In this document: piece after piece, positions 1 to 64,000 of the stretch
How positions within the stretch are numbered: the first letter of the stretch is position 1
How the letters are laid out: every line of letters starts with the position of its first letter
Source of the DNA: a virus
Direction: 5' to 3' (one strand)
IMG/VR virus record: IMGVR_UViG_3300030042_000123
Location: 1 to 64,000 of that record
Length of the DNA stretch: 64,000 bases
The notes under the pieces: generated by a model
Databases searched by the model: none
Told to the model about the DNA's origin: nothing
Seen by the model: the letters and a program-made list of their open reading frames with translations, nothing else
Position numbers and translations under genes: made by a program

Positions 1-180
1 AAGGGCAGGGGCGAGCGTTCGCCATTCCAAAATTTAATCACCTACTCAAACCTAAGTATACCCGTCATCTATGTAACCCGGCTCTTGCTGGGTTTGCGGG
101 CATGGCCGCTCGCTGGGACTGTCATGACAGTTTCGGCACCTTGCACGGGCTGCGGCTGGCGGGCAGAAAGTCGCAGCCCT
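1..180. other. Non-coding left edge with hairpins
   Basis: No convincing gene was found here. The stretch holds a perfect 12-bp palindrome (CTGTCATGACAG, 119-130). It also holds a stem GGGCTGCG (147-154) / CGCAGCCC (172-179) with a 17-nt loop, followed on the plus strand by TTTAT. The stem could be a weak terminator or an RNA structure just beyond the stop codon of the minus-strand gene ending at 181. The string TACTCAAACCTAAGTAT (44-60) resembles TACTCAAATCTTTAGTAT just before the plus-strand gene at 35820, so it may be part of a promoter-like element. Confidence 0.4.
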
Positions 181-549
181 TTATACTCCCGCAGCTAAGC
201 CTTCTCCTACGGCAATATACTCATCCCCACAGTATATAGCAGCCGCCAACCGATGATAGCCATCGAACATCGAACCGCTGGCTTTCAGGGTAATTGGTGC
301 AGCGGCCTCGCGGTGCTTCACGAAATAGGCGATCCTGTAGACATGACTCTTGCGGCTGGATGTTTCATCCCTCGTCCAAGAACCGCAATGTTTCGTCCAT
401 GGTCGGCCCTGTTCGTCTAGTGCGGGGTCTTGAAGTGCTTGCTGAATCTCCTCGGAGGTAATCGGGTCGCGTCTCCATGACTGACTCCACGGAGGACGTT
501 GTAATGGGTCTTGTTTCTGCCTCAACGATTCTACGAGCACTCGGTTCAT
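181..549 (-). CDS. Small protein with ParB/sulfiredoxin-like DGxHR motif
   Basis: A 122-residue protein. Its C-terminal third contains SMFDGYHRLAAAIYCG (about residues 91-106), which resembles the DGxHRxxAA signature of ParB/Srx-fold nucleotide-binding domains. The N-terminal part is rich in Trp, Gln and Arg with no recognisable fold. At 122 residues it is shorter than classical ParB, so at most it is a minimal ParB-like domain, and its substrate cannot be inferred. The start codon overlaps the stop of the upstream glycosyltransferase by ATGA, so it is translationally coupled and is the last gene of the glycosylation operon. Family call moderate, function unknown. Confidence 0.55.
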   Translation of the reverse strand: MNRVLVESLRQKQDPLQRPPWSQSWRRDPITSEEIQQALQDPALDEQGRPWTKHCGSWTRDETSSRKSHVYRIAYFVKHREAAAPITLKASGSMFDGYHRLAAAIYCGDEYIAVGEGLAAGV

Positions 550-1502
550 TTGATCTTCCTTCGGCTATCTGTGCCCCTATTATTGCGGTACAAAGCCCCT
601 TGACTCGGCTTCACGTGTCCCAAAAGAGCCCCCGACGCTGCCCTGTACACCTGTGCCGTTTGTGCTTTACGGGCGGGCGATGCCATCTTTTGCTCCATGG
701 TCGGTGGTGGGGGTGTGGGTCTCGGGGCTGCGGGCTGCTCTGGCGGTAGTATCGCCGCTGCCGCTTCGACCGGCCAAAGATCGGGGTGAAGCGACTTAAT
801 TCTCGCAATCAATTTCTGTCTGTTAGGGGTCGATGTCTTTCTATGCATCGAGTCGGGTCTCTCACGGTAGTGAAATAGTGGCTCGGGGACGATAACAAAC
901 CGCCAGCCACGCTCCGCAATGTCTAGCCACAGGTTCCAGTCCTCGTATCCGATGTGTTCCTTGTCGTATCCGCTTAGAGCGGGGTTGTACCCGCCGACTT
1001 CTTGAAGCACGCTACGTCGAATCAACGAACAAACGGGGATTGAATTGTCGGTTTTGAGTTGCTCAAGGGTCGGTGAGTATGTACGCCAGATGTAGTCCTT
1101 TATCCCGAAACAGGCGACGAGGGTGCCCACGACAGCCACACGTGTACCCTGCATCAGGGGCACCGTCTTTTTCAGATAGCTAGGGTCTATCCAATCATCG
1201 GCATCGAGCGGGAGAATGAACTCGTGCGGCTCCGCTGTCGAGACATTGATCCCCGTGTTCCTCGCGTAGGAGAGTCCCATGTTCTCCTGCGATATGACTT
1301 TCATGGTCGGCGATGCGGCGTGCTGACCATCCACCATCTCTTTGTAGCCTAAGGCGACGGCGAGTGAATTATCCGTCGAACCATCGTCCACCACGATCAC
1401 CTCAACGTTATCGTAATCCTGAGCGAGCGCCGACTGGATGGCCTGCGGGAGGTACTGTGCGAGGTTGTAGCACGGAATGATGATGGAAACTTTAGCTGCC
1501 AT
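546..1502 (-). CDS. Family 2 glycosyltransferase
   Basis: A 318-residue GT-A fold glycosyltransferase expected to move a sugar from a nucleotide donor. The N-terminus reads VSIIIPCYNLAQYLP and is followed by VVDDGSTDNS, the GT2 nucleotide-binding signature. LPLDADDW near residue 105 is the metal-binding DxD region. A later HIGYEDWNLWLDIAERGW segment fits the ED acid-base motif of GT2. The start was set at the ATG at 1502 because GGAG lies upstream at good spacing; the longer reading would add ten residues inside the upstream gene. It overlaps the upstream GT31-like gene by 11 bp and the downstream ParB-like gene by 4 bp. The last 60 residues are Pro/Ala-rich and probably flexible. Confidence 0.85.
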   Translation of the reverse strand: MAAKVSIIIPCYNLAQYLPQAIQSALAQDYDNVEVIVVDDGSTDNSLAVALGYKEMVDGQHAASPTMKVISQENMGLSYARNTGINVSTAEPHEFILPLDADDWIDPSYLKKTVPLMQGTRVAVVGTLVACFGIKDYIWRTYSPTLEQLKTDNSIPVCSLIRRSVLQEVGGYNPALSGYDKEHIGYEDWNLWLDIAERGWRFVIVPEPLFHYRERPDSMHRKTSTPNRQKLIARIKSLHPDLWPVEAAAAILPPEQPAAPRPTPPPPTMEQKMASPARKAQTAQVYRAASGALLGHVKPSQGALYRNNRGTDSRRKIK

Positions 1503-2133
1503 TGGTTGCTCCAATTTTCTGATAGTATTCATACATCATTTTGGGATCGTACTTTCTCTGCAACGCACTGGAGAAATGCAAAGAAACCATGTCTTTGTCC
1601 ACCGTTTCACCCGGACGCCATCTGTAGCCCCTGTGCCAAACGGGTAGAATTCCTTTATTCAGCAGCGCAATCGCCACAAACACATCCTCGGCATTCGTCA
1701 TTACCTCGGTGCTTGCGACGATTGCCATGGCTTTTTTACTCAACCAATACCCAGCCCCGCCGCTGGCAAACTGCACGGTCCTATTTCCCCAAGTGGGCAC
1801 TCTGTCGGCATTCTCACCCCCCATGTAGTCATGTTGTTCGAAGCCGCTGTGCAAGAAAGTCCACGGATTGACTAAGGTATCCGTATCGGTCTTGTGTATA
1901 AAATCGTAATCACACCCGTGCGCCCACGCGCACATCGCTCTGGTTTTATGGGAAAGGCCGAGATATCCGTCATCGACATCGAGAAACACTTCATCACTTT
2001 CTGGTTGCCCCGCAGGTCTCCCGAGGAAAAAGCGATAATCCACGTCCTTTAGGTCCTTCAACCACGTGTCTCGTTGGGCTTGATGGATCGAGCGATCCCT
2101 ATGGCAAGAAAGGATGGCGACTAAGATTTTCAT
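1492..2133 (-). CDS. GT31-like glycosyltransferase (paralogue 1)
   Basis: A 213-residue protein resembling the catalytic core of beta-1,3-galactosyltransferases (GT31). In order: an MKILVAILSCHRD start, RDTW, YRFFLG, DEVFLDVDDGYLGLSHKT, then HKTDTDTLV in the place of the DDD metal site, and FASGGAGYWLSKKA, matching the GT31 acceptor-side GxGY(v/w)LS motif. It lacks the N-terminal membrane anchor of animal enzymes. The window holds three more relatives (3936-4651, 4648-5352, 10504-11199), so this is a locally expanded family. The donor and acceptor are not predictable from sequence. It overlaps the genes on both sides and belongs to one long operon. Confidence 0.6.
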   Translation of the reverse strand: MKILVAILSCHRDRSIHQAQRDTWLKDLKDVDYRFFLGRPAGQPESDEVFLDVDDGYLGLSHKTRAMCAWAHGCDYDFIHKTDTDTLVNPWTFLHSGFEQHDYMGGENADRVPTWGNRTVQFASGGAGYWLSKKAMAIVASTEVMTNAEDVFVAIALLNKGILPVWHRGYRWRPGETVDKDMVSLHFSSALQRKYDPKMMYEYYQKIGATNGS

Positions 2134-2924
2134 CTGGTGTGAATCTCCGGGATGTGGGTGGTTTTATACTCTACGGTTGGTGCCCCAAATTGGACTTCGG
2201 CGTTCGATCTGCAATCCTCATTACAGACGTGGGGAATCTGCATATACTGCGGTGTTGGCGATAATTGACCAATCGCCTCAAGAAAAAGGTGTGGCACTTC
2301 ATGGGGTTGCAACGCCCGGTAGTGCCCCGAACCATTATGCGGGAAGGGGTAATTGTCCGTATTACGCCCGTGCCGCAGGGCGACCATCATTTTTCCCACG
2401 GGAGCAATCGCTAGTTGATCCGCGAGACGGGCTTCTCTAGCAAAAACACTATCCTCCCCAAAGGACACGTTCGGGTACTGGTGCTGCTTCCACCACTGTT
2501 TCCAGTACATTTGGCTGGTGCCCGAAGCAAGGTATGGGGGTCCCCCCAAGTTCAACATGAACTTTTTATGAGTCACCTCATAAATCACAGTCTGGTTGTA
2601 CCCCGTAACGGACTTCCTCGAATTATGAAGACGCCGAACTTCGTCCTCTATCCTGTGAGGATGGCTCCAGTCATCGTCATCCCAATTAGCGATGATTTCA
2701 CTCGTGGCATTTTCCGCACCCAGATTTCTCTTAGCCCCCGTTGTTGTACGGGCGGTCAAATGAATATACCGTATTCGATCATCGTTGGGAATGGTCAAGG
2801 GCTCGGTCCCATCATCCACGATGATAAGCTCTAGATCGGGATAACCCTGCTGATAGAAACACCGAATCGCCATCGGGACATATTTTGCACGATTGTGGGT
2901 CGGCATAACTAAGCTGATTTTCAT
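2130..2924 (-). CDS. Family 2 glycosyltransferase
   Basis: A 264-residue GT2 enzyme. It has ISLVMPTHNRAKYVPMAI at the N-terminus, LIIVDDGTEPL as the nucleotide-binding strand, and ANWDDDDWSHPHRIEDEV as the DxD metal site near residue 95. A KRNLGAENATSEII stretch precedes the DxD as usual in GT2. I chose the ATG at 2924, which overlaps the previous stop as ATGA and has GGGTGA upstream, rather than the TTG two codons earlier. The gene lies between a GT10-like gene and a GT31-like gene. Sugar specificity is unknown. Confidence 0.85.
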   Translation of the reverse strand: MKISLVMPTHNRAKYVPMAIRCFYQQGYPDLELIIVDDGTEPLTIPNDDRIRYIHLTARTTTGAKRNLGAENATSEIIANWDDDDWSHPHRIEDEVRRLHNSRKSVTGYNQTVIYEVTHKKFMLNLGGPPYLASGTSQMYWKQWWKQHQYPNVSFGEDSVFAREARLADQLAIAPVGKMMVALRHGRNTDNYPFPHNGSGHYRALQPHEVPHLFLEAIGQLSPTPQYMQIPHVCNEDCRSNAEVQFGAPTVEYKTTHIPEIHTR

Positions 2925-3934
2925 TTCCAATCACCCTTAGTGACTGCTGATCGAATAATCACGAAATGGTCGAAACAAAAACCCCGCCCAACCAACGCGG
3001 GTGGTTGATCCGCTTCCCACTGCATGGTAGCGGGCTCGTGACAATCTTGGCCTGTCGAACCCCACCAGTCGGGAATGCCCGTACCTACGGCCTTGTAAAG
3101 TTCTGATGCCCATTCGCATCTTAATTTTCTATTGGTGGTAATAGCCCCCACCAAGAGCCCAATGCGATCTTTATATGCAAGAGCCTTCCGATAGTTTTCT
3201 TCTACTGCCGCCTGTACCTTTGATGAGTGATAGAAATCGGGTGTCAGGGAACCCAAAATCCCTTTGAGCCTCGTTGCCGTGGTATCACTGGGGGAAACGT
3301 CGCTAAAGGACAGTACGCCATCCAAGTTGAAAAACTGCCCAATGTTTGCACAACCCCAAAAAATCGGAATTGTTTTCGTGGCAAAACAGTCCAAAAGAAT
3401 TTCCGAGAAGTAATTGGGTTGTTGGGAGTTTTGAATCGAAATCGCATACTGAAAAGGCACCAGCATGTCGCGCTTGTCCTGTAGGTAAGGCGGCGACATG
3501 TGCATTTTGACGGGAAGGGGTAACTCACCTCCATCCCCCAACCATTGTTGTAGCTCTTTGAAAGTTGCAATGCGAAATCTATGTCCAGCACACATGGTTT
3601 TCGCGCTGGTTAAAAAAGAGACTTGAAACTTTTTTTGCGACGTGTCGCTTTCTTTAGTCCAAACCCCATTGTTAGAGAAGAGGACGGCGTTGGGGCATTT
3701 GCTGAGCACGCGACTGTTGTCGGTCAAAATCAAATCATAGAACTTGTGGTTCTTAATGAGCCTCTCCTCTGTCGGGATAATGTCTTCCGGCTCAAGCTGC
3801 CAAAAAACTTTGTACGGGGTGGTATCGGCAAGATTGAAACAGTCCACCGAGATAGACGTTTTCCAATTTAGCTCGGGAACGTTCAATTCGTAGTTGGCAT
3901 AAATCACGGGTTTGTACGTTTTACCTTCGGACAT
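2921..3934 (-). CDS. GT10-like (alpha-1,3-fucosyltransferase-type) glycosyltransferase
   Basis: A 337-residue protein. Its C-terminal half contains VPFQYAISIQNSQQPNYFSE followed by ILLDCFATKTIPIFWGCANI. This matches the layout of the GT10 donor-binding motif (YKFxIaxENs..dYvTEK...a..agtVPIywG), with SEIL in place of TEK. GT10 enzymes transfer L-fucose from GDP-fucose to GlcNAc. The GMD gene in the same cluster makes the precursor of GDP-fucose, which fits, but other GDP-6-deoxysugars are possible. The start at 3934 has GGGGG upstream and sits one base after the preceding stop; a longer reading would invade the frameshifted gene. The C-terminus is Trp/Cys-containing and atypical. Confidence 0.55.
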   Translation of the reverse strand: MSEGKTYKPVIYANYELNVPELNWKTSISVDCFNLADTTPYKVFWQLEPEDIIPTEERLIKNHKFYDLILTDNSRVLSKCPNAVLFSNNGVWTKESDTSQKKFQVSFLTSAKTMCAGHRFRIATFKELQQWLGDGGELPLPVKMHMSPPYLQDKRDMLVPFQYAISIQNSQQPNYFSEILLDCFATKTIPIFWGCANIGQFFNLDGVLSFSDVSPSDTTATRLKGILGSLTPDFYHSSKVQAAVEENYRKALAYKDRIGLLVGAITTNRKLRCEWASELYKAVGTGIPDWWGSTGQDCHEPATMQWEADQPPALVGRGFCFDHFVIIRSAVTKGDWK

Positions 3935-3935
3935 T

Positions 3936-4651
3936 TTATCCCCCGTGTTCCTCGTACATACCGCGCATCCAATTGGAGGTGCTCGAATACCCAGTAACGG
4001 GGTCGGCAATTCCCTCTTCTCGGTAATGCCAAGCGGCTGCATGATGAAAATTATCTAGATTCTTGGCGGTGATTTCCCCCGATTTGATATACGGCCCCAA
4101 AACCTGCCCCACGTACTGGTCGCTAGTGCCAAAATAGTCGTCTTGGTTGCTGTTGACAACCAACTCCGATGCCTTACGACTCATGAACCACCCAGTGCCC
4201 GCATCCGCCGCTGCATAAGCTGGGCGCTTATAGAAGGGTTCATCGAAAGTCTCTCCCAGCGGTGCACGGTCGAGGGGGGGGGATAAAAGACCCCCGAATA
4301 ATCGTACTTTACAAAATCCGTTGTCTTAAGCTTGCTCGGAACAACGAATGTGTCATTGCAGCAGAGAAACGTGAAATCATAGCCCTGTTCTAAGGACCAA
4401 CGAAGCATCTCAATAGTCAATTCTTGGTAGTACAGGTTCCAAAGCAGCCAGTCAGCACCGCAAGCACGATTGGCTCGCTCAGGTAGCAGCACTTCATCCG
4501 ATACGGCCTTCCAACCGGGTGCGTCTCGATGCCCTATCATAAAGCGAAGGTCCCAAGGCGCTAGGTGCCCACCCCAAGTCTCACGAATCTTTTGGTGGTT
4601 CCCGTTGACGGAATCCCCCGTATGTGAATAAACAGCAACTAAAACTTTCAT
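3936..4651 (-). pseudogene. GT31-like glycosyltransferase (paralogue 2), frameshifted at a C9 tract
   Basis: Two reading frames together rebuild one homologue of the neighbour at 4648-5352. The first frame (4651 to 4181) starts MKVLVAVYSHTGDS and contains IRETWG, DLRFMIG and CNDTFVVP. It keeps homology up to YDYSGVFYPPP and then runs out of frame. The second frame continues with DAGTGWFMSRKASELVV, matching GGYFLSRRAAEAVL of the neighbour, and ends WMRGMYEEHGG, matching WMFDMYKKHGA. The switch lies at a run of nine G on the plus strand (4274-4282, C9 in coding sense). Ten or seven C would restore a single frame. It is either a true broken gene, a phase-variable gene, or a sequencing error in a homopolymer. 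The downstream half has its own ATG at 4184 overlapping the early stop as ATGA. Confidence 0.75.
4274..4282. repeat. Mononucleotide tract G9 (C9 in coding sense)
   Basis: Nine consecutive G on the plus strand inside a glycosyltransferase gene, exactly where the reading frame changes. Tracts of this length are prone to slipped-strand mispairing. Confidence 0.9.
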
Positions 4652-5352
4652 TGATCTGCTCCGTGTTTCTTATACATGTCGAACATCCAAGGAGAACCCA
4701 CGGGGTAGCCATCCCTAATCACTGGGTCTATAATCCCCTGCGCTCGGTAATGCCAAGAAGTCTCATTCCAAAAATGGTCAAGGGATTTGATCGCCATCTC
4801 CCCCCGCTCAGCCATAGGTCTCAACACATCACAAACAAGGTTTTCAAAGTGCAAATGGTCGGGGGTTGTTTTCAATACGGCCTCAGCCGCCCGTCGTGAA
4901 AGGAAATACCCACCGGGTTCCGCGTAGTAATAATCGGGCTTGTCTGCGTGAACGTACATCATCCAGCCAGAAAAATCATAGTTCTCAAAACCGAGTTTCA
5001 TCAACTTACGCGGGACGAGGAAAGTGTCATTTTCGGCGAGGAAGGTGTGGTCGTACCCGTTGCGAATAGACCAGTCCAGAATCCCCCGATACAGGACTTG
5101 CCAGTATTCTACACAGGTACACCCCGGCTCCGCGTGCCAATACGGATGCTGGCAGGTCCGCGTACCGTCTTCTTGCCAAGGGATCAGCGTTTCGTCGGGT
5201 TTCGGTTGATAGAATTTGTCGCGGCGACCTATAAAGAAGCGTAGGTCTGCGCCAGCGGGGGCAACGTCTTTACCCCAAGTCTGTCGAATCTTGTCGTGAT
5301 TTCCGTTTTCAGCATCTCCCTGAAAGGAGATGATGGCGATTAGAACTTTCAT
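4648..5352 (-). CDS. GT31-like glycosyltransferase (paralogue 3)
   Basis: A 234-residue protein with the same plan as the other GT31-like genes here: MKVLIAIISFQGD, IRQTWG, DLRFFIGRR, AENDTFLVPRKLM at the DxD position, and EPGGYFLSRRAAEAVL. It is the closest relative of the frameshifted gene just downstream, and the two probably arose by tandem duplication. The metal site reads E-N-D-T rather than D-D-D, a deviation worth noting for activity. The start at 5352 has GGAGG eight bases upstream and overlaps the upstream stop as ATGA. Acceptor and donor unknown. Confidence 0.6.
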   Translation of the reverse strand: MKVLIAIISFQGDAENGNHDKIRQTWGKDVAPAGADLRFFIGRRDKFYQPKPDETLIPWQEDGTRTCQHPYWHAEPGCTCVEYWQVLYRGILDWSIRNGYDHTFLAENDTFLVPRKLMKLGFENYDFSGWMMYVHADKPDYYYAEPGGYFLSRRAAEAVLKTTPDHLHFENLVCDVLRPMAERGEMAIKSLDHFWNETSWHYRAQGIIDPVIRDGYPVGSPWMFDMYKKHGADQ

Positions 5353-6041
5353 TTTACAAACCTCCAACAACCACACCCGCCTTCACATTTTGCTACGAGG
5401 GCGGGATCGGCGTTGAGAATAAATTCCTGCGGATCATCAGTCCATAGGGCAAACTCGGCCACTTTGAGGGGATAAAACATGTCCACCACCATCTGGTACG
5501 AATAAACTCTCCCCATGTTGTAAATGAGACGTGGTTTTCCGCAAGGAACAGCCATGAGTAATTGACCCCCCGGCGCTAAGACGCGGACTAATTCCGCCGC
5601 CGCTTTTCTGTCCCCCGAAGCATCCACCGCGTCTCCATACCTGCCCAATCCGATGTGCTCAAGGGTGTGAAGGCTTGAAAGGGAATCTATTGAATTGTCG
5701 GCAAACGGAAGCGACGTAAGGTTGGCCTCACCGCAAACAAAACTGGACAATCCCTTACAGGGCATAGGGCGAAACTCATAGAACTCCATGGGAATGAAGG
5801 CCGACACCGCCACAGCCCAAAAATTCAAGGATGCAATATCGATGTGTTTAGCTGGTCGGGTAGCAGCGAGCACGCGGGATGCCCACCCCGTGTGATAGAT
5901 GTAGTGTTGGTCCCAAGTCAGTTGTTGCGTGTCCTCGTCTAACCGAGGAGACCAAATATCGCGGGAGGGAGTGAACCGCCCGTCAGCTTGAGACTCACTA
6001 CAAAGTTTCTGAAAATTCTGTTCGAAAGTTTCTGGCGTCAT
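5349..6041 (-). CDS. SAM-dependent methyltransferase-like protein (DUF268-like)
   Basis: A 230-residue protein. PAKHIDIASLNFWAVAVSAF near residue 63 is in the place of motif I but with a degenerate glycine-rich loop. It is followed by LPFADNSIDSLSSLHTLEHI and ELVRVLAPGGQLLMAVPCG, the classical motif II/III region of class I methyltransferases. The order resembles DUF268 proteins found in polysaccharide clusters. It lies between the DegT-family enzyme and GT31-like genes, so O- or C-methylation of a cluster sugar is the simplest role. The C-terminus carries a Cys-rich KCEGGCGCW segment. Poor conservation of the SAM loop leaves activity uncertain. Confidence 0.6.
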   Translation of the reverse strand: MTPETFEQNFQKLCSESQADGRFTPSRDIWSPRLDEDTQQLTWDQHYIYHTGWASRVLAATRPAKHIDIASLNFWAVAVSAFIPMEFYEFRPMPCKGLSSFVCGEANLTSLPFADNSIDSLSSLHTLEHIGLGRYGDAVDASGDRKAAAELVRVLAPGGQLLMAVPCGKPRLIYNMGRVYSYQMVVDMFYPLKVAEFALWTDDPQEFILNADPALVAKCEGGCGCWRFVK

Positions 6042-7210
6042 TTTAGGTACTCGTGCAAAACCTCTGAAACGTAGTGTATGTCGCTTGAGGTCAAGCCCTG
6101 ATGCATACCGATGAAGAAACCATTCTTAGCCAGATGCTCTGCGACTGGGTGATTGGCCGCTTCACCCGGGAACAATTTCTGATAGATCGGTTGGCTAAGG
6201 AGGGGAAAGAGATAGCGTGTCTCAATGCCCCGCTCTTCCAAGTACATCAGGAGTTTATCCCTACCGGAGACATCGAGCACCATGGGATACATCATAAACG
6301 AATGCTGATACCCCTCAGGCACGACGGGTAGCTGTAGCTCGGGGATATCGCTCAACAGACTCGTCAGTTCGGATGCATTAGTACGGCGGGTTAGGATGTT
6401 TTCTTCCCAACGTTCCAACTCGCTCAGGGCTATGGCAGCCTCCAGTTCCGTAGCGCGATAGGAGTAGCCCACACGTTCAAAACGATAGCGTCTCTCGATG
6501 ATTTGCTTTGAGAGTTCAATTGATTCGGGGTTGTCATCGTCATCAATGTTTGTGTAGATACTGTCACGTCCGTGTGCCATCAAGCTACGGCAAAGTCCGT
6601 CAAGCTCCGTGTTGCTGGTCGTTACGATACCACCCACACCGCCGACAATCAGGTGTGCGACATAGGTGGAAAAACAACCAAAGTCACCGAAAGACCCAAC
6701 AGACTGACCGTTTAGGTTCGCAAACATTGTCTCGCAGGAATCCTCGATTACCTGAAGCCCGCACCTACTCGCAATTTCCATGATAGCGGTCATATCAGCG
6801 GGCAGCCCAAACAGATGAACTGGAATGATACAGCGTGTGCGGGGGGTAACGGCCTCTTCGACCCTCGCGGGGTTTAGATTAAAGGTAAGGGGGTCAACGT
6901 CCACAAAGACGGGCTTCATGTTATTTTGGATGACGATATTGCTGGTAGCGATGAACGTGATCGCGGGAACGATCACTTCGTCCCCATCCTGATAGCCGTG
7001 GACTTCTTTGAGGGCCGCGAGCGCAACCTGTAGGGCACTGGTGCCGCTATTCATAAAAATGCCGTGCTTTGACCCGTGCAAATCAGCAAACCCCTTCTCA
7101 AAGGCAAGAGTGTACTCACCCTTTGATAGGCGATTGTTATTTAGGGCATCGTTGACGTACTGCTTGCCCTTCGTACTGATGTCCAGATTTCCTAGAGTTA
7201 TGGGCCTCAT
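6038..7210 (-). CDS. DegT/DnrJ/EryC1/StrS-family enzyme with His replacing the PLP lysine
   Basis: A 390-residue fold-type I PLP enzyme. NSGTSALQVALAAL (PLP phosphate site), PAITFIATSNIV, FVDVDPLTFNL, PVHLFGLPADM and VIEDSCETMFA are all canonical. The Schiff-base position (SFHxTK in aminotransferases) reads FSTYVAHLIVGGVGG, so Lys is replaced by His. That replacement is the hallmark of sugar 3-dehydratases such as ColD and RfbH rather than aminotransferases. With GMD in the same operon, an attractive but unproven reaction is C3 deoxygenation of GDP-4-keto-6-deoxymannose. The Glu of the usual GEGG is also replaced by Val. The start overlaps the upstream epimerase by ATGA. Confidence 0.8.
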   Translation of the reverse strand: MRPITLGNLDISTKGKQYVNDALNNNRLSKGEYTLAFEKGFADLHGSKHGIFMNSGTSALQVALAALKEVHGYQDGDEVIVPAITFIATSNIVIQNNMKPVFVDVDPLTFNLNPARVEEAVTPRTRCIIPVHLFGLPADMTAIMEIASRCGLQVIEDSCETMFANLNGQSVGSFGDFGCFSTYVAHLIVGGVGGIVTTSNTELDGLCRSLMAHGRDSIYTNIDDDDNPESIELSKQIIERRYRFERVGYSYRATELEAAIALSELERWEENILTRRTNASELTSLLSDIPELQLPVVPEGYQHSFMMYPMVLDVSGRDKLLMYLEERGIETRYLFPLLSQPIYQKLFPGEAANHPVAEHLAKNGFFIGMHQGLTSSDIHYVSEVLHEYLK

Positions 7211-7755
7211 AGGTGGAAAAACTCCTTCGCGGTTACGGCGTGTCGATCCCTATCCGACAAGATGGGGTGATCTTTTACAGGCCAGTCGATGCCGATAACA
7301 GGATCATCCCACAGGATTGCGTCATCGAATGCTTTATTGAAATGCCCCGAGCACTTGTACTGCACCTCGGAGTAATCCTCTAAAGCACAGAAACCCCGAG
7401 CAATGTCCGCCTCACCCCAAAGCTGAAGTTTGTCCCCCTCCTCCATAATGAGGCTGTAGTATTGTAGGAACGTGGGGGATTGTGGGTTAACATCAACCGT
7501 CACCATAAAAACTCTACCGCGTGGAACACGCATCAGCTTTGCCATGGGTGGTGTAGACTGAAAGTGCAGCCCTCGAACTACGTCCTTCATGGAGCGGGAG
7601 TGGAGATCGCGGACAAACGGCGGGAGACCCATTTCTTTCATCTCGTCATCGAGGTAAGTGATGTTAAAAAAGCCGCGACTATCCTCAAAACAGGTTGAGG
7701 ATATCAACTTCACACGCCCGCCAAACTTCTCGTCTTCTACCTTAAAGTGATTCAT
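7207..7755 (-). CDS. RmlC-like nucleotide-sugar 3,5-epimerase
   Basis: A 182-residue cupin of the dTDP-4-dehydrorhamnose 3,5-epimerase family. It shows FEDSRGFFNITYL, then HSRSMKDVVRGLHFQ containing the catalytic His, KLMRVPRGRVFMVTVDVN, and ILWDDPVIGIDWP followed by LSDRDR. The usual AHGF segment reads ARGF, so one substrate-contacting His is Arg here. Length matches the family. In this operon it probably epimerises a GDP-4-ketosugar made by the adjacent GMD/DegT enzymes rather than a dTDP sugar, since no RmlA or RmlB is present; this is inference. It overlaps both neighbours. Confidence 0.85.
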   Translation of the reverse strand: MNHFKVEDEKFGGRVKLISSTCFEDSRGFFNITYLDDEMKEMGLPPFVRDLHSRSMKDVVRGLHFQSTPPMAKLMRVPRGRVFMVTVDVNPQSPTFLQYYSLIMEEGDKLQLWGEADIARGFCALEDYSEVQYKCSGHFNKAFDDAILWDDPVIGIDWPVKDHPILSDRDRHAVTAKEFFHL

Positions 7756-8755
7756 GTAGCCCCCTATGCCACGCGATTGTTCTCTTCAGACCCTCTTCCA
7801 GAGTGGTGTACTCGGTCTTTCCTAAGTCAGCCTCCATTAGAGAGATGTCCATCCGAGGCAGGGCGTGAGAACCGGGCAGTTCCTTATCCTCCTCTGGAAT
7901 TTGAATCGTTGACCCTGTAAGCCGAGCAACGATGGTTGCTAATTCGGCGATACTGGTTGTGGAACGCTCGCCAACGTTGTAAACGGGTTTTGTGCCGTGA
8001 AGGATAACCCTCCACAACATCGTCGCAACGTCTTTAGCGTAGCAGCATGTCCGCATCTCTTTACCTGAAAATTTCATCTCGATGTGATTGGCTGTTACTG
8101 CTTGATCGATAAATCCGCTTAGGGCTCGTTTGTCACCCTTACGAGCGCCGAGGCCATAGGTCAGGTTGAGGCGGGCAGACGCCGCGTTAACACCGTTCTT
8201 ACGGTAGGAGTGAGTAATTGCTTCGCCGCTCCGCTTTCCCTCAATGTAGCCCGCTCGTGGATGGTAGGGGGTGGTGGTTCCAATGTCTTCTTCCGTAGCG
8301 AACTCCTTGTGTAGACCGTGGTAAACTTCATTGGAACTCACAAAAAGGAAACGACCCCCCGAGTTGAGGGATTCCAACAGCCGTTCTGTAACGGCTGTGT
8401 TTACAAGAATGGTCGCTGCGGGGTTAGCCATGAAAATCATGGGTTGACCGTACCCCGCTGAGTGGATGATAACATCTGTTTGAGGCACCTTCATTGAATC
8501 GTGATAAAGATCGAACCCAGCAAGGGTCGCAAGCTCTTTGGTGTACGGCGCGGGTTCGCTGTGGTACTGTCCGAAACCCTCAATCTTGTACCCCTCCCGT
8601 TTGAGGACATAGAGAATCGTCAGGAGGTGCATACCGATTAACCCCGTAGCCCCCGAAATAAAAACACGAGCGCCATCGAGTGGTTTATAATCAACCACGC
8701 TTAGAGCTTCTTCAGCATCATGAATTAAGAGGTTAAGCATTTGAGTCGTTGTCAT
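7742..8755 (-). CDS. NAD-dependent epimerase/dehydratase (extended SDR)
   Basis: A 337-residue extended [18 protein letters not shown] near residue 33 is the NAD(P) Rossmann motif. [10 protein letters not shown] and YIEGKRSGE (YxxxK) give the catalytic Ser and Tyr/Lys, and [16 protein letters not shown] follows as in UDP-sugar epimerases. It probably supplies the epimerase or reductase step that finishes the GMD-derived sugar, for example a ColC- or GMER-like role, but sequence alone does not settle which. The ATG at 8755 forms an ATGA overlap with gmd and was preferred over the codon four triplets upstream. Confidence 0.8.
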
Positions 8756-9750
8756 TGCCAGTCCCATTCGTAAGGATTTCCACCATTAGGCCCACATTCT
8801 CTGCGAGCGTCCGCCATGTCCGCGTCAACCATCATGCGGACTAAATTTCGAAACTTCCACTGGGGTTCCCAACCCAGCATCCTTTTTGCCTTGGATGCAT
8901 CCCCGAGTAGGATATCTACTTCTGTGGGGCGATAGTATTTCGGATCGATCCCCACGTACTTGTTCCAGTCCAGTCCCAGATATTCAAATGTCTCATCCAG
9001 AAACTCCCGCACCGTGTGTGTTTCTCCCGTGGCAATAACGAAATCCTCGGGGGTGGGTTGCTGTAGCATGAGCCACATGGCTTCCACGTAATCTTTAGCA
9101 TATCCCCAGTCACGTTTAGCGTCAAGGTTTCCCAGCAAGAGTTCCTTTTGGAGTCCCACCTTGATCCTCGTCGCTGCTTTGGTAATCTTGCGCGATACGA
9201 AGGTTTCGCCACGCCGAGGAGACTCATGGTTGAACAGGATGCCGTTGCAGGCAAACATGCCCATTTCACGATAGTTCACGGTCGTCCAAAATGCAAACTG
9301 CTTGGCAATACCGTAAGGACTCCGAGGATAGAATGGGGTCTTTTCAGTCTGCGGCACTTCCAGCACCTTTCCGAACAATTCACTGGACGATGCTTGATAA
9401 AATTTGGCCGTAGGGCACTGTGCCTTGATTGCTTCGAGAAGCCGTAGCGTCCCCAAAGCATCTACATCGGCAGTGTACTCGGGGATGTCGAAGCTAACGC
9501 GCACATGGCTCTGTGCTCCCAAGTTGTACACCTCATCGGGTTGAATTTCCCCCACCAACCGACTCAGGGCACTACCGTCAGTCAAATCGCAGTAGTGGAG
9601 GTGGAGACGATCAAAAATGTGGTCAATTCGTCCAGTGTTGAAACTGCTTGATCGACGAATGACACCGTGGACTTCGTAGCCCTTCTCCAGCAGAAGTTCC
9701 GCCAAGTATGAACCATCCTGCCCCGTTATTCCTGTAATTAGAGCCTTCAT
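8752..9750 (-). CDS. gmd: GDP-mannose 4,6-dehydratase
   Basis: A 332-residue enzyme that converts GDP-D-mannose to GDP-4-keto-6-deoxy-D-mannose, the entry step to GDP-fucose, GDP-rhamnose, GDP-perosamine and GDP-colitose. [19 protein letters not shown] is the near-invariant GMD N-terminus. [35 protein letters not shown] (catalytic Tyr/Lys) and [17 protein letters not shown] are all diagnostic. It lacks nothing obvious and is close to bacterial GMD in length. It lies between the GT11 fucosyltransferase and the SDR, with ATGA-type overlaps on both sides. It is the clearest anchor for the chemistry of the whole cassette. Confidence 0.95.
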
Positions 9751-10517
9751 ATTTTAATCCACCCGTCAGGTATGATGTCTCGACTGTCTAAATCCTTTGC
9801 AGAAAACCATCGTTTAGGTGCCACGACGATTTTATCTGGGTTCGGATTCAGCCACGCACCCCACCAACTGAAAGAACTGTTCACGATCACGTTGTGACGA
9901 CAGAGGGACATCAAGTGGAGGTCTTCAAACTTGCTTCCCGTTTCAATGACCGTCCCAGTCAGGTTATCCTCACACCATTTCGGGTCATCGGAAAAGATGA
10001 AGACCTTGGGGTTGGAAACCTTTTGTGAGATTGTACCAATGGCTGCCGTGTAATACGTTGGTTCCACCATTCCATGAAATGCGAGCAATTGCAGATAGTC
10101 GCCTCGGCGTACATGGAGGGAGATGCTTTCACAGCTTTGAATCTCCTTGGCAATTGCTTGAGCCTTTTCACTCAGCGAGGATTTCAGGGTCAATTCTTTA
10201 CGAATTGAGTCTTCGATGTTTAGGAAATACTTTTCTGTTTGAAAATAGCCGTAGACGATGGTAGGTTCGGGGATGTTAAGCATTCTCTCGTCAAAGGGTA
10301 GTCCGCTCTCGTAGAGTGGCGCTGCCCCAATAGGCGGGGGGTTGTGGAGCTTGACGATAGTATTGAAACCGTCTAGAGAATAGATGCGGTGGTCCGTAAC
10401 ATTGACAACCTGTATGTTCGTGAGATAGACCTCGCGACCCTGCGCTGCGAGTGCTCTACTGTAGGCGTATTGGAAAAGCTGATTCCCCAACCCTCCCATT
10501 AAATTAACTGTCACCAT
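9747..10517 (-). CDS. GT11 family alpha-1,2-fucosyltransferase
   Basis: A 256-residue enzyme with three GT11 motifs: [20 protein letters not shown] at the N-terminus, [11 protein letters not shown] near residue 133 (HxRRxDY, GDP-fucose binding), and [20 protein letters not shown] near residue 211. GT11 enzymes transfer L-fucose from GDP-fucose to galactose in alpha-1,2 linkage, forming H-type epitopes. It sits directly beside gmd, consistent with a GDP-6-deoxyhexose donor. The ATG at 10517 overlaps the upstream gene by 14 bp; a GTG one codon later is an alternative start. Confidence 0.9.
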
Positions 10518-11199
10518 GGATTTTCAACTCCTGAGCGTAGGTACGCATCATAGTAGGATCGCACGGATGAACGGCGATAAACTCGGAATTCCTCGGCATC
10601 GCGGCTACGCCTACGAATTTGCCAGCTATGGGATGATACCGCGTATCATGCTTTGGAATGATCCTAGCTTTACGCATCACCGACCCCACCCAGTGATCCT
10701 CTAATGTATTGTTTGGTTGCGCGGCTGCGACCAACCTAGCGGCCCTTGCGCTCAACCAGTACCCTAGTCCAGTCACGTAAAGGTTTTGAGGTGTATGAAC
10801 GCTGGCGGAACCCACATAGTCGTAAGCCTCAAACCCGCTCTTCATCAGGCGATCCACCCAAACAAAGGTGTCATCATCAGTCTTGAAGATGAAATCGTAT
10901 TGGCGCTCCCCTGACCATTGGCACACGCCTCTTGTCTTGTACGGCAGGCTTTTGTAGTCATCTGGAACGTCCAAAAACACTTCATCGGGTAGCGGCTGTC
11001 GATTCGCTCCGCGCCCATAGAAGAACCTCACATCGACATTGGGGTAAGCTGCAAAATCCTTGACCCAAGTCTCACGGCACGCCGCGATCTGTACGTCTAC
11101 GGGGATGGAATTGTGCTTCATCCTATTCGTCCAATCCCAGCCTTTACCCGGCATACCGACGTACCTATGGCAAGCCAAGATCGCTACCAGCACCTTCAT
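10504..11199 (-). CDS. GT31-like glycosyltransferase (paralogue 4)
   Basis: A 231-residue protein and the most canonical GT31-like member in the window. It shows CRETWVKDF, VDVRFFYGRG, DEVFLDVPDDYKSLPYKT, IFKTDDDTFVWVDRL (a complete DDD metal site) and VTGLGYWLSARAARLV. It has a 25-residue insertion after the first strand (YVGMPGKGWDWTNRMKHN) compared with paralogue 1. A beta-galactosyl- or N-acetylglucosaminyl-type transfer is expected from the family. It lies between the GT6-like and GT11 genes, an order that would suit stepwise assembly of a blood-group-like glycan; that is inference. Confidence 0.65.
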   Translation of the reverse strand: MKVLVAILACHRYVGMPGKGWDWTNRMKHNSIPVDVQIAACRETWVKDFAAYPNVDVRFFYGRGANRQPLPDEVFLDVPDDYKSLPYKTRGVCQWSGERQYDFIFKTDDDTFVWVDRLMKSGFEAYDYVGSASVHTPQNLYVTGLGYWLSARAARLVAAAQPNNTLEDHWVGSVMRKARIIPKHDTRYHPIAGKFVGVAAMPRNSEFIAVHPCDPTMMRTYAQELKIHGDS

Positions 11200-11903
11200 G
11201 GCAAATTCCTCTGTTCAAATGGCTGCACCCCGTTCACGGCCGGGCGGTTGGGCGTACCCTTGGGGACACGCCAGATTTTGATGTCAGGAGTTTTAGTCCA
11301 GTTGTTGTACGGCAAGTCCAATTCCTTCGTCGGCGGGAATTCGTAGAAATAGCGATTGATGTGCGACTCATCATGCCATGTGGCGATAAAGTTGTTGGCG
11401 GTGTCGATATCGATCCTCTTGCTGATCGTTTCCGCCATGCTCAAGATTTTCTCAGTTGGTCCGCCCCAGAAACCGCCAATGTACATCTTACGGATGTCCC
11501 TCTTACTGAGGTAGGCGGTGGACTTCGGGTTCTCCTCGGGAGTGCAGTAACGCCCCTTGCTCAATTCGAACGAGGCGTGTACGCAAGCCGTGATGCCGTC
11601 AGAGAGGACTTCCGCCGCAGCTATCGGGCTCATCATGTTCATGCACACGTCCATGTAGAAAACGTACTTGTACTGGGACAGCCATTCCCGCTGGCTCAAT
11701 ATGGTATGGAATCGCATCAGTGTGGCGTTCGGCCATCCGGGATGCGGGTGCATCACCTGCTTGGCGACGGGAAACTGCTGAGGATTGTCCGTGAACAGAA
11801 GGATGTCGGCGGGAAAGAACGCACGCACCGAATCGACCGCCGCTTGGGTAAATTTCCAGTAGGCGGTGCCTGTACAGATGATTACGAGTGCTACGTCGCT
11901 CAC
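11196..11903 (-). CDS. GT6-like (histo-blood-group ABO/alpha-1,3-galactosyl type) glycosyltransferase
   Basis: A 235-residue protein with the signature blocks of GT6: YVFYMDVCMNM at the DxD site, YIGGFWGGPTEKIL (GGxxGG acceptor region), and TWHDESHINRYFYEFPPTKE, which is nearly diagnostic (WHDESHxNkY...PtK). GT6 enzymes transfer Gal or GalNAc alpha-1,3 to fucosylated galactose. The second Asp of DVD is Cys here; bacterial GT6 enzymes often lack a canonical DxD. The start is GTG at 11903, forming a GTGA overlap with the upstream endonuclease-like gene and preceded by GGGAG. Confidence 0.8.
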   Translation of the reverse strand: MSDVALVIICTGTAYWKFTQAAVDSVRAFFPADILLFTDNPQQFPVAKQVMHPHPGWPNATLMRFHTILSQREWLSQYKYVFYMDVCMNMMSPIAAAEVLSDGITACVHASFELSKGRYCTPEENPKSTAYLSKRDIRKMYIGGFWGGPTEKILSMAETISKRIDIDTANNFIATWHDESHINRYFYEFPPTKELDLPYNNWTKTPDIKIWRVPKGTPNRPAVNGVQPFEQRNLP

Positions 11904-12337
11904 GGCGTGACTCCCATACTAATCGGTTTGAGATACTGAATGGCTTTCGCAAGCAACTCGGGGGAGATTTTCAGCTTCTTCAGTCCCTCCATGCAGTCGG
12001 CACACAACAGCCCATGGACCCGCCCATCGCGGAAATCCACCAAAGTCTTCCTGTTATACAATACCAACGCCAAGTCACAGATCGGGCACTTTTTATCCTG
12101 AGCCCGCCAAAGGTCGAGGTACTGACCCGGGTGCATGTGGTATTCGCGTTCGAGGAAGGCGTCATAGGTGTGAACTTTCGTCCAAAACGTCCCACAATAG
12201 GTGTTGTGGCAGGTGCGGCAGTAGTAGGAGCGGCCACTGGCGGTGCGTTTGTTGAGGCCAAAAGCCGACAAGACGAGCCACTTTTCACACTTCCGACACC
12301 ATTTTGTTTTGTCGTTGAAGAGTCTTTTACGCCCCAC
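11900..12337 (-). CDS. Degenerate endonuclease VII-like HNH protein
   Basis: A 145-residue protein resembling recombination endonuclease VII. It has a zinc knuckle KWCRKCEKW with YYCRTCHN, then DLWRAQDKKCPICDLALVL, and GLLCADCMEGL near the C-terminus followed by AIQYL. The catalytic block that reads VDHDHxTG in active relatives is LVDFRDGRVHG here, and the conserved CN of CNxxLG is CM, so metal binding and catalysis are probably lost. GTG at 12337 with AGGGGG upstream is the likely start; it overlaps the upstream HNH gene by 11 bp. A longer reading to 12742 would only translate the HNH gene in the wrong frame. Confidence 0.65.
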   Translation of the reverse strand: MGRKRLFNDKTKWCRKCEKWLVLSAFGLNKRTASGRSYYCRTCHNTYCGTFWTKVHTYDAFLEREYHMHPGQYLDLWRAQDKKCPICDLALVLYNRKTLVDFRDGRVHGLLCADCMEGLKKLKISPELLAKAIQYLKPISMGVTP

Positions 12338-12938
12338 TCGATGCCCCCTCTGTTTTCGGCTCCATGCAGGACGCACATCGAGATTGCTTGCCGTTTGGCA
12401 TACTAGCCTTATTTCCAAACATGTCGGGAACAAGCCACTGGCAACACCCGTTACACCAAATTGTTTGACCGTTAATTTTGCTGTAAGTCCCATCCGTGGC
12501 AACCCGATTTCGTCCACAATACGTGTCGGTTTGAGTGTGACAGTTGGGGCAAATTTTCTGTAGGTTTTCTCGGCGACAATCACCGCCATCGCCGTTTTTA
12601 TGGTCAATTTGAAACCGTAAGGGTCTACCATTCCAAATTGTCCCCTGTCCGCAGAGCATACAAGTGTCTGGTGTCTGTTTGTAAAACCGATTCTTAGCCG
12701 CCCATACGTGCTTAGAGTCTTGGCAAAAAACCTCCGCATCACTTAATTTACGACGACTTCGCCACTCACCTGTGAAATGATCTGTACTAAGCCCCAATTG
12801 TACGACCCATTTCTTCAAATTTGCCCCGTTATTGGCCTTTAACCCCAAAGCAAGGCACGCTCCCGTCCACGACTTTGCCTGTCGAACAGCTAGTGGGAGG
12901 TCTTCGAGTTTCCACTTTTTCGGTGTTTTTGGGGTCAT
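12327..12938 (-). CDS. HNH homing endonuclease
   Basis: A 203-residue protein. An N-terminal helix-turn-helix-like region (DLPLAVRQAKSWTGACLALG) precedes an HNH core: CMLCGQ, then RFQIDHKNGDGGDCRRENLQ and KICPNCHTQTDTYCGRN. This layout is typical of free-standing phage HNH endonucleases. A second CxxC pair (WCNGCCQW, RCASCM) follows. It is the first gene of the leftward operon, with the GTATTA element 7-12 bases upstream of its ATG. It probably acts as a selfish DNA endonuclease and not in phage physiology. Confidence 0.85.
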   Translation of the reverse strand: MTPKTPKKWKLEDLPLAVRQAKSWTGACLALGLKANNGANLKKWVVQLGLSTDHFTGEWRSRRKLSDAEVFCQDSKHVWAAKNRFYKQTPDTCMLCGQGTIWNGRPLRFQIDHKNGDGGDCRRENLQKICPNCHTQTDTYCGRNRVATDGTYSKINGQTIWCNGCCQWLVPDMFGNKASMPNGKQSRCASCMEPKTEGASSGA

Positions 12939-13060
12939 ATCAGGTAATACCGCAATCCTCCTATTATTGACTCCTAAATAGAGAGTTTGCTAGTTAACAG
13001 ATTTTATTCGCTACCAAACCCATTGGATGTAGAGGATATTTCCTCCAAGGAACACTCACC
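12939..13060. promoter_or_regulatory. Divergent intergenic region
   Basis: The gap separates the leftward glycosylation operon from the rightward DUF3494 gene, so it should hold both promoters. On the minus strand GTATTA (12950-12945) lies just ahead of the HNH start codon, and the same hexamer recurs before other first-in-transcript genes. On the plus strand, AT-rich TTAACAGATTTTATTC leads to CCAAGGAAC, a likely ribosome binding site about ten bases before the ATG at 13061. Confidence 0.4.
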
Positions 13061-15535
13061 ATGGGCGTACCAACAATCGGTCCAATTTTTACACTGACTC
13101 AGGTTGCCGCATCAGTTCTCCCCTATCCCGGGGCGACCACTGGCACCACAGTCTACACAGGAACCATCACTGGCGGGGCAGCCACGGCATCGCAGCCGAA
13201 CGGCGCTTACGCAGGCAAGGCTTTCAACATCACTGGCTTCGCCGCCCTCAATAACAACGGCGAATTCGTGTGCGTGCAGTCCTCCGCGACCACCCTTACC
13301 CTCAACAACCGCTACAGCACCGCTGTAGTTGCCGCAGGGCAGGCTCAGATATCCGTTGGGTACGGCAATCCTTCGCAGTACGCCTCCAAGGTCGAGAAAC
13401 TCCAGTCCAGCAACCAAGGCGATAACGTCTACGTGAGCCCGCAGGCTGGCGATACCCTCATTGCCATCGCATTCGGCCTCAAGAGCCTCGATCCATTCGA
13501 TCAGCTTCATGGCGCATCCCCGAGTTTCGGCTACCTTCAGGGCTTGAACGACTTCATGCCCACGGCTCCGACAATCTCGGACACCTCGAACGGCGGCAAT
13601 AGCCCCAATGCGGTCACCGCTGAGTTGGGCTCGGCGTCAGAGTATGCCATCCTCGCCTATGCGGGTATCACGAACACGGGCGCATCCGTAGTCTCTGGCG
13701 GCAACATCGGTTCTGCCCCGACAACTGGTCCTGAGGCGGGCTTCACGTTCGTTCCTCCAGCAGCAATTGATAATGCCAGCGCGGGTGCAGCACGCACTGC
13801 GGGCAATGCAGCATTCACCTATTACAGTGGATTAACCCCCACCCAGACTGGTCTCGCTAACCTCAGCACCAACAATGGTGGTGGTGGAGTAGGCGTCTAC
13901 CACGCAGGTGTCTTCTCTGGCGGTACTTTGGACATCCCGACTTCGATCACCCTCGATGCTCAGGGCAACCCGAACGCTTTGTTTGTGTTCATCGCAGCTT
14001 CGACTGTCACCCTTGAGAGCGGTGCATCTATCATCCTCGCAAACGGCGCACAAGCTGCGAACGTGGTCTGGGTCGTCGGAAGCTCCTTCACCTCTGTTTG
14101 GAATGGTATCTCATCGAACATGGTCGGCGTCATCCTCGCCTATACATCCATCACCCTTGGCGGCGGCACCCTCAACGGGCGTGCTCTTGCCGTAGGTGGG
14201 GGCGACGGGGCGGTCACTATCGCGTCGGCAACAGCTATCACGACAACCGCTGGCACGGGCACCGCTATCGTCAACAACTGGGTGCTTTTGGCACACATCA
14301 ACCTCGCGGACGCGGATTACAGCGGATACTCAATTCCTCCCGCTCCTAACTCCTCGTGGCCTGCCGCAGACTGGAGCCTCGACGGTTACTACCCGAGTCT
14401 CTACATCTGGGCTTGCTACTCCGCAAACGCAGGCACTTACGCCGTGAACCTCAATTCCGTCTATCAGGACGGTGTGACGGCTCCACTTGATCTGGCGGCT
14501 GGTAAGCCAGTATTCGATGGCGGCATCAACTTCCAAGTCATTGACTGGACGAACATGACGGGCGTATCGTTGGATGGGGTTTCAGTCGGCCTATCATCCG
14601 CTAACCCTGCGGTTGCACCAGCTTTCCAAACAACGCAGGCCAATGATCTAATCATCGCGGTCGGTCTTCAGAAGAGCGCGAACGGCTTGGGCGCTGGTGA
14701 AGGCTCGGCAATCAATACCAGCGGGCAACTGGGATCGGCTGGAAGCTACTCGATCCTCGCTGGCAGCGGCATCACCAATACTGGTGTGACCGTGGTCACG
14801 GGCGGCGTAGTTGGCTCATCCCCGACCACGACCATCGTGCCGGGTGTTGCTGTGTGGACAGTGGACAACGCTGACGCTCCTGCGGCTCAGGTCGCTGCAA
14901 CGTCCGCGTACAACTACTTCGCTGGACTGCCTGCAACGGTACTCAGCGCATCGTCGGCCAACCTTTCGACTCTGGGCAACTTGGGCGCAAGCCGCTATTC
15001 CGCTGGCGTCTACTCTGCTGGTTCCTCGATGGACATCCCAACGAGCATCACGCTGGATGCACAGGGTAACCCGAATGCGACCTTCGTGTTCATCGCTGGT
15101 TCAACGACCACACTTGAGAGCGGTGCATCCGTCCTCTTGGCTAACGGTGCCCAAGCTGGCAACGTTATCTGGATCGTGGGTAGTTCCTTCACGCAGGTGG
15201 GCGACAACAACACGATGGTCGGTACGATTATCGCTTACACGTCGATCACGCTGGACGGTGGAACCCTCAATGGACGTGCGCTGGCTCGCAACGGATCGGT
15301 CACCATCGCCGCAGCCGAGGCCATCAACACGGCAAACGCTACGGGTGCCGCAGGAATGAACATCATCTCCAACGGCAAGCTGGTGGGCTCTGAAGCTCAC
15401 TACTTGGTCACCTACGAAATTGGGGGCAGCCCAGTCGCAGGTTCCCCGCCAGTCGGCACTGGCGAGGTAATCGGCTTCGCCAACCCACTCGGTTACGAGA
15501 CTCTCGTAGCTGTGGTCGCCTTGCAACACAGCTAA
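13061..15535 (+). CDS. Large surface protein with two DUF3494 (ice-binding-like) domains
   Basis: An 824-residue Gly/Ala/Ser/Thr-rich protein without charged disordered stretches. Two copies of a DUF3494-type beta-solenoid are visible, at about residues 183-405 and 550-760. Each runs LGSA..YAILA..GITNTG, then DIPTSITLDAQGNPNA, then FVF(I)A.STxTLESGAS, LANGAQAxNVxWxVGSSFT and GGTLNGRALA. The family includes bacterial and algal ice-binding proteins and adhesins. The N-terminal 180 residues and the 405-550 linker resemble other phage virion modules. No signal peptide is seen, so it is more likely carried on the particle than secreted by the Sec pathway. It is monocistronic with its own terminator. 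Confidence 0.75.
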   Translation: MGVPTIGPIFTLTQVAASVLPYPGATTGTTVYTGTITGGAATASQPNGAYAGKAFNITGFAALNNNGEFVCVQSSATTLTLNNRYSTAVVAAGQAQISVGYGNPSQYASKVEKLQSSNQGDNVYVSPQAGDTLIAIAFGLKSLDPFDQLHGASPSFGYLQGLNDFMPTAPTISDTSNGGNSPNAVTAELGSASEYAILAYAGITNTGASVVSGGNIGSAPTTGPEAGFTFVPPAAIDNASAGAARTAGNAAFTYYSGLTPTQTGLANLSTNNGGGGVGVYHAGVFSGGTLDIPTSITLDAQGNPNALFVFIAASTVTLESGASIILANGAQAANVVWVVGSSFTSVWNGISSNMVGVILAYTSITLGGGTLNGRALAVGGGDGAVTIASATAITTTAGTGTAIVNNWVLLAHINLADADYSGYSIPPAPNSSWPAADWSLDGYYPSLYIWACYSANAGTYAVNLNSVYQDGVTAPLDLAAGKPVFDGGINFQVIDWTNMTGVSLDGVSVGLSSANPAVAPAFQTTQANDLIIAVGLQKSANGLGAGEGSAINTSGQLGSAGSYSILAGSGITNTGVTVVTGGVVGSSPTTTIVPGVAVWTVDNADAPAAQVAATSAYNYFAGLPATVLSASSANLSTLGNLGASRYSAGVYSAGSSMDIPTSITLDAQGNPNATFVFIAGSTTTLESGASVLLANGAQAGNVIWIVGSSFTQVGDNNTMVGTIIAYTSITLDGGTLNGRALARNGSVTIAAAEAINTANATGAAGMNIISNGKLVGSEAHYLVTYEIGGSPVAGSPPVGTGEVIGFANPLGYETLVAVVALQHS

Positions 15536-15553
15536 GTCGCTGGTCAGACTCAT

Positions 15554-15584
15554 CGGGCTCCTCTCGGGGAGCCCGTTTTATTTT
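15554..15584 (+). terminator. Rho-independent terminator
   Basis: The stem CGGGCTCC (15554-15561) pairs with GGAGCCCG (15568-15575) around a six-base loop and is followed by TTTTATTTT. It lies 18 bases after the stop of the DUF3494 gene. Confidence 0.9.
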
Positions 15585-15627
15585 GGAAAAACCTCAAAAA
15601 ATTACGTGGGGTTTAGTATTATAACAC

Positions 15628-16233
15628 ATGGTCGGTGTTTACTGCTGGGTAAATGTTGAAAACGGAAAGGTTTACATCGGGTCAACAACCGATGTGATTC
15701 GGCGGAAATATCACCACACCCGTCTTTTGAAAGTCCAAAAACACCCCAATGTGCACCTTCAAGCCGCTTGGCTCAGATATGGGGCCAACGCTTTTGAGTT
15801 CGAACTTCTAGAACAAGTCGATGATCTTGTATGGCTTCGTGCCCGAGAACAGGCTTGGATCACCCGGCTTCAAGCGTGTGATCGAGAATTCGGTTACAAC
15901 GTCACCAGTGACGCATGGGCACCCGTAACCTCGCCTGAGACCATCGCCAAGATGAAGAAGGCTTGGATCGCACGAAAGGCTCGTGGGGACTACTACAAAT
16001 TCACGACGGCGGATACTGTGAAAGGCAAGGCGGCTTCTGGCAAGAAAAACAAGGCTCGCTGGCAAGACCCTAAAATCAGAGCCGAAATGCAAGAAGCACA
16101 AAAGGCTGGTTGGACACCCGAGGTCCGAGCCGCACAAGCAAAACGTTTTGAACAACAAATCCTGAAAGACCCTACAATGCTCAGTCGAGGCGGCATCAAA
16201 GGCTCCGCTGTGCGTTGGGGAAAGGTGAACTAA
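15628..16233 (+). CDS. GIY-YIG homing endonuclease
   Basis: A 201-residue protein. It begins GVYCWVNVENGKVYIGST, a GIY-YIG signature in GVY-YIG form, with a downstream Arg at RRKYHHTRLL and Glu in LLEQVDDLVWLRAREQAWI. The C-terminal half (TSPETIAKMKKAWIARKAR and repeats of basic helices) is a DNA-binding region of the NUMOD type. There is no Shine-Dalgarno; TTTAGTATTATAACAC immediately precedes the ATG. Its stop codon is one base before a possible ATT start of the next gene. Confidence 0.85.
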   Translation: MVGVYCWVNVENGKVYIGSTTDVIRRKYHHTRLLKVQKHPNVHLQAAWLRYGANAFEFELLEQVDDLVWLRAREQAWITRLQACDREFGYNVTSDAWAPVTSPETIAKMKKAWIARKARGDYYKFTTADTVKGKAASGKKNKARWQDPKIRAEMQEAQKAGWTPEVRAAQAKRFEQQILKDPTMLSRGGIKGSAVRWGKVN

Positions 16234-16282
16234 AATTTCGGAAAACACGCCCTACTTCGACTCCATCACTTCTGCCCGCGCA

Positions 16283-16978
16283 ATGCTCCTAACCGATGAA
16301 GAGGCCCTCGAAGGGCAGACCCTTCTCAGTGCAGAGAGCGACCCCAAGAAGAAAGAGGACCAGAAAATCCTCACCTACATTCAGGAGAATTTCCCAATGT
16401 TCCTGAAGATTTTACGTCTTCTGAAGAAGGAGGATCAGGAACTCCTGCTGAGCTACTACCTGCTGAGCAAGACCCAAAACACACTGGCGATCATCCACCG
16501 CAGCACGCAGACGGTCTGCTCCTTCCGCATCCGCATGGCGGTCAAGGTGCTATGCGCGTTCATCCTGTATGGGGAGGAGTTCACCGAGGAGAAGATGAAG
16601 AACGTGTTGGTGCAGTCGAAACTTGAGAACAGCATCAAGAGCGTGCCCCTGAGCACGATCATTGACCTGTACATCAAAACCCGGAGCTTCCAGCGTGTTG
16701 CCGAAATTCACAAGCTCCACCGCCCTGACATCCGCCGTGCGATGAGTCGGTCAAGCAAGCAACTGCTGGAATCCAAAGACCCTGAAGAGAAGGCGTTGGG
16801 AGCGTTCATCCATTCTCTCATTGATAAAGCCAACCCAAGCGGCACGGGATTCTCGAAGCGGAAGGTTCAAAAATTGGGGAATATTTACCGAACCGATCCC
16901 GCAATCCTTGGGGACTTCCGAGTGAAAATCACAGACCCCGATTTTGACCACATGTTCGTAAGTCGGGCAAATCGGTAG
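16283..16978 (+). CDS. Unrecognised protein with helix-turn-helix-like segments
   Basis: A protein of 231 residues if started at the ATG, mostly alpha-helical and lysine-rich. Two segments look like helix-turn-helix units: LSKTQNTLAIIHRSTQTVCS (about residue 62), and FQRVAEIHKLHRPDIRRAMS (about residue 137). The ATG at 16283 has no ribosome binding site. The same frame is open back to 16229, and an ATT at 16235 has AAAGGTGA six bases upstream, giving an N-terminus I-S-E-N-T-P-Y-F. The true product may therefore be 16 residues longer. A DNA-binding regulator or terminase-small-subunit-like role is possible but unproven. Confidence 0.7.
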   Translation: MLLTDEEALEGQTLLSAESDPKKKEDQKILTYIQENFPMFLKILRLLKKEDQELLLSYYLLSKTQNTLAIIHRSTQTVCSFRIRMAVKVLCAFILYGEEFTEEKMKNVLVQSKLENSIKSVPLSTIIDLYIKTRSFQRVAEIHKLHRPDIRRAMSRSSKQLLESKDPEEKALGAFIHSLIDKANPSGTGFSKRKVQKLGNIYRTDPAILGDFRVKITDPDFDHMFVSRANR

Positions 16979-16989
16979 TATTAAACAGT

Positions 16990-17145
16990 ATGGCGATTCG
17001 AAAGTGGCACACGACCGAGGTCAAGGACAACGATCTGGAAGACAGACTCAACAGCCTTCAAAGCCAAAGCTACACGATCTTCTCGGTAGTCAAGTCAGGA
17101 CGTGGCGGCTTCAGCGAGTATTTCATGATCGTCTATTACGAATAA
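16990..17145 (+). CDS. Small unrecognised protein (51 aa)
   Basis: The 51-residue reading frame begins MAIRKWHTTEVKD and ends FSEYFMIVYYE, an alpha/beta-looking mini-protein of the kind common in phage early regions. It starts twelve bases after the previous stop, with GTATTAAACAGT directly before the ATG and no Shine-Dalgarno. A strong AAGGAG for the next gene begins in the gap after its stop, so the three genes 16283-17354 look like one rightward unit. Function unknown. Confidence 0.6.
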   Translation: MAIRKWHTTEVKDNDLEDRLNSLQSQSYTIFSVVKSGRGGFSEYFMIVYYE

Positions 17146-17168
17146 GGAATTACGAATAAGGAGTAGGT

Positions 17169-17354
17169 ATGGATCAACTCACAGTCGATAAAATCATTCA
17201 ACTTGGCCACGCCGGGAAGACTCAGTATGGCATCGCCACTGGTCTCAAGCTGTCGCAGACCGTGGTCGCTTATGTTCTCAACGAGGATTTACGCGGCACG
17301 AAGGCAACCAAGATCACCGAAGCCCTCAACAAGCAAGAAGCCCGTCTTGCCTAA
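17169..17354 (+). CDS. Small helix-turn-helix-like protein (61 aa)
   Basis: A 61-residue protein. The segment HAGKTQYGIATGLKLSQTVV (about residues 14-33) has the spacing of a helix-turn-helix (Q-x-x-I-A-x-x-L-x-x-S-x-x-x-V). A strong AAGGAG lies eight bases before the ATG. It could be a small DNA-binding regulator. It is followed directly by an inverted repeat that can end transcription. Confidence 0.6.
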   Translation: MDQLTVDKIIQLGHAGKTQYGIATGLKLSQTVVAYVLNEDLRGTKATKITEALNKQEARLA

Positions 17355-17424
17355 AAAGAAATAGGGTGCGGCTCTAGGCTCGCACCCCGATACTGGTTTT
17401 TCCGCGCTCACCAGCAAAACTATC
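17353..17424 (-). ncRNA. Candidate phage small RNA
   Basis: On the minus strand a repeated promoter element (TATAAT at 17436-17431) lies about seven bases before 17424. The next feature downstream is a stem GGGTGCG/CGCACCC (17387-17364) followed by TATTTCTTTTT. The predicted transcript is about 72 nt with a second small stem (CTGGT...ACCAG) and no plausible reading frame. It runs antisense to nothing but the terminator side of the plus-strand operon. Inferred only from promoter-terminator geometry. Confidence 0.45.
17364..17387. terminator. Bidirectional terminator hairpin
   Basis: GGGTGCG and CGCACCC enclose ten bases. Leftward it is followed at once by TATTTCTTTTT; rightward GGTTTTT follows only after a gap. 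It ends the rightward unit 16283-17354 and probably the leftward small RNA. Confidence 0.6.
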
Positions 17425-17430
17425 ACTTAC

Positions 17431-17465
17431 ATTATACCCTATCGGGGCTCGAAAAGGATAGGAAT
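17431..17465 (-). promoter_or_regulatory. Repeated phage promoter element (copy 2)
   Basis: ATTCCTA (17465-17459), 22 bases, then TATAAT (17436-17431). The same two blocks at the same 22-base distance occur at 18442-18476, 59997-60031 and 63112-63146. No minus-strand protein gene follows within 4 kb, which points to a short RNA. Confidence 0.7.
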
Positions 17466-17476
17466 CCGAACTATTT

Positions 17477-17620
17477 TTAGAGCAGGTCGATGCGAGTATC
17501 GGCGTCCACCGCGTGCCAGCCGCCGTTGATGAAGCCCTCGTAGCCCAACCACTGGACCTCCAGCGGAGTCTTGCCATCCCGCTTCTTGCCTACACGGGCA
17601 GCGATGATGCGGGTCTCCAT
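17477..17620 (-). CDS. Small unrecognised protein (uncertain start)
   Basis: The 47-residue frame METRIIAARVGKKRDG...NGGWHAVDADTRIDLL looks like real protein. Sequence continues to look coding upstream of this ATG (KAAEHGLVATSTKLKKAVVR) as far as the TAA stop of the preceding gene, which is in the same frame. No ATG, GTG or TTG exists in that upstream part. A CTG at 17671 has GGAG six bases ahead of it. The product is therefore either 47 residues, a CTG-started 64-residue protein, or the tail of a readthrough product of the gene ending at 17702. The ATG of the TAATG junction at 17702 leads into a different, non-protein-like frame. Confidence 0.5.
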   Translation of the reverse strand: METRIIAARVGKKRDGKTPLEVQWLGYEGFINGGWHAVDADTRIDLL

Positions 17621-17701
17621 TCCGTGCTGGCGGACAACCGCTTTCTTGAGTTTCGTGCTCGTAGCGACCAGCCCATGCTCCGCAGCTTTGACATTGCACC
17701 A

Positions 17702-18001
17702 TTAGTTCGTCACCTTTGCTTCGAGTTCTACTTCTGCGTCAAACCTATCGTTGCTGGTAATCTTCGCGGCCTTGGGTGCGGCGGCGTGCTGCGCTCGAAT
17801 CTGGCGGGCGTACTCGCCAAGAGAAATTCTCAGGATCGGGAGCGCCGTGGGCAGGACCGATGGCTTGTCCATGCACTCGCCGCTGATGACAGTCACGTCA
17901 TGGGTAGCGGCGGCAACGGGGTCCGCTGGTTTGATAGGCGTGCGCGGCTCTTGCGCGAAGGCTGGAACCGCAAGCATCAGGCTGAAAAGCAATATCCGCA
18001 T
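17702..18001 (-). CDS. Small secreted protein
   Basis: A 99-residue protein with a clear Sec signal peptide: MRILLFSLMLAVPAFAQEP, cleavage expected after AFA. The mature 80 residues contain one Cys (SGECMDKPSVL) and no recognised domain. The Ala-rich C-terminus (QIRAQHAAAPKAAKITSNDR) is probably helical. It is the third gene of a short leftward unit driven by the promoter at 18442-18476. Export to the periplasm or envelope is expected; function unknown. Confidence 0.65.
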   Translation of the reverse strand: MRILLFSLMLAVPAFAQEPRTPIKPADPVAAATHDVTVISGECMDKPSVLPTALPILRISLGEYARQIRAQHAAAPKAAKITSNDRFDAEVELEAKVTN

Positions 18002-18010
18002 GTCAGTCTC

Positions 18011-18214
18011 CTAGTTGAGTAAGGAAGCGATTTCGACGTTCTGTTCCTGCCCAAACTGCCGCAGGTTGGCGACGGCGATGCTCAGGGATTTCTTCGGCAT
18101 CCGTAGTTGGTAGCCGTAGCGACCGTTGGCTTTGAGTTCATCCAGCCGAGCCAATTTCGCGATGTAGGCCGCGTACAGTGCTTCGAACGTGTTGACCTTC
18201 TCGATGAACGTCAT
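18011..18214 (-). CDS. Small unrecognised protein (67 aa)
   Basis: A 67-residue protein, predicted largely helical: MTFIEKVNTFEALYAAYIAK, then a basic loop RYGYQLRMPKKSLSIAVANL. It has no signal peptide or zinc motif. Its start overlaps the upstream stop as ATGA and its stop precedes the secreted-protein gene by nine bases, so it is in the same transcript. Function unknown. Confidence 0.6.
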   Translation of the reverse strand: MTFIEKVNTFEALYAAYIAKLARLDELKANGRYGYQLRMPKKSLSIAVANLRQFGQEQNVEIASLLN

Positions 18215-18435
18215 TTCGCCTCCACTGCGAAGTAAAGGTCACCCCGCTTCGTGAGTTTTCTTGCGGCAACCAGAGCCGACATGACCTGCTCAAATTGTTC
18301 GAGGGAGCAGCCATGCGTCATCAGGGCTGCATAAAGAGTTCCAGCAGGCGTACCAAGTTTTCCGCTGGATGCCACAACCGCGATCAACGCATCGCAAATC
18401 TCTTTCAGGGCATTCGTTACTTGGGTGCTTGTCAT
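18211..18435 (-). CDS. Small winged-helix-like protein (74 aa)
   Basis: A 74-residue protein. The pattern is an N-terminal helix (ALKEICDALIAVVAS), a stretch GTPAGTLYAALMTHGCSLEQ, and a final VAARKLTKRGDLYFAV hairpin, with Gly-Asp-Leu-Tyr at the wing position. This resembles small winged-helix proteins, though the match is loose. It is the first gene after the promoter at 18442-18476; the ATG lies six bases after TATAAT, so the mRNA is probably leaderless. Confidence 0.6.
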   Translation of the reverse strand: MTSTQVTNALKEICDALIAVVASSGKLGTPAGTLYAALMTHGCSLEQFEQVMSALVAARKLTKRGDLYFAVEAK

Positions 18436-18441
18436 GTCCCT

Positions 18442-18476
18442 ATTATACCCAAAAATGGGTCAGAAACGATAGGAAT
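18442..18476 (-). promoter_or_regulatory. Repeated phage promoter element (copy 1)
   Basis: ATTCCTA (18476-18470), 22 bases, TATAAT (18447-18442). The ATG of the gene starting at 18435 begins six bases beyond the -10 box, near the expected +1. Confidence 0.75.
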
Positions 18477-18507
18477 TTTGGACTATATTTGGTTTGTTTT
18501 CAACAGG

Positions 18508-18768
18508 TTATACGCCGTGGTAGCCTTCGCCGCCTGCGGCGGGAACGGCTTGACGTTTCTCTTCGTAGGGGTCGTAAGTGGTTAAGTCTTTGATGGAGCC
18601 TTCTTCGACTATCTTCAGGGAGGAGGTATCGACGATGTGATACCAATCGTCGTTGCCCATCACGGATTCCACTTTGGCACGGGCTGCCTCAATGGTGTCG
18701 GCTGTGCCTTGGAAATCACTCCAGCCGCCGCCCGGGTAGTATTCTTCACCTGTGAAGACGAAGAACAT
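18508..18768 (-). CDS. Small unrecognised protein (86 aa)
   Basis: An 86-residue acidic protein beginning MFFVFTGEEYYPGGGWSDFQ, with an alpha/beta pattern (strand, helix TIEAARAKVESVMG, strand YHIVDTSSLKIVEEG). Similar-looking small proteins made of one ferredoxin-like half are frequent in phages. Its ATG follows the previous stop without a gap. No function can be assigned. Confidence 0.6.
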   Translation of the reverse strand: MFFVFTGEEYYPGGGWSDFQGTADTIEAARAKVESVMGNDDWYHIVDTSSLKIVEEGSIKDLTTYDPYEEKRQAVPAAGGEGYHGV

Positions 18769-19842
18769 TTACATGCCTTCAGCGGGAGCAGTCGTGATCG
18801 GTGCGGGACGCGACTTACGCGGCTGTCCAATCGGCTTTACTGCACCGCCGCTCGGACCATTCTCGCCCATCACGTAGCCCATGAAGCGTTCCTTCATGAA
18901 ACGTGGGTTGGATGCGCGTAGTGTGCTGCACAATCCCTCGGCGATGTTGCGCTTCTCATCGGGACCGACGCTCATGTTCTTGATTGCGTCTGCCAGAGCG
19001 ATGAAATCCTTCTTGCTCATCGCGGAAAGCTTGTTGCCAGCTTCTTTACCCTGAGCCTGCGGAATTTCCTTCACGAACTTCTCAGCACTTTCGGAGTGCG
19101 GTGCGATGGTGTACTTCTGCTTGGTCGGTTCCTGTGCACCAGAACCCTGTTTGTTGCCCTCAGCCTCGCCCTGAGCCTGCGGCATCTTGGCCTTCTGCGG
19201 TGCCTTGGGGTTGCCGGATGGGTCACGGTCGGTGCTGAAAGCGTCGGAGCCAGAGGCGGCTTCCTTCTCTGCTTCAGGTTCCGCGTCGTCGGCGGGTTCG
19301 GCTGCGGCTTCAGCTTCAGTCTCTTCCTTGGCTTCAAAATCGGGACCTTCGGACTCGGCTACAGCTTCGCCCTTGTCTTCACCAAGCTCAAGTTCGTGCT
19401 TGCCTTCGTCGGTAAATGCCTTCTCAGCAGGCGTGGCACCCAAGTCGATACCCAGAGCTTCGGCGGCGATTTCCATCGCGGCTGCCTGCTCATCCAAGCC
19501 CTTATAGGCTTGCTGGAGGGCGTCAGCCAGAATATCTGGCTGCTCTTCGGCGATACGGATGAACTTCTTGCCGTACTTTTGGGCGGCTGCAACGCGGATT
19601 TTGGCGGGAGCATCCTTGGCGATTCTCGCGAGACCGAGGTTGTGACGGAGGGCTTCCATGCTGTCAGCCTGACGAGCGGTCTTGGCGACAAGCTCGTCGA
19701 GGACCTTGGCGAACTTCGCCGGGGACTTCGCTGTTTCACGCATTTTCGCGTATTGAGCCACTTTTTCGGTCTTACGGGCTTCGCGGCGGGCTACAATAGC
19801 CTTGCGAACTGCCTCACGGTCTGCCTTCTTTACGTTTGCCAT
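18769..19842 (-). CDS. Acidic Ala/Glu-rich virion-associated candidate
   Basis: A 357-residue protein. Residues 1-130 are basic and helical (NVKKADREAVRKAIVARREA). Residues 150-250 are a low-complexity Glu/Ala segment, and the C-terminus is Pro-rich. It contains DAFSTDRDPSGNPKAPQKAK, nearly the same as DAYTTDRDEQGNPKAPEKAE in the protein at 43531-44997, so both share a short linear motif. Start at 19842 with GAGAGGGAAACACC upstream. The composition resembles head-core and scaffold proteins, and it ends the virion operon. Function inferred only. Confidence 0.55.
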   Translation of the reverse strand: MANVKKADREAVRKAIVARREARKTEKVAQYAKMRETAKSPAKFAKVLDELVAKTARQADSMEALRHNLGLARIAKDAPAKIRVAAAQKYGKKFIRIAEEQPDILADALQQAYKGLDEQAAAMEIAAEALGIDLGATPAEKAFTDEGKHELELGEDKGEAVAESEGPDFEAKEETEAEAAAEPADDAEPEAEKEAASGSDAFSTDRDPSGNPKAPQKAKMPQAQGEAEGNKQGSGAQEPTKQKYTIAPHSESAEKFVKEIPQAQGKEAGNKLSAMSKKDFIALADAIKNMSVGPDEKRNIAEGLCSTLRASNPRFMKERFMGYVMGENGPSGGAVKPIGQPRKSRPAPITTAPAEGM

Positions 19843-19916
19843 GGTGTTTCCCTCTCTACAATAGGTGTTTGGTAGGCGTGTTTTTCCAAGTATTCTGCGG
19901 CTAATCGTTCCATGGT

Positions 19917-22900
19917 TTATTCTCCAGAGACGGGGGTTTCCTTCATGGCGCGAGCCACGCTGAGTACCAAACCCTGCTTCGTCTTGGTGCCCCATGCCGT
20001 CTGCACACGATCTTTGTTCGACGGGTCACGTTTCAGGGAGCCCCACAGCATTTCGATCAGTGGGTGGTTCTCGTACTGATTCTGCACGTCGCGTTGGAGT
20101 CCGCCGTCGCCGGGTGCTGCCTGCTTCTCTTCGCTACCCTTACGCTTTGCGGGCGGCTTTGGCTGCTTGGCTTTAGCTGCGGGCTGATCGAGCACGCTCA
20201 TGGCGGCATCGACCGCCGCGTTGGTGTCTTCCCACCAGAACGGCTCGCTGAGCTTCTGATTGTCCTCATTGTAGACCTGAAGCTCCGCTCCGTCGCCGCC
20301 TTCTGTCGCTTGAATCCATAGACGGACGGTGCCCTTCATCGGAATGGCAGGGGCATAGGTGCCCTGTCCGCGAATCTCGGAGCCCACAAGGACATACGGA
20401 CCCTGATACTGGTCGAACGCCTTGACTGTGCCGCCCAGTGCCTTCGCGATGGCGTGGTGCATCGGCCATGCTTCGGCGTCATCGGCTTCAGACTGGCTCA
20501 TCTCGCCCGTGGCTTCCTTTTTATTCGGACCAAACGAATCGGCTTCCCGCTTGTGTTCTTTCCACTGTTCGAAATTCAGTTTGGTGTCGCCGTTGGCAAC
20601 TTCATACTGCCAGTCTTTATGGTCAGTGTCCTCGGACGAACTCGTTGGGCTGAACTTATCCGCTTCTTCTTTGTACATTTTCCAGTCCTCGAAATTAAGC
20701 TTCGTGTCGCCATTAGCGACCTCATACTGCCAGTCTTTGTAGTCGGTGTCCTCAGCGGAAGACTGAAGTGGAAGGTCCATCTGATTCGGATCAGGTTCGG
20801 CAGGCGGGGCAATCTCGCTGCCCTCGTCCATTTCGAACAGGTTGCCGCCGTACTGCAAGTTGACCTTGTTGCCATTCATCAGTTCTTCAACCATGTCCTC
20901 GATCTGGTAACGCTCGTGCCAGTAGACGTTACCGTCTTGGTCGCTCATGAGTTCGCCGGATGTCAGTGCTCCAATGTCCTCGGGGTTGACCATCTCCCAG
21001 CCATTGGTGAAGAAGTCCTCCATGAGTTCGAAGATATTCGGCTTGTTAATCATCTCGCCGATACCCTGCACATCGCTGAGCAGGTTGGCGGTGGGCTCCA
21101 GCGTGATGCCGTACTTGTTGTAGACGACCTTGACGTTGAACCCCTCGTCTTCGCCAGACGTGGGCTGTTCAGTCGCCGCTACTTTGTCCTCGCTGCTGTG
21201 ACGAGGTGGGATTCCCTCGTTAGCCAGATCGAGGTCTGACTTTTCGGTGAGACCCAACTGTGCGGGGGTCTTGAGCTTGCCGCCGCGTTGCGGCATTGCG
21301 TTGATCTTGTCCGATGCGTCGGATGATTCATGTTCTTGCATGTCCTTCTCCTCAGGATGATACCCGTAAAAGTCCATCCATTCCTTAATGTGTGGCTCAT
21401 CGCCGCGACCCTTCGCCAGAGCCTCGTCAACCATCGACTGCATGTACGTCTGACCGTCCGTGGTCAATGGGTTCTCAAGGAAAATGTGGCAACCAGAGCA
21501 GTGCTCGGGTGCATCGGATTCTTCCTCGAAGAACGGCCCTTTCGGGTAGTTGTCCGAATCATACGAAGCCTCGTCCATCACGTTAGGCGGCGTCTTACCC
21601 TCCGCGTCCAGCGTGGCAGCAATTTCTGTCGCACACTTCTCGCACCACACGTCCGCTTGATAGATGTACGTGCCGTCGTTGGAACCACGGATACCACTGT
21701 TGGCACCCGGCTCGAACGCTTTCTTTTTCTTTCCAATTACACCAAGACCCCTCAGACGGGTTTTATCGGCTTCGCCGAACTCAGGTGTCTCAATGGGTAC
21801 ATCGGGCTGAGGTATAACTTCTTCGACACCAGCGGCTTCCAACAATTCCACATCGCCGGGATCAATGTAGTCGGCAAGGCCCTGTAATTCCATCAACTCT
21901 CCCTGACTGATCCGCTCGGCGCGGAGTTCGCCTCGGAGGTATTCCAAACGACCCTGAATTTCCGATGTCTCCTCCTCATCAAGCCACGCTTTCTTCGCCG
22001 AACCAGTCTTGGCGCATGGAGCTTTCGAGGCTTCCTGCATACTCATACCGCAACGCTTGCAGTGACCATCGGTGTCAGTGTCCAGATCGTGAGTGCTGAT
22101 GTTAGTCAAGCGTGCTCCGTCCGCTTCCTTCTCGATAGAAGCCTCAATCACGTTCTCTGCCTTCGTCGCCAGCGATGACGGGATGGGGAGGGTGGAAGAC
22201 TCATGGAAATTTTCTTGGCAAGAGTCGTCGCCGTTGTCAATCTGTTCGAGATCAAGATCGCCTTCGTCGCCCATGTGGTGACCTACGTCAACAACCGACC
22301 ACGTGGCTCCGCACGGCCCACAAACAATCCACCACTGCCCGTGCTCAAAGTACGGATTGCAGTTCTCGTGAATCTCGGTCTCGGGGTGCGTCTGTGCCAA
22401 CTGTGCTACGCGAGCTTCCATCTCTGGCGTGTTCTGTTCGGTCAGCAATCCCGCACTCACCTTGTTGGGCGTCTCAGTAACACCGCCGCTTGATCTCTCG
22501 GTATGACCCTGCTCGGTATAGTTCGGGTCGTCGCCGACAATTTCACGCAGGGCGTTCTCCGCGTCTTCACGATAGTCGTCGATGTCGCTCAGCGAGCCGT
22601 CCTCTTCGCGGCGGAAAGCGTACTCAAAATCCATCATGAGCTTGGAGCAGGCGATGTACTTGTCTTCGCCCTTGCCCGTGCGGGTGTAACGCTCGTTGAA
22701 CACGTCCGCCAGCCCGCCCTCCTTCTTGCCTTCCATGAAATACTCGAAGGCATCTTCGAGAATGCTTGCTGTTTTGCTGGTCATGTGCCACTTCTTTCCG
22801 GGAAGTTCGGGTACAACTGTCTTCCGCATTGGTTTCTCGTCTTCGGTCGTTGGTTGCTGACCCGGCAGAGCAACGGCCGTTCCGGGTGGTGGAGCTACTA

Positions 22901-25823
22901 CTGTCTGTGGTGCGGCGGCAGGTGCGGCGGGACGTGCTGCGGGAGCCGCTGCCGCTGGAGCCGCTGTCTTCCTCGCAATAGTCATCGATACAACCTTCTC
23001 GCCTTCCTTCATGTACTTTTTCACGGCACGTTCGGCAGAACCGTAGTCCACACCTGAAACCTGCTGTTCACGTTGCTGACCCTTGGGATCACGCAGGAGG
23101 ACTTTCCATTTACCCGCTACCTTCGGTCCCGCCGTGCCTGATGGGTACAGCTTACCGAGTGTATCATTCCAAACCTTTTCCTTCTGCGGACAATCGATCT
23201 TGTGGTGATTCGTGACCGACCCGCAGCACTCTAACGTCTTCAATGATGTCGCAATCTTTGGAGGAGCCCCAGCCGAGCCGCCTTCTTGATAAAATTCTTC
23301 ACGCCACAGATCGCCTGCTCCGCGCACATCGTCCGACCCGCCCCCACGCCCAGCGAGTTCCGCAGCCTCTTTCGATCCTTGCGTGCGTCCATGAGGCAGG
23401 CGTCCAGTGTCACCCGGCGTAATGCTGGGACGAATCGCATCCTGATCGGCGTTCACGAAGTCGTGCCCGATCATGCCTTCTTTTTCAAAGCCGGGGTCAG
23501 TCCACTCCGCACCCTCAGTTTCAAACTCTTGAAGCGTCAATTGCTGCCCATCGTCTTTCATGACGGGTTGAGGTGTGTGCCCCTTGGCATACGGGATCAT
23601 CGCTTCGACCGTGGGCTGAGGCTTCGTTGTGTCCTCACCGAAAGCGTTTGGAATCTCTCCCCACTCGTACCACATCTCCGTATTGTAAACCCACATGTGC
23701 TCCGTGGTCTCATCCGTCACATAAATAAACCAGTCCTCGGCGAGCACAACGCGCAATCCGGGAGCCGCGTACTGAGGACCTGCCGCGATAGGCTTAAAGC
23801 CGCCCTCACTGGGAAGCTTTTGAAGGGTGGGCTGCTCTTCACCGTCCGCTTTCTTCAGGGTCTCATCAATGGACTCGCCACGACGAGCTTCCATCTTCTT
23901 GATTTTATCGCCGTACTTGCTTGCGTTCTTGTTCTCGGGGCAATCACAGCCCTCGCAGATGCAGTTCTTTTTCAGTCTATCGCAACCATCGCAGTATGGC
24001 TCCTGTACAGAAGATAAAATCTTGACCGTATTGTCAGCATCACCCGTGCCTTGTTCCAGACGGATGTACTCGATAGTCGCATCGGTGCATGGCTGGCAGT
24101 AGCGAGTCTTGTATCCGTAAATCTCAAGCATGTGAGCGGCGGGGTTCGGACATCCGCCCGCCTTGTGACCCAGCGGGCACTCTTCCCACTCACAGGAGCA
24201 TCGACCGAGGTCAGCCGCCGTGTGTTTGGAATTGTAATTCCGCAGAGCTTGGAAAGCCGTATCGTAATTGCGCTTCGCCGCCTGCCACTCGGGGGTAGCT
24301 TTGGTAGCATCGGGCGTCATGCCCGTTGGCCCTTTGGGGAACTTCTTGAGTTCCTTGCTGAAACGATCTACGTCCTGTTCCAGCTTCGTCTGTTCCTCAT
24401 TGATCGGTCTGTCGGCGTGTCCGTAAGCAGCTTCCTTCGGATCGTTGATACCCTTGACAATGCCGTGCTCCCAGTTCTTGCCGCACTTGTTGCACTTGGC
24501 GGTCTCGAAGTCCGTGGGCATCAAGCCGTAATCGTCAGAGCCGCAATGGGGGCACTTCGGCTTTTCCGCAGCCGTGCGACAGTTGGAGCAGGAGTTCACG
24601 TTGAAAGCAATCTTCGGAGCCGAGCAACGGCAGGTCTGAACGCTACCACACTTGCACACTTGCTTGCGGTGGTGGTTCGAGGCCGTCTTATCGCCTCGTG
24701 TCTCACCGTCCAGCAAATCTGCTTTGTTCGGGCAATAGCAGCCGTTCTCATCGTTGCCGCATTGCGGACAATACTCGGATGCGATGCACCCAGCAGCCTT
24801 AAACTTGACCTTCTCGGACGAAGCCTTGGCGGGACGTGCCTTCGCCTTTGGCGGCGGTGGGAACATGTGTTGCAACAGGTCCGCAAGCTGGTAGGAGTTG
24901 CCCAGTTGAGTCTTGTTCTCGTAAACGAAGTCGCGGAGCAAGCCGCCGATCTTGTCTCGGTACTGCTTCAGGGAATCGAAGCTCAAACCTGTGCGGTGAA
25001 TCCACTCTTGAGTCAGGTCGCTGATCTTAACGTCGCCACTCTCGGTTTGCTGAGCTTGATCCCAGTAAATCTTGAGCAGGGCGGCGTAATTGGGGGCGGA
25101 CTTCGGAGTCTCCTTGGTCTTCACCCACGCTTCGAACTTCTCGATAAACTGATTGATGTCGCGGTCGGACTCGGACTGACCGACGCCCGGGGTTGTAGCG
25201 TGCTCTTCGGTGTCGAGGATGTTGTAGGTCTCGCCCTCTTCTCCGGGTTGTTCCATGCTCATCTCTTCGGGGCGAATCAAAGCAATCGCGTCCTGCTTCG
25301 CGTGATCCTTGGCGTAGTAAATGAACGTGCTCTTGAGGTAGGAACTGACCTGCTCAGCGATGGGCTTCTTCTGGGTTTCCTTGTCGAAGCCTTTGACCTT
25401 CTCGGCAAAGTTTTCCAGCAGCTTCTTGCCGTTCTTCTGCGTCCGCTCGAACAGAAGGGAGACGACCGCTCGGTAGATCACCTCATCCTGAATGTCTTGG
25501 TCTTGGGTTACGGAGTTGAGAATCGACGAGTAGATTTTGGTGAGGTACTTCGCCCAGTCCATCTTGGGGTCAGTGGGTAACCCCGCCTGCTCGATGAGCG
25601 AGTTGACAATCGCGGTCAGGTCTTTGTTGAAGGCAAACTTCAGGAGGGACGCGAAATGCATCCAAGCCCCGGCAATCGGGGAGAAGTTTGCGGGGGTTGA
25701 ACACGGTCGCCCCTGAAGGTCGGCCAATTTGAAGGCACACTCTCCCGCTATTTTCAGCGTAGACGAAATGCGGTAGGCTTTTCCATCAACACCGTACACG
25801 ATTTGTCCTGCGTTAAGGCGCAC
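19917..25823 (-). CDS. Giant multi-zinc-finger protein (1968 aa)
   Basis: A 1968-residue protein. Residues 40-330 are helical with a weak resemblance to a sigma-factor region (DEVIYRAVVSLLFE..., then VSSYLKSTFIYYAKDHAKQD). After PPPP near 330 come many zinc-ribbon or knuckle motifs: CPQCGNDENGCYCPN, CKCGSVQTCRC, CPHCGSDDYG with CNKCG, YCDGCDRLKKNCICEGCDC, VCGPCG, HCKRCGM, and WCEKCA with HCSGCHIFLENPLT. Pro/Ala linkers separate them. A 40-residue tandem repeat (NGDTKLNFExWK) lies near the C-terminus. Start is GTG at 25823, overlapping a GIY-YIG gene by 11 bp. It is probably a virion or host-interaction protein; no function can be assigned. Confidence 0.6.
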   Translation of the reverse strand: MRLNAGQIVYGVDGKAYRISSTLKIAGECAFKLADLQGRPCSTPANFSPIAGAWMHFASLLKFAFNKDLTAIVNSLIEQAGLPTDPKMDWAKYLTKIYSSILNSVTQDQDIQDEVIYRAVVSLLFERTQKNGKKLLENFAEKVKGFDKETQKKPIAEQVSSYLKSTFIYYAKDHAKQDAIALIRPEEMSMEQPGEEGETYNILDTEEHATTPGVGQSESDRDINQFIEKFEAWVKTKETPKSAPNYAALLKIYWDQAQQTESGDVKISDLTQEWIHRTGLSFDSLKQYRDKIGGLLRDFVYENKTQLGNSYQLADLLQHMFPPPPKAKARPAKASSEKVKFKAAGCIASEYCPQCGNDENGCYCPNKADLLDGETRGDKTASNHHRKQVCKCGSVQTCRCSAPKIAFNVNSCSNCRTAAEKPKCPHCGSDDYGLMPTDFETAKCNKCGKNWEHGIVKGINDPKEAAYGHADRPINEEQTKLEQDVDRFSKELKKFPKGPTGMTPDATKATPEWQAAKRNYDTAFQALRNYNSKHTAADLGRCSCEWEECPLGHKAGGCPNPAAHMLEIYGYKTRYCQPCTDATIEYIRLEQGTGDADNTVKILSSVQEPYCDGCDRLKKNCICEGCDCPENKNASKYGDKIKKMEARRGESIDETLKKADGEEQPTLQKLPSEGGFKPIAAGPQYAAPGLRVVLAEDWFIYVTDETTEHMWVYNTEMWYEWGEIPNAFGEDTTKPQPTVEAMIPYAKGHTPQPVMKDDGQQLTLQEFETEGAEWTDPGFEKEGMIGHDFVNADQDAIRPSITPGDTGRLPHGRTQGSKEAAELAGRGGGSDDVRGAGDLWREEFYQEGGSAGAPPKIATSLKTLECCGSVTNHHKIDCPQKEKVWNDTLGKLYPSGTAGPKVAGKWKVLLRDPKGQQREQQVSGVDYGSAERAVKKYMKEGEKVVSMTIARKTAAPAAAAPAARPAAPAAAPQTVVAPPPGTAVALPGQQPTTEDEKPMRKTVVPELPGKKWHMTSKTASILEDAFEYFMEGKKEGGLADVFNERYTRTGKGEDKYIACSKLMMDFEYAFRREEDGSLSDIDDYREDAENALREIVGDDPNYTEQGHTERSSGGVTETPNKVSAGLLTEQNTPEMEARVAQLAQTHPETEIHENCNPYFEHGQWWIVCGPCGATWSVVDVGHHMGDEGDLDLEQIDNGDDSCQENFHESSTLPIPSSLATKAENVIEASIEKEADGARLTNISTHDLDTDTDGHCKRCGMSMQEASKAPCAKTGSAKKAWLDEEETSEIQGRLEYLRGELRAERISQGELMELQGLADYIDPGDVELLEAAGVEEVIPQPDVPIETPEFGEADKTRLRGLGVIGKKKKAFEPGANSGIRGSNDGTYIYQADVWCEKCATEIAATLDAEGKTPPNVMDEASYDSDNYPKGPFFEEESDAPEHCSGCHIFLENPLTTDGQTYMQSMVDEALAKGRGDEPHIKEWMDFYGYHPEEKDMQEHESSDASDKINAMPQRGGKLKTPAQLGLTEKSDLDLANEGIPPRHSSEDKVAATEQPTSGEDEGFNVKVVYNKYGITLEPTANLLSDVQGIGEMINKPNIFELMEDFFTNGWEMVNPEDIGALTSGELMSDQDGNVYWHERYQIEDMVEELMNGNKVNLQYGGNLFEMDEGSEIAPPAEPDPNQMDLPLQSSAEDTDYKDWQYEVANGDTKLNFEDWKMYKEEADKFSPTSSSEDTDHKDWQYEVANGDTKLNFEQWKEHKREADSFGPNKKEATGEMSQSEADDAEAWPMHHAIAKALGGTVKAFDQYQGPYVLVGSEIRGQGTYAPAIPMKGTVRLWIQATEGGDGAELQVYNEDNQKLSEPFWWEDTNAAVDAAMSVLDQPAAKAKQPKPPAKRKGSEEKQAAPGDGGLQRDVQNQYENHPLIEMLWGSLKRDPSNKDRVQTAWGTKTKQGLVLSVARAMKETPVSGE
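20541..20760. repeat. Two-copy 120-bp tandem repeat in coding sequence
   Basis: Two copies of a 120-bp unit encode EDTD(Y/H)KDWQYEVANGDTK followed by LNFExWK. Anchors are GAAATT at 20571 and 20691. Copies differ mainly at synonymous sites, so the protein repeat is under selection. Confidence 0.85.
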
Positions 25824-26424
25824 AGTTCACCTCTCGCCGACCCTTGTTCCAAGGGACTCTACCTTGAGCAGCCGACTTCATTTTCTGTATCGTGCTTTCG
25901 GAGTGCCTTCTGTCTTTGAACCTAGTACCGAGGTTTGCTATTAGCTGCTCTTTTGAAGTTACACAGGGCATTTCACTAAGGGTTTTGCTGATCTTATCGC
26001 AAACATCTTGGGGAACAGTGCGCCCAAACATCGACTTGCTAATCTTGTCACGAACAGCTTGGGGGATGGGCTTTCTGTACTGGTGATGGTTTACCCCGCT
26101 CATCTTCCGACGAGTCTCTTCATTGGGGATTAACCCGTCACCCCCCATCGTCAGGTTATAGCCGTTCTCAGGTTTATGGGATTGATGCAGGATAATGAAG
26201 AAGGTCTCCATTTTACGGAGTTCTTCCTTGGTCTTGGCTTGGTGCAAGACCTCGACGGTAAAAGCCTCTGCACCGTACTTGCGGATGGCGTTGTGAAAGT
26301 AGAATGGACTACCCCTGCGGGCTCTGTACCGATGCTCTTTCCACCGACGATTAACGCTGGAGCCTTCCCACTTGCCGATGTAGACCTTGCCGTTGACCGT
26401 ATTTGTAATGCGGTAAACAAGCAT
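25813..26424 (-). CDS. GIY-YIG homing endonuclease
   Basis: A 203-residue protein with LVYRITNTVNGKVYIGKWEG as the GIY-YIG core, RRWKEHRYRARRG carrying the conserved Arg, and MGGDGLIPNEETRRKMS followed by helical NUMOD-type DNA-binding repeats (VRDKISKSMFG, VCDKISKTLS). It ends EVNCAP, overlapping the GTG start of the giant gene by 11 bp. It stands alone rather than within an intron. Likely a mobile element whose target is in or near the flanking genes. Confidence 0.85.
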   Translation of the reverse strand: MLVYRITNTVNGKVYIGKWEGSSVNRRWKEHRYRARRGSPFYFHNAIRKYGAEAFTVEVLHQAKTKEELRKMETFFIILHQSHKPENGYNLTMGGDGLIPNEETRRKMSGVNHHQYRKPIPQAVRDKISKSMFGRTVPQDVCDKISKTLSEMPCVTSKEQLIANLGTRFKDRRHSESTIQKMKSAAQGRVPWNKGRREVNCAP

Positions 26425-26439
26425 TGCCAGACTCCAAAG

Positions 26440-26673
26440 TTAGTCAGTGATCGGATCGTTAGGGTCGCCGCCAGTCTTTTCGTCTTCCTTCAGGACTGAC
26501 TCAAGGGTCTTCATGTAGTCTTCGTGATCCTCGAACGCCTGAGGATCGTGGGACTGCCCTGCGGCTGAGTCCTTTGCGTCCTTCTGTGCTACCTTGAGGC
26601 CTAGACGACCGAGTTCGCCCTTGTAGAGCGAGTTCATTGCTGATGCGTCTGCTGCTGCGATTTTCTTTGCCAT
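26440..26673 (-). CDS. Small unrecognised acidic protein (77 aa)
   Basis: A 77-residue protein starting MAKKIAAADASAMNSLYKGE, ending in an acidic KEDEKTGGDPNDPITD tail. Start at 26673 is supported by GGAG six bases upstream; a longer reading to 26757 lacks a site. It lies between the fibre-like gene and the GIY-YIG gene. The leader contains an inverted repeat (CCCCC...GGGGG, 26697-26712). Function unknown. Confidence 0.55.
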   Translation of the reverse strand: MAKKIAAADASAMNSLYKGELGRLGLKVAQKDAKDSAAGQSHDPQAFEDHEDYMKTLESVLKEDEKTGGDPNDPITD

Positions 26674-26696
26674 TTTAAGCTCCGAAGGGAGGAATA

Positions 26697-26712
26697 CCCC
26701 CTGCAAAGGGGG
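26697..26712. repeat. Short perfect hairpin in leader
   Basis: CCCCC and GGGGG around TGCAAA, 24 bases ahead of the start at 26673. It could act as an RNA stabiliser or weak attenuator. Confidence 0.4.
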
Positions 26713-26768
26713 ACTGTAGTTGAGTTTCGTTATACTTGCGAAGGTACGCTGTCTCATGACGACCTTCC

Positions 26769-28613
26769 TTAAACGCTAAACATTACAACAGGCACGACTG
26801 GCTCTCCCCCGAACGAGAATGGCGTAATCGTGCCCAGAGTGGTGGGCATAACCCCACCGCCTGTGATTGCATTTGCGGCTGAACCAAATCGGACGGGTGG
26901 GACTGGAGACGAGTACGGAAACGACCATTGATTCAGGAGGTTCGCCATCGAAGAGGAATCCTGATGGCTGAACACGGAACCGCCGTTTGAGGCATCGTAA
27001 CTCCCCCACGCGAACCAGTAAATTCCCGAAGGGAGAGTGACAGGCCCAACCGCAACCTGTTTAGTCCATTGGCTGTGATTTGACGTGTCGAGAAAATTTG
27101 CTCCCGCGTCAATCAGTTTCGTATTTCCATCCGCTGAGTAGAGAGCACACGTCATCCAACCGCCAGCACCCGAACCTGTGACCGTGGTAGCCGTGACGTG
27201 GGATATGACAAACTCAACTTCGAGAATGACTTGGATTACATTCACGACATTGTTAGTGAGAATGCTTCCGCTAGTCCCAACTGTGCTATAGTCCTGACCG
27301 CCAAGAAACCAACCCAGTCCTGCTGTCTGGAACTTTGACCCACCACCTGCCGCCGTTTCCCACGCGGGTACACCTGCAACCACCGTCAATACTTGACCAG
27401 AAGTACCGATTGGTAGTCGCTCGGGGCCGAGCACGGCTGGGGAACCAGTCAAGCCCTCGTAGATCATATCCCCAACGGTGGTCATGGGGTTTGCAAAACC
27501 TGAACTCGGAACCGTAGCAACGAATTCAGTTCCGTTGAAAGTAAGGACAGCCCCAGTCGGTATTCCTGATGGTGGGGCGGTGATGGTGGTAGCAGTATTC
27601 ATGGTAACGGCGGCGTTGGCTAGTGCCCGGCCTGCCAACGACCCACCGCCCAATGTAATCGACGAGACAGCGAGAATGTTACCCACAGTAACAGCACCCG
27701 GACCAATCGTTGTCCATGAGCTTCCAACGACCCAAACTACGTTAGCAGCTTGAGCACCATTGGCTAGTGTGATCGTTCCAGCAATAGCCTGAGTGATTGT
27801 CGAAGCGGTCGCGTAGAATACGAACACAGCGTTCGGACTGCCCTGTGCATCAAGAATGATTGGTGTGCTGATTGCAAGGCTCGATCCACTCTTATAATTG
27901 CCCGCATAGTAGGTGCCAGTCGGAGCACCCGCTGAATGCTGGGTGCCCATGTCTGCTGTAGTGAGTGTCTGGATGAAGGTCAAACCTTCGTAATGAGTGA
28001 TTGCCGTGTTGAGGTCCGTCAAGGCTTGAGATGCGACAGGCGAGATAACTGTCGTAGGCGGTGTCAAAGTCCATGGCGGGGTGCCTGCGGTGATGGTTGT
28101 GCCTCCGACATTTCCACCGCTGATGACCGTGCCCGCACCATCCGAGTTCGTGACCGTGGTTCCCAGTACGGCGTAAGTTGCTGCCGTAGCTAATTGCGTG
28201 GTGACGGGAGACGAAGGGCCTGAGGGAAGGGACACATCGGACAACGAAGCCAAAGTCGTAGTAGCCCAAGCTCCGTTATTAAAAATGTAAAGCGCGTTTC
28301 CGCTGCCCACAGCCCAACCATTTTTCGGTGTGTAGTATTCCCATTCACCGCTTGGAACCGCTGGATTGTCGGTTGACCAGTAGGCGAGATTGTTAGCTTG
28401 AGCCGACCACACACCCGTAGGACTGCTTCCAATGATGTAGGAGTCTCCGTTGGCGGGGGACACGGGCGGTGTGTTCAACCCGACGCTGATAACGTTCGAC
28501 TCAACGAGTGCCTGAAGCCCGCGCAGCAACGCTTCGCCTGCGGTGTAATAGCCGTCACCGAGGGCTGCGCTAACGAATAACTGCGGAATTTTGGGGCCGA
28601 AGTGGATGCTCAT
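26769..28613 (-). CDS. Tail fibre/surface protein: DUF2793 plus DUF3494
   Basis: A 614-residue protein. Residues 10-120 match DUF2793 of phage tail proteins: LLRGLQALVESNVISVGLNT, PPVSPANGDSYIIGSSPTGV, and WEYYTPKNGW. Residues 138-342 form a DUF3494 (ice-binding-like) domain: TPIILDAQGSPNAVFVF, LANGAQAANVVWVVGSSWT, GGSLAGRALANAAVTM. The C-terminal third contains a fibre-type linker (VGDMIYEGLTGSPAVLG) and a beta-rich tip. It gives the window a third DUF3494 domain. A particle-surface role in binding is likely; the ligand is unknown. Confidence 0.75.
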   Translation of the reverse strand: MSIHFGPKIPQLFVSAALGDGYYTAGEALLRGLQALVESNVISVGLNTPPVSPANGDSYIIGSSPTGVWSAQANNLAYWSTDNPAVPSGEWEYYTPKNGWAVGSGNALYIFNNGAWATTTLASLSDVSLPSGPSSPVTTQLATAATYAVLGTTVTNSDGAGTVISGGNVGGTTITAGTPPWTLTPPTTVISPVASQALTDLNTAITHYEGLTFIQTLTTADMGTQHSAGAPTGTYYAGNYKSGSSLAISTPIILDAQGSPNAVFVFYATASTITQAIAGTITLANGAQAANVVWVVGSSWTTIGPGAVTVGNILAVSSITLGGGSLAGRALANAAVTMNTATTITAPPSGIPTGAVLTFNGTEFVATVPSSGFANPMTTVGDMIYEGLTGSPAVLGPERLPIGTSGQVLTVVAGVPAWETAAGGGSKFQTAGLGWFLGGQDYSTVGTSGSILTNNVVNVIQVILEVEFVISHVTATTVTGSGAGGWMTCALYSADGNTKLIDAGANFLDTSNHSQWTKQVAVGPVTLPSGIYWFAWGSYDASNGGSVFSHQDSSSMANLLNQWSFPYSSPVPPVRFGSAANAITGGGVMPTTLGTITPFSFGGEPVVPVVMFSV

Positions 28614-28652
28614 GGTTTAACCGTCCTCAAGTAAGAATTCGTTAGTCCTCGT

Positions 28653-29366
28653 TTAGACTACAGTGATGGTCGCGGTAACGGGGGCGAGACCAGCAATCGG
28701 GAGACCCAAATCGGCGTTTGTAGCGGTCGCAGGATAGCCATTCATCGTCAGGGTGATGGTGCCTAAAGCCAATCCGCTGCCCCAACTCACCCCCCACTGC
28801 TGACCCCATCCGGGTCCAAACACTATATCCAAAATGTATACGCCACTCGGTCCTAAGAGCATCGTATTAAGTCCATTTGTATCCGTTATGACGACTTGTG
28901 GTACACCCTCAGTCAACCACAACAAAAATACGGAGTTAGGTACTGGTGAGCCAGCGATGTCATTAACAATGTTAGGATCGGCGACCAGCGACATGAACGG
29001 GCTTACAACGTCACCAGTGGGAATGTAGGTGGCAACCAGTGCAAATCCGGGTACAAATAGGGCGCTGACTGGCGACCCCGATAAAAATGCTACAAAAGGC
29101 GGGTTGGGCACGTGATGAACGACTTGAACGAAGCCCTGAGGGTCTATGGCTTGAACCAGATATATCAGGTAGCGGTTGTTGGTTCCGTCGAACGCCCACG
29201 ATTGCACGGTCTGAAGTGACCCGTCCACGTAGATGCTCAGGTCGCGAGCGGGATTGAATGCACCAAGAGGTCCAATCTGCATGAACGGGCCAAAGTACGG
29301 CGAGTTCACTACAAGCTGAATTCTATTCGGGTACGGCCCGTTCGTGAGTGCCTGAACTATTTGCAC
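28653..29366 (-). CDS. Unrecognised beta-rich virion protein candidate
   Basis: A 237-residue protein, almost without Lys and rich in Val, Pro, Gly and aromatic residues (PNPPFVAFLSGSPVSALFVP, FGPGWGQQWGVSWGSGLALG). Such composition is typical of phage fibre or decoration proteins. It starts four bases after the stop of the SWIM-finger gene and is followed by the DUF2793/DUF3494 fibre gene. No domain recognised. Confidence 0.55.
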   Translation of the reverse strand: MQIVQALTNGPYPNRIQLVVNSPYFGPFMQIGPLGAFNPARDLSIYVDGSLQTVQSWAFDGTNNRYLIYLVQAIDPQGFVQVVHHVPNPPFVAFLSGSPVSALFVPGFALVATYIPTGDVVSPFMSLVADPNIVNDIAGSPVPNSVFLLWLTEGVPQVVITDTNGLNTMLLGPSGVYILDIVFGPGWGQQWGVSWGSGLALGTITLTMNGYPATATNADLGLPIAGLAPVTATITVV

Positions 29367-29370
29367 GTGG

Positions 29371-30396
29371 TTATTTGCCCTCTTCGCTTACGGCTAGTTC
29401 TTTTGCGCGGTCCTTAACGTACTTCCAGACCTTTCGAAGTTTTTCCATGTATTCCGGTGATTTCTTTTCCTTCACGTGTTTTCTCTCAGTTTCCTCGTAT
29501 GGCAAGCCCTGATGCAGATGCGGCTCGCCCTTACGGTGCTTCTCTTCAATACTCTTCTGCTCGCTCTGATAAAGGTTCTGAATCGCTTCTTCCTCACCTT
29601 TTGGAGCGGGCTTCGGTGCTGGAGCGGGTGCTGGGGCAGGCTTCGGTTCTTCCTCGGCTGGCTCCGTCGATGGGTGATCGCGGTGCACCACGGGCTCTAC
29701 CTGATCCTCCAGTTCCTCTTCGTGCATCAGGCGGGCTTCCTCCTGCTCACGCAGGGCTTCGTACAGCTTGTCCTGAACCTCCTTGTCCTTGACCTTCCTG
29801 ATCTTCTCCAGTTCCTTCTTTTTCTTCATCTCCTCCTGTTTCTCTTGGAGGCGTTCGGGCGTCTTGTCCAGTTCGTCCTTCTTCTCCTGCATCGCCCGCT
29901 CGCGGAGAATCTTCACGATGTTGTGTTGGACGGAAGGCAGGATGCGTTCGAACACCGCATGAACGTGTTTGCAGATAACGAAGTTCCCCCGGAGGTCAAG
30001 CTGCTCAGAAGGTGCCTGCAATTGCGGTCTAGGCGTCCCTAGCAGCCCATCTCGCTGATGGAGGTTCCACTGGGCACCCCAATACAAGAACGCGGGGCAG
30101 GAGCAGCTAATCTGCACATCGAGGTCTTTCGCTTGGCTCGACTCCTGTACCTTTGTCGTGTCAAATTGAACGCGCACATCGTGCCCTGCTGGGTCTGAAT
30201 CCTCCTTGTTGCACTTCACGTTGTAGTGGAGGAACAGGGCTTTGGGGTTCGAATCGAGCAGCGATGGCGTGCATCCCGGGCGATACTTTTTCGAGAAGGC
30301 GTTCGTCTGGCGGACGAGATCAGGCAGTGAAATCGCAGTCTTTACCCCGAATTTCACGTACAGCCTAGATAGGGGAATGGTGACAGTCACGCTCAT
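29371..30396 (-). CDS. SWIM-type zinc-finger and coiled-coil protein
   Basis: A 341-residue protein. ISCSCPAFLYWG near residue 95 and FVICKHVHAVF near residue 140 give C-x-C...C-x-H, the SWIM zinc-finger pattern. Residues 165-245 are a Glu/Lys/Arg coiled coil (LEKIRKVKDKEVQDKLYEAL), followed by a Pro/Ala/Lys linker. SWIM domains bind DNA or protein. The gene sits in the virion operon beside structural genes, so a packaged DNA-associated protein is conceivable. No catalytic motif is seen. Confidence 0.55.
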   Translation of the reverse strand: MSVTVTIPLSRLYVKFGVKTAISLPDLVRQTNAFSKKYRPGCTPSLLDSNPKALFLHYNVKCNKEDSDPAGHDVRVQFDTTKVQESSQAKDLDVQISCSCPAFLYWGAQWNLHQRDGLLGTPRPQLQAPSEQLDLRGNFVICKHVHAVFERILPSVQHNIVKILRERAMQEKKDELDKTPERLQEKQEEMKKKKELEKIRKVKDKEVQDKLYEALREQEEARLMHEEELEDQVEPVVHRDHPSTEPAEEEPKPAPAPAPAPKPAPKGEEEAIQNLYQSEQKSIEEKHRKGEPHLHQGLPYEETERKHVKEKKSPEYMEKLRKVWKYVKDRAKELAVSEEGK

Positions 30397-30430
30397 TTTA
30401 GACAGAAGCCCTCATCTGAGAAATTGAAAG

Positions 30431-30769
30431 TCAGTAGCCTAGCACGGAGTCATATCCCTCTCCGTAAAACACTATCTTCAAACGACTTAGACCGTCCCCG
30501 ATGTAACCCAGTGAGATGAGGTTACGGACGACCCTCATTTTAACCAGCTTCCTGAACTCGGAAACTGTTTGATTGTCCTTCAGGCGATTGCAGTATTCGC
30601 AGGCGGGCAGGAGGTTCCACTCGGCGTTCGGTCCACCTCGGCTGGCGGGCTTTGCATGGTCTACGGTGAGGTCACAAAGCTCGGCGGGAGCGTAACCACA
30701 GTACCAGCACCGCCCATCGCACTTGCGAACGGTCCTCCACCACTGGGTTTTGCGGGGCGTGCGGGGCAT
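30431..30769 (-). CDS. HNH endonuclease
   Basis: A 112-residue minimal HNH protein: RCWYCGYAPAELCDLTVDHA, KPASRGGPNAEWNLLPACEYCNR as the His-Asn-His core, with zinc Cys pairs CWYC and CEYC. It resembles McrA-type HNH nucleases. Its ATG shares one base with the stop of the upstream gene (TAATG). Another free-standing mobile-endonuclease gene in the structural operon. Confidence 0.85.
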   Translation of the reverse strand: MPRTPRKTQWWRTVRKCDGRCWYCGYAPAELCDLTVDHAKPASRGGPNAEWNLLPACEYCNRLKDNQTVSEFRKLVKMRVVRNLISLGYIGDGLSRLKIVFYGEGYDSVLGY

Positions 30770-31248
30770 TACAGGTCTTTAGGCTTGAGACCGAGGCCGA
30801 GACGTTTACGCACCACCGGATCAGTGAGGTCCTCGCCGTCTTTGAGACCCATCCGCTCACGGAACTCCGGGTCATCCAGACTGACCTCGGTCGGCTGAGC
30901 TTTCTTCCGCTTCTGCTTAATCTCTTCCTGTGTCGGTTTTTGCGGTGTTGATGGGGTTTTTGGTAGGTCGGGCGTGAGCTTGGGATGGGAAAGCTTGAGC
31001 AACCTCGCGCACTCGGTGGGGTCAATCGGTCGCGGTTGGGGCTTCTCGATCACTTCTTCGGCGGATTTGTCCTTGACAAAGGCGCTCATACCCAGCGAGG
31101 ACTGCTTCAGGGTCTTGACGATCTGTCCATTGCGGTACACCGTGAGGCGCTGGGCGGTCGTATCGTGGACGAGAATGTCCCCGGCGTTGACTCGGAAGCT
31201 AAATTGAACAAAATTGATCGGACTCTTGGCTACGTAGCTACGTTGCAT
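30769..31248 (-). CDS. Unrecognised basic virion-operon protein
   Basis: A 159-residue protein. It has an N-terminal beta-rich part (YVAKSPINFVQFSFRVNAGD, VHDTTAQRLTVYRNGQIVKT) followed by Pro/Lys-rich disorder (KTPSTPQKPTQEEIKQKRKK). No family recognised. The ATG overlaps the upstream EndoVII gene by 11 bp, so it is translated in its wake. Probably a structural or assembly protein by context only. Confidence 0.55.
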   Translation of the reverse strand: MQRSYVAKSPINFVQFSFRVNAGDILVHDTTAQRLTVYRNGQIVKTLKQSSLGMSAFVKDKSAEEVIEKPQPRPIDPTECARLLKLSHPKLTPDLPKTPSTPQKPTQEEIKQKRKKAQPTEVSLDDPEFRERMGLKDGEDLTDPVVRKRLGLGLKPKDL

Positions 31249-31642
31249 CCTGCCTCCACTTACTTAAATACTCAATCGCCTTGTAAAATAAGGCCACATC
31301 ATCTTTGAATGTGCCCAAAATGCGATTACACCGTCCGCACAGTAAATCTCGATTGATGCCCGTAGCGTGGTCGTGGTCTACGGCTAAAAGTATTACTTTT
31401 CCTCTTCGGGTTATTGTTTCTGGTTGCCCGCACAAAGCACACAGACCTTTTTGCTTTTCGAATTTTTGATTGTAGCCATCCAGCGACAATCCGAACTTTT
31501 TCTTCAGATAATATCGTTTCATGGTCTGTGGGTAGTAAACGCGATTGCGCTGATAATATTGCTTAGCGGATTCAGCGCACGCTTCGCACTTTGTTTTCCC
31601 GGGACGAGCGGGTCTAGTGCATGAACCACTGGCACATTGCAT
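31238..31642 (-). CDS. Endonuclease VII-type homing endonuclease
   Basis: A 134-residue protein. It shows CTRPARPGKTKCEAC zinc residues, YGLSLDGYNQ-type helix (FGLSLDGYNQKFEKQKGLCA), and the complete catalytic block LLAVDHDHATG followed by LLCGRCNRILG. All EndoVII metal and zinc residues appear intact. Standalone EndoVII-like genes behave as mobile elements in many phages. GTATTAAGTAGAGGAG upstream (31670 downward) looks like its own promoter and binding site. Confidence 0.85.
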   Translation of the reverse strand: MQCASGSCTRPARPGKTKCEACAESAKQYYQRNRVYYPQTMKRYYLKKKFGLSLDGYNQKFEKQKGLCALCGQPETITRRGKVILLAVDHDHATGINRDLLCGRCNRILGTFKDDVALFYKAIEYLSKWRQDAT

Positions 31643-31664
31643 ATATCCAAATATCTCCTCTACT

Positions 31665-31670
31665 TAATAC
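31665..31670 (-). promoter_or_regulatory. GTATTA promoter-like element
   Basis: GTATTAAGTAGAG ahead of the EndoVII start at 31642; the same 13 bases occur on the plus strand at 33449-33461 ahead of a GIY-YIG gene. Confidence 0.4.
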
Positions 31671-31694
31671 TTGGATATTTGGTTATTATTGGGG

Positions 31695-31729
31695 AAAAAG
31701 GAAAAAGGGCTCGGATTGCTCCGAGCCCT
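31695..31729 (-). terminator. Terminator after the capsid gene
   Basis: AGGGCTCGGA and TCCGAGCCCT (31706-31729) form a ten-base-pair stem with a four-base loop, followed on the minus strand by a T-rich stretch (TTTTTCCTTTTTCC). It lies 25 bases after the capsid stop codon. Confidence 0.9.
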
Positions 31730-31754
31730 AAGGTTAACCGCGACAACGAGAGGT

Positions 31755-32714
31755 TTAGTTCTCGCCGTAGTTGGCGGTCGCGTTGAAGCGGCCATTGACT
31801 GTGAGACGCTGGACACCTGATGGGTTGAACACCAAGAAGCCCAAGTTCTCGAAGATGCTGAAACCGATCTGACGGAGGTCAGGACGGTCGGCAGACATCA
31901 CGGTCAACGGAATACGTTCTGGGATTACGCCGAGGAACTCAGCGTCCGCCAGAATGTAGATGCAGCCGTAGCCGACCTTACGAGACTGGAGGAGCGTTGC
32001 GCCCCAGAGATAGCCCATGACGCCCGTCTTCAACAGCTTGCGCTGTGTTTCACGGTCGATGTTTTGCTGCGTCCACTTCAACAGGTCCGTGTAGTCACGC
32101 GGATTGAAGAAGATGAAAGCAACCGACAGATCGTGGCGTGCAACCTGACCAAAGCCGTCTGCCAACGAGTTGATGTCGATGGGAGCGTTGATGGCGATGT
32201 CGGGGTTGTAAACCGGATCGTTGGGTGGGTGGCCGACTGCGCCTGCCGCAACACCGTCAAACAGGTTGAACACGTAACCATCTTCCGCTGCGCCTACTTC
32301 AGCCTTTGCGAGGTTGAGTGAACGAGCGACGAGATCGAAACGACGTTCCTTGATCTGCGTGATCGGAATCATCGGGTTGGACACGATTTCAAACGTCGGA
32401 ACCGTGACGCGCTTTGGCTTGGTGACGCGCACGATGTCGCCGCCTTCTTCACCTACCACAAAGGCCTCAACGAAGGACGAGCCCGGGGTGGAACCCACGG
32501 TCATCGCGCTTACATCAAATTCCTTATCGTAGATGGGCAGAGCGCCATCGGGAAGAGTTTCAACCATAAGAGCCTTGCGAGCAATGCTCATATAGTCACG
32601 ACGACGACGGAGGGACGGTCCCAACGAAGCCGCAAGTTTCTGACGACCACCCGCAGTCTTGAGCAACTGTCCGAGCATAGCCGTCTGCTGTTGTGTACGA
32701 GAAAGGTTTGCCAT
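31755..32714 (-). CDS. Probable major capsid protein
   Basis: A 319-residue protein. MANLSRTQQQTAMLGQLLKT and a short basic region are followed by ETLPDGALPIYDKEFDVSAM, ETLP-IYD being typical of HK97-fold capsids of large myoviruses. VPTFEIVSNPMIPITQIKER and the C-terminal FSIFENLGFLVFNPSGVQRL also fit that family. Size fits a capsid subunit without a long delta domain. A private strong terminator and the neighbouring small Gly-rich protein are consistent with very high expression. Start at 32714 is preceded by AAAGGAG. No separate active-site features apply. Confidence 0.75.
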   Translation of the reverse strand: MANLSRTQQQTAMLGQLLKTAGGRQKLAASLGPSLRRRRDYMSIARKALMVETLPDGALPIYDKEFDVSAMTVGSTPGSSFVEAFVVGEEGGDIVRVTKPKRVTVPTFEIVSNPMIPITQIKERRFDLVARSLNLAKAEVGAAEDGYVFNLFDGVAAGAVGHPPNDPVYNPDIAINAPIDINSLADGFGQVARHDLSVAFIFFNPRDYTDLLKWTQQNIDRETQRKLLKTGVMGYLWGATLLQSRKVGYGCIYILADAEFLGVIPERIPLTVMSADRPDLRQIGFSIFENLGFLVFNPSGVQRLTVNGRFNATANYGEN

Positions 32715-32731
32715 GTTGTTCTTTTTCTCCT

Positions 32732-33301
32732 TTACAGTAACGACGCTACGCCGAGCCAAGCTTCGGTCGTGGTTGGAACGTGGGTGCAAATACCGACAGC
32801 GGGCGAAGCAGCGTGGCTGCGTGCCGCCGAGGTGTACTGTCCGATGTTCGCGGAAGTGGCGCAGCCACAATACAGATACGCACCGAGTGTGAACGCTGCG
32901 CTCGTATCATAGCAATTTCCGTCCGAGTTACCCACCATTCCCTGCCACATGGCACGGACAACGGGGGCTTTCTTGGAACCGGAAGGCCCAATAGCGCCAG
33001 CGAATTCGCCGCCGTTGTTGAGCAGAGTTGCGAAGGGAGTGCCAGCGTTTCCAGACCCATAGTAAGTCGCGTCCGTGTCGCATGGAGCGATGTTACCGAT
33101 TTGTCCGAAAGCAGGTTGGTTGGGAGGTTGAATCGGGTATGCAGCGTTCGTGCTTGCACCAAGAATGGCTACAATCACGCCGCCGACGTATCCGCCAGCC
33201 TTCAACGTCTGTTGGTCAGTTCCCGGATCGCCAGTGAGGAATACCGCTGGGGTGCAGTTAACGGAATCGTTCTGACCCAGATAGTGTAATTTCACACTCA
33301 T
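32732..33301 (-). CDS. Probable capsid decoration/head-surface protein
   Basis: A 189-residue Gly/Ala/Thr-rich protein with almost no basic residues (GGYVGGVIVAILGASTNAAY, FATLLNNGGEFAGAIGPSGS), and several Cys in the second half (GAYLYCGCATSANIGQY). It directly precedes the capsid gene with a 17-base gap, the usual position of decoration or head-stabilising proteins. Start at 33301 has GGAG upstream. Assignment rests on position and composition only. Confidence 0.5.
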   Translation of the reverse strand: MSVKLHYLGQNDSVNCTPAVFLTGDPGTDQQTLKAGGYVGGVIVAILGASTNAAYPIQPPNQPAFGQIGNIAPCDTDATYYGSGNAGTPFATLLNNGGEFAGAIGPSGSKKAPVVRAMWQGMVGNSDGNCYDTSAAFTLGAYLYCGCATSANIGQYTSAARSHAASPAVGICTHVPTTTEAWLGVASLL

Positions 33302-33468
33302 TTTGGTTTCTCCAGTTTTGTGTACGAGAGTTTGATTATTCTTCCCAATCCGGCCTTTTGGGGGCTCAGGACTATAGGTTGAACGACTCTCACATAAGAC
33401 ATGCGTATCAAATTTTTTCACTAACTAGCGATTTTTGTCGATTTGACCGTATTAAGTAGAGAGGTTTT
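33302..33468. promoter_or_regulatory. Divergent intergenic region ahead of the capsid unit
   Basis: No gene is visible. Leftward, CCTATAGTCC (around 33370) lies about 70 bases before the decoration-protein start and may be part of the capsid promoter. Rightward, TTTGACCGTATTAAGTAGAGAGG (33442-33464) combines the GTATTA element with a ribosome binding site for the GIY-YIG gene. Confidence 0.4.
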
Positions 33469-34218
33469 ATGTTTGTCTATCTGGTAACCAGCTTGGTTGA
33501 CGGGAAGATGTACATCGGCAAAACCGAAAAGACCATTCGAGGAAGATGGCGTGAACACCTGAAGAACGCAAAACAACCAAAGCGCCATCAAGAGTACCTG
33601 TACCGCGCTCTTCGCAAACACGGCCCCGAAAATTTCCACGTGCAGCAATTAGCGAAAGCAACCACAACCGAAGAACTCAACCAACTTGAACAGTTATGGA
33701 TTTTGCTTCTTAAAACCCTGTCGCCCGATGGCTACAACATGACGGCAGGCGGGGATGGCGTACCAGCAACGCCGGAAATACGTGAAAAATTACGCATAAA
33801 AGCATTGGGAAGAGTTTCAACGAAACGGCAAAGAGAGACCACCAGTCTGCTATTCAAAGGCAAACCCAAGCCCGCTACTCAACGCGCAAAAATAGCGGCA
33901 AGTTGGAATGATGACCGTCGTAACAAGATGAGCAAACTCTCCACAGCCGTCAACAAAATAGAAAACTCCAAGCTTAGAGATTTTACCTGTCCAGATTGCG
34001 GCACAGAATTTAAGCAAGTCGCCAAGGGTGTCTACGGCGGTCATCGACGCTTCTGCCTACATTACGGCGGATTGTACAAAGTCTGGTTAACATGGGAAGG
34101 GACTGTCGCTGAGTTTGTTGAACTCTATGGCGTCAATCGATCCACGGTGTATAACTGGAAAAACGAAAGAAATTTTGTGGTGTTTAGCACACCACCCCCA
34201 TTGAGCCCATCGGCATAA
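33469..34218 (+). CDS. GIY-YIG homing endonuclease with C-terminal zinc finger and HTH
   Basis: A 249-residue protein. FVYLVTSLVDGKMYIGKTEK is the GIY-YIG core, with RGRWREHLKNAK and the Glu of EELNQLEQLWILL. YNMTAGGDG precedes NUMOD-like helices. The C-terminus has a zinc motif FTCPDCGTEF...FCLHYGG and an HTH-like ELYGVNRSTVYNWKNER. It is on the opposite strand to the virion operon, inserted between the capsid unit and the surface-protein genes. Its last 35 bp overlap the end of the minus-strand gene at 34184. Confidence 0.85.
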   Translation: MFVYLVTSLVDGKMYIGKTEKTIRGRWREHLKNAKQPKRHQEYLYRALRKHGPENFHVQQLAKATTTEELNQLEQLWILLLKTLSPDGYNMTAGGDGVPATPEIREKLRIKALGRVSTKRQRETTSLLFKGKPKPATQRAKIAASWNDDRRNKMSKLSTAVNKIENSKLRDFTCPDCGTEFKQVAKGVYGGHRRFCLHYGGLYKVWLTWEGTVAEFVELYGVNRSTVYNWKNERNFVVFSTPPPLSPSA

Positions 34219-34822
34219 TTAAATTTGCGGGCAGTGCGGCAAAGAATGATACCGCAAGCTCGGCTCCACCATTGCCTCCCACGGTCCAACCCGAGTTACT
34301 AAGAGTTGCTGCCGTGGTTTGAATTTGATAGGCACTACAACCGACACCATAATCGTATCGGTTTTCGGGATTGGGATATGCTGGGTTCCATGGTGAACTC
34401 GCACCGACAGTTGGATAGGATGCCCCCGAATATGATTGTGTTGTAAAAAGCACCAATTCATTATCCACAGTCGGAGTCAAGCTGATGGCATACGCAGAGG
34501 AATACCAATAGCCAGAATTGGTTTGATCGAGGGCGGACGTTGCGGCTACCCCGCTAAATTCCCAAATTGTACCGAACGTAGCGGGAAAACTTACGGTGTT
34601 CGACCCCGCCTTGCAATTCATGGCGTAGAAAATAGAGGCTGAACCAGACTGAATCGCCAAATCCCATGTGTTCCCTTGACCGTCTGATACACCGCTGGTG
34701 ATACCCCCTGTGTAGGATATAAAAATGAGAAGATCACCAACAGTGTTGTTGCTTCCGTAGGTAAGACTTGAAGCTTGGGAACCGCCAGTTGTGCTCGTGT
34801 ACTGTACCTCTGCGATTGACAT
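34184..34822 (-). CDS. Beta-sandwich surface/fibre protein
   Basis: A 212-residue protein with VGDLLIFISYTGGITSGVSD, GQGNTWDLAIQSGS, GSNTVSFPATFGTIWEFSGV and ATSALDQT. This pattern (GDLLI...VSDxxGNTW...NTV...EFSGV...LD) recurs in bacterial and phage surface beta-sandwich modules that often bind carbohydrates. No catalytic residues are evident. It is the gene after the virion protein at 34835 in the same operon, and its 3' end is overlapped by the opposing GIY-YIG gene. Head fibre or decoration role inferred. Confidence 0.6.
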   Translation of the reverse strand: MSIAEVQYTSTTGGSQASSLTYGSNNTVGDLLIFISYTGGITSGVSDGQGNTWDLAIQSGSASIFYAMNCKAGSNTVSFPATFGTIWEFSGVAATSALDQTNSGYWYSSAYAISLTPTVDNELVLFTTQSYSGASYPTVGASSPWNPAYPNPENRYDYGVGCSAYQIQTTAATLSNSGWTVGGNGGAELAVSFFAALPANLIMPMGSMGVVC

Positions 34823-34834
34823 TATGCCGTCCCC

Positions 34835-35425
34835 TTATGCGTAGAAGAATAGTACATCGGAAGTTGCCGACGTGGAACCCGTTCGGGTCGTGGTGCAAGC
34901 AATGGTGATGCCCGTGCTCATAGCGATACCGAGATCAATCGCCTGAACTAGCCCAGCACCGTTCGTGCCTGATGCTGGAGCGGGGACAGGAATCACAAAG
35001 TCTGGAGTCGTAGTACCTACTGTGACGTTCGTGCTGAGCTTGTTGAAGACCTGAACGTAACAAAGGGCCGACCCGTTGTTCATGATTGTCCAGCCGTAAA
35101 TTTGCCCGGCCGAACCCTTAACCTGCTCTTTAGTGCTCGTTAATGAAGCAGAGTAGGGTAGACCCATACCACCCGAGGTTTCCGGGACTTGCTGCACAGC
35201 AACAGTTGCGGCAATACTCACGGGTTGAGTTGTCTGCCAGAAAGTTCCTGTGACTGCAACGGAGCCCGAGACGGCAACCGTCCACGATCCTGATTGTGTG
35301 ACCGCGACCGTACCTGATACAGAAATGGCGTTCTCAACGTTGACGCCTATATTGCCTGAGCCGTCCTGATTGGTCGCGAGGGCGAATACGCCGCCTGCTT
35401 CGAGAATGATTGTGCTGAGTGACAT
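34835..35425 (-). CDS. Virion surface protein candidate
   Basis: A 196-residue protein. The N-terminal half has a repetitive beta pattern (GTVAVTQSGSWTVAVSGSVA, VTGTFWQTTQPVSIAATVAV) familiar from phage virion proteins. The C-terminal half (IYGWTIMNNGSALCYVQVFN) looks like a compact beta-sandwich. AGTAAGGAGTCCATC gives a good binding site before the ATG. It leads the surface/capsid transcription unit. The exact virion location is not deducible. Confidence 0.6.
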   Translation of the reverse strand: MSLSTIILEAGGVFALATNQDGSGNIGVNVENAISVSGTVAVTQSGSWTVAVSGSVAVTGTFWQTTQPVSIAATVAVQQVPETSGGMGLPYSASLTSTKEQVKGSAGQIYGWTIMNNGSALCYVQVFNKLSTNVTVGTTTPDFVIPVPAPASGTNGAGLVQAIDLGIAMSTGITIACTTTRTGSTSATSDVLFFYA

Positions 35426-35537
35426 GATGGACTCCTTACTGAAGTGACCCGTAAGCAGTGAATTAGTAACTCAGGAGGAATTTCCCAATGGGATTGGGTT
35501 ATCGGGGAAATTTCACTTGCGATTTTCTAAGCCGCAG

Positions 35538-35568
35538 AAAATAAAGCCTCAGTTTTATCCGAGGCTTT
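35538..35568 (-). terminator. Terminator after 35591-35788
   Basis: AAAGCCTC and GAGGCTTT (35543-35568) form an eight-base-pair stem around ten bases; TATTTTC follows on the minus strand. Confidence 0.8.
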
Positions 35569-35590
35569 GAATTTCACGACGTTGTTGAGA

Positions 35591-35788
35591 TTATGAAATC
35601 AGCTTTGGGTAGCTTTTCGAGCCTCGATAGAGAGCGCACGCTTTTATCAACAGAGCGTTGACTTCCTCAGAGACGGGCTCGTAGTGGGTGTCCCAGTAAC
35701 CCAGTCCATAGCCTCTCCAGCACAGCAGACTGATGGTGTGGCTTAGCTTGGGGCGACCGCATTTGACACACCGGGGCTCAAAGACCAT
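35591..35788 (-). CDS. Small zinc-binding-like protein (65 aa)
   Basis: A 65-residue protein with CVKCGRPKLSHTISLLC near the N-terminus, a possible Cys/His zinc site, then an aromatic YGLGYWDTHYEP stretch. TATAAT (35799-35794) is only five bases before the ATG, with GGGGG between, so the mRNA is either leaderless or uses the G run as binding site. It has its own terminator and is a single-gene unit. Function unknown. Confidence 0.55.
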   Translation of the reverse strand: MVFEPRCVKCGRPKLSHTISLLCWRGYGLGYWDTHYEPVSEEVNALLIKACALYRGSKSYPKLIS

Positions 35789-35793
35789 CCCCC

Positions 35794-35799
35794 ATTATA
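35794..35799 (-). promoter_or_regulatory. TATAAT -10 box
   Basis: GGTATAATGGGGG directly precedes the start codon at 35788. The ATTCCTA block of the repeated promoter is absent here. Confidence 0.45.
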
Positions 35800-35819
35800 C
35801 CACTACTCAAATCTTTAGT

Positions 35820-36356
35820 ATGGCGACACCTCCAGCGAAAATTCTAGCAGTGCAGATGCAGACCCCAGAGGTTATCCAACTGCCTACAGGCGGCGGGACG
35901 GAACAAACTGGATACCGATGCATCCTCGCCGTCTCTTCCATCTTAGCTAAAGTTCAAACCACAGTCCTATTTGGCCGCGACCTGTACGGCATTGGTCTGA
36001 TGAGCAACTTTCCTGAAGAACAAATCTTCCCGCGTTTCGTGAATTCGTTCAAGGACAGACCGTGGAAGTGGGCGCAGTTGAACGCGATTCCCAATCCCGC
36101 CGTCCCATACCCACAGCAGCTTCCTCCCGCGCAGCCTCCCGTCGCCACGGGTGTCATCACCGTTCTGAACTCCGGTTGGGATGCCATGTTCGGGTACTGG
36201 ATCGAGTTCAAGGGCAACTACTGGCTGCATTTTCCCCTGTTTAAGGATTGGGCGAGCCTCGTTATTCGTGACGGCCCAAACTACAAAGGGTTCCAGCCAT
36301 CCGTGGGCTCAGGACGAGGCGGCTCGGGGTCTGGATCGGGAAATTGTAATTGCTAG
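35820..36356 (+). CDS. Unrecognised protein with Gly/Ser-rich tail
   Basis: A 178-residue protein beginning MATPPAKILAVQMQTPEVIQ. Its middle is aromatic (WIEFKGNYWLHFPLFKDWAS) and its C-terminus is a Gly/Ser string ending CNC. The start was placed at the ATG after CTTTAGT; upstream codons in frame lie within the promoter area. No Shine-Dalgarno is seen, suggesting a leaderless message. It is a lone plus-strand gene inside the virion region. Function unknown. Confidence 0.6.
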   Translation: MATPPAKILAVQMQTPEVIQLPTGGGTEQTGYRCILAVSSILAKVQTTVLFGRDLYGIGLMSNFPEEQIFPRFVNSFKDRPWKWAQLNAIPNPAVPYPQQLPPAQPPVATGVITVLNSGWDAMFGYWIEFKGNYWLHFPLFKDWASLVIRDGPNYKGFQPSVGSGRGGSGSGSGNCNC

Positions 36357-36362
36357 AAAATG

Positions 36363-36388
36363 AAGGGGCCGCTTTTAGGCGACCCCTT
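36363..36388. terminator. Bidirectional terminator between convergent genes
   Basis: AAGGGGCCGC and GCGACCCCTT pair with one mismatch around TTTTAG. It separates the rightward gene ending at 36356 from the leftward gene ending at 36414. Confidence 0.65.
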
Positions 36389-36413
36389 TGGTGATGCACT
36401 CGGTTGAGATTGA

Positions 36414-36728
36414 TTACTCGTCGTCGCCAAATACGGCGCGACTAATTTCGTCGGGGCCGTAAAAGGCTTTCTTTCGCGGAGGGTAGACACATACGCCCCA
36501 TGGTGTCATACTTCCACTGAGGATCGTATCTGGGTGAGACCCCGTGCCGGGTAAAATAAAGGCCCCGAAATGGGCGTACCAATCACCCTCGGGTACATCG
36601 GGGTTGCTGGCTCTCCACTCGACAAACTTGGCAACATCCGCATCAGTGGCTTTCGAGGCACGCCTCTCCTCTAGAATTCGTTGGTGGAATTTCTTCCGAT
36701 CAATTGAATTCCAATTGATTTTCGGCAT
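36414..36728 (-). CDS. Unrecognised protein (104 aa)
   Basis: A 104-residue protein starting MPKINWNSIDRKKFHQRILE, basic and helical, then a Trp/Pro-rich middle (DWYAHFGAFILPGTG), ending AVFGDDE. The same FGDDE tail ends the scaffold-like protein at 37041 (ATALFGDDE), so the two may share a C-terminal signal, for instance for cleavage or docking during head assembly. Located in the head operon. Function unknown. Confidence 0.55.
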   Translation of the reverse strand: MPKINWNSIDRKKFHQRILEERRASKATDADVAKFVEWRASNPDVPEGDWYAHFGAFILPGTGSHPDTILSGSMTPWGVCVYPPRKKAFYGPDEISRAVFGDDE

Positions 36729-36736
36729 GAGGAGTT

Positions 36737-36931
36737 CTAGACCCCGAAGATCAATCGGTCGAGTTCTGCGTACACGGAGTTCTGCTCTGGCGAGCCCTCG
36801 GTAGTAGCCGCAAGACGATCATATAGGTCGGTAATTTGCTTCTGCAAAGGAGCAGAAGCGGGAGCACTTGAAGACGTTCGTCCCATCGCTGTTCCAGCCG
36901 CAGGGGACATCAACATCGTTGTCTTGTCCAT
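36737..36931 (-). CDS. Small unrecognised protein (64 aa)
   Basis: A 64-residue protein: MDKTTMLMSPAAGTAMGRTS, then a helical QITDLYDRLAATTEGSPEQN and LDRLIFGV. AAGGTGGAG upstream supports the ATG at 36931 rather than the in-frame GTG three codons earlier. A GTATTA element (36957-36952) lies 20 bases further up. Position between the scaffold-like and capsid genes suggests a head protein. Confidence 0.5.
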   Translation of the reverse strand: MDKTTMLMSPAAGTAMGRTSSSAPASAPLQKQITDLYDRLAATTEGSPEQNSVYAELDRLIFGV

Positions 36932-36984
36932 AATCTCCACCTTATTTATCTTAATACTGCTTTTCCTTCTTGTCTAGTCTAAAA

Positions 36985-37022
36985 TTGAAAAGGGGCAAGG
37001 GTTGTGTAAACCCCTGCCCCTT
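36985..37022 (-). terminator. Terminator after the scaffold-like gene
   Basis: AAGGGGCA..GGG (36990-37001) pairs with CCC.TGCCCCTT (37011-37022); on the minus strand TTTTCAATTTT follows. Confidence 0.75.
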
Positions 37023-37040
37023 CAATCATGTTGCAAAGGA

Positions 37041-39239
37041 TTACTCGTCGTCGCCGAACAGCGCAGTGGCGATGTCAACGGGCTTCGGTGAGGCTACGAC
37101 CGGGCGGACACGCTTGATGCTGCCCTTCGGGTCTGCCTTGGCTGCGGTTTTTGCGGCTGCGGACTTCGGAGACTGCAACTGAGGAACCGCATCCTGAGGA
37201 GTGCGCTTTGCGCCCTGCTCTTCAGGCTTGATATCCTTCATTGCTTCCACGAAGAGGTCCTCGTCGTGGTCAGACTCGTTGTCGCGGTCTTCCGCACCGG
37301 CCTCGTTCTGCTTCAGCTTGTTGGCAACTTCGCCAGTAAACGATTCCAGAACGTCAAAGCCTTCAACGTTCATTGCAACCTTCTCTTCGGAAGCAATGAG
37401 GCTGTAAAGTGGATCGGCGTCAGAGCCCTGCATATCGAAATAGCTCTCGATACTGGCTACCTGCATACCGCTGTCGTCAAGCACAGATTCCATGCCTGCG
37501 GCAGATGTTGGGGCGAAGAAGCTGTCGCCGTCATCGGCTGCCTGATGCTCGTCGCCTTCGTTGGCAAGTGACGCGGCTTTGTCTTCCATCTCGTCCTGAT
37601 CGAACACAGACGAAAGGTCAAGCTCTTCCTCGGAAGGCTCACCCTCTTCAAGAGCGAGAGGAACTTCCTCTTCGTTCTCTTCAAGGATTTCCTGCTCAAG
37701 GGCCTTGACAGCCTCGTTGACTTCCTCGATCTTTTCCTGAACGACCATCTTCTTCTCGTCGGTCAGAATTGCGCCTGCTTCGTCAGCGGGAGCTTCTGCA
37801 TCCATCGGAGGAGCGTCCAGCCCTGCATCGCCTGCGGGAGCGGCCATATCCATCGGTGGGGCATCGCCTGCGGGTGCGTCAATCGGCGCATCCATTGGCG
37901 GCTCATCGGCCTTCTTTGCCTTGGCAGCAACGGCTTTGGCAGAGGCGCACTTGCATTCGCCTTTGCACTTGTCGCACTTCTTCTCAGCAGCCTTCTTGTC
38001 GGAAGCGGACTTGCAGCTATCGCAGCCAGCACACTTCTCGCCGTCCTTGCACTTCGCGTTCTTCGCGGATGCGGACTTGCCGTCGCTGAGGTTCACGGTC
38101 TGACCCGGCTTCTCACCAGCGTCGGGACGTTCGGCAGCCTTAGCTGCGTCCATTTCCTTCGGCTCGGAGTGAGTGCCGCCGCCGCATCCACGACCGTCGT
38201 TGTACGTATCGGTCTGCGGACCAGCGTCCTTGCGGTCATCGGCCTTCTTCGAGGTAGCCGACTTCGCGTCACCCTTGATTTCCTTTTCGACAGCCGAACG
38301 CTCGGACTTCAGAACGGACGGGTCCTCAAGGAGATCATTGAGTTCGACTTTGTGGACTTCTTTGAATTGTTCGGCGACCTTGGAGTAGTGGGCGTTGATC
38401 GCGGTTTGACGGAGGGCAGCAACGAGAGCTTTGGTGTCGTTACCTTGGAGCAGCGAAGAGGCGAATGCCTGACGCTTTTCGACGGGGGCACCCGGAAGCA
38501 TCGTATTGGCGATTGTATACGCCGCAGCGGTGCGAACCTGTGCTTCCCTCTTGATCGTCTCGCGCTTCGTTTTCAGTTCTGCAAGCTTCTCTTTCAAGTT
38601 CGAGGGCTTGGTAGCTGTAGGAGTTGCCATGGTTGAGCCTTCCTTTTTCATCTCGGGAGAGGCAGAATTGCCCCTCTTTTGAGAGGTTTGATAGTTATTT
38701 TTCTTGTTTACTGCGGATTTTGCGCTCGCCATAGGAGGTTCCAAGGCAGGTGCAGGTGCTTCTGGTGGGGCTGCTGGTGCGTCTAGTGCCGCATCTGGGG
38801 CTGGGGCGGCTTCTGGAGCCACGTCGCCCGCTGGTGCTGCTAAAGCGTCGGGAGCAGGGGGTGGAGCTAGGGGATCGCCCAACGGGGCTCCCATATCTGG
38901 ACCTACGCCCATACCCGGCTCGACGGCATCGCCGCCAGCGATATTGGCGATTTCTGAGTCGAGGCCGTCCAACTGGGACCGAATGCCTTCCGACCACTGT
39001 CCGCCCTTCAGTTTCTCCCATTCGGAGATAAACTGAACGCCTTCGCGCATCGTGCGAATCTCTTCTTCAAGCTCTTCGCGCTTCGCGGTGAGGAGGTCAA
39101 ATTCGGGGGTCGCGGGAAGATCGGAGGGGATACCGGAGTCCAGACCCATGATCTGGTCGTCAATAGCGTCTAAATCCGCCTGTTTGCGGCTGAGTGCCGC
39201 TTTTGCGGCTGCGAGCTTCGATTTCGTTTGGTTTGCCAT
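37041..39239 (-). CDS. Scaffold/prohead-core-like acidic protein with internal start
   Basis: A 732-residue highly acidic, low-complexity protein. Residues 1-95 are coiled coil (AKREELEEEIRTMREGVQFI), then a Pro/Ala region to 203. M204 (ATG at 38630) begins MATPTATKPSNLKEKLAELK and has AAGGAAGG seven bases upstream, so a second 529-residue product is likely. Residues 390-440 contain a Cys-rich segment (CKDGEKCAGCDSCK, KKCDKCKGECKC). The rest is Asp/Glu/Ala/Pro-rich, ending ATALFGDDE. It lies directly after the probable prohead protease (1-bp overlap) and upstream of the capsid gene, as scaffold genes do in T4-like phages. Confidence 0.65.
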   Translation of the reverse strand: MANQTKSKLAAAKAALSRKQADLDAIDDQIMGLDSGIPSDLPATPEFDLLTAKREELEEEIRTMREGVQFISEWEKLKGGQWSEGIRSQLDGLDSEIANIAGGDAVEPGMGVGPDMGAPLGDPLAPPPAPDALAAPAGDVAPEAAPAPDAALDAPAAPPEAPAPALEPPMASAKSAVNKKNNYQTSQKRGNSASPEMKKEGSTMATPTATKPSNLKEKLAELKTKRETIKREAQVRTAAAYTIANTMLPGAPVEKRQAFASSLLQGNDTKALVAALRQTAINAHYSKVAEQFKEVHKVELNDLLEDPSVLKSERSAVEKEIKGDAKSATSKKADDRKDAGPQTDTYNDGRGCGGGTHSEPKEMDAAKAAERPDAGEKPGQTVNLSDGKSASAKNAKCKDGEKCAGCDSCKSASDKKAAEKKCDKCKGECKCASAKAVAAKAKKADEPPMDAPIDAPAGDAPPMDMAAPAGDAGLDAPPMDAEAPADEAGAILTDEKKMVVQEKIEEVNEAVKALEQEILEENEEEVPLALEEGEPSEEELDLSSVFDQDEMEDKAASLANEGDEHQAADDGDSFFAPTSAAGMESVLDDSGMQVASIESYFDMQGSDADPLYSLIASEEKVAMNVEGFDVLESFTGEVANKLKQNEAGAEDRDNESDHDEDLFVEAMKDIKPEEQGAKRTPQDAVPQLQSPKSAAAKTAAKADPKGSIKRVRPVVASPKPVDIATALFGDDE

Positions 39240-40141
39240 TAGCGTATTAGTCTCCCGTGCAGGTCCGCGTTCATTAAAGCATCACCTAAATCAAGGGTTT
39301 CGAATTCATCATTTCCACTGGCAATTTTTGCTATCTTCCCAGCGGTCGATGACTTGGTGTACTTGGTGCGTGGTCCGACCCACTCTTCAGCCACGGTATT
39401 GCGCTTCGCGGCACCCGGGAAAGCCGGGGTAGCAACCCACGACGCTTCCACGAACTTCACGCCGCCGTTAGCCATTGTCTTGTGTCCGCAAAGCTCAGCC
39501 ACGCGGCGAGCAATGCCGTCGTCGTCCGTAAGGAACATGCCCTTCTGGTACGACAGGTGGTTGCAGTAGGTGTTTTGATCGGTTACGCGAGCACCGCAAT
39601 AGCTGCAAATAACGAGGTCCGTCACGCAGCCCATTGAAAGGTACTTGACCTTCTCGCTGCGAATGTCATTGATGAGCTTCTCGTGTCCGAGGTCCGTGGC
39701 AACAAGGATATCGCAGAAATAGACCCACACGGAGCCGTCACCATTGAGCTTGATCTTGCGGAGGATGGCGTCGAGGATGTGCCCCTTCGCGTACTTGGAA
39801 TTCTGGAAGTGCTCTACGAAGTTGAAGGCACCAACAAAACTACTGTGGCTGAGCTTCAGAACTTCATTCGTCCATGCGTCGTCGTTGTTGTTGACGAGGT
39901 GAGCGCATTCCGGCTTGATGAGGTAATCGTAGGGGTCGGCCTCGACCATAACGCTCGCCATAATGGTGCAGTGCGACAACAGGTATTTCGATGTGTCGGC
40001 GGACTTGCGGAAGGTTTGCGCGGCGGCTGTACCCGAGGCGGACTTCTGCCCAAACACGTGCTTTCCGTGCAGCTTGATCCAGTCCTCGGGGGCGATGACT
40101 GGTTCCTGCAAAGCGGCATTTGCTATCTTCGTAAAGGGCAT
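39239..40141 (-). CDS. Probable prohead (capsid maturation) protease
   Basis: A 300-residue protein. DPYDYLIKPECAHLVNNNDD and VGAFNFVEHFQNSKYAKGHI contain candidate catalytic His residues, and VKYLSMGCVTDLVICSYCGA fits the serine-nucleophile strand (LSMG) of herpes/HK97/T4-type prohead proteases. The CSYCG...YCNH residues form a probable zinc knuckle seen in some large-phage relatives, and EASWVATPAFPGA follows. Start at 40141 has AGGA upstream. The next gene is the scaffold-like protein, the expected substrate. The family call is from motif and position, not from a full alignment. Confidence 0.6.
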   Translation of the reverse strand: MPFTKIANAALQEPVIAPEDWIKLHGKHVFGQKSASGTAAAQTFRKSADTSKYLLSHCTIMASVMVEADPYDYLIKPECAHLVNNNDDAWTNEVLKLSHSSFVGAFNFVEHFQNSKYAKGHILDAILRKIKLNGDGSVWVYFCDILVATDLGHEKLINDIRSEKVKYLSMGCVTDLVICSYCGARVTDQNTYCNHLSYQKGMFLTDDDGIARRVAELCGHKTMANGGVKFVEASWVATPAFPGAAKRNTVAEEWVGPRTKYTKSSTAGKIAKIASGNDEFETLDLGDALMNADLHGRLIR

Positions 40142-40167
40142 AGAGTTCCTATTTAAGAGGGCTGTAG

Positions 40168-41823
40168 TTAGTAAAAGCTCCCGCAGGTAAGGCATTCCTG
40201 CAAGCTTACCCCACCGTCTGTACCGTCCTCGACGGGTTTCCCCTTCGTACTCTTACAGTTAGGGCACTTCAATCCCTCATAGACTTCAATCGATCCCTGC
40301 TTGGAATAGGCCGAAATGTAGTAGTTCTCAGTGAAAGCTCCACCGACCTCATCCCACAGTTCGTCCATGCTCATACCTGCATCCTGAGCCTCTTGCTGCA
40401 TGGCGGCGTCCAGCATGAACGCATCCTTGGCTTCGGCTTTCATGCTGTCAACTTTGTCCAAGTAAAATTCGTTTGCCTGATCGTCCGAGGCGGCGGTCTT
40501 GTCATCTTTCACGCCATCCATCACGCCTTCCATTACCTCGTCTTGCACCTGTTCATCGAGGTGCCGACGCACATCGTCACGAGGTGGGAGAAACTTCGGC
40601 GTCTCGTGAATGCCAACCAGTGCCGTCTTTGCGGCTGCGGTTTTATCATCTTCGTCATCTTCGATGTCCACGCTTGGGTCGTTCGGGGTGCCGCCCGGAG
40701 GCGTGCCCGTGCCATAGGTCTTGGTGACAGCCGCCTCTTTCGGGGCGGATTTCTTCTTGATTTCTTCCCCAGTCTTCGGGTCGTACAAATGCCAGCCTTC
40801 CGGCCAATCATCGGGGAGAGTTGCTTCGCTTTCTTCCGCAGCGTTGACACCAATCTGATCGCCAACCCCCGCGTTTTCGAGAGTTTTCTGAGCCTGCATC
40901 ACTTCGTCATCGGAAGGCTCTGGCGGTGCTTCGGGCTGTTTCCCAGTAGCATTATCGACTTTATTTTCGAACACAGCGTGGGGAGACGGACGAATAGCGC
41001 CCGTCTTATCCTGACCGAGTTGCTTCTTCAAAGCTCTATGAAAATCTTCGGCAGACGCGATATGCTTGAGTTGGTCAACGGGGCACTCCGATTCAACTTT
41101 CCCGTTCCTCAGGTACGAAACGTTCCCAGTCTTGGGATTAAACGAAAGCCGCTCACTGTTCCCCCTGAACCACAACGTAGTTCCGTCCGTAACGTGTCCC
41201 CCATAGCGGAACCCACTACCTGCGGCAACGGCATTGATCTTCTCTTCGGTAGGCGAAAATTGATCGGACATGGGATCACTCTCCTTGAAGAATGTTGCAT
41301 CACTGGGATCGACTGGGGCTGGAGCACTGGGCATCGAGGTGACGTGCGGGTTGTCCTCGTCACTTGAGAATCGACGCGCTTTGCCATTCTTGTACTCTTC
41401 GGCGAACTGGCGTAAGTCGGCGGCGGTCATCTGGGCGCAGCCCTGAATGTCTTGGCTCGAAGGAATCTTAGCGAGCACGTCGAGGGCTGTCAGAGCGCGG
41501 TTTAACGCCTCATCATATTCAGCGGGCTGAGTCTCTTCGTGCAGTTCCCTGTCTTGCTGTCCCTCTTGCTCTAACTCGCGATAGAAGTCGTCGTCGTTGT
41601 CGGCGGTCTTGCCAGTTTTACCGAGTTCGATGGACAGGAGATCGGCGGGAATACCGTCTTGAAGCGCACCACCCTCATTCTCAGTGGAGCCGCGACCCGC
41701 GTAATCCTTGCCGTTTTGGGTAGAGTAACCGGGGTCAGAGTGGTGCTGATGCTCAGCGTAATCGGGCTCGTTGATTTGTTCAAACCAAGGGTCGAGAGCT
41801 TTCTTTCGAAAAAGAGGGTTCAT
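40168..41823 (-). CDS. Large acidic virion-operon protein with C-terminal zinc ribbon
   Basis: A 551-residue protein, acidic and mostly low-complexity (QEGQQDRELHEETQPAEYDE, VDIEDDEDDKTAAAKTALVG). A compact central part (SGFRYGGHVTDGTTLWFRGN, ERLSFNPKTGNVSYLRNGKV) looks like a small beta domain. The last 40 residues contain LKCPNCKSTKGKPVEDG and LQECLTCGSFY, a four-Cys zinc ribbon. It lies just upstream of the protease gene and downstream of an EndoVII gene whose stop overlaps its ATG by 4 bp. Function unknown. Confidence 0.55.
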   Translation of the reverse strand: MNPLFRKKALDPWFEQINEPDYAEHQHHSDPGYSTQNGKDYAGRGSTENEGGALQDGIPADLLSIELGKTGKTADNDDDFYRELEQEGQQDRELHEETQPAEYDEALNRALTALDVLAKIPSSQDIQGCAQMTAADLRQFAEEYKNGKARRFSSDEDNPHVTSMPSAPAPVDPSDATFFKESDPMSDQFSPTEEKINAVAAGSGFRYGGHVTDGTTLWFRGNSERLSFNPKTGNVSYLRNGKVESECPVDQLKHIASAEDFHRALKKQLGQDKTGAIRPSPHAVFENKVDNATGKQPEAPPEPSDDEVMQAQKTLENAGVGDQIGVNAAEESEATLPDDWPEGWHLYDPKTGEEIKKKSAPKEAAVTKTYGTGTPPGGTPNDPSVDIEDDEDDKTAAAKTALVGIHETPKFLPPRDDVRRHLDEQVQDEVMEGVMDGVKDDKTAASDDQANEFYLDKVDSMKAEAKDAFMLDAAMQQEAQDAGMSMDELWDEVGGAFTENYYISAYSKQGSIEVYEGLKCPNCKSTKGKPVEDGTDGGVSLQECLTCGSFY

Positions 41824-42275
41824 GAAAACTGCTCCAAGTATACAACCGCTTCTTTGAGAAGTTGTAGACTGTCTCTAAAGTGTCCTAAAGCCAAATTACA
41901 CGTCCTACACAATAGGCCACGCACTTGCCCCGTCTCGTGATCGTGGTCAATACAGGACGCCGAATTATTACAAGACGGTAGGTAGCACTTCCCGTCTTGA
42001 GCATCCCACATCTCCTTGTATTGCTCTGGAGTCAATCCGTATTGTTCGACTCTCAAACGAAGTGCGTTTTCTTGTCGCCATTTTCGGCGAGTAGCTCGAT
42101 ACTTGGGCGAGCTTTCTTTAGCGTAGTTCGTTCGATTCCTTTTGTTAATGCATTCCTTGCAGTAGACGGCAAAGCCATTTCGACGAGGATCGCCGCATCT
42201 GTTAAACCTCTTGTGCAATTTCCACTTTTTACAACCGTTACACCACTTTTTCGTGCTCGTTATTTTGCGGTTCAT
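41820..42275 (-). CDS. Endonuclease VII-type homing endonuclease
   Basis: A 151-residue protein. KKWCNGCKKWKLHKRFNRCG with YCKECINK provides the zinc site, YGLTPEQYKEMWDAQDGKCY the central helix, and SCIDHDHETGQVRGLLCRTC plus NLALG the complete catalytic block. All hallmark residues of active EndoVII are present. Its last four bases overlap the start codon of the gene at 41823. Preceded by its own leader after a strong terminator. Confidence 0.9.
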   Translation of the reverse strand: MNRKITSTKKWCNGCKKWKLHKRFNRCGDPRRNGFAVYCKECINKRNRTNYAKESSPKYRATRRKWRQENALRLRVEQYGLTPEQYKEMWDAQDGKCYLPSCNNSASCIDHDHETGQVRGLLCRTCNLALGHFRDSLQLLKEAVVYLEQFS

Positions 42276-42308
42276 CCTATTAAAGAGCGCAAAAGCCTAA
42301 AAACAAAG

Positions 42309-42335
42309 CAAAAGGGCGACTCTTTCGAGTCGCCC
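42309..42335 (-). terminator. Strong terminator
   Basis: GGGCGACTC and GAGTCGCCC (42314-42335) form a nine-base-pair stem with a four-base loop; on the minus strand TTTTGCTTTG follows. It would end the transcript carrying the tail tube gene and the tRNA-like element. Confidence 0.85.
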
Positions 42336-42408
42336 CTTCTAATGCCTTCAAACTTTGAAGACACGCCTTGGGAAGATTGTGGACAGACAAGCCCTTGGGA
42401 AAACAGAT

Positions 42409-42496
42409 TGGCGGAAAGCACCGGGGTTGAACCGGGCAGGTTACCCTGCTACACCTTCCCAAGGCGCATCTATTAACCGCAATAGCACTGCTTTCC
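42409..42496 (-). tRNA. Type II tRNA-like element, anticodon position GGG
   Basis: 88 bases on the minus strand. Acceptor arms GGAAAGC and GCTTTCC pair fully and are followed by G and an encoded CCA. The T-loop GGTTCAACCC matches the tRNA consensus. The anticodon stem GCGCC/GGTGT encloses TTGGGAA, placing GGG at 34-36. GCAGG-GTAA-CCTGC forms a long variable arm. A D-arm (CTA...TAG around GCGGTTAA) is present, but there are two extra bases before it and no T8. G73 plus a long variable arm is serine-like, while GGG would read proline codons. It may be a functional odd tRNA, a degraded one or a mimic. Confidence 0.55.
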
Positions 42497-42570
42497 GCAG
42501 ATACGCCTTGTCCGTCTTATTCATAATACTCAGCTTTTGGAGAAAAGTCCAGACCGTTCTCCAGAATTCG

Positions 42571-43236
42571 TTAGGTGCTGTAGAGGAGTGAACGTCCCGT
42601 GGCATCGCCCTTGTTGAGACCTGCGTCAAGGAACTCGCCGTAGACAGAGCCAGCGACATCGAAAATGTCGGTGACGGTAACGGTGCAATCTTCAGTGACG
42701 GCGGCGGTGTCAACCGTGAACGCCGTGTTGTAAGACTCCATCCAGCAACCTTCATACACTGTCGCCACGGCAAGCAAGCCGGGGTTGCCAGTGTTGTTCA
42801 AACCACCTTCGTTTGGAATGTCAGCCAGAGTTGCCTGCCCGACGTTCGGGTCTTCAGTTGCAAGCTGGGAGAATACAATCTCCTGCTTGATATCGAACGG
42901 CCAGCGGTGATGCTTGAGGGAGCGGACAGCACCGCTCACGCCCGCCTTGTAGCCGACGACCTGCATGAGGTTCGCCAGATACAGACAGGTACGAGTGATT
43001 GAGATGCTGAGCGGCTGAGTCACGCCGGGAACGAGTTCCGCGACCTGATCGCCGTAGCCGAGGCCGCGAACCGCATCGACAGTCTTCGATTCTGAGTATG
43101 TGAAGGACGAGGTTACGCCCAGCTTTACGAACTTGCCGACATCAACGGCATCCGTAAAGATTTTGAACCGAGACGAGATTACAGTCTCAGTGTTGGGTGA
43201 TGTACCCTGCCGATATACGTATCCACCTTCGGACAT
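42571..43236 (-). CDS. Tail tube protein
   Basis: A 221-residue protein. FVKLGVTSSFTYSESKTVDA, VRGLGYGDQVAELVPGVTQP and GAVRSLKHHRWPFDIKQEIV follow the order of tail tube proteins of large contractile phages, where the ...RSLKHHRWPFD.. block is strongly conserved. It is expected to form the hexameric tube inside the sheath, and the sheath gene lies upstream in the same operon as in T4-like phages. GGTGGGAGG before the ATG is a strong binding site. It is followed by a non-coding stretch with a tRNA-like element and a terminator. Confidence 0.75.
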   Translation of the reverse strand: MSEGGYVYRQGTSPNTETVISSRFKIFTDAVDVGKFVKLGVTSSFTYSESKTVDAVRGLGYGDQVAELVPGVTQPLSISITRTCLYLANLMQVVGYKAGVSGAVRSLKHHRWPFDIKQEIVFSQLATEDPNVGQATLADIPNEGGLNNTGNPGLLAVATVYEGCWMESYNTAFTVDTAAVTEDCTVTVTDIFDVAGSVYGEFLDAGLNKGDATGRSLLYST

Positions 43237-43530
43237 GTTTGCCTCCCACCTTAAAAAGGGGTTTCTACACTACAATTGCGAAATCCAGAAAACTGAAATT
43301 ACAACTCGGGGAACGTAACTACCTTCGTTCCAATTCATCGCTCGTAACCTTAACGGACCTAAGGCAGTGAAATTCACCACACGATGACCCAGCGTTTTTC
43401 GTTCCCCGAATCTTCGCGAGCCGAGCATTCACCTCGGTGCTTACAAGCGGCTATTCAATTTGCCACTCATCCCGTACTGACCCACAGGCGGCTTTACCCG
43501 GTTAGTGGGGATTTCTGGATGCTCGCAAAC
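43237..43530. other. Non-coding stretch with long inverted repeats
   Basis: No credible gene on either strand. CTCGGGGAACG (about 43306-43316) and CGTTCCCCGA (about 43398-43407) can pair over 80 bases, and CCGAG/CTCGG forms a further small stem near 43430. This could be a structured leader for the tail tube gene or the end of the upstream transcript; no T-rich terminator was found. Confidence 0.35.
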
Positions 43531-44997
43531 TTATTCAGCCGAAGCTACCAGCGCCAAGCCCCTGAAAGAAGACTTCTTATTACCCTTCTCCCGGACCTTC
43601 GCAGCCGCTTCTTCGGACTCTTCCTGCATGACCTGCTTGTTCAAGGTCTTGACGGCCTCATCAGCCATCGCACCTGCGCGGAAGATACTCTCTACAAACT
43701 CGCGAACTGGACGGCTATCGTTCACCGTGCAGATCGACTTGGCGTCAAGGTAGGTCTGTTTTAGTTCCTGACCCAGCCTTTCCGCCTCCTTTACAGCTTT
43801 TTGAGCCGTCATCTCGCCAGCTAATTTGATCGGGAGCGTCGTCGTAGGACGATCCAGATGGGCGGGAGCTTCATCAATCTTGCTGTGTGCTTCGCCGATT
43901 TCTGGTGTACGTCCACCAGATTCGGTCACATCGCCTGTTGACTGATCCCACGAGAAGAAACCAGCGGCGGCGAACTTTGCGATGACCTGATGAGCGGCTC
44001 GGAGAGCGCCCTTCTTGTCACCCTTGTTGTAGCTGGCCCACGCCACGGCGTAAGGGTTGTCTACGTTCTCGTTCTTGAGTGCCTTCACCTGATCTTCACG
44101 ACCCGGAGGAGCCACAGCGACCTTCTCGGCTGCCACGAACCTCAGACCACCGAAGGATGCTTCCTTCTTGTCGTCCTTCTTTTCGTCCTTCTTGCCGAAC
44201 GGAGGAGCTTGCTTACCACCGAAATCGCCGCCCTTCTTTGAAGAGGCGACTACGCCGGGAGCGGCAGGAGCAGGAGCGGCCTCAACTGGGCGCTGTTGGA
44301 GCTTCCCAGCCAGATTCTCAACGGCTGCCTGTACGTCCTTGTCCTGTTCGAAACCTTCGAGGCTGGTCAGCTTCTTCACCAGATCGGCGAGGAAGTCGGA
44401 CGGCAGCTTGGCGAAGAGAGCATCAAGCGATCCACCGCCAGCGGCGGGGGCTGCGGGTGCGGCGGCAGGGGGAGCGACTGGAGGAGCGTCGGGCTGTGCT
44501 TCCTTTTTCTTTGCGGCAAGACGGGGAACTTCGGCTTTTTCAGGAGCCTTGGGGTTGCCCTGTTCGTCACGGTCAGTCGTGTATGCGTCATTGCCAGCGG
44601 CGGATGTCTTCTCATCGGAAGCCATCTGCGGCTGGGCGGCGGGAGCCTGTACTGGTGCCTTCTGAGTTACTTGTGCGGGACGTTGTTCCCTGCGCTTGGT
44701 TGCGATCATATCTACCTCATTCTTGGCTTGACGTGCCACTTCAGGCAGAACGGCATCGTCGAAATAATCTTCGACACTCATTGCGCCTTCGGACTGCATC
44801 TGGTCTGGCTGGCTGTGAAGCAGCGTGTCCAAATGCTTTACGGCTTGTTCCAACTGCTGGTCGTTCTTACCTTCGGCTTGAAGAGCATTGAGGACGGATT
44901 TCCCGATGTTAACCGCATCCTGCGCCGTCTCAACGGACAAGAGAATGGTTGACTTCTTTGTCTGTGCCGCTTTGCGTTGTTCCATCAACTTGCTCAT
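43531..44997 (-). CDS. Acidic/Ala-rich virion-operon protein sharing a motif with 18769-19842
   Basis: A 488-residue protein. The N-terminus is helical (AAQTKKSTILLSVETAQDAV). Residues 130-160 contain NDAYTTDRDEQGNPKAPEKA, matching SDAFSTDRDPSGNPKAPQKA in the protein at 18769. Pro/Ala linkers and a Lys-rich stretch (GKQAPPFGKKDEKKDDKKEA) follow. The C-terminal third is helical with DNPYAVAWASYNKGDKKGAL and AEMTAQKAVKEAERLGQEL-like heptads. It lies between the tail tube and sheath genes. It may be a tail chaperone, packaged internal protein or scaffold; none can be shown from sequence. Confidence 0.55.
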   Translation of the reverse strand: MSKLMEQRKAAQTKKSTILLSVETAQDAVNIGKSVLNALQAEGKNDQQLEQAVKHLDTLLHSQPDQMQSEGAMSVEDYFDDAVLPEVARQAKNEVDMIATKRREQRPAQVTQKAPVQAPAAQPQMASDEKTSAAGNDAYTTDRDEQGNPKAPEKAEVPRLAAKKKEAQPDAPPVAPPAAAPAAPAAGGGSLDALFAKLPSDFLADLVKKLTSLEGFEQDKDVQAAVENLAGKLQQRPVEAAPAPAAPGVVASSKKGGDFGGKQAPPFGKKDEKKDDKKEASFGGLRFVAAEKVAVAPPGREDQVKALKNENVDNPYAVAWASYNKGDKKGALRAAHQVIAKFAAAGFFSWDQSTGDVTESGGRTPEIGEAHSKIDEAPAHLDRPTTTLPIKLAGEMTAQKAVKEAERLGQELKQTYLDAKSICTVNDSRPVREFVESIFRAGAMADEAVKTLNKQVMQEESEEAAAKVREKGNKKSSFRGLALVASAE

Positions 44998-45007
44998 CGC
45001 TATCCTC

Positions 45008-45442
45008 TTAAATTGTTGTATCTATAAGCGTCGGCACCAGCATCTTCTGCCGCAAAATGTTCATCGACTGCTGAATACGCGATGTCATAACTGAGTACCA
45101 AGCTTCCGCTGCTTCGCTCGGGTTCAGCGTGACACAATCCAACTCGCCCTGAATCGGTGCTGGCTGATTCGGGTTCGACTTAGTTGGCAGAGCCAGCATA
45201 AAGCGTGCCGTCTTCGAACTCATCTGCGTCGTGATCCCCACAATTATGTCAGTGGCGGGGAACAAGAACGTAAACGCAGGGTTCAACGGGTCTTGAAATG
45301 TTCCTGCAAGGTTCACTTGCGGATCACCGAAGGCCGCGATATTCGCTTTGTCGCTCGCATCAGTCGGATCACCAACAAACGTGGCTATTAGCTTCACGCT
45401 GATGATGCCGTTCGCCTGTGATACCTGCGGATGTAGTTGCAT
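45008..45442 (-). CDS. Unrecognised tail-region protein
   Basis: A 144-residue protein beginning MQLHPQVSQANGIISVKLIA, beta-rich in the first 100 residues (FTFLFPATDIIVGITTQMSS) and helical at the end (AWYSVMTSRIQQSMNILRQK). A beta-domain plus C-terminal helix in a gene next to the sheath suits a small tail or baseplate protein. Its start shares one base with the stop of the EndoVII gene, whose insertion probably separated it from the sheath gene. Confidence 0.55.
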   Translation of the reverse strand: MQLHPQVSQANGIISVKLIATFVGDPTDASDKANIAAFGDPQVNLAGTFQDPLNPAFTFLFPATDIIVGITTQMSSKTARFMLALPTKSNPNQPAPIQGELDCVTLNPSEAAEAWYSVMTSRIQQSMNILRQKMLVPTLIDTTI

Positions 45443-45876
45443 TATGCCACTGCTCCTAATGTCTTTTGAAATTTTCGCAAGTACGTCTCAAGCTGGTGTA
45501 AGCGTTCGATGGAATCCTTCACCATACCTAAAGCCACGTTGCACGGGGTGCATAGAATCCCGCGTATTTCATCCGTTTCATGGTTATGGTCTATCGCCCA
45601 CCCCTTTTTACTTCCGGGTTCGGTGTTGCCACAACTGGCGCACGTTCGACCTTGTGATTCAAAAATACGTTCTCGTTCTTCCAACGAGATGCCGTATACA
45701 CGTTTAGTACGTAGTCTCTTATCTTGCATCAAAACAGCATCCCTTGTTTCAGGGCTATCCCTACGGATTTTATTCTGGGTGTGCTGACACGACCTGCACC
45801 AAGCTTGAAACCCAGACCGCCTGCGATTGTCTCGATTGCACTCGTCAATTGTCCCGCATTTTGTACAAACTGCCAT
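45442..45876 (-). CDS. Endonuclease VII-type homing endonuclease
   Basis: A 144-residue protein: VCTKCGTIDECN and AWCRSCQHTQ zinc residues, YGISLEERERIFESQGRTCA, WAIDHNHETDEIRGILCTPC and NVALG. DHNH replaces the more common DHDH, and the third His is kept, so it should be active. It sits between the sheath gene (stop at 45886) and the gene at 45442, overlapping the latter by one base. Confidence 0.9.
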   Translation of the reverse strand: MAVCTKCGTIDECNRDNRRRSGFQAWCRSCQHTQNKIRRDSPETRDAVLMQDKRLRTKRVYGISLEERERIFESQGRTCASCGNTEPGSKKGWAIDHNHETDEIRGILCTPCNVALGMVKDSIERLHQLETYLRKFQKTLGAVA

Positions 45877-45885
45877 GTATCCCCT

Positions 45886-48800
45886 TTATGATAGTTGGGT
45901 TTGAACAATGAACGTGACCGACACATACAAGAGACAGAACATCGGCTTGAAGGTGACGGTAACGTCGGCCTGTGTCGGATCGGTCGGGTCTTGCACAACC
46001 GACAAGTTCTGGTAACCGCTGATGATCTGCTGGTTAACCAAGGACGACAGGCGGGCGTTGCAGACCACCTGAATGTCGGTAACAAGCGAGTCGAGCAGCT
46101 TGCGACCGATGAACTGGTTGAGGTCGGAACGGAACACCTGCGAAACGTAGTCCGAGATCGTGGTGACTGTCGGCTCGCTGGTGAGCGGGTTCGACGGGTC
46201 AGTGGTCTTGTAGTGACGGATGAGCAGGGCACCGTTGTTGTTCAACAGGTCCGTCAAGCCATCTGACGCCATCGCGTCCAGCGTTGGGTCGTCGTAAACC
46301 ACGAGCAAGCGGCTGAAGCCGACCAAGTTCTGGAACGTGAGGGACTGTGCCACATCGTTCGATGGGTTTGCGTTCAAGCCCATCATGGCGGCTGCCATGA
46401 ATTCGCCACTTACCGCGTATTCCACCGCCACACCCGTGTTCGGGTCGGTGATGAGGATACCTGCGACTGGGGCACCGATTGCGATCATACGCTGATTCAA
46501 CAGACCGCGAGCGTTTGCACGCATCGTGCTTGGCGTCTGGAACTGATCGTAGCCGACGAAGCCGATTGCCTCGCCCTTGTAGCGAATGTTCGCCATGGTG
46601 GTCAACTGACGGCTCAAGAACTGGTGAACAGTCGGGTCAGTGCTCAGCGGGCAGATGATGTTTGCTTTCTGGTTGGTGCCCGGGAGGTTCATGGTGAGCG
46701 TCTGGATTGCGTTCATGAAGTCCTGCGAAGTTCCCTGATTGGTGCCGGGAACCACTGGGACTTGGATGACGCCGAAGGTCTGCACGCCGTTCGCGGCCAT
46801 CAACTGGATGCCGAGAGAGACGCGGTTGACCGTGTTCGGAGTACCGTAGATGGCGTAAGCAACCTTTGGGTCGGTGTAAAGATGAATCGCGTAATCAGCC
46901 GCAGTCTTCGCGGTCGTGTACGAGACGTAGTAGAACTCACCGATGCTCGGGTCGTTGCCGCTCTTGTTGAACGTGCTGATAATCACGGAGTCGCCAGCGG
47001 TCGAACCGAAGTTCGAGATGACCGTGGTGTCGAGACCCTGAATTGCGATCAGGTTGTTCGCCTGTGCTGGGGCAATGCCGGGTGTACCAGCGTTGCGGAC
47101 GGCAGCGTTTGCGCCTGTTGCGTCAGCGTACACGTTGAAGATGAGTTTGTCGCCGGGTTCGAAGTTGTAAGCTGATGGAATGTTCGGCACACCGTAACCT
47201 GCGTGGTCGGTGGGATTGACAACCGTCACACGGAACCCAGTTGCAAGGTCCTCATAGGTCTGGTCGAGGTAGCCGATGTTGTTCAGCGAGCCCGAACCCT
47301 TCGAGTTGGGCGAAGAGACCGTATAGCTGTGCGTGACGGGGGAGGTGATTGCGTTGGTGCCGCCAGACAAATTCGTAGCGCCCGTGATTGCGGCGTTGCC
47401 TGAGGTCGTACCAGACGCGGTGCAAAGAATCTGCCCACCATCAATCGTTTCGCCCGATGGGAACAAAGCTGCAATCGCGGCGAGGGACAGGGGCGTGCCA
47501 GCCCAGCTTGAGTAGATGGTAACGATGTCACCATTGATCGATACTGGGTCGGCATTCAGGTCCGTAGCGTCAATCACGATTTGGACGAGGTTGCCGCCGA
47601 TACCCGGGGTGGTCGCATGGAACGTCAGCGTGCCGGGACCGAACGACAGTGCCAGACTTGCTTGAACAGCGGGAACGATAGTCGCGTTGCCGTCGTTCTT
47701 GAAGGTCAGGGTAACTGTTTCATCAACCGCTGCACCTGCCTGAGCCTGTGCATCGGAGAAGTCGTTCGGGTAAACCACGCCCGTGTCTTGGAACGGCCCA
47801 TTCTGAGCAACAGTGCTGGCGGCTAGGTTAAATTCCACAAGCGGAGCAACGCGGTCAAGCTCATCGGTGATGATGAACGTACCGTTGCCCGCGTATCCCG
47901 GGTTGACAACCGTGACGCTATACTGATGGTCAGCCAACTGGCTGCGGTAGTACGAAGCGTACACGTTGCTGCCCGACGCTGGGGGATTGTACAGGGTCAC
48001 AAGCTGGTTTGCACCAGAGAGAGTAGCCACACGTACAGCGCCCGCAAGGAAAGCTTCCAGCGGATCGGAGCCGACGTAAACCTGAACCAACGCAGGATTG
48101 TCGGTCGTGACGCTGAGTCCGCTACCATCCACTGGTACATCGGGGAGGGTGAAGACCGTGTTCTTGCCGTTTACAGCGCCCGCGAGCGGACGGAGATAAA
48201 CTTGATCGTCCCTCAGTGCGGTGGTGATCTCAGCGGCGGTGAAGTTCGCGGATTCGCCAGCGGCGGATTGACCGATAGCCGAGGATACCGAGGCACCCCA
48301 GTTGATGGTCTGGACTGTGGAGCCATCGGGAGCAAGGATGCTGCCGAGAACGTAGTCCGTCCCCTGAACAAAGTCCGCACGATTCGGGCCGAGACCGACC
48401 TGAGTGATGGAGGAAATGTTCTGACCGGGAAGCAGATCATACGTGTTCTGCCACGAGTTGAAGTAATATTGGATCGTGAAGGACGTGGTAGTTCCGCCCA
48501 ACGCGACTGGCGCGGAGACGGGCGAAGCCAGCGTGAAGGTCCCCGCCGCACCATTCAAGGATGCGACTGCGACGTTGTTGCCGTTCACCTGAACGATGAC
48601 CTTGGTTACGTCGGTCGTGACCACGCCGCCGTTGGTCCCATCTACGATGGGGGTGTGGGCGGTTTTGAATACTGTGTTGCTGTTGCCGCCAACGCCGCCC
48701 GTGAATGGCGTTGCACCTGCGCTCACCGTCAGCGGAGCAGTGAGGTTGCCCGTGGTCGTTGTGACCGTCAGGTAGCCGCCGTCGAGCGTCGGAATACCTG

Positions 48801-49551
48801 CGTTGACGAGGCTGACGAGACTGGCAAGGGTACGGGTGCCGCTCGGTCCATTGATGTTGATCGTGATGGCATCGGTGCCTGCACCACCAACCGCCTGAGC
48901 GTCTGGGACAGGCGAGGGGCTGGAAACGAACTGGAGGGTAACGAGGTTACCTGTCTGGCCGGGGGTCGAGAGACCCAACACAACCGTCTGGTTTCCCGGA
49001 GGCGAGCCGCCGCCGTCAAGCACAGTCAGAGTTGCCGTGCTCGGAATCTGTGGCAGAAGATTTTCTGGGACATTGTACGGAGCCACACCACCGATGCCGA
49101 TGAACGTGTCACCGCGCTTGAAGAAGTAAGTGATGAGGATTTCGTAGCCCGTGGGGATGATGAGTTGCGTTGTGAACGTACCCGTTGCGCCGTTCAGTGA
49201 AATCACTGTTACGGGAACGATGTTACCGTTCTGGTCAATCGACTCAACCTGAACGTCGGCGGGGTTGTTCGAAATCACGCCCTTGCCAGTACCGTCCGTG
49301 ACCGGGAAAAAGCTGGTCTGGAATGTGCGGGTCAACCCTGTGACTTGGTTCGAAATGTTCTCGCTGACCGACTGGTCATCCTGAACTGAGGAGGAACCAC
49401 GGAACAACTCAACGTTGTTGTTGCTGAAAAACTGTTGACCTTCACCGATAATCACGGGAATACGGGCAGTCCCCAGCGTAGGAGCCGCGTTGGTTTGCAG
49501 AACTACTTGAGTGTAGACGCCCGGTGGTGCGTAGGATGTGAACAGTGCCAT
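45886..49551 (-). CDS. Tail sheath protein (enlarged, 1221 aa)
   Basis: The contractile sheath subunit. MALFTSYAPPGVYTQVVLQT is a typical sheath N-terminus. The C-terminal 330 residues are the conserved sheath core (YGTPNTVNRVSLGIQLMAAN, VQTFGVIQVPVVPGT, GFSRLLVVYDDPTLDAMASD, VSQVFRSDLNQFIGRKLLDS, VTVTFKPMFCLLYVSVTFIV). T4 gp18 has 659 residues, so this one is nearly double. The extra mass is repeated beta modules at about residues 77-160, 290-385 and 455-535, each with (P)VxDGxxxGVxTxxPAxVxV and LNGAxGTFTL-like strands. These should form surface domains on the sheath. Confidence 0.88.
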   Translation of the reverse strand: MALFTSYAPPGVYTQVVLQTNAAPTLGTARIPVIIGEGQQFFSNNNVELFRGSSSVQDDQSVSENISNQVTGLTRTFQTSFFPVTDGTGKGVISNNPADVQVESIDQNGNIVPVTVISLNGATGTFTTQLIIPTGYEILITYFFKRGDTFIGIGGVAPYNVPENLLPQIPSTATLTVLDGGGSPPGNQTVVLGLSTPGQTGNLVTLQFVSSPSPVPDAQAVGGAGTDAITININGPSGTRTLASLVSLVNAGIPTLDGGYLTVTTTTGNLTAPLTVSAGATPFTGGVGGNSNTVFKTAHTPIVDGTNGGVVTTDVTKVIVQVNGNNVAVASLNGAAGTFTLASPVSAPVALGGTTTSFTIQYYFNSWQNTYDLLPGQNISSITQVGLGPNRADFVQGTDYVLGSILAPDGSTVQTINWGASVSSAIGQSAAGESANFTAAEITTALRDDQVYLRPLAGAVNGKNTVFTLPDVPVDGSGLSVTTDNPALVQVYVGSDPLEAFLAGAVRVATLSGANQLVTLYNPPASGSNVYASYYRSQLADHQYSVTVVNPGYAGNGTFIITDELDRVAPLVEFNLAASTVAQNGPFQDTGVVYPNDFSDAQAQAGAAVDETVTLTFKNDGNATIVPAVQASLALSFGPGTLTFHATTPGIGGNLVQIVIDATDLNADPVSINGDIVTIYSSWAGTPLSLAAIAALFPSGETIDGGQILCTASGTTSGNAAITGATNLSGGTNAITSPVTHSYTVSSPNSKGSGSLNNIGYLDQTYEDLATGFRVTVVNPTDHAGYGVPNIPSAYNFEPGDKLIFNVYADATGANAAVRNAGTPGIAPAQANNLIAIQGLDTTVISNFGSTAGDSVIISTFNKSGNDPSIGEFYYVSYTTAKTAADYAIHLYTDPKVAYAIYGTPNTVNRVSLGIQLMAANGVQTFGVIQVPVVPGTNQGTSQDFMNAIQTLTMNLPGTNQKANIICPLSTDPTVHQFLSRQLTTMANIRYKGEAIGFVGYDQFQTPSTMRANARGLLNQRMIAIGAPVAGILITDPNTGVAVEYAVSGEFMAAAMMGLNANPSNDVAQSLTFQNLVGFSRLLVVYDDPTLDAMASDGLTDLLNNNGALLIRHYKTTDPSNPLTSEPTVTTISDYVSQVFRSDLNQFIGRKLLDSLVTDIQVVCNARLSSLVNQQIISGYQNLSVVQDPTDPTQADVTVTFKPMFCLLYVSVTFIVQTQLS

Positions 49552-49629
49552 GGGTTTTCCCTCTTAAAATTGACTTCAATCTAGGAGACTGGAAGTCGAT
49601 TTCTCTCGTTAATCTAAGATTTTCAGCCC

Positions 49630-49968
49630 TTACTTTCCGTTTGTCGGAACAAAATCGAGCGGCCTATTGTGGGCTTTGTACTCGTCTTGTCCAACCTTCG
49701 TCAGTGCGGGTTTACCGCTTTCCTTGCGAACCTTGTCGCGAACTTCTTGCCGCTTGTTGATGCGATCCCATCGTTTCTCAGCGTCACGCCCGATTACAAC
49801 ATCCAAAGAAGCCTGACCCATACCACTCGTCGCTACATACGGTGCATAGATCGTTTGTTCGCACCGCTTACCGCACTTCGGACATTTCTTATAGCTCGGC
49901 TGCTCCCCTATCGGGCAAAGATGCTCCAGAACGAGGTCGCAGTCGTGGCATTTGAATTCATAAGTCAT
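49630..49968 (-). CDS. FmdB-type zinc-ribbon protein
   Basis: A 112-residue protein. The N-terminus MTYEFKCHDCDLVLEHLCPI and YKKCPKCGKRC give two CxxC pairs in the layout of FmdB/CxxC_CXXC_SSSS regulatory zinc ribbons. The C-terminal half is basic and helical (AEKRWDRINKRQEVRDKVRK). Related genes often sit next to tail genes in large phages. It lies between the sheath and the 679-residue neck/tail protein. Role unknown; zinc binding is very likely. Confidence 0.7.
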   Translation of the reverse strand: MTYEFKCHDCDLVLEHLCPIGEQPSYKKCPKCGKRCEQTIYAPYVATSGMGQASLDVVIGRDAEKRWDRINKRQEVRDKVRKESGKPALTKVGQDEYKAHNRPLDFVPTNGK

Positions 49969-50023
49969 TGAAAACTCCCCAGAAAACGTCTCTGATTGTG
50001 GCTTCTAAAGTCCATTTTTCCGC

Positions 50024-52063
50024 TTACACATAACTCGGGATGAACATCGTCGCACCGAATGCCTCTACCCGTGGCGTGGCTTGGAGGTTTCCACCCCAGC
50101 TACCTACCGTGGGCTTGTTGACAATCTCGAAGCTGACCAATCTCGTCACCAGCGGCTTGTATACCTTCCAGTCTGCGGAAGCCGTCACGGTCACGTTGTA
50201 GATGTAGTTTGACGCCGTACCCGATGCGTCACGGGCTTCGCCCACGTAGTCGCGAGTCGCCTCGAAGATCGTTAAGCCGTCCGCCTCCACGTTCTTGCGG
50301 CTAGTGATAAGGAGGTGCTGCTTAATCATCTCGGCCAGATCGGATGAGGTCTGAAGGTCGTTGGACTTGATCTCCAACGTGAAAGTCAGGTTCTCCTTTG
50401 ATCCGTATACTTGGTAAGTCTCTGTTAATGAAGGACTTATGATGATTGCCGACTGATCGCCGACGACGGCTATGTCACCAAACGCCAACCACAAACCCGG
50501 GAAAACGTAGGCTCGATTGCCGTTTTGGTCGAGCAGCGGCTTCCCAGCCGAGGTCTGGACAACCCCCACCAGTGAACTCGGATCGGCATCAGCTACCCAC
50601 TCGGCGGATACGGGGCTCCACTTACCTTCTTGATTCGGATCGGGCTTCGCCCACTCGATTGTCATAGGATCGACGATCACTAAGCTGTTGATTTCCCATT
50701 TCTTGGCGATAGCCTTAAACGTGCCCGCGTCGATACGGATGTCGTACCGATACGTGTCCCCCGGCTGAAGCAGGACGGGAAGTGTGATCGTGCCATCGGA
50801 GTTCACGGTCGGATCGGTGAAGTTCCCTTGCGTGGTGTGGATGAACACCTGATTCGGAGCCAAACTCTGACTCGGCAGCATTCCGATGTTGATGATGTTT
50901 TCGGGATTGACGGGCGGCGTCGTGTAGGGGTTGAGCTTCGCTATCATGTTCGCCGTGATGGTACTCCCGGGCGGCGACTGGGACGCAAGCTGGATGTACT
51001 GGGGGCTGCCATAAAAGCGGAAGTCGATGCCGGGGCGAAGCTGATAGCCGTTCTGATCGGTGAAAGTCACCGTCACGTACTGGCCTGAAATGCCCAGAAC
51101 CTCTTGTCCGCCTACGGTGGACTTGCAAATCAACTCGGTGACCGGCCGCTCGTACCAGTAATCGGTGTTGGGATTGAGCGCGGTGCCGTTAGAGAAGGTA
51201 AGCCAAAGCTGGGTGCACGGGTTGATGAGGGTGATCGTGCCGCCGAACGACGAGTTCATGGCATTGAAAGCCACGGCTAAGCCCGTTGACGGGTCCGTCG
51301 CTATCAGCGTGTTCAAGTCTACTAGCTGGGACACTTGGGTTACGGCGGTGCCCGTGTCGTTACTGAGGTTGGTGTAGTTTGGGCCGAGGAAGTTTGCTGT
51401 AAATTGTGACGGGCTGGCGTTCAAAATCGTCACCGTTTGCCCATTCAAAAAGGGTTCCACAGCGCCATCGAGGGTCACTTTCATTCCCGCCTGAAAATTG
51501 TTAGTAGCTAAAACGGTGAGTATACCTGCTTGCGGCGGCGAAGCCACGGACCCTTTGATCGACGTACCCGTAATGTTTGCTGTCAAGGTGACTGGGGTTG
51601 GGTCTACAATGTTCGGGCGGAATGTAACCACCGAACCCATCGCCTCGCCCTGACCTTTGCCTTCGACCCAGATGTATTTCTGAACAGTCAAGCCGATGTC
51701 GCGAGTCTCCTCGCTCACATAGTCGATGTTCATGTAATAGACGCCCGCTTGGGGAGTCTTTTGCGTGGGGTCAACCTCTTTCGTCCATTCGACGAAGAGA
51801 CCGTCCTTGTCGGCTACCTTACAAAGGATGGCTCGACCACGCTGGGTGCACATGTAGTAATCGAAGGATAATCTGTTTCCAGAGGTGGTGACAGTCTTGA
51901 CGATGACCTGAAGGTCTTTCCACCGCAGAGCAGTCGTGGGATTGCTCATGGCGGGGATAGTCACATCGCCCAGAGCGTTGCGGAACCTTGGGTTCTTCTC
52001 AACAATTGGACGGATGAGTCGTTGCAGATACGCAACTAAGTTCGCGCCTGTGAGATCAATCAC
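50024..52063 (-). CDS. Neck/tail structural protein candidate
   Basis: A 679-residue beta-rich protein. The N-terminal IDLTGANLVAYLQRLIRPIV helix and C-terminal TFTLEIKSNDLQTSSDLAEM, IKQHLLITSRKNVEADGLTI resemble tail-terminator or joining proteins that cap the tube. Between them are probable Ig-like inserts (VTLDGAVEPFLNGQTVTILN, GQYVTVTFTDQNGYQLRPGI). It precedes the sheath gene, as tail-completion genes often do. The annotation is positional, with weak sequence support. Confidence 0.5.
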   Translation of the reverse strand: MIDLTGANLVAYLQRLIRPIVEKNPRFRNALGDVTIPAMSNPTTALRWKDLQVIVKTVTTSGNRLSFDYYMCTQRGRAILCKVADKDGLFVEWTKEVDPTQKTPQAGVYYMNIDYVSEETRDIGLTVQKYIWVEGKGQGEAMGSVVTFRPNIVDPTPVTLTANITGTSIKGSVASPPQAGILTVLATNNFQAGMKVTLDGAVEPFLNGQTVTILNASPSQFTANFLGPNYTNLSNDTGTAVTQVSQLVDLNTLIATDPSTGLAVAFNAMNSSFGGTITLINPCTQLWLTFSNGTALNPNTDYWYERPVTELICKSTVGGQEVLGISGQYVTVTFTDQNGYQLRPGIDFRFYGSPQYIQLASQSPPGSTITANMIAKLNPYTTPPVNPENIINIGMLPSQSLAPNQVFIHTTQGNFTDPTVNSDGTITLPVLLQPGDTYRYDIRIDAGTFKAIAKKWEINSLVIVDPMTIEWAKPDPNQEGKWSPVSAEWVADADPSSLVGVVQTSAGKPLLDQNGNRAYVFPGLWLAFGDIAVVGDQSAIIISPSLTETYQVYGSKENLTFTLEIKSNDLQTSSDLAEMIKQHLLITSRKNVEADGLTIFEATRDYVGEARDASGTASNYIYNVTVTASADWKVYKPLVTRLVSFEIVNKPTVGSWGGNLQATPRVEAFGATMFIPSYV

Positions 52064-52100
52064 GGTTAAATCCCTCTGTTATTGCAACAGAAAGTCCGTT

Positions 52101-52622
52101 TTACCAACCGCCCGAACCACCACGGTTCGGATGGCCTGTAGACAGATCGTCCACAGCGCCGAAGTCTTCGTGATCGACGATGGTGACGGGCTGTGCGTCG
52201 TAATTGACGCCCGGAGGAGGCGGTGGAACCGTCTGCTGGATAGGCTCGATCCACTGGTCAATGGAGCGGCGAACGTCGTAAACGCTAACCTGAGCGTGAA
52301 TGCGTGGATACCAGCGGTTCTCGATTTCAACCTGACCACGGTAGTCGTAGCCCAAAATCCACCACTGGCTGCCGTCATGTGCTTGGAAGATCGCACCCGG
52401 CATCATGTAGGCGAAGAAAACTTCATCACCTTCGATAGGCGACAGGGGGTTAGGCATGAGCAAGTTGCCCGGATTTGGAGCAAACTGAGCGAAGGTAGAG
52501 GTACGGAAGTCGTCAGGGTCACCGACCATCTTCTGGAGTTCGGGGTTCCCGTTCGGCAGGTCTTCTTCGGTCAGGATACGAGCGGTCTTGGCGACCGCGC
52601 TTGCTAGTGCGTTTGCGTCCAT
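52101..52622 (-). CDS. Unrecognised virion-operon protein
   Basis: A 173-residue protein. A central beta domain (EVFFAYMMPGAIFQAHDGSQ, WWILGYDYRGQVEIENRWYP) is followed by DVRRSIDQWIEPIQQTVPPP and a Gly-rich tail. SH3-like small domains of this kind occur in head-tail connectors. It lies between two neck-type genes in one leftward unit. Function inferred from position only. Confidence 0.5.
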   Translation of the reverse strand: MDANALASAVAKTARILTEEDLPNGNPELQKMVGDPDDFRTSTFAQFAPNPGNLLMPNPLSPIEGDEVFFAYMMPGAIFQAHDGSQWWILGYDYRGQVEIENRWYPRIHAQVSVYDVRRSIDQWIEPIQQTVPPPPPGVNYDAQPVTIVDHEDFGAVDDLSTGHPNRGGSGGW

Positions 52623-52655
52623 GGTATGCCCTCTAAATAGGTCTCCGAAAGTCCG

Positions 52656-54023
52656 TTAAGTTTGGATTTTTCCAAACGTTGGAGTACGTCCAATCGGGAT
52701 GTTGGGGTTCTCCCAGTCCTTGCCCGGGACAGTGCGCGGGTCAAAGATGGGCTCGCCGCTGCCCGTGGGATTCGGGCCACCTGATGGTCCTTTGTTCCCG
52801 ATAAACGGACCCGCTTCGCCATCATTTGGATCGGGACGGACGACCGGGTTGTAGATCGTGGGTAGGCCAGTATTGATCGGGATCAAGTACCGCGTATCCC
52901 CTTCATCCAAAAGGGATGACATGAACTCCTGCTGGAGGAGGATACCTCTCGGGTTCTTGGAAACCACGTTATTGATGACCAACCGCTCCGCGTTGCGACG
53001 AACGATCAGATCACCAGCCTGAATGATGGGGGTGGGACCGAGGTAGCTGCGGGAGTCTCTGGTCACCTTCCTGCCGCCTTCGTTGAGTTCCACACTCATT
53101 GCGGTGTCGGGAGAGATGTAGATGAAGTCGTAAGGACCGTAGTAGCCGCCCACGATACCCACGCCGAAGCAGGATGGGCACGTGCTGCGGGCTTGACCCA
53201 ACCCAGTCTCGGAGCAACCACAGAGCTTCCCACGAGTCTTTTTGAACATCAGGTAAGCGGGCTCACCCACTTCTTCGAAAATCCACTGGTTACGGCGGAC
53301 CATCTCCTGATACTCCCACGTGATCTTGTCAACTTCCATCGTGTTGACGATCATCGAATCTCTTTCACCCGGCTTGTGGAGTTCGCCATTTTCTCCCACG
53401 GGTACAATCGTGTAAAAGGTCCTGACCATCGACTCGTAAATCTCTACGAAGTTGTGGAGCTTCTTGTATCTGACTTGAAACTTCTGCACCCCAGAATAGT
53501 CAGCCTGCCACACCACACCATCCGACTTCAGCGGGTAAGCACTCACCGCACCACCGAGGGGCAGCGTGTTGTCCATCTGTAGCCAAATGGTTTTGTCCAG
53601 CCCGGACACCTGAGCGGGTTTGAACTCCTGCCCGTCGAGGATGACAGTAATGATGAGGGAGCCATTGGGTCCGTAGGGGCTATTTGCCAGCACTGGGCGA
53701 CCCTGTACCACATCGGAGTACGGGAAATCGGGGATGCGGAAAACCCAACTGCCCTGACCGCGATTTATGGATGACCCGTTATAGGGCGTGCCTCGTGCGA
53801 GCCAATCCTTAGGTTCAATCGTGTAGAGCACCTCTTCGAGAGCCGACTGGTCCCGATAGAAATGTCCGGGCCAAGGGTATGAGTTGAGCTTCACCCAGTT
53901 GGTGGGATAGTCAAAAGCGCGGTAGATGTTGTAGCCCTTCTTGCCTTGACGGTCGTCATCCACCCACCACAGATCGCGGCTGCCGACGTAGCTCGAATTC
54001 ATCACCAGCAGATTAGTTATCAT
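52656..54023 (-). CDS. Neck/connector protein candidate with zinc ribbon
   Basis: A 455-residue protein. It has a beta-rich N-terminal part (LEEVLYTIEPKDWLARGTPY). A CGCSETGLGQARSTCPSCFG cluster near residue 265 forms a four-Cys zinc site and is followed by GGYYGPYDFIYISPDTA. The C-terminus is Pro/Gly-rich. Proteins with the same CxC...CPxC insertion occur in large myoviruses near tail-completion genes. Its first 11 bp overlap the preceding small gene. Virion role likely, exact position unknown. Confidence 0.5.
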   Translation of the reverse strand: MITNLLVMNSSYVGSRDLWWVDDDRQGKKGYNIYRAFDYPTNWVKLNSYPWPGHFYRDQSALEEVLYTIEPKDWLARGTPYNGSSINRGQGSWVFRIPDFPYSDVVQGRPVLANSPYGPNGSLIITVILDGQEFKPAQVSGLDKTIWLQMDNTLPLGGAVSAYPLKSDGVVWQADYSGVQKFQVRYKKLHNFVEIYESMVRTFYTIVPVGENGELHKPGERDSMIVNTMEVDKITWEYQEMVRRNQWIFEEVGEPAYLMFKKTRGKLCGCSETGLGQARSTCPSCFGVGIVGGYYGPYDFIYISPDTAMSVELNEGGRKVTRDSRSYLGPTPIIQAGDLIVRRNAERLVINNVVSKNPRGILLQQEFMSSLLDEGDTRYLIPINTGLPTIYNPVVRPDPNDGEAGPFIGNKGPSGGPNPTGSGEPIFDPRTVPGKDWENPNIPIGRTPTFGKIQT

Positions 54024-54189
54024 TCAAACGTCCTTCCAAATTTTTCTTCAGCCACGCGGAAACCTTTTCGATGGTCTCTTCAACGCTGTCAACGCACAGG
54101 CGACCCGAATGGAATTGGGGATTGTCTGTAATCGTGATGTGCAGACTTGGATACTCCGTGTGCCCCTGATACATTGCGATCTTCTTCAT
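54013..54189 (-). CDS. Small unrecognised protein (58 aa)
   Basis: A 58-residue protein, MKKIAMYQGHTEYPSLHITI, followed by an amphipathic helix (SVEETIEKVSAWLKKNLEGR). I use the ATG at 54189; an in-frame TTG three codons earlier lies within the upstream gene. It overlaps the next gene by 11 bp. Function unknown. Confidence 0.5.
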   Translation of the reverse strand: MKKIAMYQGHTEYPSLHITITDNPQFHSGRLCVDSVEETIEKVSAWLKKNLEGRLNDN

Positions 54190-54190
54190 G

Positions 54191-55144
54191 TTAACCAAGC
54201 AGCCAGCGTTGCTGGCGCAAGCCCACGCTCATCGGACGGTTGGCTGTCACGAGTGGAGCCATCGTGTTGAACTGTGTCATGTACGAATCGCCTAAGCCGC
54301 CGTACAGATCGGCCTTATTGATATCCAAGCTCACACCGTTCAGTGAGTAGCTGAACTGATCGGCTGCCCAGCGGTTGCCTTCCTGCTTAAGACAGAGCCC
54401 AGCGGCACCGAGGGCGGCGATGCGACCCCAATCCAACGGGATCGTGTCAAGCGTGTAGTTGTAGACGTTCATCGGGTTGTACCAGTTCAACATGCTGATC
54501 GCCATGTCCAGTTGCATCAAAATTTCCGCATCCAACCAGATGTAGCCTACGCGAGTGTTGTAACCTGCGACCACACGGCTCGGCGTCGGCGGGCGGAAGT
54601 GGTAATTACGGTCGGGGTTCGTATCCGACAAGAGCGTGCGGACGTACATCACCGCCTTGGCAAACATGGCGGGGGTAGTCATCCCAGAATTGACAATGGA
54701 CTCTGGAACGGCGATGATAACCGATGGGGCTTCGAATCCCGGGTTGGTTGGGTCAATGCCCTGAACAACGAATACTTCGACCACGGTGTCCAGCGGGCAG
54801 TCGGGATACATCTGGATGTTCCACACCAGACGGTAGACGCCCTTCCACGTGGTGGGAATGGTGATCGGCACGTAGTATGCGCCCTGCGACACGCGGGTGG
54901 GAATCGCCTGCGGGCAGCCAGCAAGCTGCACGTTCTCTTGCGGCAACGGAGGTCCGCCAGCCATGTTCTGGGGCTGGTGCAGGTCGTACTCATACGCCTG
55001 CGTGACCTTCATGGGTATCTGATCGGTGACGTGGAAAATCGTGTAGTTGATGAGAGTGGGGTCCACCAAAGCCCCTGTCGCATCCCGTACTAGGATGCTG
55101 AGGTTACTTGCTCCCAACGTCATGCCTTGAGTGAACGTGACCAC
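54191..55144 (-). CDS. Unrecognised neck-region virion protein
   Basis: A 317-residue protein. Residues 1-135 are an Ig-like beta domain (GASNLSILVRDATGALVDPT, GVYRLVWNIQMYPDCPLDTV), and residues 190-300 are helical (IWLDAEILMQLDMAISMLNW, DWGRIAALGAAGLCLKQEGN). Head-completion proteins of several myoviruses combine such halves. Start is GTG at 55144, sharing a base with the stop of the HNH gene. It leads the neck/tail transcription unit. Confidence 0.5.
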   Translation of the reverse strand: MVTFTQGMTLGASNLSILVRDATGALVDPTLINYTIFHVTDQIPMKVTQAYEYDLHQPQNMAGGPPLPQENVQLAGCPQAIPTRVSQGAYYVPITIPTTWKGVYRLVWNIQMYPDCPLDTVVEVFVVQGIDPTNPGFEAPSVIIAVPESIVNSGMTTPAMFAKAVMYVRTLLSDTNPDRNYHFRPPTPSRVVAGYNTRVGYIWLDAEILMQLDMAISMLNWYNPMNVYNYTLDTIPLDWGRIAALGAAGLCLKQEGNRWAADQFSYSLNGVSLDINKADLYGGLGDSYMTQFNTMAPLVTANRPMSVGLRQQRWLLG

Positions 55145-55716
55145 TATGCACCTACCTGTTTACGATGGGTTTCCACCCAGTTTTTCTGAGGCAGGATGCG
55201 GCGAAGCACGGGGCTCAACTCCATCATGTCCTCATAAGAGAGATAGTTATTCTTAATTCGATTGCAAACGATACAGGCGACGACGCAGTTCTCTTTTGAA
55301 TACCCCAAAGCGTTGTTTTTTCGATCAAGGTTTGTGCGGGCGTTTCCCCTTCCTTGATTGTGATCCGTCCATAAAATAGTCGAGCCGCAATAATGGCATT
55401 CGGCGATTTGGGTAAACTCCAAAAACTCTTCGTATGTCAGCATCACGGTCAGACCGCGCTTGGAGGAGATGTGGCGCAGTCTGTTCAGCAGCCACTCAAA
55501 CGGGCGTTTGCGGAGACCCCTCTTGCGTGGAAGGATGGCTTGAATCCCGTCACGGCTGCAACAAGACCGACAGAACCCTCCGTGGGTCGGCAGTTTGCTC
55601 GGGTCAATCCAGAGGTCCTTTCCGCAACCCGCACAGCGGTACAGACACATGGTTTTGTTCTGCTTTCCCTGCGGGCGAAGTTCCATTCGAACGGCATCTG
55701 TGATTTGCAAACTCAT
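55144..55716 (-). CDS. HNH-type homing endonuclease
   Basis: A 190-residue protein. An N-terminal zinc finger (YRCAGCGKDLW, GFCRSCCSRDG) is followed by a basic linker and the nuclease core ECHYCGSTILW, RTNLDRKNNALGYSKENCVV and ACIVCNRIKNNYLSYEDMME. The first His of the HNH triad appears to be replaced (NLDRKNN), as in several phage HNH groups. It is divergent from the plus-strand gene at 55760 and overlaps the next virion gene by one base. Confidence 0.75.
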   Translation of the reverse strand: MSLQITDAVRMELRPQGKQNKTMCLYRCAGCGKDLWIDPSKLPTHGGFCRSCCSRDGIQAILPRKRGLRKRPFEWLLNRLRHISSKRGLTVMLTYEEFLEFTQIAECHYCGSTILWTDHNQGRGNARTNLDRKNNALGYSKENCVVACIVCNRIKNNYLSYEDMMELSPVLRRILPQKNWVETHRKQVGA

Positions 55717-55759
55717 GGATTCTCTCTAGAGAAGAGTTCAAAAGTCAGTATTCATAAAT

Positions 55760-56332
55760 ATGAGCTTTGGACCGAGCAAAATCGCAGCGGACATACGACA
55801 GCTTCATGCCGCTTTGACCGTCAGAGGGATGTTGAACTGGGCGACCGACCCAAATCTGTCGATGTTCGCAACGGCGATCTTCACTCGTCTTCAATATCTT
55901 GATAACAAACAAATTACGAAGGAGAACGTGCCCTCGCTCCTACCGCAGGTCGGCCCGAGGAAGAAATATCCGAAGATCAGCCGCGTTTTGCAGGGCGCTG
56001 ACGATCTTGATTGTGTCCCTGCAACGATAGCGTGTCTGACGGGCAGCACATTGATTGAGGTTTTGGAGGCAGTGAAGAACGATGCGATTGGTGGTGCGGA
56101 TAAGTTCGCCTACGACAAGGGCATGAGGCTGATAGACATGGTGCAAGAGCCTGAACTTGGGAGACGATATTTGGCTCTTGTGGTTGGCGGCAACGAGGAG
56201 AAACCCGGCCACGCCACGGTCTTAGATTACGACGGTACGTTTGTGGACCCGTCACCCTTCCTCGCGGATCGCATCCCTTTCGACATCTACCCACTCCCGT
56301 TTATCGTCTTCGCCGAGGTCGATTATGTTTGA
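55760..56332 (+). CDS. C39-like cysteine peptidase candidate
   Basis: A 190-residue protein. ADDLDCVPATIACLTG near residue 82 and KPGHATVLDYDGTFVDPSPF near residue 153 give the Cys and His/Asp positions and spacing of C39-like papain-fold domains. No signal peptide or GG-leader context is present, so it is not a bacteriocin exporter. The ATG comes directly after GTATTCATAAAT, without a binding site, suggesting a leaderless mRNA. It could process a phage or host protein, or be an amidase/transferase of the same fold. Confidence 0.55.
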   Translation: MSFGPSKIAADIRQLHAALTVRGMLNWATDPNLSMFATAIFTRLQYLDNKQITKENVPSLLPQVGPRKKYPKISRVLQGADDLDCVPATIACLTGSTLIEVLEAVKNDAIGGADKFAYDKGMRLIDMVQEPELGRRYLALVVGGNEEKPGHATVLDYDGTFVDPSPFLADRIPFDIYPLPFIVFAEVDYV

Positions 56333-56384
56333 TTCAGTTATGACAACCATAGATAAGGAAACATTTCAAAAGGAAGGCTCCAAC

Positions 56385-56531
56385 ATGGCAAATCACATTT
56401 CTGAACTTCCCCTTGGCGCGAGTACGGGCACTTCTGCGAAGAAGATAGAGGCTAAACCCGTTGATAACGCGGCTTGGGTTCAACTCGGGCGGATGCTCTC
56501 ACCCTTGAAGATCAGGGTGCGACGTTCCTAA
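56385..56531 (+). CDS. Small unrecognised protein (48 aa)
   Basis: A 48-residue protein, MANHISELPLGASTGTSAKK...RMLSPLKIRVRRS. AAAAGGAAGGCTCCAAC before the ATG is a strong binding site, nearly identical to the one before the internal start at 38630. The frame is also open from an ATG at 56325 but without such a site. It ends 23 bases before the kinase-like gene. Function unknown. Confidence 0.5.
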   Translation: MANHISELPLGASTGTSAKKIEAKPVDNAAWVQLGRMLSPLKIRVRRS

Positions 56532-56554
56532 CAAATCTACTTGGGGACAAGCGA

Positions 56555-57145
56555 ATGGTGCTTTTCAATTTGTGCGGGGGTCCGGGAGCGGGAAAGACCA
56601 CATTTGGATACTATCTGGCGTATCGGCTTAAAAAGGCGGGGGTTAGGGCGGATTTGCTGTACGAGCCCGCCCGTGATCTCATCTACGGCGGCGTACCCAA
56701 CACGGTGCCGCCACAACTTCTCGACAACCAAATCCTCATGGTCGGACAGACCTATGAGCGGGTGCTGCGGCTCCAGCGGCACGGCTTCGAGGCGGTCGTA
56801 AGCGACTCCCCCATCATCCAGTGCCTACTTTACTGCAAGGGTCACATCTACTACGACAACCTCAAAAAGGCCATCCGCGATATCGAACCAAATTTCGATA
56901 CCTTTAACGTCTTCATCCATCCGCGACCCGGAAGTTACGACCCCGAGTCCCGCACGCAGCGGACGGAGGCGGACGCACGGGCTCTCGACACAACTGTGCG
57001 CGATCTAGTTGGGGATTTTTGGTTGGAGATTAACTGGGATCAGGAGAGTCTTCTGGGGGATCGGGCTGTAGAGCTAGTTCTTTCCACTCGGCAATCTCTT
57101 CCGGCGTCGGCGGCTTCTTCCACCAAGGCTCCTTCACGGGAGTGA
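56555..57145 (+). CDS. P-loop kinase/ATPase (NadR-kinase-like)
   Basis: A 196-residue protein. MVLFNLCGGPGAGKTTFGYY begins with a Walker A motif (GGPGAGKT). LLYEPARDLIYGGVPN and EAVVSDSPIIQCLLYCKG (Walker B-like, DSP) follow, and an Arg-rich lid (RPGSYDPESRTQRTEADARA). This is the layout of small nucleoside/nicotinamide-riboside-type kinases in phages. The substrate is not determined, but the NAD salvage pair 4 kb away makes a nicotinamide riboside kinase role worth testing. The ATG at 56555 has GGGGACAAGCG upstream. Its last 116 bp overlap the opposing gene at 57030. Confidence 0.65.
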   Translation: MVLFNLCGGPGAGKTTFGYYLAYRLKKAGVRADLLYEPARDLIYGGVPNTVPPQLLDNQILMVGQTYERVLRLQRHGFEAVVSDSPIIQCLLYCKGHIYYDNLKKAIRDIEPNFDTFNVFIHPRPGSYDPESRTQRTEADARALDTTVRDLVGDFWLEINWDQESLLGDRAVELVLSTRQSLPASAASSTKAPSRE

Positions 57146-57389
57146 CGTACTTCCCATCAACGGGAAGCTCGGTGAGGCAAAGAGAACAAGTCGGAGGTTC
57201 AGGGTCAACTTCACCTTCCGCGAGAAATGCCTTGTACAAATCCACGAGCGTGTCGTCGTGGCCGTGCTTCATGCAGTAGATGGAATTCCACACGTGAACG
57301 ATGGCGTGTTTGAGCCATTCGGGTGCCCAAGGTATCCAGCCGTGTTTCCAGCCGTAGCAGAAGTAGCCATCATGGAGCACCAGCCCCAT
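57030..57389 (-). CDS. Unrecognised Trp-rich protein
   Basis: A 119-residue protein: MGLVLHDGYFCYGWKHGWIP, then HVWNSIYCMKHGHDDTLVDL and a CSLCLTELPVDGKY segment, which with an upstream Cys/His may bind zinc. The C-terminus is Pro/Glu-rich and is encoded opposite the end of the kinase-like gene (116 bp convergent overlap). The overlap means one C-terminus is constrained by the other. Function unknown. Confidence 0.55.
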   Translation of the reverse strand: MGLVLHDGYFCYGWKHGWIPWAPEWLKHAIVHVWNSIYCMKHGHDDTLVDLYKAFLAEGEVDPEPPTCSLCLTELPVDGKYVTPVKEPWWKKPPTPEEIAEWKELALQPDPPEDSPDPS

Positions 57390-57396
57390 CTTGTGT

Positions 57397-57807
57397 CTAC
57401 GTCTCCAGCCAGCCCTCTTTGAGTTCTTGGTCGGTGAATTCATACGTTTCAGATCGAATCTTGCTGTTAAGCCGATACCCCATCATCTCGGAATAGTGGT
57501 GTCGTCTATGTTTCAGGTATTTCAGATTTCGCTGCCAGTGCAAGTGTGGGCGTTTTGTTTCTTCCGAGGCGACAGACCATTCTTCGTTTGTTAAGGAAGC
57601 TGGTTTGATCTCTTCCAATCGCTGCATCGCGTGGACGAAACATTGCTCCAAGAAAACGCCCAGCGAGCGGGCAAGGCCCGCATCCGTGTGTTCGTCACTC
57701 AACGGAAAGCGAGTTCGCAGTTCGTTGAACAACGGACCAACGGTATCGTTGAACCGCATGATGGGCAGTAGGAATTCCTCAGCGGGCAGTTTGATTGGCG
57801 AGGACAT
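57397..57807 (-). CDS. Unrecognised protein (136 aa)
   Basis: A 136-residue helical protein with FLLPIMRFNDTVGPLFNELR, ARSLGVFLEQCFVHAMQRLE and a basic KRPHLHWQRNLKYLKHRRHH segment. It overlaps the upstream gene by 29 bp, unusually long for this window. No family is recognised. It belongs to the leftward unit beginning at 59177. Confidence 0.55.
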   Translation of the reverse strand: MSSPIKLPAEEFLLPIMRFNDTVGPLFNELRTRFPLSDEHTDAGLARSLGVFLEQCFVHAMQRLEEIKPASLTNEEWSVASEETKRPHLHWQRNLKYLKHRRHHYSEMMGYRLNSKIRSETYEFTDQELKEGWLET

Positions 57808-58084
57808 TTTTAGCGTGTTCTCCGACGATGCCGATCAACCACTGTGCTGCCAAGAGATCGCCCTGCGTTTTCTTGTTGGTGCTGATGATGCCCACGGGCT
57901 CAATTTCGTACTGCGCGGGAACCTTCTTACGGGCCGCGTCGGTTGCTTCAAACATGTAGTTGACGACCTCAAGCCCACCCTTTAGGTGCTTGGCGACGAT
58001 CTTGAGATTGGGGTCGTTGGATTTGCGGAGCGTGGCTGCCGCTTTGCGGATCAGTTCGGATTGCTTCTTTGTCAGTTTTCTCAT
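57779..58084 (-). CDS. Unrecognised helical protein (101 aa)
   Basis: A 101-residue protein: MRKLTKKQSELIRKAAATLR, KHLKGGLEVVNYMFEATDAA and a final AAQWLIGIVGEHAKNVL helix. The basic N-terminus suggests nucleic-acid binding at most. Three bases separate its start from the preceding stop. Function unknown. Confidence 0.55.
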   Translation of the reverse strand: MRKLTKKQSELIRKAAATLRKSNDPNLKIVAKHLKGGLEVVNYMFEATDAARKKVPAQYEIEPVGIISTNKKTQGDLLAAQWLIGIVGEHAKNVLANQTAR

Positions 58085-58087
58085 AGA

Positions 58088-58432
58088 TTAACCATGTGCT
58101 TGTATTGTATCAGGCGCATGGTTTGCTGGCAAGGCTCTTCCCATCTGGGATATTTGGGCGCTGGCGGCGGAATACTCGGGTACGTCGCCGTTCTGTTTGA
58201 GCTTCAAGTCCTCGTATGGGCGGGTGACACGCTCGTCGAACTCAGCCATTGCCTTCTGGAGGACGCCCGCGACGGAATTGATGTTACCGTAGTCGATGCC
58301 CTTATCGAGGAGCCACTGCATGAAAAGGCGAGTAATGGCGTAGTTGAGATCGCCCGGGCTGTGAAGCTGCTCGGCGAGCGGGGTGATGAAGGGGTCAATG
58401 GCCTCGCGGCTAGACTCGTGAATGTACGGCAT
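58088..58432 (-). CDS. Conserved phage protein of unknown function (GDLNYxIT)
   Basis: A 114-residue protein beginning MPYIHESSREAIDPFITPLA, with SPGDLNYAITRLFMQWLLDK near residue 25. The block GDLNY(A/V)IT is familiar from small proteins in many large phages and some bacteria, but no function is known to me. Helical, with a basic-acidic middle (AEFDERVTRPYEDLKLKQNG). It overlaps the upstream Nmad1-like gene by 23 bp, suggesting a coupled role. Confidence 0.6.
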   Translation of the reverse strand: MPYIHESSREAIDPFITPLAEQLHSPGDLNYAITRLFMQWLLDKGIDYGNINSVAGVLQKAMAEFDERVTRPYEDLKLKQNGDVPEYSAASAQISQMGRALPANHAPDTIQAHG

Positions 58433-59177
58433 GGGTTACCTCCTCAGGCAGAGAGACTTCCAGAATGAGGCTCCACGCGATTACGCAGTAGCCCAACAAA
58501 TCCTTGATCGCGTCCGCCTTCGGTTCGTAGTTTGCTGTCCTGCCCAGAGCACTCAATTGGGCGTAGCGAGCCATCTTGTCCCAAATGCGAGGGACGGTGC
58601 CTTGTAGCCCGTGGCGGCGGAAGCTCTCGCCGTAGTCGGCGGTCTTGCTCAGGAGGGTCTCCGTGATCTTTTGAATTTTGAACTGCACCATCGGCAGGAG
58701 ATCGACCATGCCTTCTTTGGTTGGGGCTCCCTTGATTACTCCATCTTCGAGTAGGCACATGACCGCCGAGATGTACACCATGAAGTGCAAGGTCTGCTCG
58801 ATCATTTGGAGCATCCCCTGCGACCATTGTGCGAGTGGAGTCTCGCGGTAGCCGTCGCCCACACCTTCGAGGATGTAGTAGTGATACATCCATTGGAGGA
58901 ACAACGCTTCTTGGTTATAGTGGTAGTCTGGAGGCAGTGCCTCGGCGAGGATGGCAGCGTTGGGAGTAGTATCAACAGGCTTCCCACGGATGATCGCGTG
59001 TCCAGTGAAACCTGAGGCGAGTAGCTGTTCGTTAGTTTGAAGCCCCCGAGCAACTAACTCGGTATCAATCATTTCAGGGAGCGCCAAGAGTGATTTACGC
59101 CACTCGTAATCACGTATCACAAAGAGGCCGGTGCGGACTTCTTGCCAGAAAGGAGAGCCTTTGAAAATGTCGTCCAT
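58410..59177 (-). CDS. Nmad1/DUF1599-like nucleotide-modification-associated protein
   Basis: A 255-residue protein. The C-terminal 90 residues contain KITETLLSKTADYGESFRRH, RIWDKMARYAQLSAL and PKADAIKDLLGYCVIAWSLI, the K-x-x-DYG...R...D-x-x-GY pattern of the Nmad1 family. The N-terminal 150 residues are helical with aromatic patches and no clear homology. Nmad1 proteins accompany DNA-modification systems and may act on nucleotides. The ATG at 59177 is reached from TATTTATAGTC without a binding site. Confidence 0.65.
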   Translation of the reverse strand: MDDIFKGSPFWQEVRTGLFVIRDYEWRKSLLALPEMIDTELVARGLQTNEQLLASGFTGHAIIRGKPVDTTPNAAILAEALPPDYHYNQEALFLQWMYHYYILEGVGDGYRETPLAQWSQGMLQMIEQTLHFMVYISAVMCLLEDGVIKGAPTKEGMVDLLPMVQFKIQKITETLLSKTADYGESFRRHGLQGTVPRIWDKMARYAQLSALGRTANYEPKADAIKDLLGYCVIAWSLILEVSLPEEVTHAVHSRV

Positions 59178-59215
59178 GACTATAAATACTGCGATTTTGG
59201 GTATTAAACAGTAGC
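59178..59215. promoter_or_regulatory. 38-bp divergent promoter with leaderless geometry
   Basis: Between start codons at 59177 (minus) and 59216 (plus). Leftward, GCAGTATTTATAGTC ends at the ATG. Rightward, GGGTATTAAACAGTAGC ends at the other ATG. Each -10-like box is within ten bases of its start codon and no Shine-Dalgarno fits. Confidence 0.55.
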
Positions 59216-59596
59216 ATGGCGAAAAAGAGATCGCACCCCGTAGAGGCACCCAAGCCGAGGCCTGTCCAAACGGAAGAACCCGTCGAGGTCCACGTATCAG
59301 TACCGCGAACAGGGTTCCCCGAACGGTTCAAGGTTTACGTCAACAGAAACGGACAGCAGACCGAGAACAGCTACTCGCAGACGCAGATGGAAGGACTCTA
59401 CGAGCAGGCGTGTGCTTTGAGCACGACGAGTGGGCTGGCGAACTGTCACACGTGGGTGGAAGGCTTGAAGATCGACTATGCCGCCGCCGTGTGGATCATG
59501 GACATCATGGAGTACCGGGGGAGGGTTAAACCTATCGTGTACAAAGACGGGGTAGCCGAATCCAGCGAACCCCGAAAGTTTACTGCGTCTTCCTAA
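59216..59596 (+). CDS. Unrecognised protein (126 aa)
   Basis: A 126-residue protein with a basic Pro-rich N-terminus (MAKKRSHPVEAPKPRPVQTE) and an alpha/beta body (RFKVYVNRNGQQTENSYSQT, WVEGLKIDYAAAVWIMDIME). A lone rightward gene; its 3' end overlaps the TonB-C-like gene by 17 bp. No function assigned. Confidence 0.6.
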   Translation: MAKKRSHPVEAPKPRPVQTEEPVEVHVSVPRTGFPERFKVYVNRNGQQTENSYSQTQMEGLYEQACALSTTSGLANCHTWVEGLKIDYAAAVWIMDIMEYRGRVKPIVYKDGVAESSEPRKFTASS

Positions 59597-59990
59597 ACTT
59601 TACCCGACCTTCCGCACTCGTAGGTGCGCCGTTGCACTTACCGGGACGAAACCTCCATCCGCGCATGGCTTGCAGTACGGCTCGGACATCAGGATCGTTT
59701 ACAGAGCCCTCCAGCACGAACGGGCTGTACACCGCACCATCCCACCCCACGATAAAGTCCACCACCACGAGAGATGGGCCGTTCAACAGCGGGTTCGGCG
59801 TGTTCACTGGCGTTGGATTGACCGTATCGTAGCAGGCGGCAAGCCCGCTGCGGTCGCCGTAGCCTGTGTTGGCTACGGTTTTGTACTCTTCGATGCGGCT
59901 GACGAACCCAAAATTGGGAGTTCGTGGGGCTGGTGTCTGAGCTTGAGCGACCATCGACAACAGCAAAACGGCGATAAATGAGTGAGCCAT
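59580..59990 (-). CDS. Secreted protein with TonB C-terminal-like domain
   Basis: A 136-residue protein. MAHSFIAVLLLSMVAQAQTP is a Sec signal peptide with cleavage expected after AQA. The C-terminal 70 residues read LVVVDFIVGWDGAVYSPFVL, DVRAVLQAMRGWRFRPGKCN and EGRVKFRK, matching the TonB C-terminal fold (VxxDGxVxxxxVLxGS...LxAMxxWRFxP). Two Cys (ACYDT, GKCNG) may form a disulfide. It lacks the membrane anchor and Pro-rich linker of true TonB. A periplasmic role is expected, possibly interfering with TonB-dependent receptors; that is speculation. Its promoter is the repeated element at 59997-60031. Confidence 0.7.
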   Translation of the reverse strand: MAHSFIAVLLLSMVAQAQTPAPRTPNFGFVSRIEEYKTVANTGYGDRSGLAACYDTVNPTPVNTPNPLLNGPSLVVVDFIVGWDGAVYSPFVLEGSVNDPDVRAVLQAMRGWRFRPGKCNGAPTSAEGRVKFRKTQ

Positions 59991-60015
59991 GAGGCTATTC
60001 TACCTCATGGCTCAC
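59982..60015. repeat. 13-bp perfect inverted repeat over a start codon
   Basis: GTGAGCCATGAGG (59982-59994) and CCTCATGGCTCAC (60003-60015) are separated by eight bases. The left arm contains the start codon of the gene at 59990 and the loop contains its TAGAAT box. Confidence 0.85.
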
Positions 60016-60031
60016 GAATTCAGCTAGGAAT
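59997..60031 (-). promoter_or_regulatory. Repeated phage promoter element (copy 3)
   Basis: ATTCCTA (60031-60025), 22 bases, TAGAAT (60002-59997), then six bases to the ATG at 59990, so probably leaderless. It lies downstream of the NAMPT stop. Confidence 0.75.
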
Positions 60032-60052
60032 TTCCCCAACAGAATCAACTAC

Positions 60053-61489
60053 TTATGCGTACACTTCCAACGGCACTTCCGCAAGCTGCCGAATTTCAGG
60101 GAATTTCTGGAACCGCAGGACCTCGCCGTTCAGGTACGCTGGTTCAAGAATGTCAAACGGGTAGCCCATCTTGCCGTCACCCCTGTACTGCATGGAGTGA
60201 TAGCCGCCCTGCTGGTCGTCCAGAAGGGCCTGCCGCCCGCGCTTCGATGCCTTGCCGGGATCGGTGATCGGGTCTTTCCAGATTTCAATCTGCTGACCGT
60301 TGATGACAGCGTTGCAGCACTTGATTGCAACCTTCTGCGTATCTCGGTTCAATTTCTGGAGCAGCCCACCACCCATACCAAACACGATGTTGGCTGCGGA
60401 CCACTTGGCGTCCTTCATTGCCTGCAAAATCTTGCGGATGCCGTAGTGGTCGATGCCGTCGCCCCAGAGGACGCCGACGCAAGGCGGAAGCAGCTTGTAG
60501 CCGTTGCTCGTCTCGCGGATGCCGAACTTCTCGCCCAGAATTTCCAGCACGCGAAGAGTGATCGCTACTGGATCACCGGAGTCGGGACGGACCACAACCT
60601 TGCCGTTACGGTTGCGGATGCGTTCGCGATACGTGCCGCCGATGATGTTGGCAGTGAAGTTGAAAATGTCGTAGGAATCGCCAACGAGGGAGAGAATACC
60701 CGTGGGCACTTCATCCAGTGCGTTCTCGACAAACTTTGATTCGTACTCACGGCCCCACATAGTGGTGACGGAGTGCTCAGACGCGAATACGGAGTAACCC
60801 GGCATTTCGCCGCCGAACTTCCCGAATCCGTAGAACTGCTCGATGTAGTCAATTCCGGGCAGTGTGTCCGTGCCTTGGAAGTTGACAAGGTGAGCCGCAG
60901 CACCGATACCCATTTGCTCGACGCAAGTGACGCCGCGACCGCCGAAATCGTGAAGCTGATACGGCAACGTGGAGAAATCATCAGCCGTCTCCGCGAGGAA
61001 CTCAGCGAGGATTTGCTTGGTATAGCGAGACCGCGTGACGACAGCCGAGGGATACCACACGTGCTCCAGAATTGTTTCCGTCCAGCCCGGAACCCACGCA
61101 CATTGATCGCAGGTGTTCTTCATCGTCCACATGACGTTCTTCACGGGGATCGGGAGACCTTCCTTGACCGCACGGATGTCCAGCGGTAGGTAGCCGCCAT
61201 GTGCGTTGATGACGTGCCGCCAGCCTTCCTTGTTGAAGGCGCGGTCGTTCATGAAGTGCAGGCCCGCTTTGTACTCCGCTTCCTCAACATCAGTCAGCGT
61301 AGCGAACTTGCCCTCGATGTTGCGGATCATGTTGCCCTGCAAATCGAACAGGACGGTGTACGGGTACTCGCCGCCGCGAGCCTCATAGTAATACAGCATT
61401 TCCGTGGTGCCCGGAACGATGAACCGCCAGTGACCGACCTTGTAGCTGTCAGTCTTATGTAGTGGACGCGGTTTGAATGGACGTGGCAT
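60053..61489 (-). CDS. nadV: Nicotinamide phosphoribosyltransferase (NAMPT/NadV)
   Basis: A 478-residue enzyme that joins nicotinamide and PRPP to give NMN. TDSYKVGHWRFIVPGTTEML at the N-terminus, YQLHDFGGRGVTCVEQMGIG with AAAHLVNFQGTDTL, and KVVVRPDSGDPVAITLRVLE (the RPDSGDP phosphoribosyl loop) are all diagnostic. VLWGDGIDHYGIRKIL and VFGMGGGLLQKLNRDT complete the active site. Length equals that of typical NAMPT. It overlaps the NMNAT-Nudix gene by 35 bp, so the two successive steps of NAD+ synthesis are translated together. Such pairs can restore NAD+ when host defences destroy it. Confidence 0.95.
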   Translation of the reverse strand: MPRPFKPRPLHKTDSYKVGHWRFIVPGTTEMLYYYEARGGEYPYTVLFDLQGNMIRNIEGKFATLTDVEEAEYKAGLHFMNDRAFNKEGWRHVINAHGGYLPLDIRAVKEGLPIPVKNVMWTMKNTCDQCAWVPGWTETILEHVWYPSAVVTRSRYTKQILAEFLAETADDFSTLPYQLHDFGGRGVTCVEQMGIGAAAHLVNFQGTDTLPGIDYIEQFYGFGKFGGEMPGYSVFASEHSVTTMWGREYESKFVENALDEVPTGILSLVGDSYDIFNFTANIIGGTYRERIRNRNGKVVVRPDSGDPVAITLRVLEILGEKFGIRETSNGYKLLPPCVGVLWGDGIDHYGIRKILQAMKDAKWSAANIVFGMGGGLLQKLNRDTQKVAIKCCNAVINGQQIEIWKDPITDPGKASKRGRQALLDDQQGGYHSMQYRGDGKMGYPFDILEPAYLNGEVLRFQKFPEIRQLAEVPLEVYA

Positions 61490-62396
61490 TTTGTGCCTCC
61501 TTGAATTTCTTGAGATAATTCTGCAACATGACGAGAAGCTCCATGTGTTCCACCATCATGTCAAATGCCGTGAGTTTATCGAGACGGAACCAGCGAACAT
61601 CCTTCACGTCGTCCTTCGCCACGGCCCCCATGTTACTGACACGTCCTGCGTAGAATGCGGTCAGCACGCTGCGGTCGGCAACACGGTAACGCCAGTCGTC
61701 GATGATGGCGGACCCGATGTACTCTTGGTCAATCAGGTCGCAGCCCGTCTCTTCAATGGCTTCGAGCCGAGCGTTCTTTTCGATGTTGCCCTTTCGAGCT
61801 TCAACGTGCCCGCCTGCGAATCGCCATTTGTTTTCACCGGGCTTTTGAGCGAGAAGAACCTCGCTACGGTCATAGCTCAGGATGGCGATATCGACCATCA
61901 TAAGCGTTACAGGCCACAGATGGTGAATAGCGTAGATCATGCCCGCACGGAAATCGGAAGATTCGAGCACCTTATCAGAATGTTCCTTGCGGTTAGCCGT
62001 TGCACTAATGGAGGCATCAACGGAGAGAGCCAATTCAACAGGCTTGAATCTGCCGTGGTAGTGCGGGACAAAAGAGTCGCGTCCGCCGTACAGTGTAACG
62101 TCGGCGAAATCGGCACACGAGGAAATGGCGTAATCCAGTTGCTCGCTCCAAGACTCATCGTCTCGGGTATCGCGGAGTGGGAGCACGATGAACTCGGGGA
62201 ATTTGGCTTGGATCATAGCCTTCCGCGTCGGGAAGTCCAGAGGGTGGTTCTGTGTGAGACTTGCGGGTGCCACACCGACGAACACGATTACAGTTTTGTG
62301 ATTCCGTCGAACCTGACGGAATAGCTCCATGTGCCCTTCGGTTAAATCGGTGACTTGGAACCGTCCGACGATGACGCCGTAGCTCGGTTTAATCAC
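61455..62396 (-). CDS. nadM: Bifunctional NMN adenylyltransferase / Nudix hydrolase
   Basis: A 313-residue two-domain protein. Residues 1-170 are an NMNAT: YGVIVGRFQVTDLTEGHMEL (GRFQ and a T/H-x-G-H-like site, here TEGH), RDDESWSEQLDYAI, and ISATANRKE as the ISxTxxR motif. Residues 180-300 are Nudix: KWRFAGGHVEARKGNIEKNA then RLEAIEETG. The Nudix Glu residues are kept but the usual Arg of REx2EE is Leu. It makes NAD+ from NMN and ATP; the Nudix half may hydrolyse ADP-ribose. Known bacterial and phage NadM-Nudix fusions have the same plan. Confidence 0.92.
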   Translation of the reverse strand: MIKPSYGVIVGRFQVTDLTEGHMELFRQVRRNHKTVIVFVGVAPASLTQNHPLDFPTRKAMIQAKFPEFIVLPLRDTRDDESWSEQLDYAISSCADFADVTLYGGRDSFVPHYHGRFKPVELALSVDASISATANRKEHSDKVLESSDFRAGMIYAIHHLWPVTLMMVDIAILSYDRSEVLLAQKPGENKWRFAGGHVEARKGNIEKNARLEAIEETGCDLIDQEYIGSAIIDDWRYRVADRSVLTAFYAGRVSNMGAVAKDDVKDVRWFRLDKLTAFDMMVEHMELLVMLQNYLKKFKEAQNATSIQTASTT

Positions 62397-62701
62397 TTTG
62401 TTGGCTCCTGTTCTTTTGATGCTTTCAGGTCGGCGAGAGGCACATTTTCTTTCACGCCGAATCGCGGTTTACGGTTGGCCTTGTGCATTTCTGTGTTGCG
62501 TATAAGGCAGGTCTCGGCTTCGAGTATGGTGACGGAGCCGATCATCTCGTGAGCAATCTGACGGAGAGGGTAACCTTCCACCAGATACTTTTCCATGATC
62601 GGTCTGAGAGCACTTAGGGATTCGTCAAAGAGGCGGTTGCCTTCCTCGGTGCTCACTTCCCAATCATTATAGAGACTTCGGTTTGGTACTTTCGCTTCCA
62701 T
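62393..62701 (-). CDS. Unrecognised protein (102 aa)
   Basis: A 102-residue protein with a helical middle (GNRLFDESLSALRPIMEKYL, YPLRQIAHEMIGSVTILEAE) that could be helix-turn-helix-like, and a basic C-terminus. GAGGA eight bases ahead supports the ATG at 62701 over an earlier TTG. It overlaps the upstream gene by 35 bp and the NMNAT gene by 4 bp, so it is co-translated with the NAD salvage pair. Confidence 0.6.
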   Translation of the reverse strand: MEAKVPNRSLYNDWEVSTEEGNRLFDESLSALRPIMEKYLVEGYPLRQIAHEMIGSVTILEAETCLIRNTEMHKANRKPRFGVKENVPLADLKASKEQEPTK

Positions 62702-62864
62702 TGAGTGCGTCCTCAATCACTTTCATGCGGCGTTGCTGCTCCGCGTTCGACAGGAAATTTGGCATTCGCACGCTCATTCTACCGTCTGGCGTGTCCATGT
62801 AAAACTCGGTCGTCCACCGTTCGGTGTCCATGACCTGTTCAGCCTGCGTGTAGCCTTTAGCCAT
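62667..62864 (-). CDS. Small unrecognised protein (65 aa)
   Basis: A 65-residue protein, MAKGYTQAEQVMDTERWTTE then MDTPDGRMSVRMPNFLSNAE and a basic C-terminal helix. No known domain. Overlaps genes on both sides (8 and 35 bp). Function unknown. Confidence 0.55.
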   Translation of the reverse strand: MAKGYTQAEQVMDTERWTTEFYMDTPDGRMSVRMPNFLSNAEQQRRMKVIEDALNGSESTKPKSL

Positions 62865-63093
62865 TAGGGAAGAGTTCCTTCTCCAAGTCTGATGCGACGA
62901 TGGGGTTGTTCAGGCGAAACGAACAGACCGAATCCCACCGTTCTTGCAGGATGATGGCCTGTTTCCGCTTAAACTCTGGCAACCCGTTTTCGTATTTCAG
63001 ACCATGGAGAAAATTCGCCATCTGAGTTCCGATGAAATCGAGACGGCTGACCTGCGAGCGTTTCGCCCGCTTCTTAGCGACGGCTGTTGGCAT
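62857..63093 (-). CDS. Small basic protein (78 aa)
   Basis: A 78-residue protein. The strongly basic N-terminus MPTAVAKKRAKRSQVSRLDF suggests nucleic-acid contact; the rest is helical (FKRKQAIILQERWDSVCSF). It is the first gene after the promoter at 63112-63146 and has GGAGGGG before its ATG. It leads the unit that includes the NAD salvage genes. Function unknown. Confidence 0.6.
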   Translation of the reverse strand: MPTAVAKKRAKRSQVSRLDFIGTQMANFLHGLKYENGLPEFKRKQAIILQERWDSVCSFRLNNPIVASDLEKELFPNG

Positions 63094-63111
63094 TGTACCC
63101 CTCCGTAGACT

Positions 63112-63146
63112 ATTCTACCTAGTGTACACTGATTTCGGCTAGGAAT
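63112..63146 (-). promoter_or_regulatory. Repeated phage promoter element (copy 4)
   Basis: ATTCCTA (63146-63140), 22 bases, TAGAAT (63117-63112). It overlaps the end of the helicase gene and drives the unit starting at 63093, here with an 18-base gap and a Shine-Dalgarno. Confidence 0.75.
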
Positions 63147-64000
63147 CTAGAGGGTTTTAGCATAATTACGTTGGGGGAGTCGGGCTGCTGGTACATGGCG
63201 GGGACGCACAAATTGAGGTAGTCCCGTGCCCGCGTGCAAGCTACGTAAAACAAACGTCTTTCTTCTTCAATCTCGTCCTCAGACCCCATGGAGAACTTGT
63301 GGGGAAGGGAGCTTTCCACGACGTTTGCCACGTAGACCCGCTTCCATTCGAGCCCCTTGGCGCTGTGGATAGTGCTGATGGTGACCGCGCCTGACTCGTC
63401 ATCATCCTTCGGGCGATCAAGCGTAAGCTGGAAAATAATGTCCTCGGCGGTCATCTTGTTGTCGGCGACCATCCCCTCAAGAAGCTGGGCGAACCGATCC
63501 AAATTTTCGAGTTTGGTTTTAACCTTGTTGCTGTCTCTTTTGTACTTCTCGGCAAGGTAGGTCGTATACTGGGTCAGGGCGAGCGTCCGTTCCAGCATAG
63601 CAACTGGGTCTTCACCAAACTGGGATATGAGCCTGACGATCCCGCCGAACGATGCTATCTTGGCGTTCTTGTCGCCCTCCGCTGCGGCGATCAGATCACC
63701 ATCATGTTTGTCGTTGGCGATGGCACGAATCTTTTCCAATGCCACTTCGCCACACCCCCTACGCGGCACGCTTGCAGCCCGCACGAATGCCATGAAATCC
63801 CTATGGTTGGTCGCCAGCCTCATATACGACAGTACGTCTCGCACTTCTTCGGTCTGCAAAAGCCCCCGCCCGCCGCGCACGACATACGGGATTTTGCGTC
63901 TCACCAACTCAGCTTCAATGTCACGAATCTGAATCGCCGCCCGAACTAAGATGCAGTTCTCACGGTAGGAGATCGGCCTAGCCGCCGACTCTCGGGGTTT
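63119..64000 (-). CDS. UvrD/Rep-like helicase, C-terminal part (runs off the window)
   Basis: The frame is open to the right edge, giving 293 residues of the C-terminal half of a superfamily 1A helicase. SYRENCILVRAA and IPYVVRGGRGLLQTEEVRDV belong to domain 2A/2B. AVTISTIHSAKGLEWKRVYV is motif V (HSxKGLEW), and EEERRLFYVACTRARDYLNL is motif VI. Walker A and B lie outside the window. 3'-5' unwinding in phage DNA replication or repair is expected. The C-terminus after motif VI is short. Confidence 0.9.
   Translation of the reverse strand, partial: KPRESAARPISYRENCILVRAAIQIRDIEAELVRRKIPYVVRGGRGLLQTEEVRDVLSYMRLATNHRDFMAFVRAASVPRRGCGEVALEKIRAIANDKHDGDLIAAAEGDKNAKIASFGGIVRLISQFGEDPVAMLERTLALTQYTTYLAEKYKRDSNKVKTKLENLDRFAQLLEGMVADNKMTAEDIIFQLTLDRPKDDDESGAVTISTIHSAKGLEWKRVYVANVVESSLPHKFSMGSEDEIEEERRLFYVACTRARDYLNLCVPAMYQQPDSPNVIMLKPSRFLAEISVH

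Follow-up and report, generated by a model that had tools for sequence, protein, structure and literature searches.

A tailed-phage gene cassette predicted to assemble an ABH-type oligosaccharide, possibly from a GDP-3,6-dideoxyhexose donor

Introduction

Ocean phages are already known to carry similar glycan blocks. For S-SCSM1, GDP-mannose 4,6-dehydratase (GMD), a fucose synthase and three fucosyltransferases have been described (PMC9602691), and for the large LPS clusters found in cyanophages, a 2010 paper describes it as not known if they have a function or serve as stuffer DNA (PMC3037559). P-SSM2 (AY939844) and ACG-2014f (KJ019091) each hold GMD, an Fcl-family enzyme and glycosyltransferases of families GT11 and GT6 in one cluster, a lineup shared with the locus described here.

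The colitose pathway of the Escherichia coli O55/O111 type runs through GMD, ColD and ColC. It couples GMD to a His-type DegT 3-dehydratase, ColD (PMC8987622). In the E. coli O86 O-antigen cluster (blood group B), the GT11 enzyme WbwK and then the GT6 enzyme WbnI act on beta-galactose (PMC4202792). BoGT6a from Bacteroides ovatus is a metal-independent GT6 enzyme with an NXN motif that acts on 2'-fucosyllactose (PMC3961637).

Here we describe a phage glycan cassette on the minus strand (546-11903) of a window of 64,000 nucleotides (positions 1 to 64,000 of IMG/VR record IMGVR_UViG_3300030042_000123). The carrier is a large tailed phage, identified by matches to a major head protein, head protease, tail sheath, tail fibre, baseplate J and endolysin. 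The window differs from the cyanophage LPS-type clusters in having an RmlC-type epimerase and an extended SDR, four GT31-type genes and a GT10-like gene, and in belonging to another phage lineage. The initial annotation knew of no described phage with the full set of GMD, GT11, GT6, GT31 and GT10 families; P-SSM2 and ACG-2014f contradict this for the first three. The complete set may nonetheless be new, since GT31 and GT10 lay outside the Pfam comparison of these two phages; local GT31 profiles gave no match in the fetched stretches of clusters of this type. What is new here is this set of parts, the RmlC and SDR in place of an Fcl-like enzyme, the apparent cassette exchange and a GT31-type gene broken at a C9 tract.

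Organization of the cassette

The 15 reading frames of the cassette (Table 1) share a strand, and with the first possible starts adjacent frames have overlaps of 4 to about 107 bases, an arrangement that fits one transcription unit. Profile searches placed the GMD, GT11, GT6, GT31-type and GT2 families where the initial annotation had them and kept the GT6 and GT31-type proteins within their families; the motifs RRGDY and SSFSWWGAW (GT11) and WHDESHINRY (GT6) were confirmed in the translations. The families named in that annotation were right, but the RmlC-like, DegT and methyltransferase genes had been overlooked.

Table 1. Features of the cassette and its distal border (window coordinates).
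Feature	Position	Strand	Basis
GT6, ABO/WbnI/BoGT6a-type retaining alpha-1,3-Gal/GalNAc transferase family	11196..11903	-	Profile, structure match
GT31-type beta-1,3-glycosyltransferase a	10504..11199	-	Pfam 39.7 bits (cut-off 23)
GT11, alpha-1,2-fucosyltransferase family; may carry fucose or 3-deoxy analogue	9747..10517	-	Pfam 113.5 bits (cut-off 23.9)
GDP-mannose 4,6-dehydratase (GMD)	8752..9750	-	TIGR01472 519 bits (equivalog cut-off 415)
Extended SDR, no equivalog; keeps S-S-x-E and Y-x3-K	7742..8767	-	Profiles, motif
RmlC-type cupin 3,5(or 5)-epimerase	7207..7755	-	TIGR01221 159 bits (cut-off 155.75)
DegT/DnrJ/EryC1/StrS family, predicted PMP-dependent sugar 3-dehydratase	6038..7210	-	His186 at PLP-lysine position
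Methyltransferase (DUF268/Methyltransf_11)	5349..6041	-	Pfam profile
GT31-type beta-1,3-glycosyltransferase c	4648..5376	-	Alignment, group profile, predicted fold
GT31-type glycosyltransferase d, N-terminal part, frame lost at C9 tract	4181..4651	-	Alignment with relatives
GT31-type glycosyltransferase d, C-terminal part, other frame	3936..4184	-	Alignment with relatives
C9 homopolymer tract (coding strand) at frame break	4274..4282	-	
GT10-like (alpha-1,3/4-fucosyltransferase-type) protein	2921..4042	-	Family profile
GT2 glycosyltransferase b	2130..2930	-	Pfam profile, well above cut-off
GT31-type beta-1,3-glycosyltransferase b	1492..2133	-	Pfam 28 bits (cut-off 23)
GT2 glycosyltransferase a: Pro-rich linker and conserved C-terminal tail	546..1532	-	Pfam, well above cut-off
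Conserved C-terminal tail, core KPSQGxLYRN	549..653	-	End of GT2 a
122-residue protein of no assigned function, distal border marker	181..549	-	99% identical in L009

The GT6 and GT11 enzymes

The GT6 protein scores 70.7 bits against PF03414 (cut-off 25) and 120 bits against NF041524, which is under that profile's own cut-off of 250; its nearest solved structure is BoGT6a (E = 1.3e-24). It has the WHDES motif, and its metal site reads DVC, with neither DXD nor the NXN of the bacterial enzyme. In a motif alignment of 57 rows with identical sequences merged, DVC is found in five (the window, its repeat L001, and L007, L008 and L009), DXD in all 49 of the other readable rows, and three rows were unreadable. 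The DVC in place of DXD is an observation that speaks against the mechanism proposed below. Comparison of the GT6 gene with that of L009 gives a dN of 0.022 and a dS of 0.793 (dN/dS of about 0.03), which points to strong constraint.

Among the matches listed, GT11 is held by 44 of the 50 GT6-driven viral loci and lies directly upstream in 29 of them, whereas GT6 is held by 10 of the best 80 GT11-driven viral loci and GT11 by 18 of the best 80 DegT-driven ones; these counts derive from lists capped at the best 80 entries, include related contigs and use profiles that were built from the same loci. The respective values are 23/26, 10/33 and 17/54 for loci with full 6-kb flanks and 9/10, 8/34 and 7/34 for clusters at 60%, while at 40% the contrast fades (2/2, 5/10 and 5/5). 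On the submitted records, Pfam placed GT11 above its cut-off in 36 of 38. The one-sided linkage fits the H-then-A/B order of the initial annotation, and an order of GT11 followed by GT6, as in E. coli O86, is supported by these locus comparisons. A His-type DegT was seen in eight of the 50 GT6 loci, three of them from the window's own species, and not in the other 42 among the matches listed, which suggests that GT11-GT6 pairs usually manage without such an enzyme.

The donor sugar

The profile search of the cassette proteins found no GDP-fucose synthase, in agreement with the initial annotation, but the idea that the SDR might fill this role did not hold. The SDR reaches 35 bits against the GDP-L-fucose synthase profile NF047922 (cut-off 500) and reads S-S-N-E where that enzyme has S-S-C, and it was ruled against as a candidate on both counts. 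Its nearest relatives are UXS/RmlB-type enzymes, although it is far under the RmlB cut-off (69 versus 365 bits). The RmlC protein narrowly passes the cut-off for dTDP-4-dehydrorhamnose epimerases (Table 1), and among solved structures its closest relatives are dTDP enzymes (E of about 1e-32), with GDP-sugar epimerases at 2e-14 at best. The dehydratase-like Glu kept by the SDR and the dTDP-sugar relatives of RmlC are side observations that count against our proposal.

The His of the DegT protein stands where ColD and E1 3-dehydratases have it, and this Lys-to-His change is given as the most important difference between 3-dehydratases and aminotransferases (PMC8987622). The best NCBIfam profile is RfbH, a 3-dehydratase, but at 226.8 bits versus a cut-off of 423. 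The four Fe-S cysteines of E1 are absent from the aligned stretch, the five Cys residues of the protein lying elsewhere, so that its anatomy is ColD-like rather than E1-like. Perosamine synthase, a Lys-type enzyme, is nevertheless closer to the protein in sequence (199.6 bits) than are E1 (171.6 bits) and ColD (146-151 bits). In a tree of 135 sequences, which took in no characterised ColD or E1 sequence and in which the canonical members were assigned by motif, a His lineage of 20 (0.997), the canonical His-His group of 84 (0.997) and a Lys group of 31 (0.945) join at one point. The window's enzyme belongs to the 20-member lineage, and its His is therefore no proof of shared descent with ColD. 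In the stretches fetched for another 11 members of this lineage (ten viral, one MAG), there is neither GMD above 200 bits nor GT11, so the lineage as a whole is not characterised by a GDP substrate.

Nine distinct cassettes carry the window's DegT subtype (L061 and L143 were excluded as repeats), and all nine hold GT11 and GMD. Three have RmlC and the SDR (the window, L062 and L063) and six an Fcl-like SDR (L059, L060, L064, L065, L066 and L076); within the fetched 10-13 kb, no cassette has both. Five of the six Fcl-like enzymes were checked against NCBIfam and score 274-289 bits (cut-off 500), that of L064 being assigned by local profile only. RmlC and the SDR thus appear to occupy the place of the sister cassettes' Fcl-like enzyme. 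The window shares GMD and a His-type DegT with the colitose pathway and differs from it in that RmlC and the SDR are present instead, no ColC-like enzyme having been found in the cassette, and in the separate lineage of its DegT. Since no GDP-fucose synthase was found in the cassette and the DegT has the His of a 3-dehydratase, the donor is more likely to be a GDP-3,6-dideoxyhexose (3-deoxyfucose, colitose-like) than the fucose of the initial annotation.

A possible but clearly less probable alternative is plain GDP-L-fucose, made by GMD with RmlC and the SDR as a split fucose synthase and used in true fucosylated ABH/Lewis glycans, with the DegT serving a separate amino/deoxy branch. Such a separate branch sits poorly with the overlap of the DegT and RmlC genes in one gene run, and both the sister Fcl-like enzymes and the SDR score well below the synthase cut-off. 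Fucose would, however, suit the fucose-linked GMD, GT11 and GT10-like families, the position of RmlC and the SDR, the many GT6 loci in which no His-type DegT was seen and the Fcl-family enzyme of P-SSM2, which at 462 bits comes near the cut-off of 500. We consider it unlikely that two nucleotide sugars are made, with a GDP route begun by GMD and finished by the host alongside a dTDP-type route from host dTDP-glucose through the SDR (taken as 4,6-dehydratase-like), RmlC and DegT. The mutual exclusion of RmlC plus SDR and the Fcl-like enzymes around the same DegT and GMD argues against two routes, as does the low RmlB score of the SDR, while the RmlC profile score, the dTDP relatives and the retained Glu are all compatible with them.

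The GT31-type and GT10-like proteins

GT31-type genes a and b pass the Pfam cut-off, and gene c and the split gene d have no significant Pfam match alone. Gene c aligns with the two Pfam-positive genes, and a 24-member GT31-type profile that left out gene d matches B3GALT5 (E = 1.7e-11), C1GALT1, B3GNT2, B3GALT6 and Manic fringe. The predicted fold of gene c resembles B3GNT2, B3GALT5, B3GALT6 and Manic fringe, with chondroitin synthase CHSY3-CHPF1 above these at the top two ranks. Relatives of gene c align with both parts of gene d, whose frame breaks at the C9 tract. This tract is the sole C/G run of at least 7 in 120,343 bases. In bacteria, poly-G/C contingency genes include phase-variable LPS glycosyltransferases. 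Gene d is like them in having a homopolymer tract at a frame break in a glycosyltransferase gene, and unlike them in that it lies in a phage and its tract is of equal length in four of four records; it is a candidate phase-variable gene that may switch through slippage.

Alone, the GT10-like protein reaches 15.2 bits (Pfam cut-off 23.9). The 27-member alignment that includes it has 25 sequences with a PF00852 match at E <= 0.01, its own not being among them, and the joint profile finds Helicobacter pylori FucT (2nzw; E = 1.7e-20). The GT10-like call made initially is thus upheld through its relatives and not by its own score, and the Lewis-type activity also claimed depends on this one protein below the cut-off and is not sustained. 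That GT10 is assigned by family membership is a further point against the proposed mechanism.

Cassette exchange and proposed mechanism

The border protein is nearly unchanged in L009 (Table 1) while the cassette interior differs, and some of the sister cassettes have the C-terminal tail of GT2 a attached to another glycosyltransferase. The cassette appears to have been exchanged between related phages with its border genes kept, and would in this respect act like a serotype locus.

We judge the chances to be about even that the cassette makes a short, branched ABH-type oligosaccharide with a GDP-3,6-dideoxyhexose donor in the manner of such a locus. GMD, assigned by profile, would convert host GDP-mannose to GDP-4-keto-6-deoxymannose, the DegT enzyme, by its Lys-to-His active site, would strip O-3, and RmlC and the SDR would set C5 and reduce C4, giving a GDP-3,6-dideoxyhexose that is most likely colitose-like (3-deoxy-L-fucose). 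From their families, the GT31 and GT2 enzymes would assemble a chain ending in beta-galactose, GT11 would attach the deoxyhexose alpha-1,2 and GT6 would attach alpha-1,3-Gal or GalNAc to the same beta-galactose; the GT10-like enzyme may attach a second deoxyhexose, and gene d may switch by slippage in the C9 tract. PF02397, PF01943 and PF04932 (single families for the sugar-phosphate transferase, flippase and polymerase/ligase functions, respectively) have 2, 0 and 0 matches in all 18 records and none in the window record or its 186-kb sister, so the chain is probably assembled on a protein of the phage or transferred to lipid-linked precursors of the host. The absence of PF01943 and PF04932 matches from the phage record distinguishes it from the bacterial O-antigen cluster of E. 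coli O86. A more elaborate version, which we regard as doubtful, is a swappable, partly phase-variable serotype locus that places its own 3,6-dideoxyhexose ABH analogue on virion proteins, with one glycosyltransferase docked on the acceptor through the shared C-terminal tail.

It is improbable that the cassette is functionless genome filler, as has been put forward as a possibility for the LPS clusters of cyanophages (PMC3037559). The broken GT31 gene would agree with this, as would six of 12 tested records with the same capsid protein in which no GT11 was found (the records may be fragments), but the low dN/dS of GT6, the open frames of the remaining genes and the matching sets kept by sister cassettes with alternative enzymes argue otherwise. 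Least credible of all is that phage DNA, instead of a surface polymer or a protein, receives the sugars: phage glycosyltransferases are known to act on DNA, with RB69 arabinosylation as a precedent, but PF00303 (thymidylate synthase/hydroxymethylase) was matched in none of 12 records and, to our knowledge, the GT31-GT11-GT6 series is unlike the known DNA glucosyltransferases.

The functional-or-stuffer question becomes directly testable through the one-sided association of GT6 with GT11, the strong constraint on GT6 and the existence of two pathway versions that can replace each other. The testable predictions are a defined donor, either GDP-3,6-dideoxyhexose or GDP-fucose, and a defined order in which GT11 acts on beta-Gal before GT6 does. 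If the proposal is correct, phages would carry a blood-group-like antigen logic that includes the exchange of cassettes and possibly phase switching, like that of bacterial O-antigens. A His-type DegT near GMD, GT11 and GT6 is also found in L012/L042, in L019 and in ACG-2014f, where the analysis flags as ColD-like a gene annotated just as hypothetical.

Cassette layout and family assignments

The whole virus record (120,343 bases, its first 64 kb making up the window) has matches to head, protease, sheath, tail-fibre, baseplate and endolysin proteins, which indicate that the virus is a contractile-tailed phage. The 15 open reading frames of the cassette, each overlapping its neighbours, share a strand with the tail-fibre, head and sheath genes, an arrangement slightly in favour of late expression together with the virion proteins. 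A promoter and terminator scan gave no signal above that of shuffled sequences.

Cassette genes in order of transcription, with the two border genes and other features of the window
Feature	Position	Strand	Place
Endonuclease VII-type gene	11900-12742		one border of cassette
GT6	11196-11903	-
GT31a	10504-11199	-
GT11	9747-10517	-
GMD	8752-9750	-
SDR	7742-8767	-
RmlC	7207-7755	-
DegT	6038-7210	-
Methyltransferase	5349-6041	-
GT31c	4648-5376	-
GT31d, first frame	4181-4651	-
GT31d, second frame	3936-4184	-
GT10-like	2921-4042	-
GT2b	2130-2930	-
GT31b	1492-2133	-
GT2a	546-1532	-
122-residue protein	181-549		other border of cassette
Ice-binding-like ORF	13061-15535	+
Tail-fibre-like protein	26769-28613	-
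1221-residue ORF	45886-49551	-
NAD salvage pair	60053-62396	-

The families named in the initial annotation were confirmed for GMD, GT11, GT6, two GT31 genes and both GT2 genes, which pass curated Pfam or NCBIfam cut-offs, as do RmlC and DegT. The GT10 assignment is supported through aligned relatives, the protein itself staying under the cut-off: PF00852 is matched (E ≤ 0.01) by 25 of the 27, and a profile built from them jointly detects the H. pylori enzyme. GT31c was placed in GT31 by alignment and predicted fold (mean pLDDT 84.6), and GT31d by relatives that align with both of its parts.

Cassettes of this kind are already known; that of the window is a variant in which additional parts and another donor pathway are present. 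P-SSM2 and ACG-2014f both have GMD, an Fcl-family (GDP-fucose-synthase-family) gene, GT11 and GT6. Earlier reports describe GT6 in two cyanophages (PMC3961637) and GMD, fucose synthase and three fucosyltransferases in S-SCSM1 (PMC9602691). In ACG-2014f (KJ019091; locus L056, 7246-8439) a DegT-family protein annotated as hypothetical, with the 3-dehydratase His, lies between GMD/Fcl-like genes and GT11.

Predicted donor sugar

The donor is more likely to be a colitose-like 3,6-dideoxyhexose than fucose, judging from the sequences of the DegT and SDR proteins. In DegT the position of the aminotransferase PLP lysine is occupied by His, a replacement described as the main mark of sugar 3-dehydratases in PMC8987622. 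This DegT subtype occurs in nine distinct viral cassettes (clade support 1.0, among the best 80 DegT matches), the other eight proteins being 64-74% identical to that of the window (tblastn, among the best 80 matches), and all nine cassettes contain GT11 and GMD. Three of them have RmlC and SDR and six have an Fcl-like SDR; none has both within the fetched 10-13 kb. This mutual exclusion suggests that RmlC and SDR take over the epimerase and reductase work of the Fcl-like enzyme.

The colitose-like assignment is not certain, because the highest sequence similarity of the window DegT is to perosamine synthase, the DegT tree is compatible with one or two gains of His, neither GT11 nor a strong GMD was seen in the stretches fetched for the 11 remoter members of the DegT lineage, no His-type DegT was seen in 42 of the 50 GT6 loci, the SDR retains a Glu typical of dehydratases, and the nearest relatives of the window RmlC are dTDP-sugar epimerases. 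Fucose made with the SDR as GDP-fucose synthase, a role that the initial annotation had allowed for, is disfavoured by the profile comparison (35 versus 500 bits) and by the active-site motif. An E1/RfbH-type CDP pathway was rejected, as the aligned part of DegT lacks the iron-sulphur cysteines of E1 and the general family searches matched none of the cassette genes to an E3-type reductase. The AlphaFold model of DegT was set aside, its mean pLDDT being 72.5 and the values around the active site under 50.

Two related loci (L062, 3267-4417; L063, 3358-4478) encode a small two-gene TPP enzyme, pyruvate-dehydrogenase-E1-like and transketolase-like, adjoining GT11 or GMD, SDR, RmlC and a His-type DegT. 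Similar pairs were found at 12 further loci among the best 80 DegT-driven ones, and none was seen in the window cassette. By analogy with yersiniose, the pair may attach a two-carbon branch to a 4-keto-3,6-dideoxy sugar.

The host was not found in one scan of genome contigs with DegT as the query, which gave 18 loci. The tree includes the 17 of sufficient length, 16 of which are of Lys type and retain the PLP lysine. The best match (L298, 52%, His type) has a GT1-type gene as its neighbour; its 5.9-kb contig, binned as Thermoplasmata, could be a virus contig inside that bin.

Order of assembly and the GT6 metal site

With the window GT6 as the query, a scan yielded 50 loci, including four (L005-L008) that belong to the window's own species. 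GT11 is present in 44, directly upstream (within 100 bases) in 29, and was over the Pfam cut-off in 36 of 38 records checked, the remaining 12 loci, on contigs of at most 13.2 kb, being omitted. Conversely, GT6 occurs in 10 of the best 80 GT11-driven loci, and GT11 in 18 of the best 80 DegT-driven loci. For the GT6-, GT11- and DegT-driven sets, respectively, the last two drawn from the best-80 lists, the counts are 23/26, 10/33 and 17/54 with full 6-kb flanks, 9/10, 8/34 and 7/34 after clustering at 60% identity, 5/6, 6/22 and 6/16 at 50%, and 2/2, 5/10 and 5/5 at 40%, where too few groups remain for a judgement. All of these counts are descriptive, since the loci are related and the local profiles were built from them. 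Dependence of GT6 on the GT11 product would explain why most GT6-driven loci contain GT11 while few GT11-driven loci contain GT6, much as ABO transferases require the H antigen.

The metal site of GT6 reads DVC in the window and in L007-L009, and DXD in all 49 readable rows of other phage GT6 in the set; most bacterial GT6 enzymes, unlike these, have NXN (PMC3961637). Between the window and L009 the GT6 proteins are 97% identical, and dN of 0.022 against dS of 0.793 indicates that the DVC motif is maintained under constraint (a misaligned capsid row and three rows without dS were excluded from the dN/dS comparison).

The split GT31d

GT31d is broken at a C9 tract, before which homologues align in one frame and after which they align in another. 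The tract is the only C/G run of at least 7 in 120,343 bases, which also contain no A/T run of at least 8; a first-order model predicts about 15 C/G runs of at least 7 and 1.0 of at least 9. The run by itself is not improbable given that expectation; its isolation and its position at the frame break stand out. Among 2.59 Mb of fetched viral loci, other C/G runs of at least 9 occur only in L178 and L179, outside ORFs of at least 80 residues. As the tract has the same length in all four records that contain it, we offer phase switching of GT31d as a hypothesis, with a fixed frameshift as the plain alternative. A sequencing slip was rejected because the same tract recurs in three other contigs, possibly from non-independent samples, and two real genes because homologues run through both frames. 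In an open-licence library, no paper combined the terms bacteriophage genome, phase variation, homopolymeric tract and glycosyltransferase, a result that extends to this wording only.

Candidate acceptors and the C-terminal tail

The likelier acceptors are a protein of the phage or lipid-linked precursors of the host, because neither export families nor thymidylate synthase/hydroxymethylase were matched. PF02397, PF01943 and PF04932 have no match in the window record, which argues against its own O-antigen export, or in a 186-kb sister; across 18 records they occur in two, none and none, respectively. This search used one Pfam family per function and leaves room for other flippases or ligases. 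Glycosylation of DNA was rejected, none of 12 records having a thymidylate synthase/hydroxymethylase match.

Five cassettes share a conserved C-terminal tail, each on a single protein. In the window the carrier is GT2a (tail at 549-653); in L009 and in L331 it is a GT31-GT6 fusion, in L062 a protein of the arrangement GT2-GT2-GT31, and in L328 a frame truncated by the end of the contig. The tail was not found in the other fetched sister cassettes and could be a docking tag.

Cassette exchange

The relative that carries L009 has a capsid protein with 98% identity over residues 47-371. L009 retains GT6 (97%) and the 122-residue border gene (99%), its GT31, GT11 and GT2 genes have diverged, and other genes, including two SDRs, replace GMD, RmlC and DegT. 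In a third relative (L331) the order ice-binding ORF, GT6, GT31, GT11 is kept, beyond which the genes are different. Both relatives carry two GT6 domains, the second fused to GT31 in single proteins (L009, 10705-12471, with a DAD motif; L331, 15799-17535).

GT11 is found in six of 12 chosen records with a window-type capsid protein. The window capsid protein has no match in the records of the eight other DegT-subtype cassettes (nine records with L061; 30-112 kb, perhaps fragments), and these cassettes likely sit in other phage lineages. HNH-, endonuclease VII- and homing-endonuclease-type matches (12327-12938, 11900-12742, 15628-16233 and 25813-26424; the HNH match is under its cut-off) surround the cassette and the tail genes. 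These may aid cassette exchange.

Other genes in the window

Ice-binding-like (DUF3494) domains occur twice: over the cut-off in one ORF, where two separate stretches match, and after DUF2793 in the tail-fibre-like protein. A weaker relative lies in L004, at about 3182. Residues 871-1217 of the 1221-residue ORF match tail sheath, and the first ~870 have no PHROGs match. The NAD salvage pair consists of a nicotinamide phosphoribosyltransferase and a protein with cytidyltransferase and Nudix matches.
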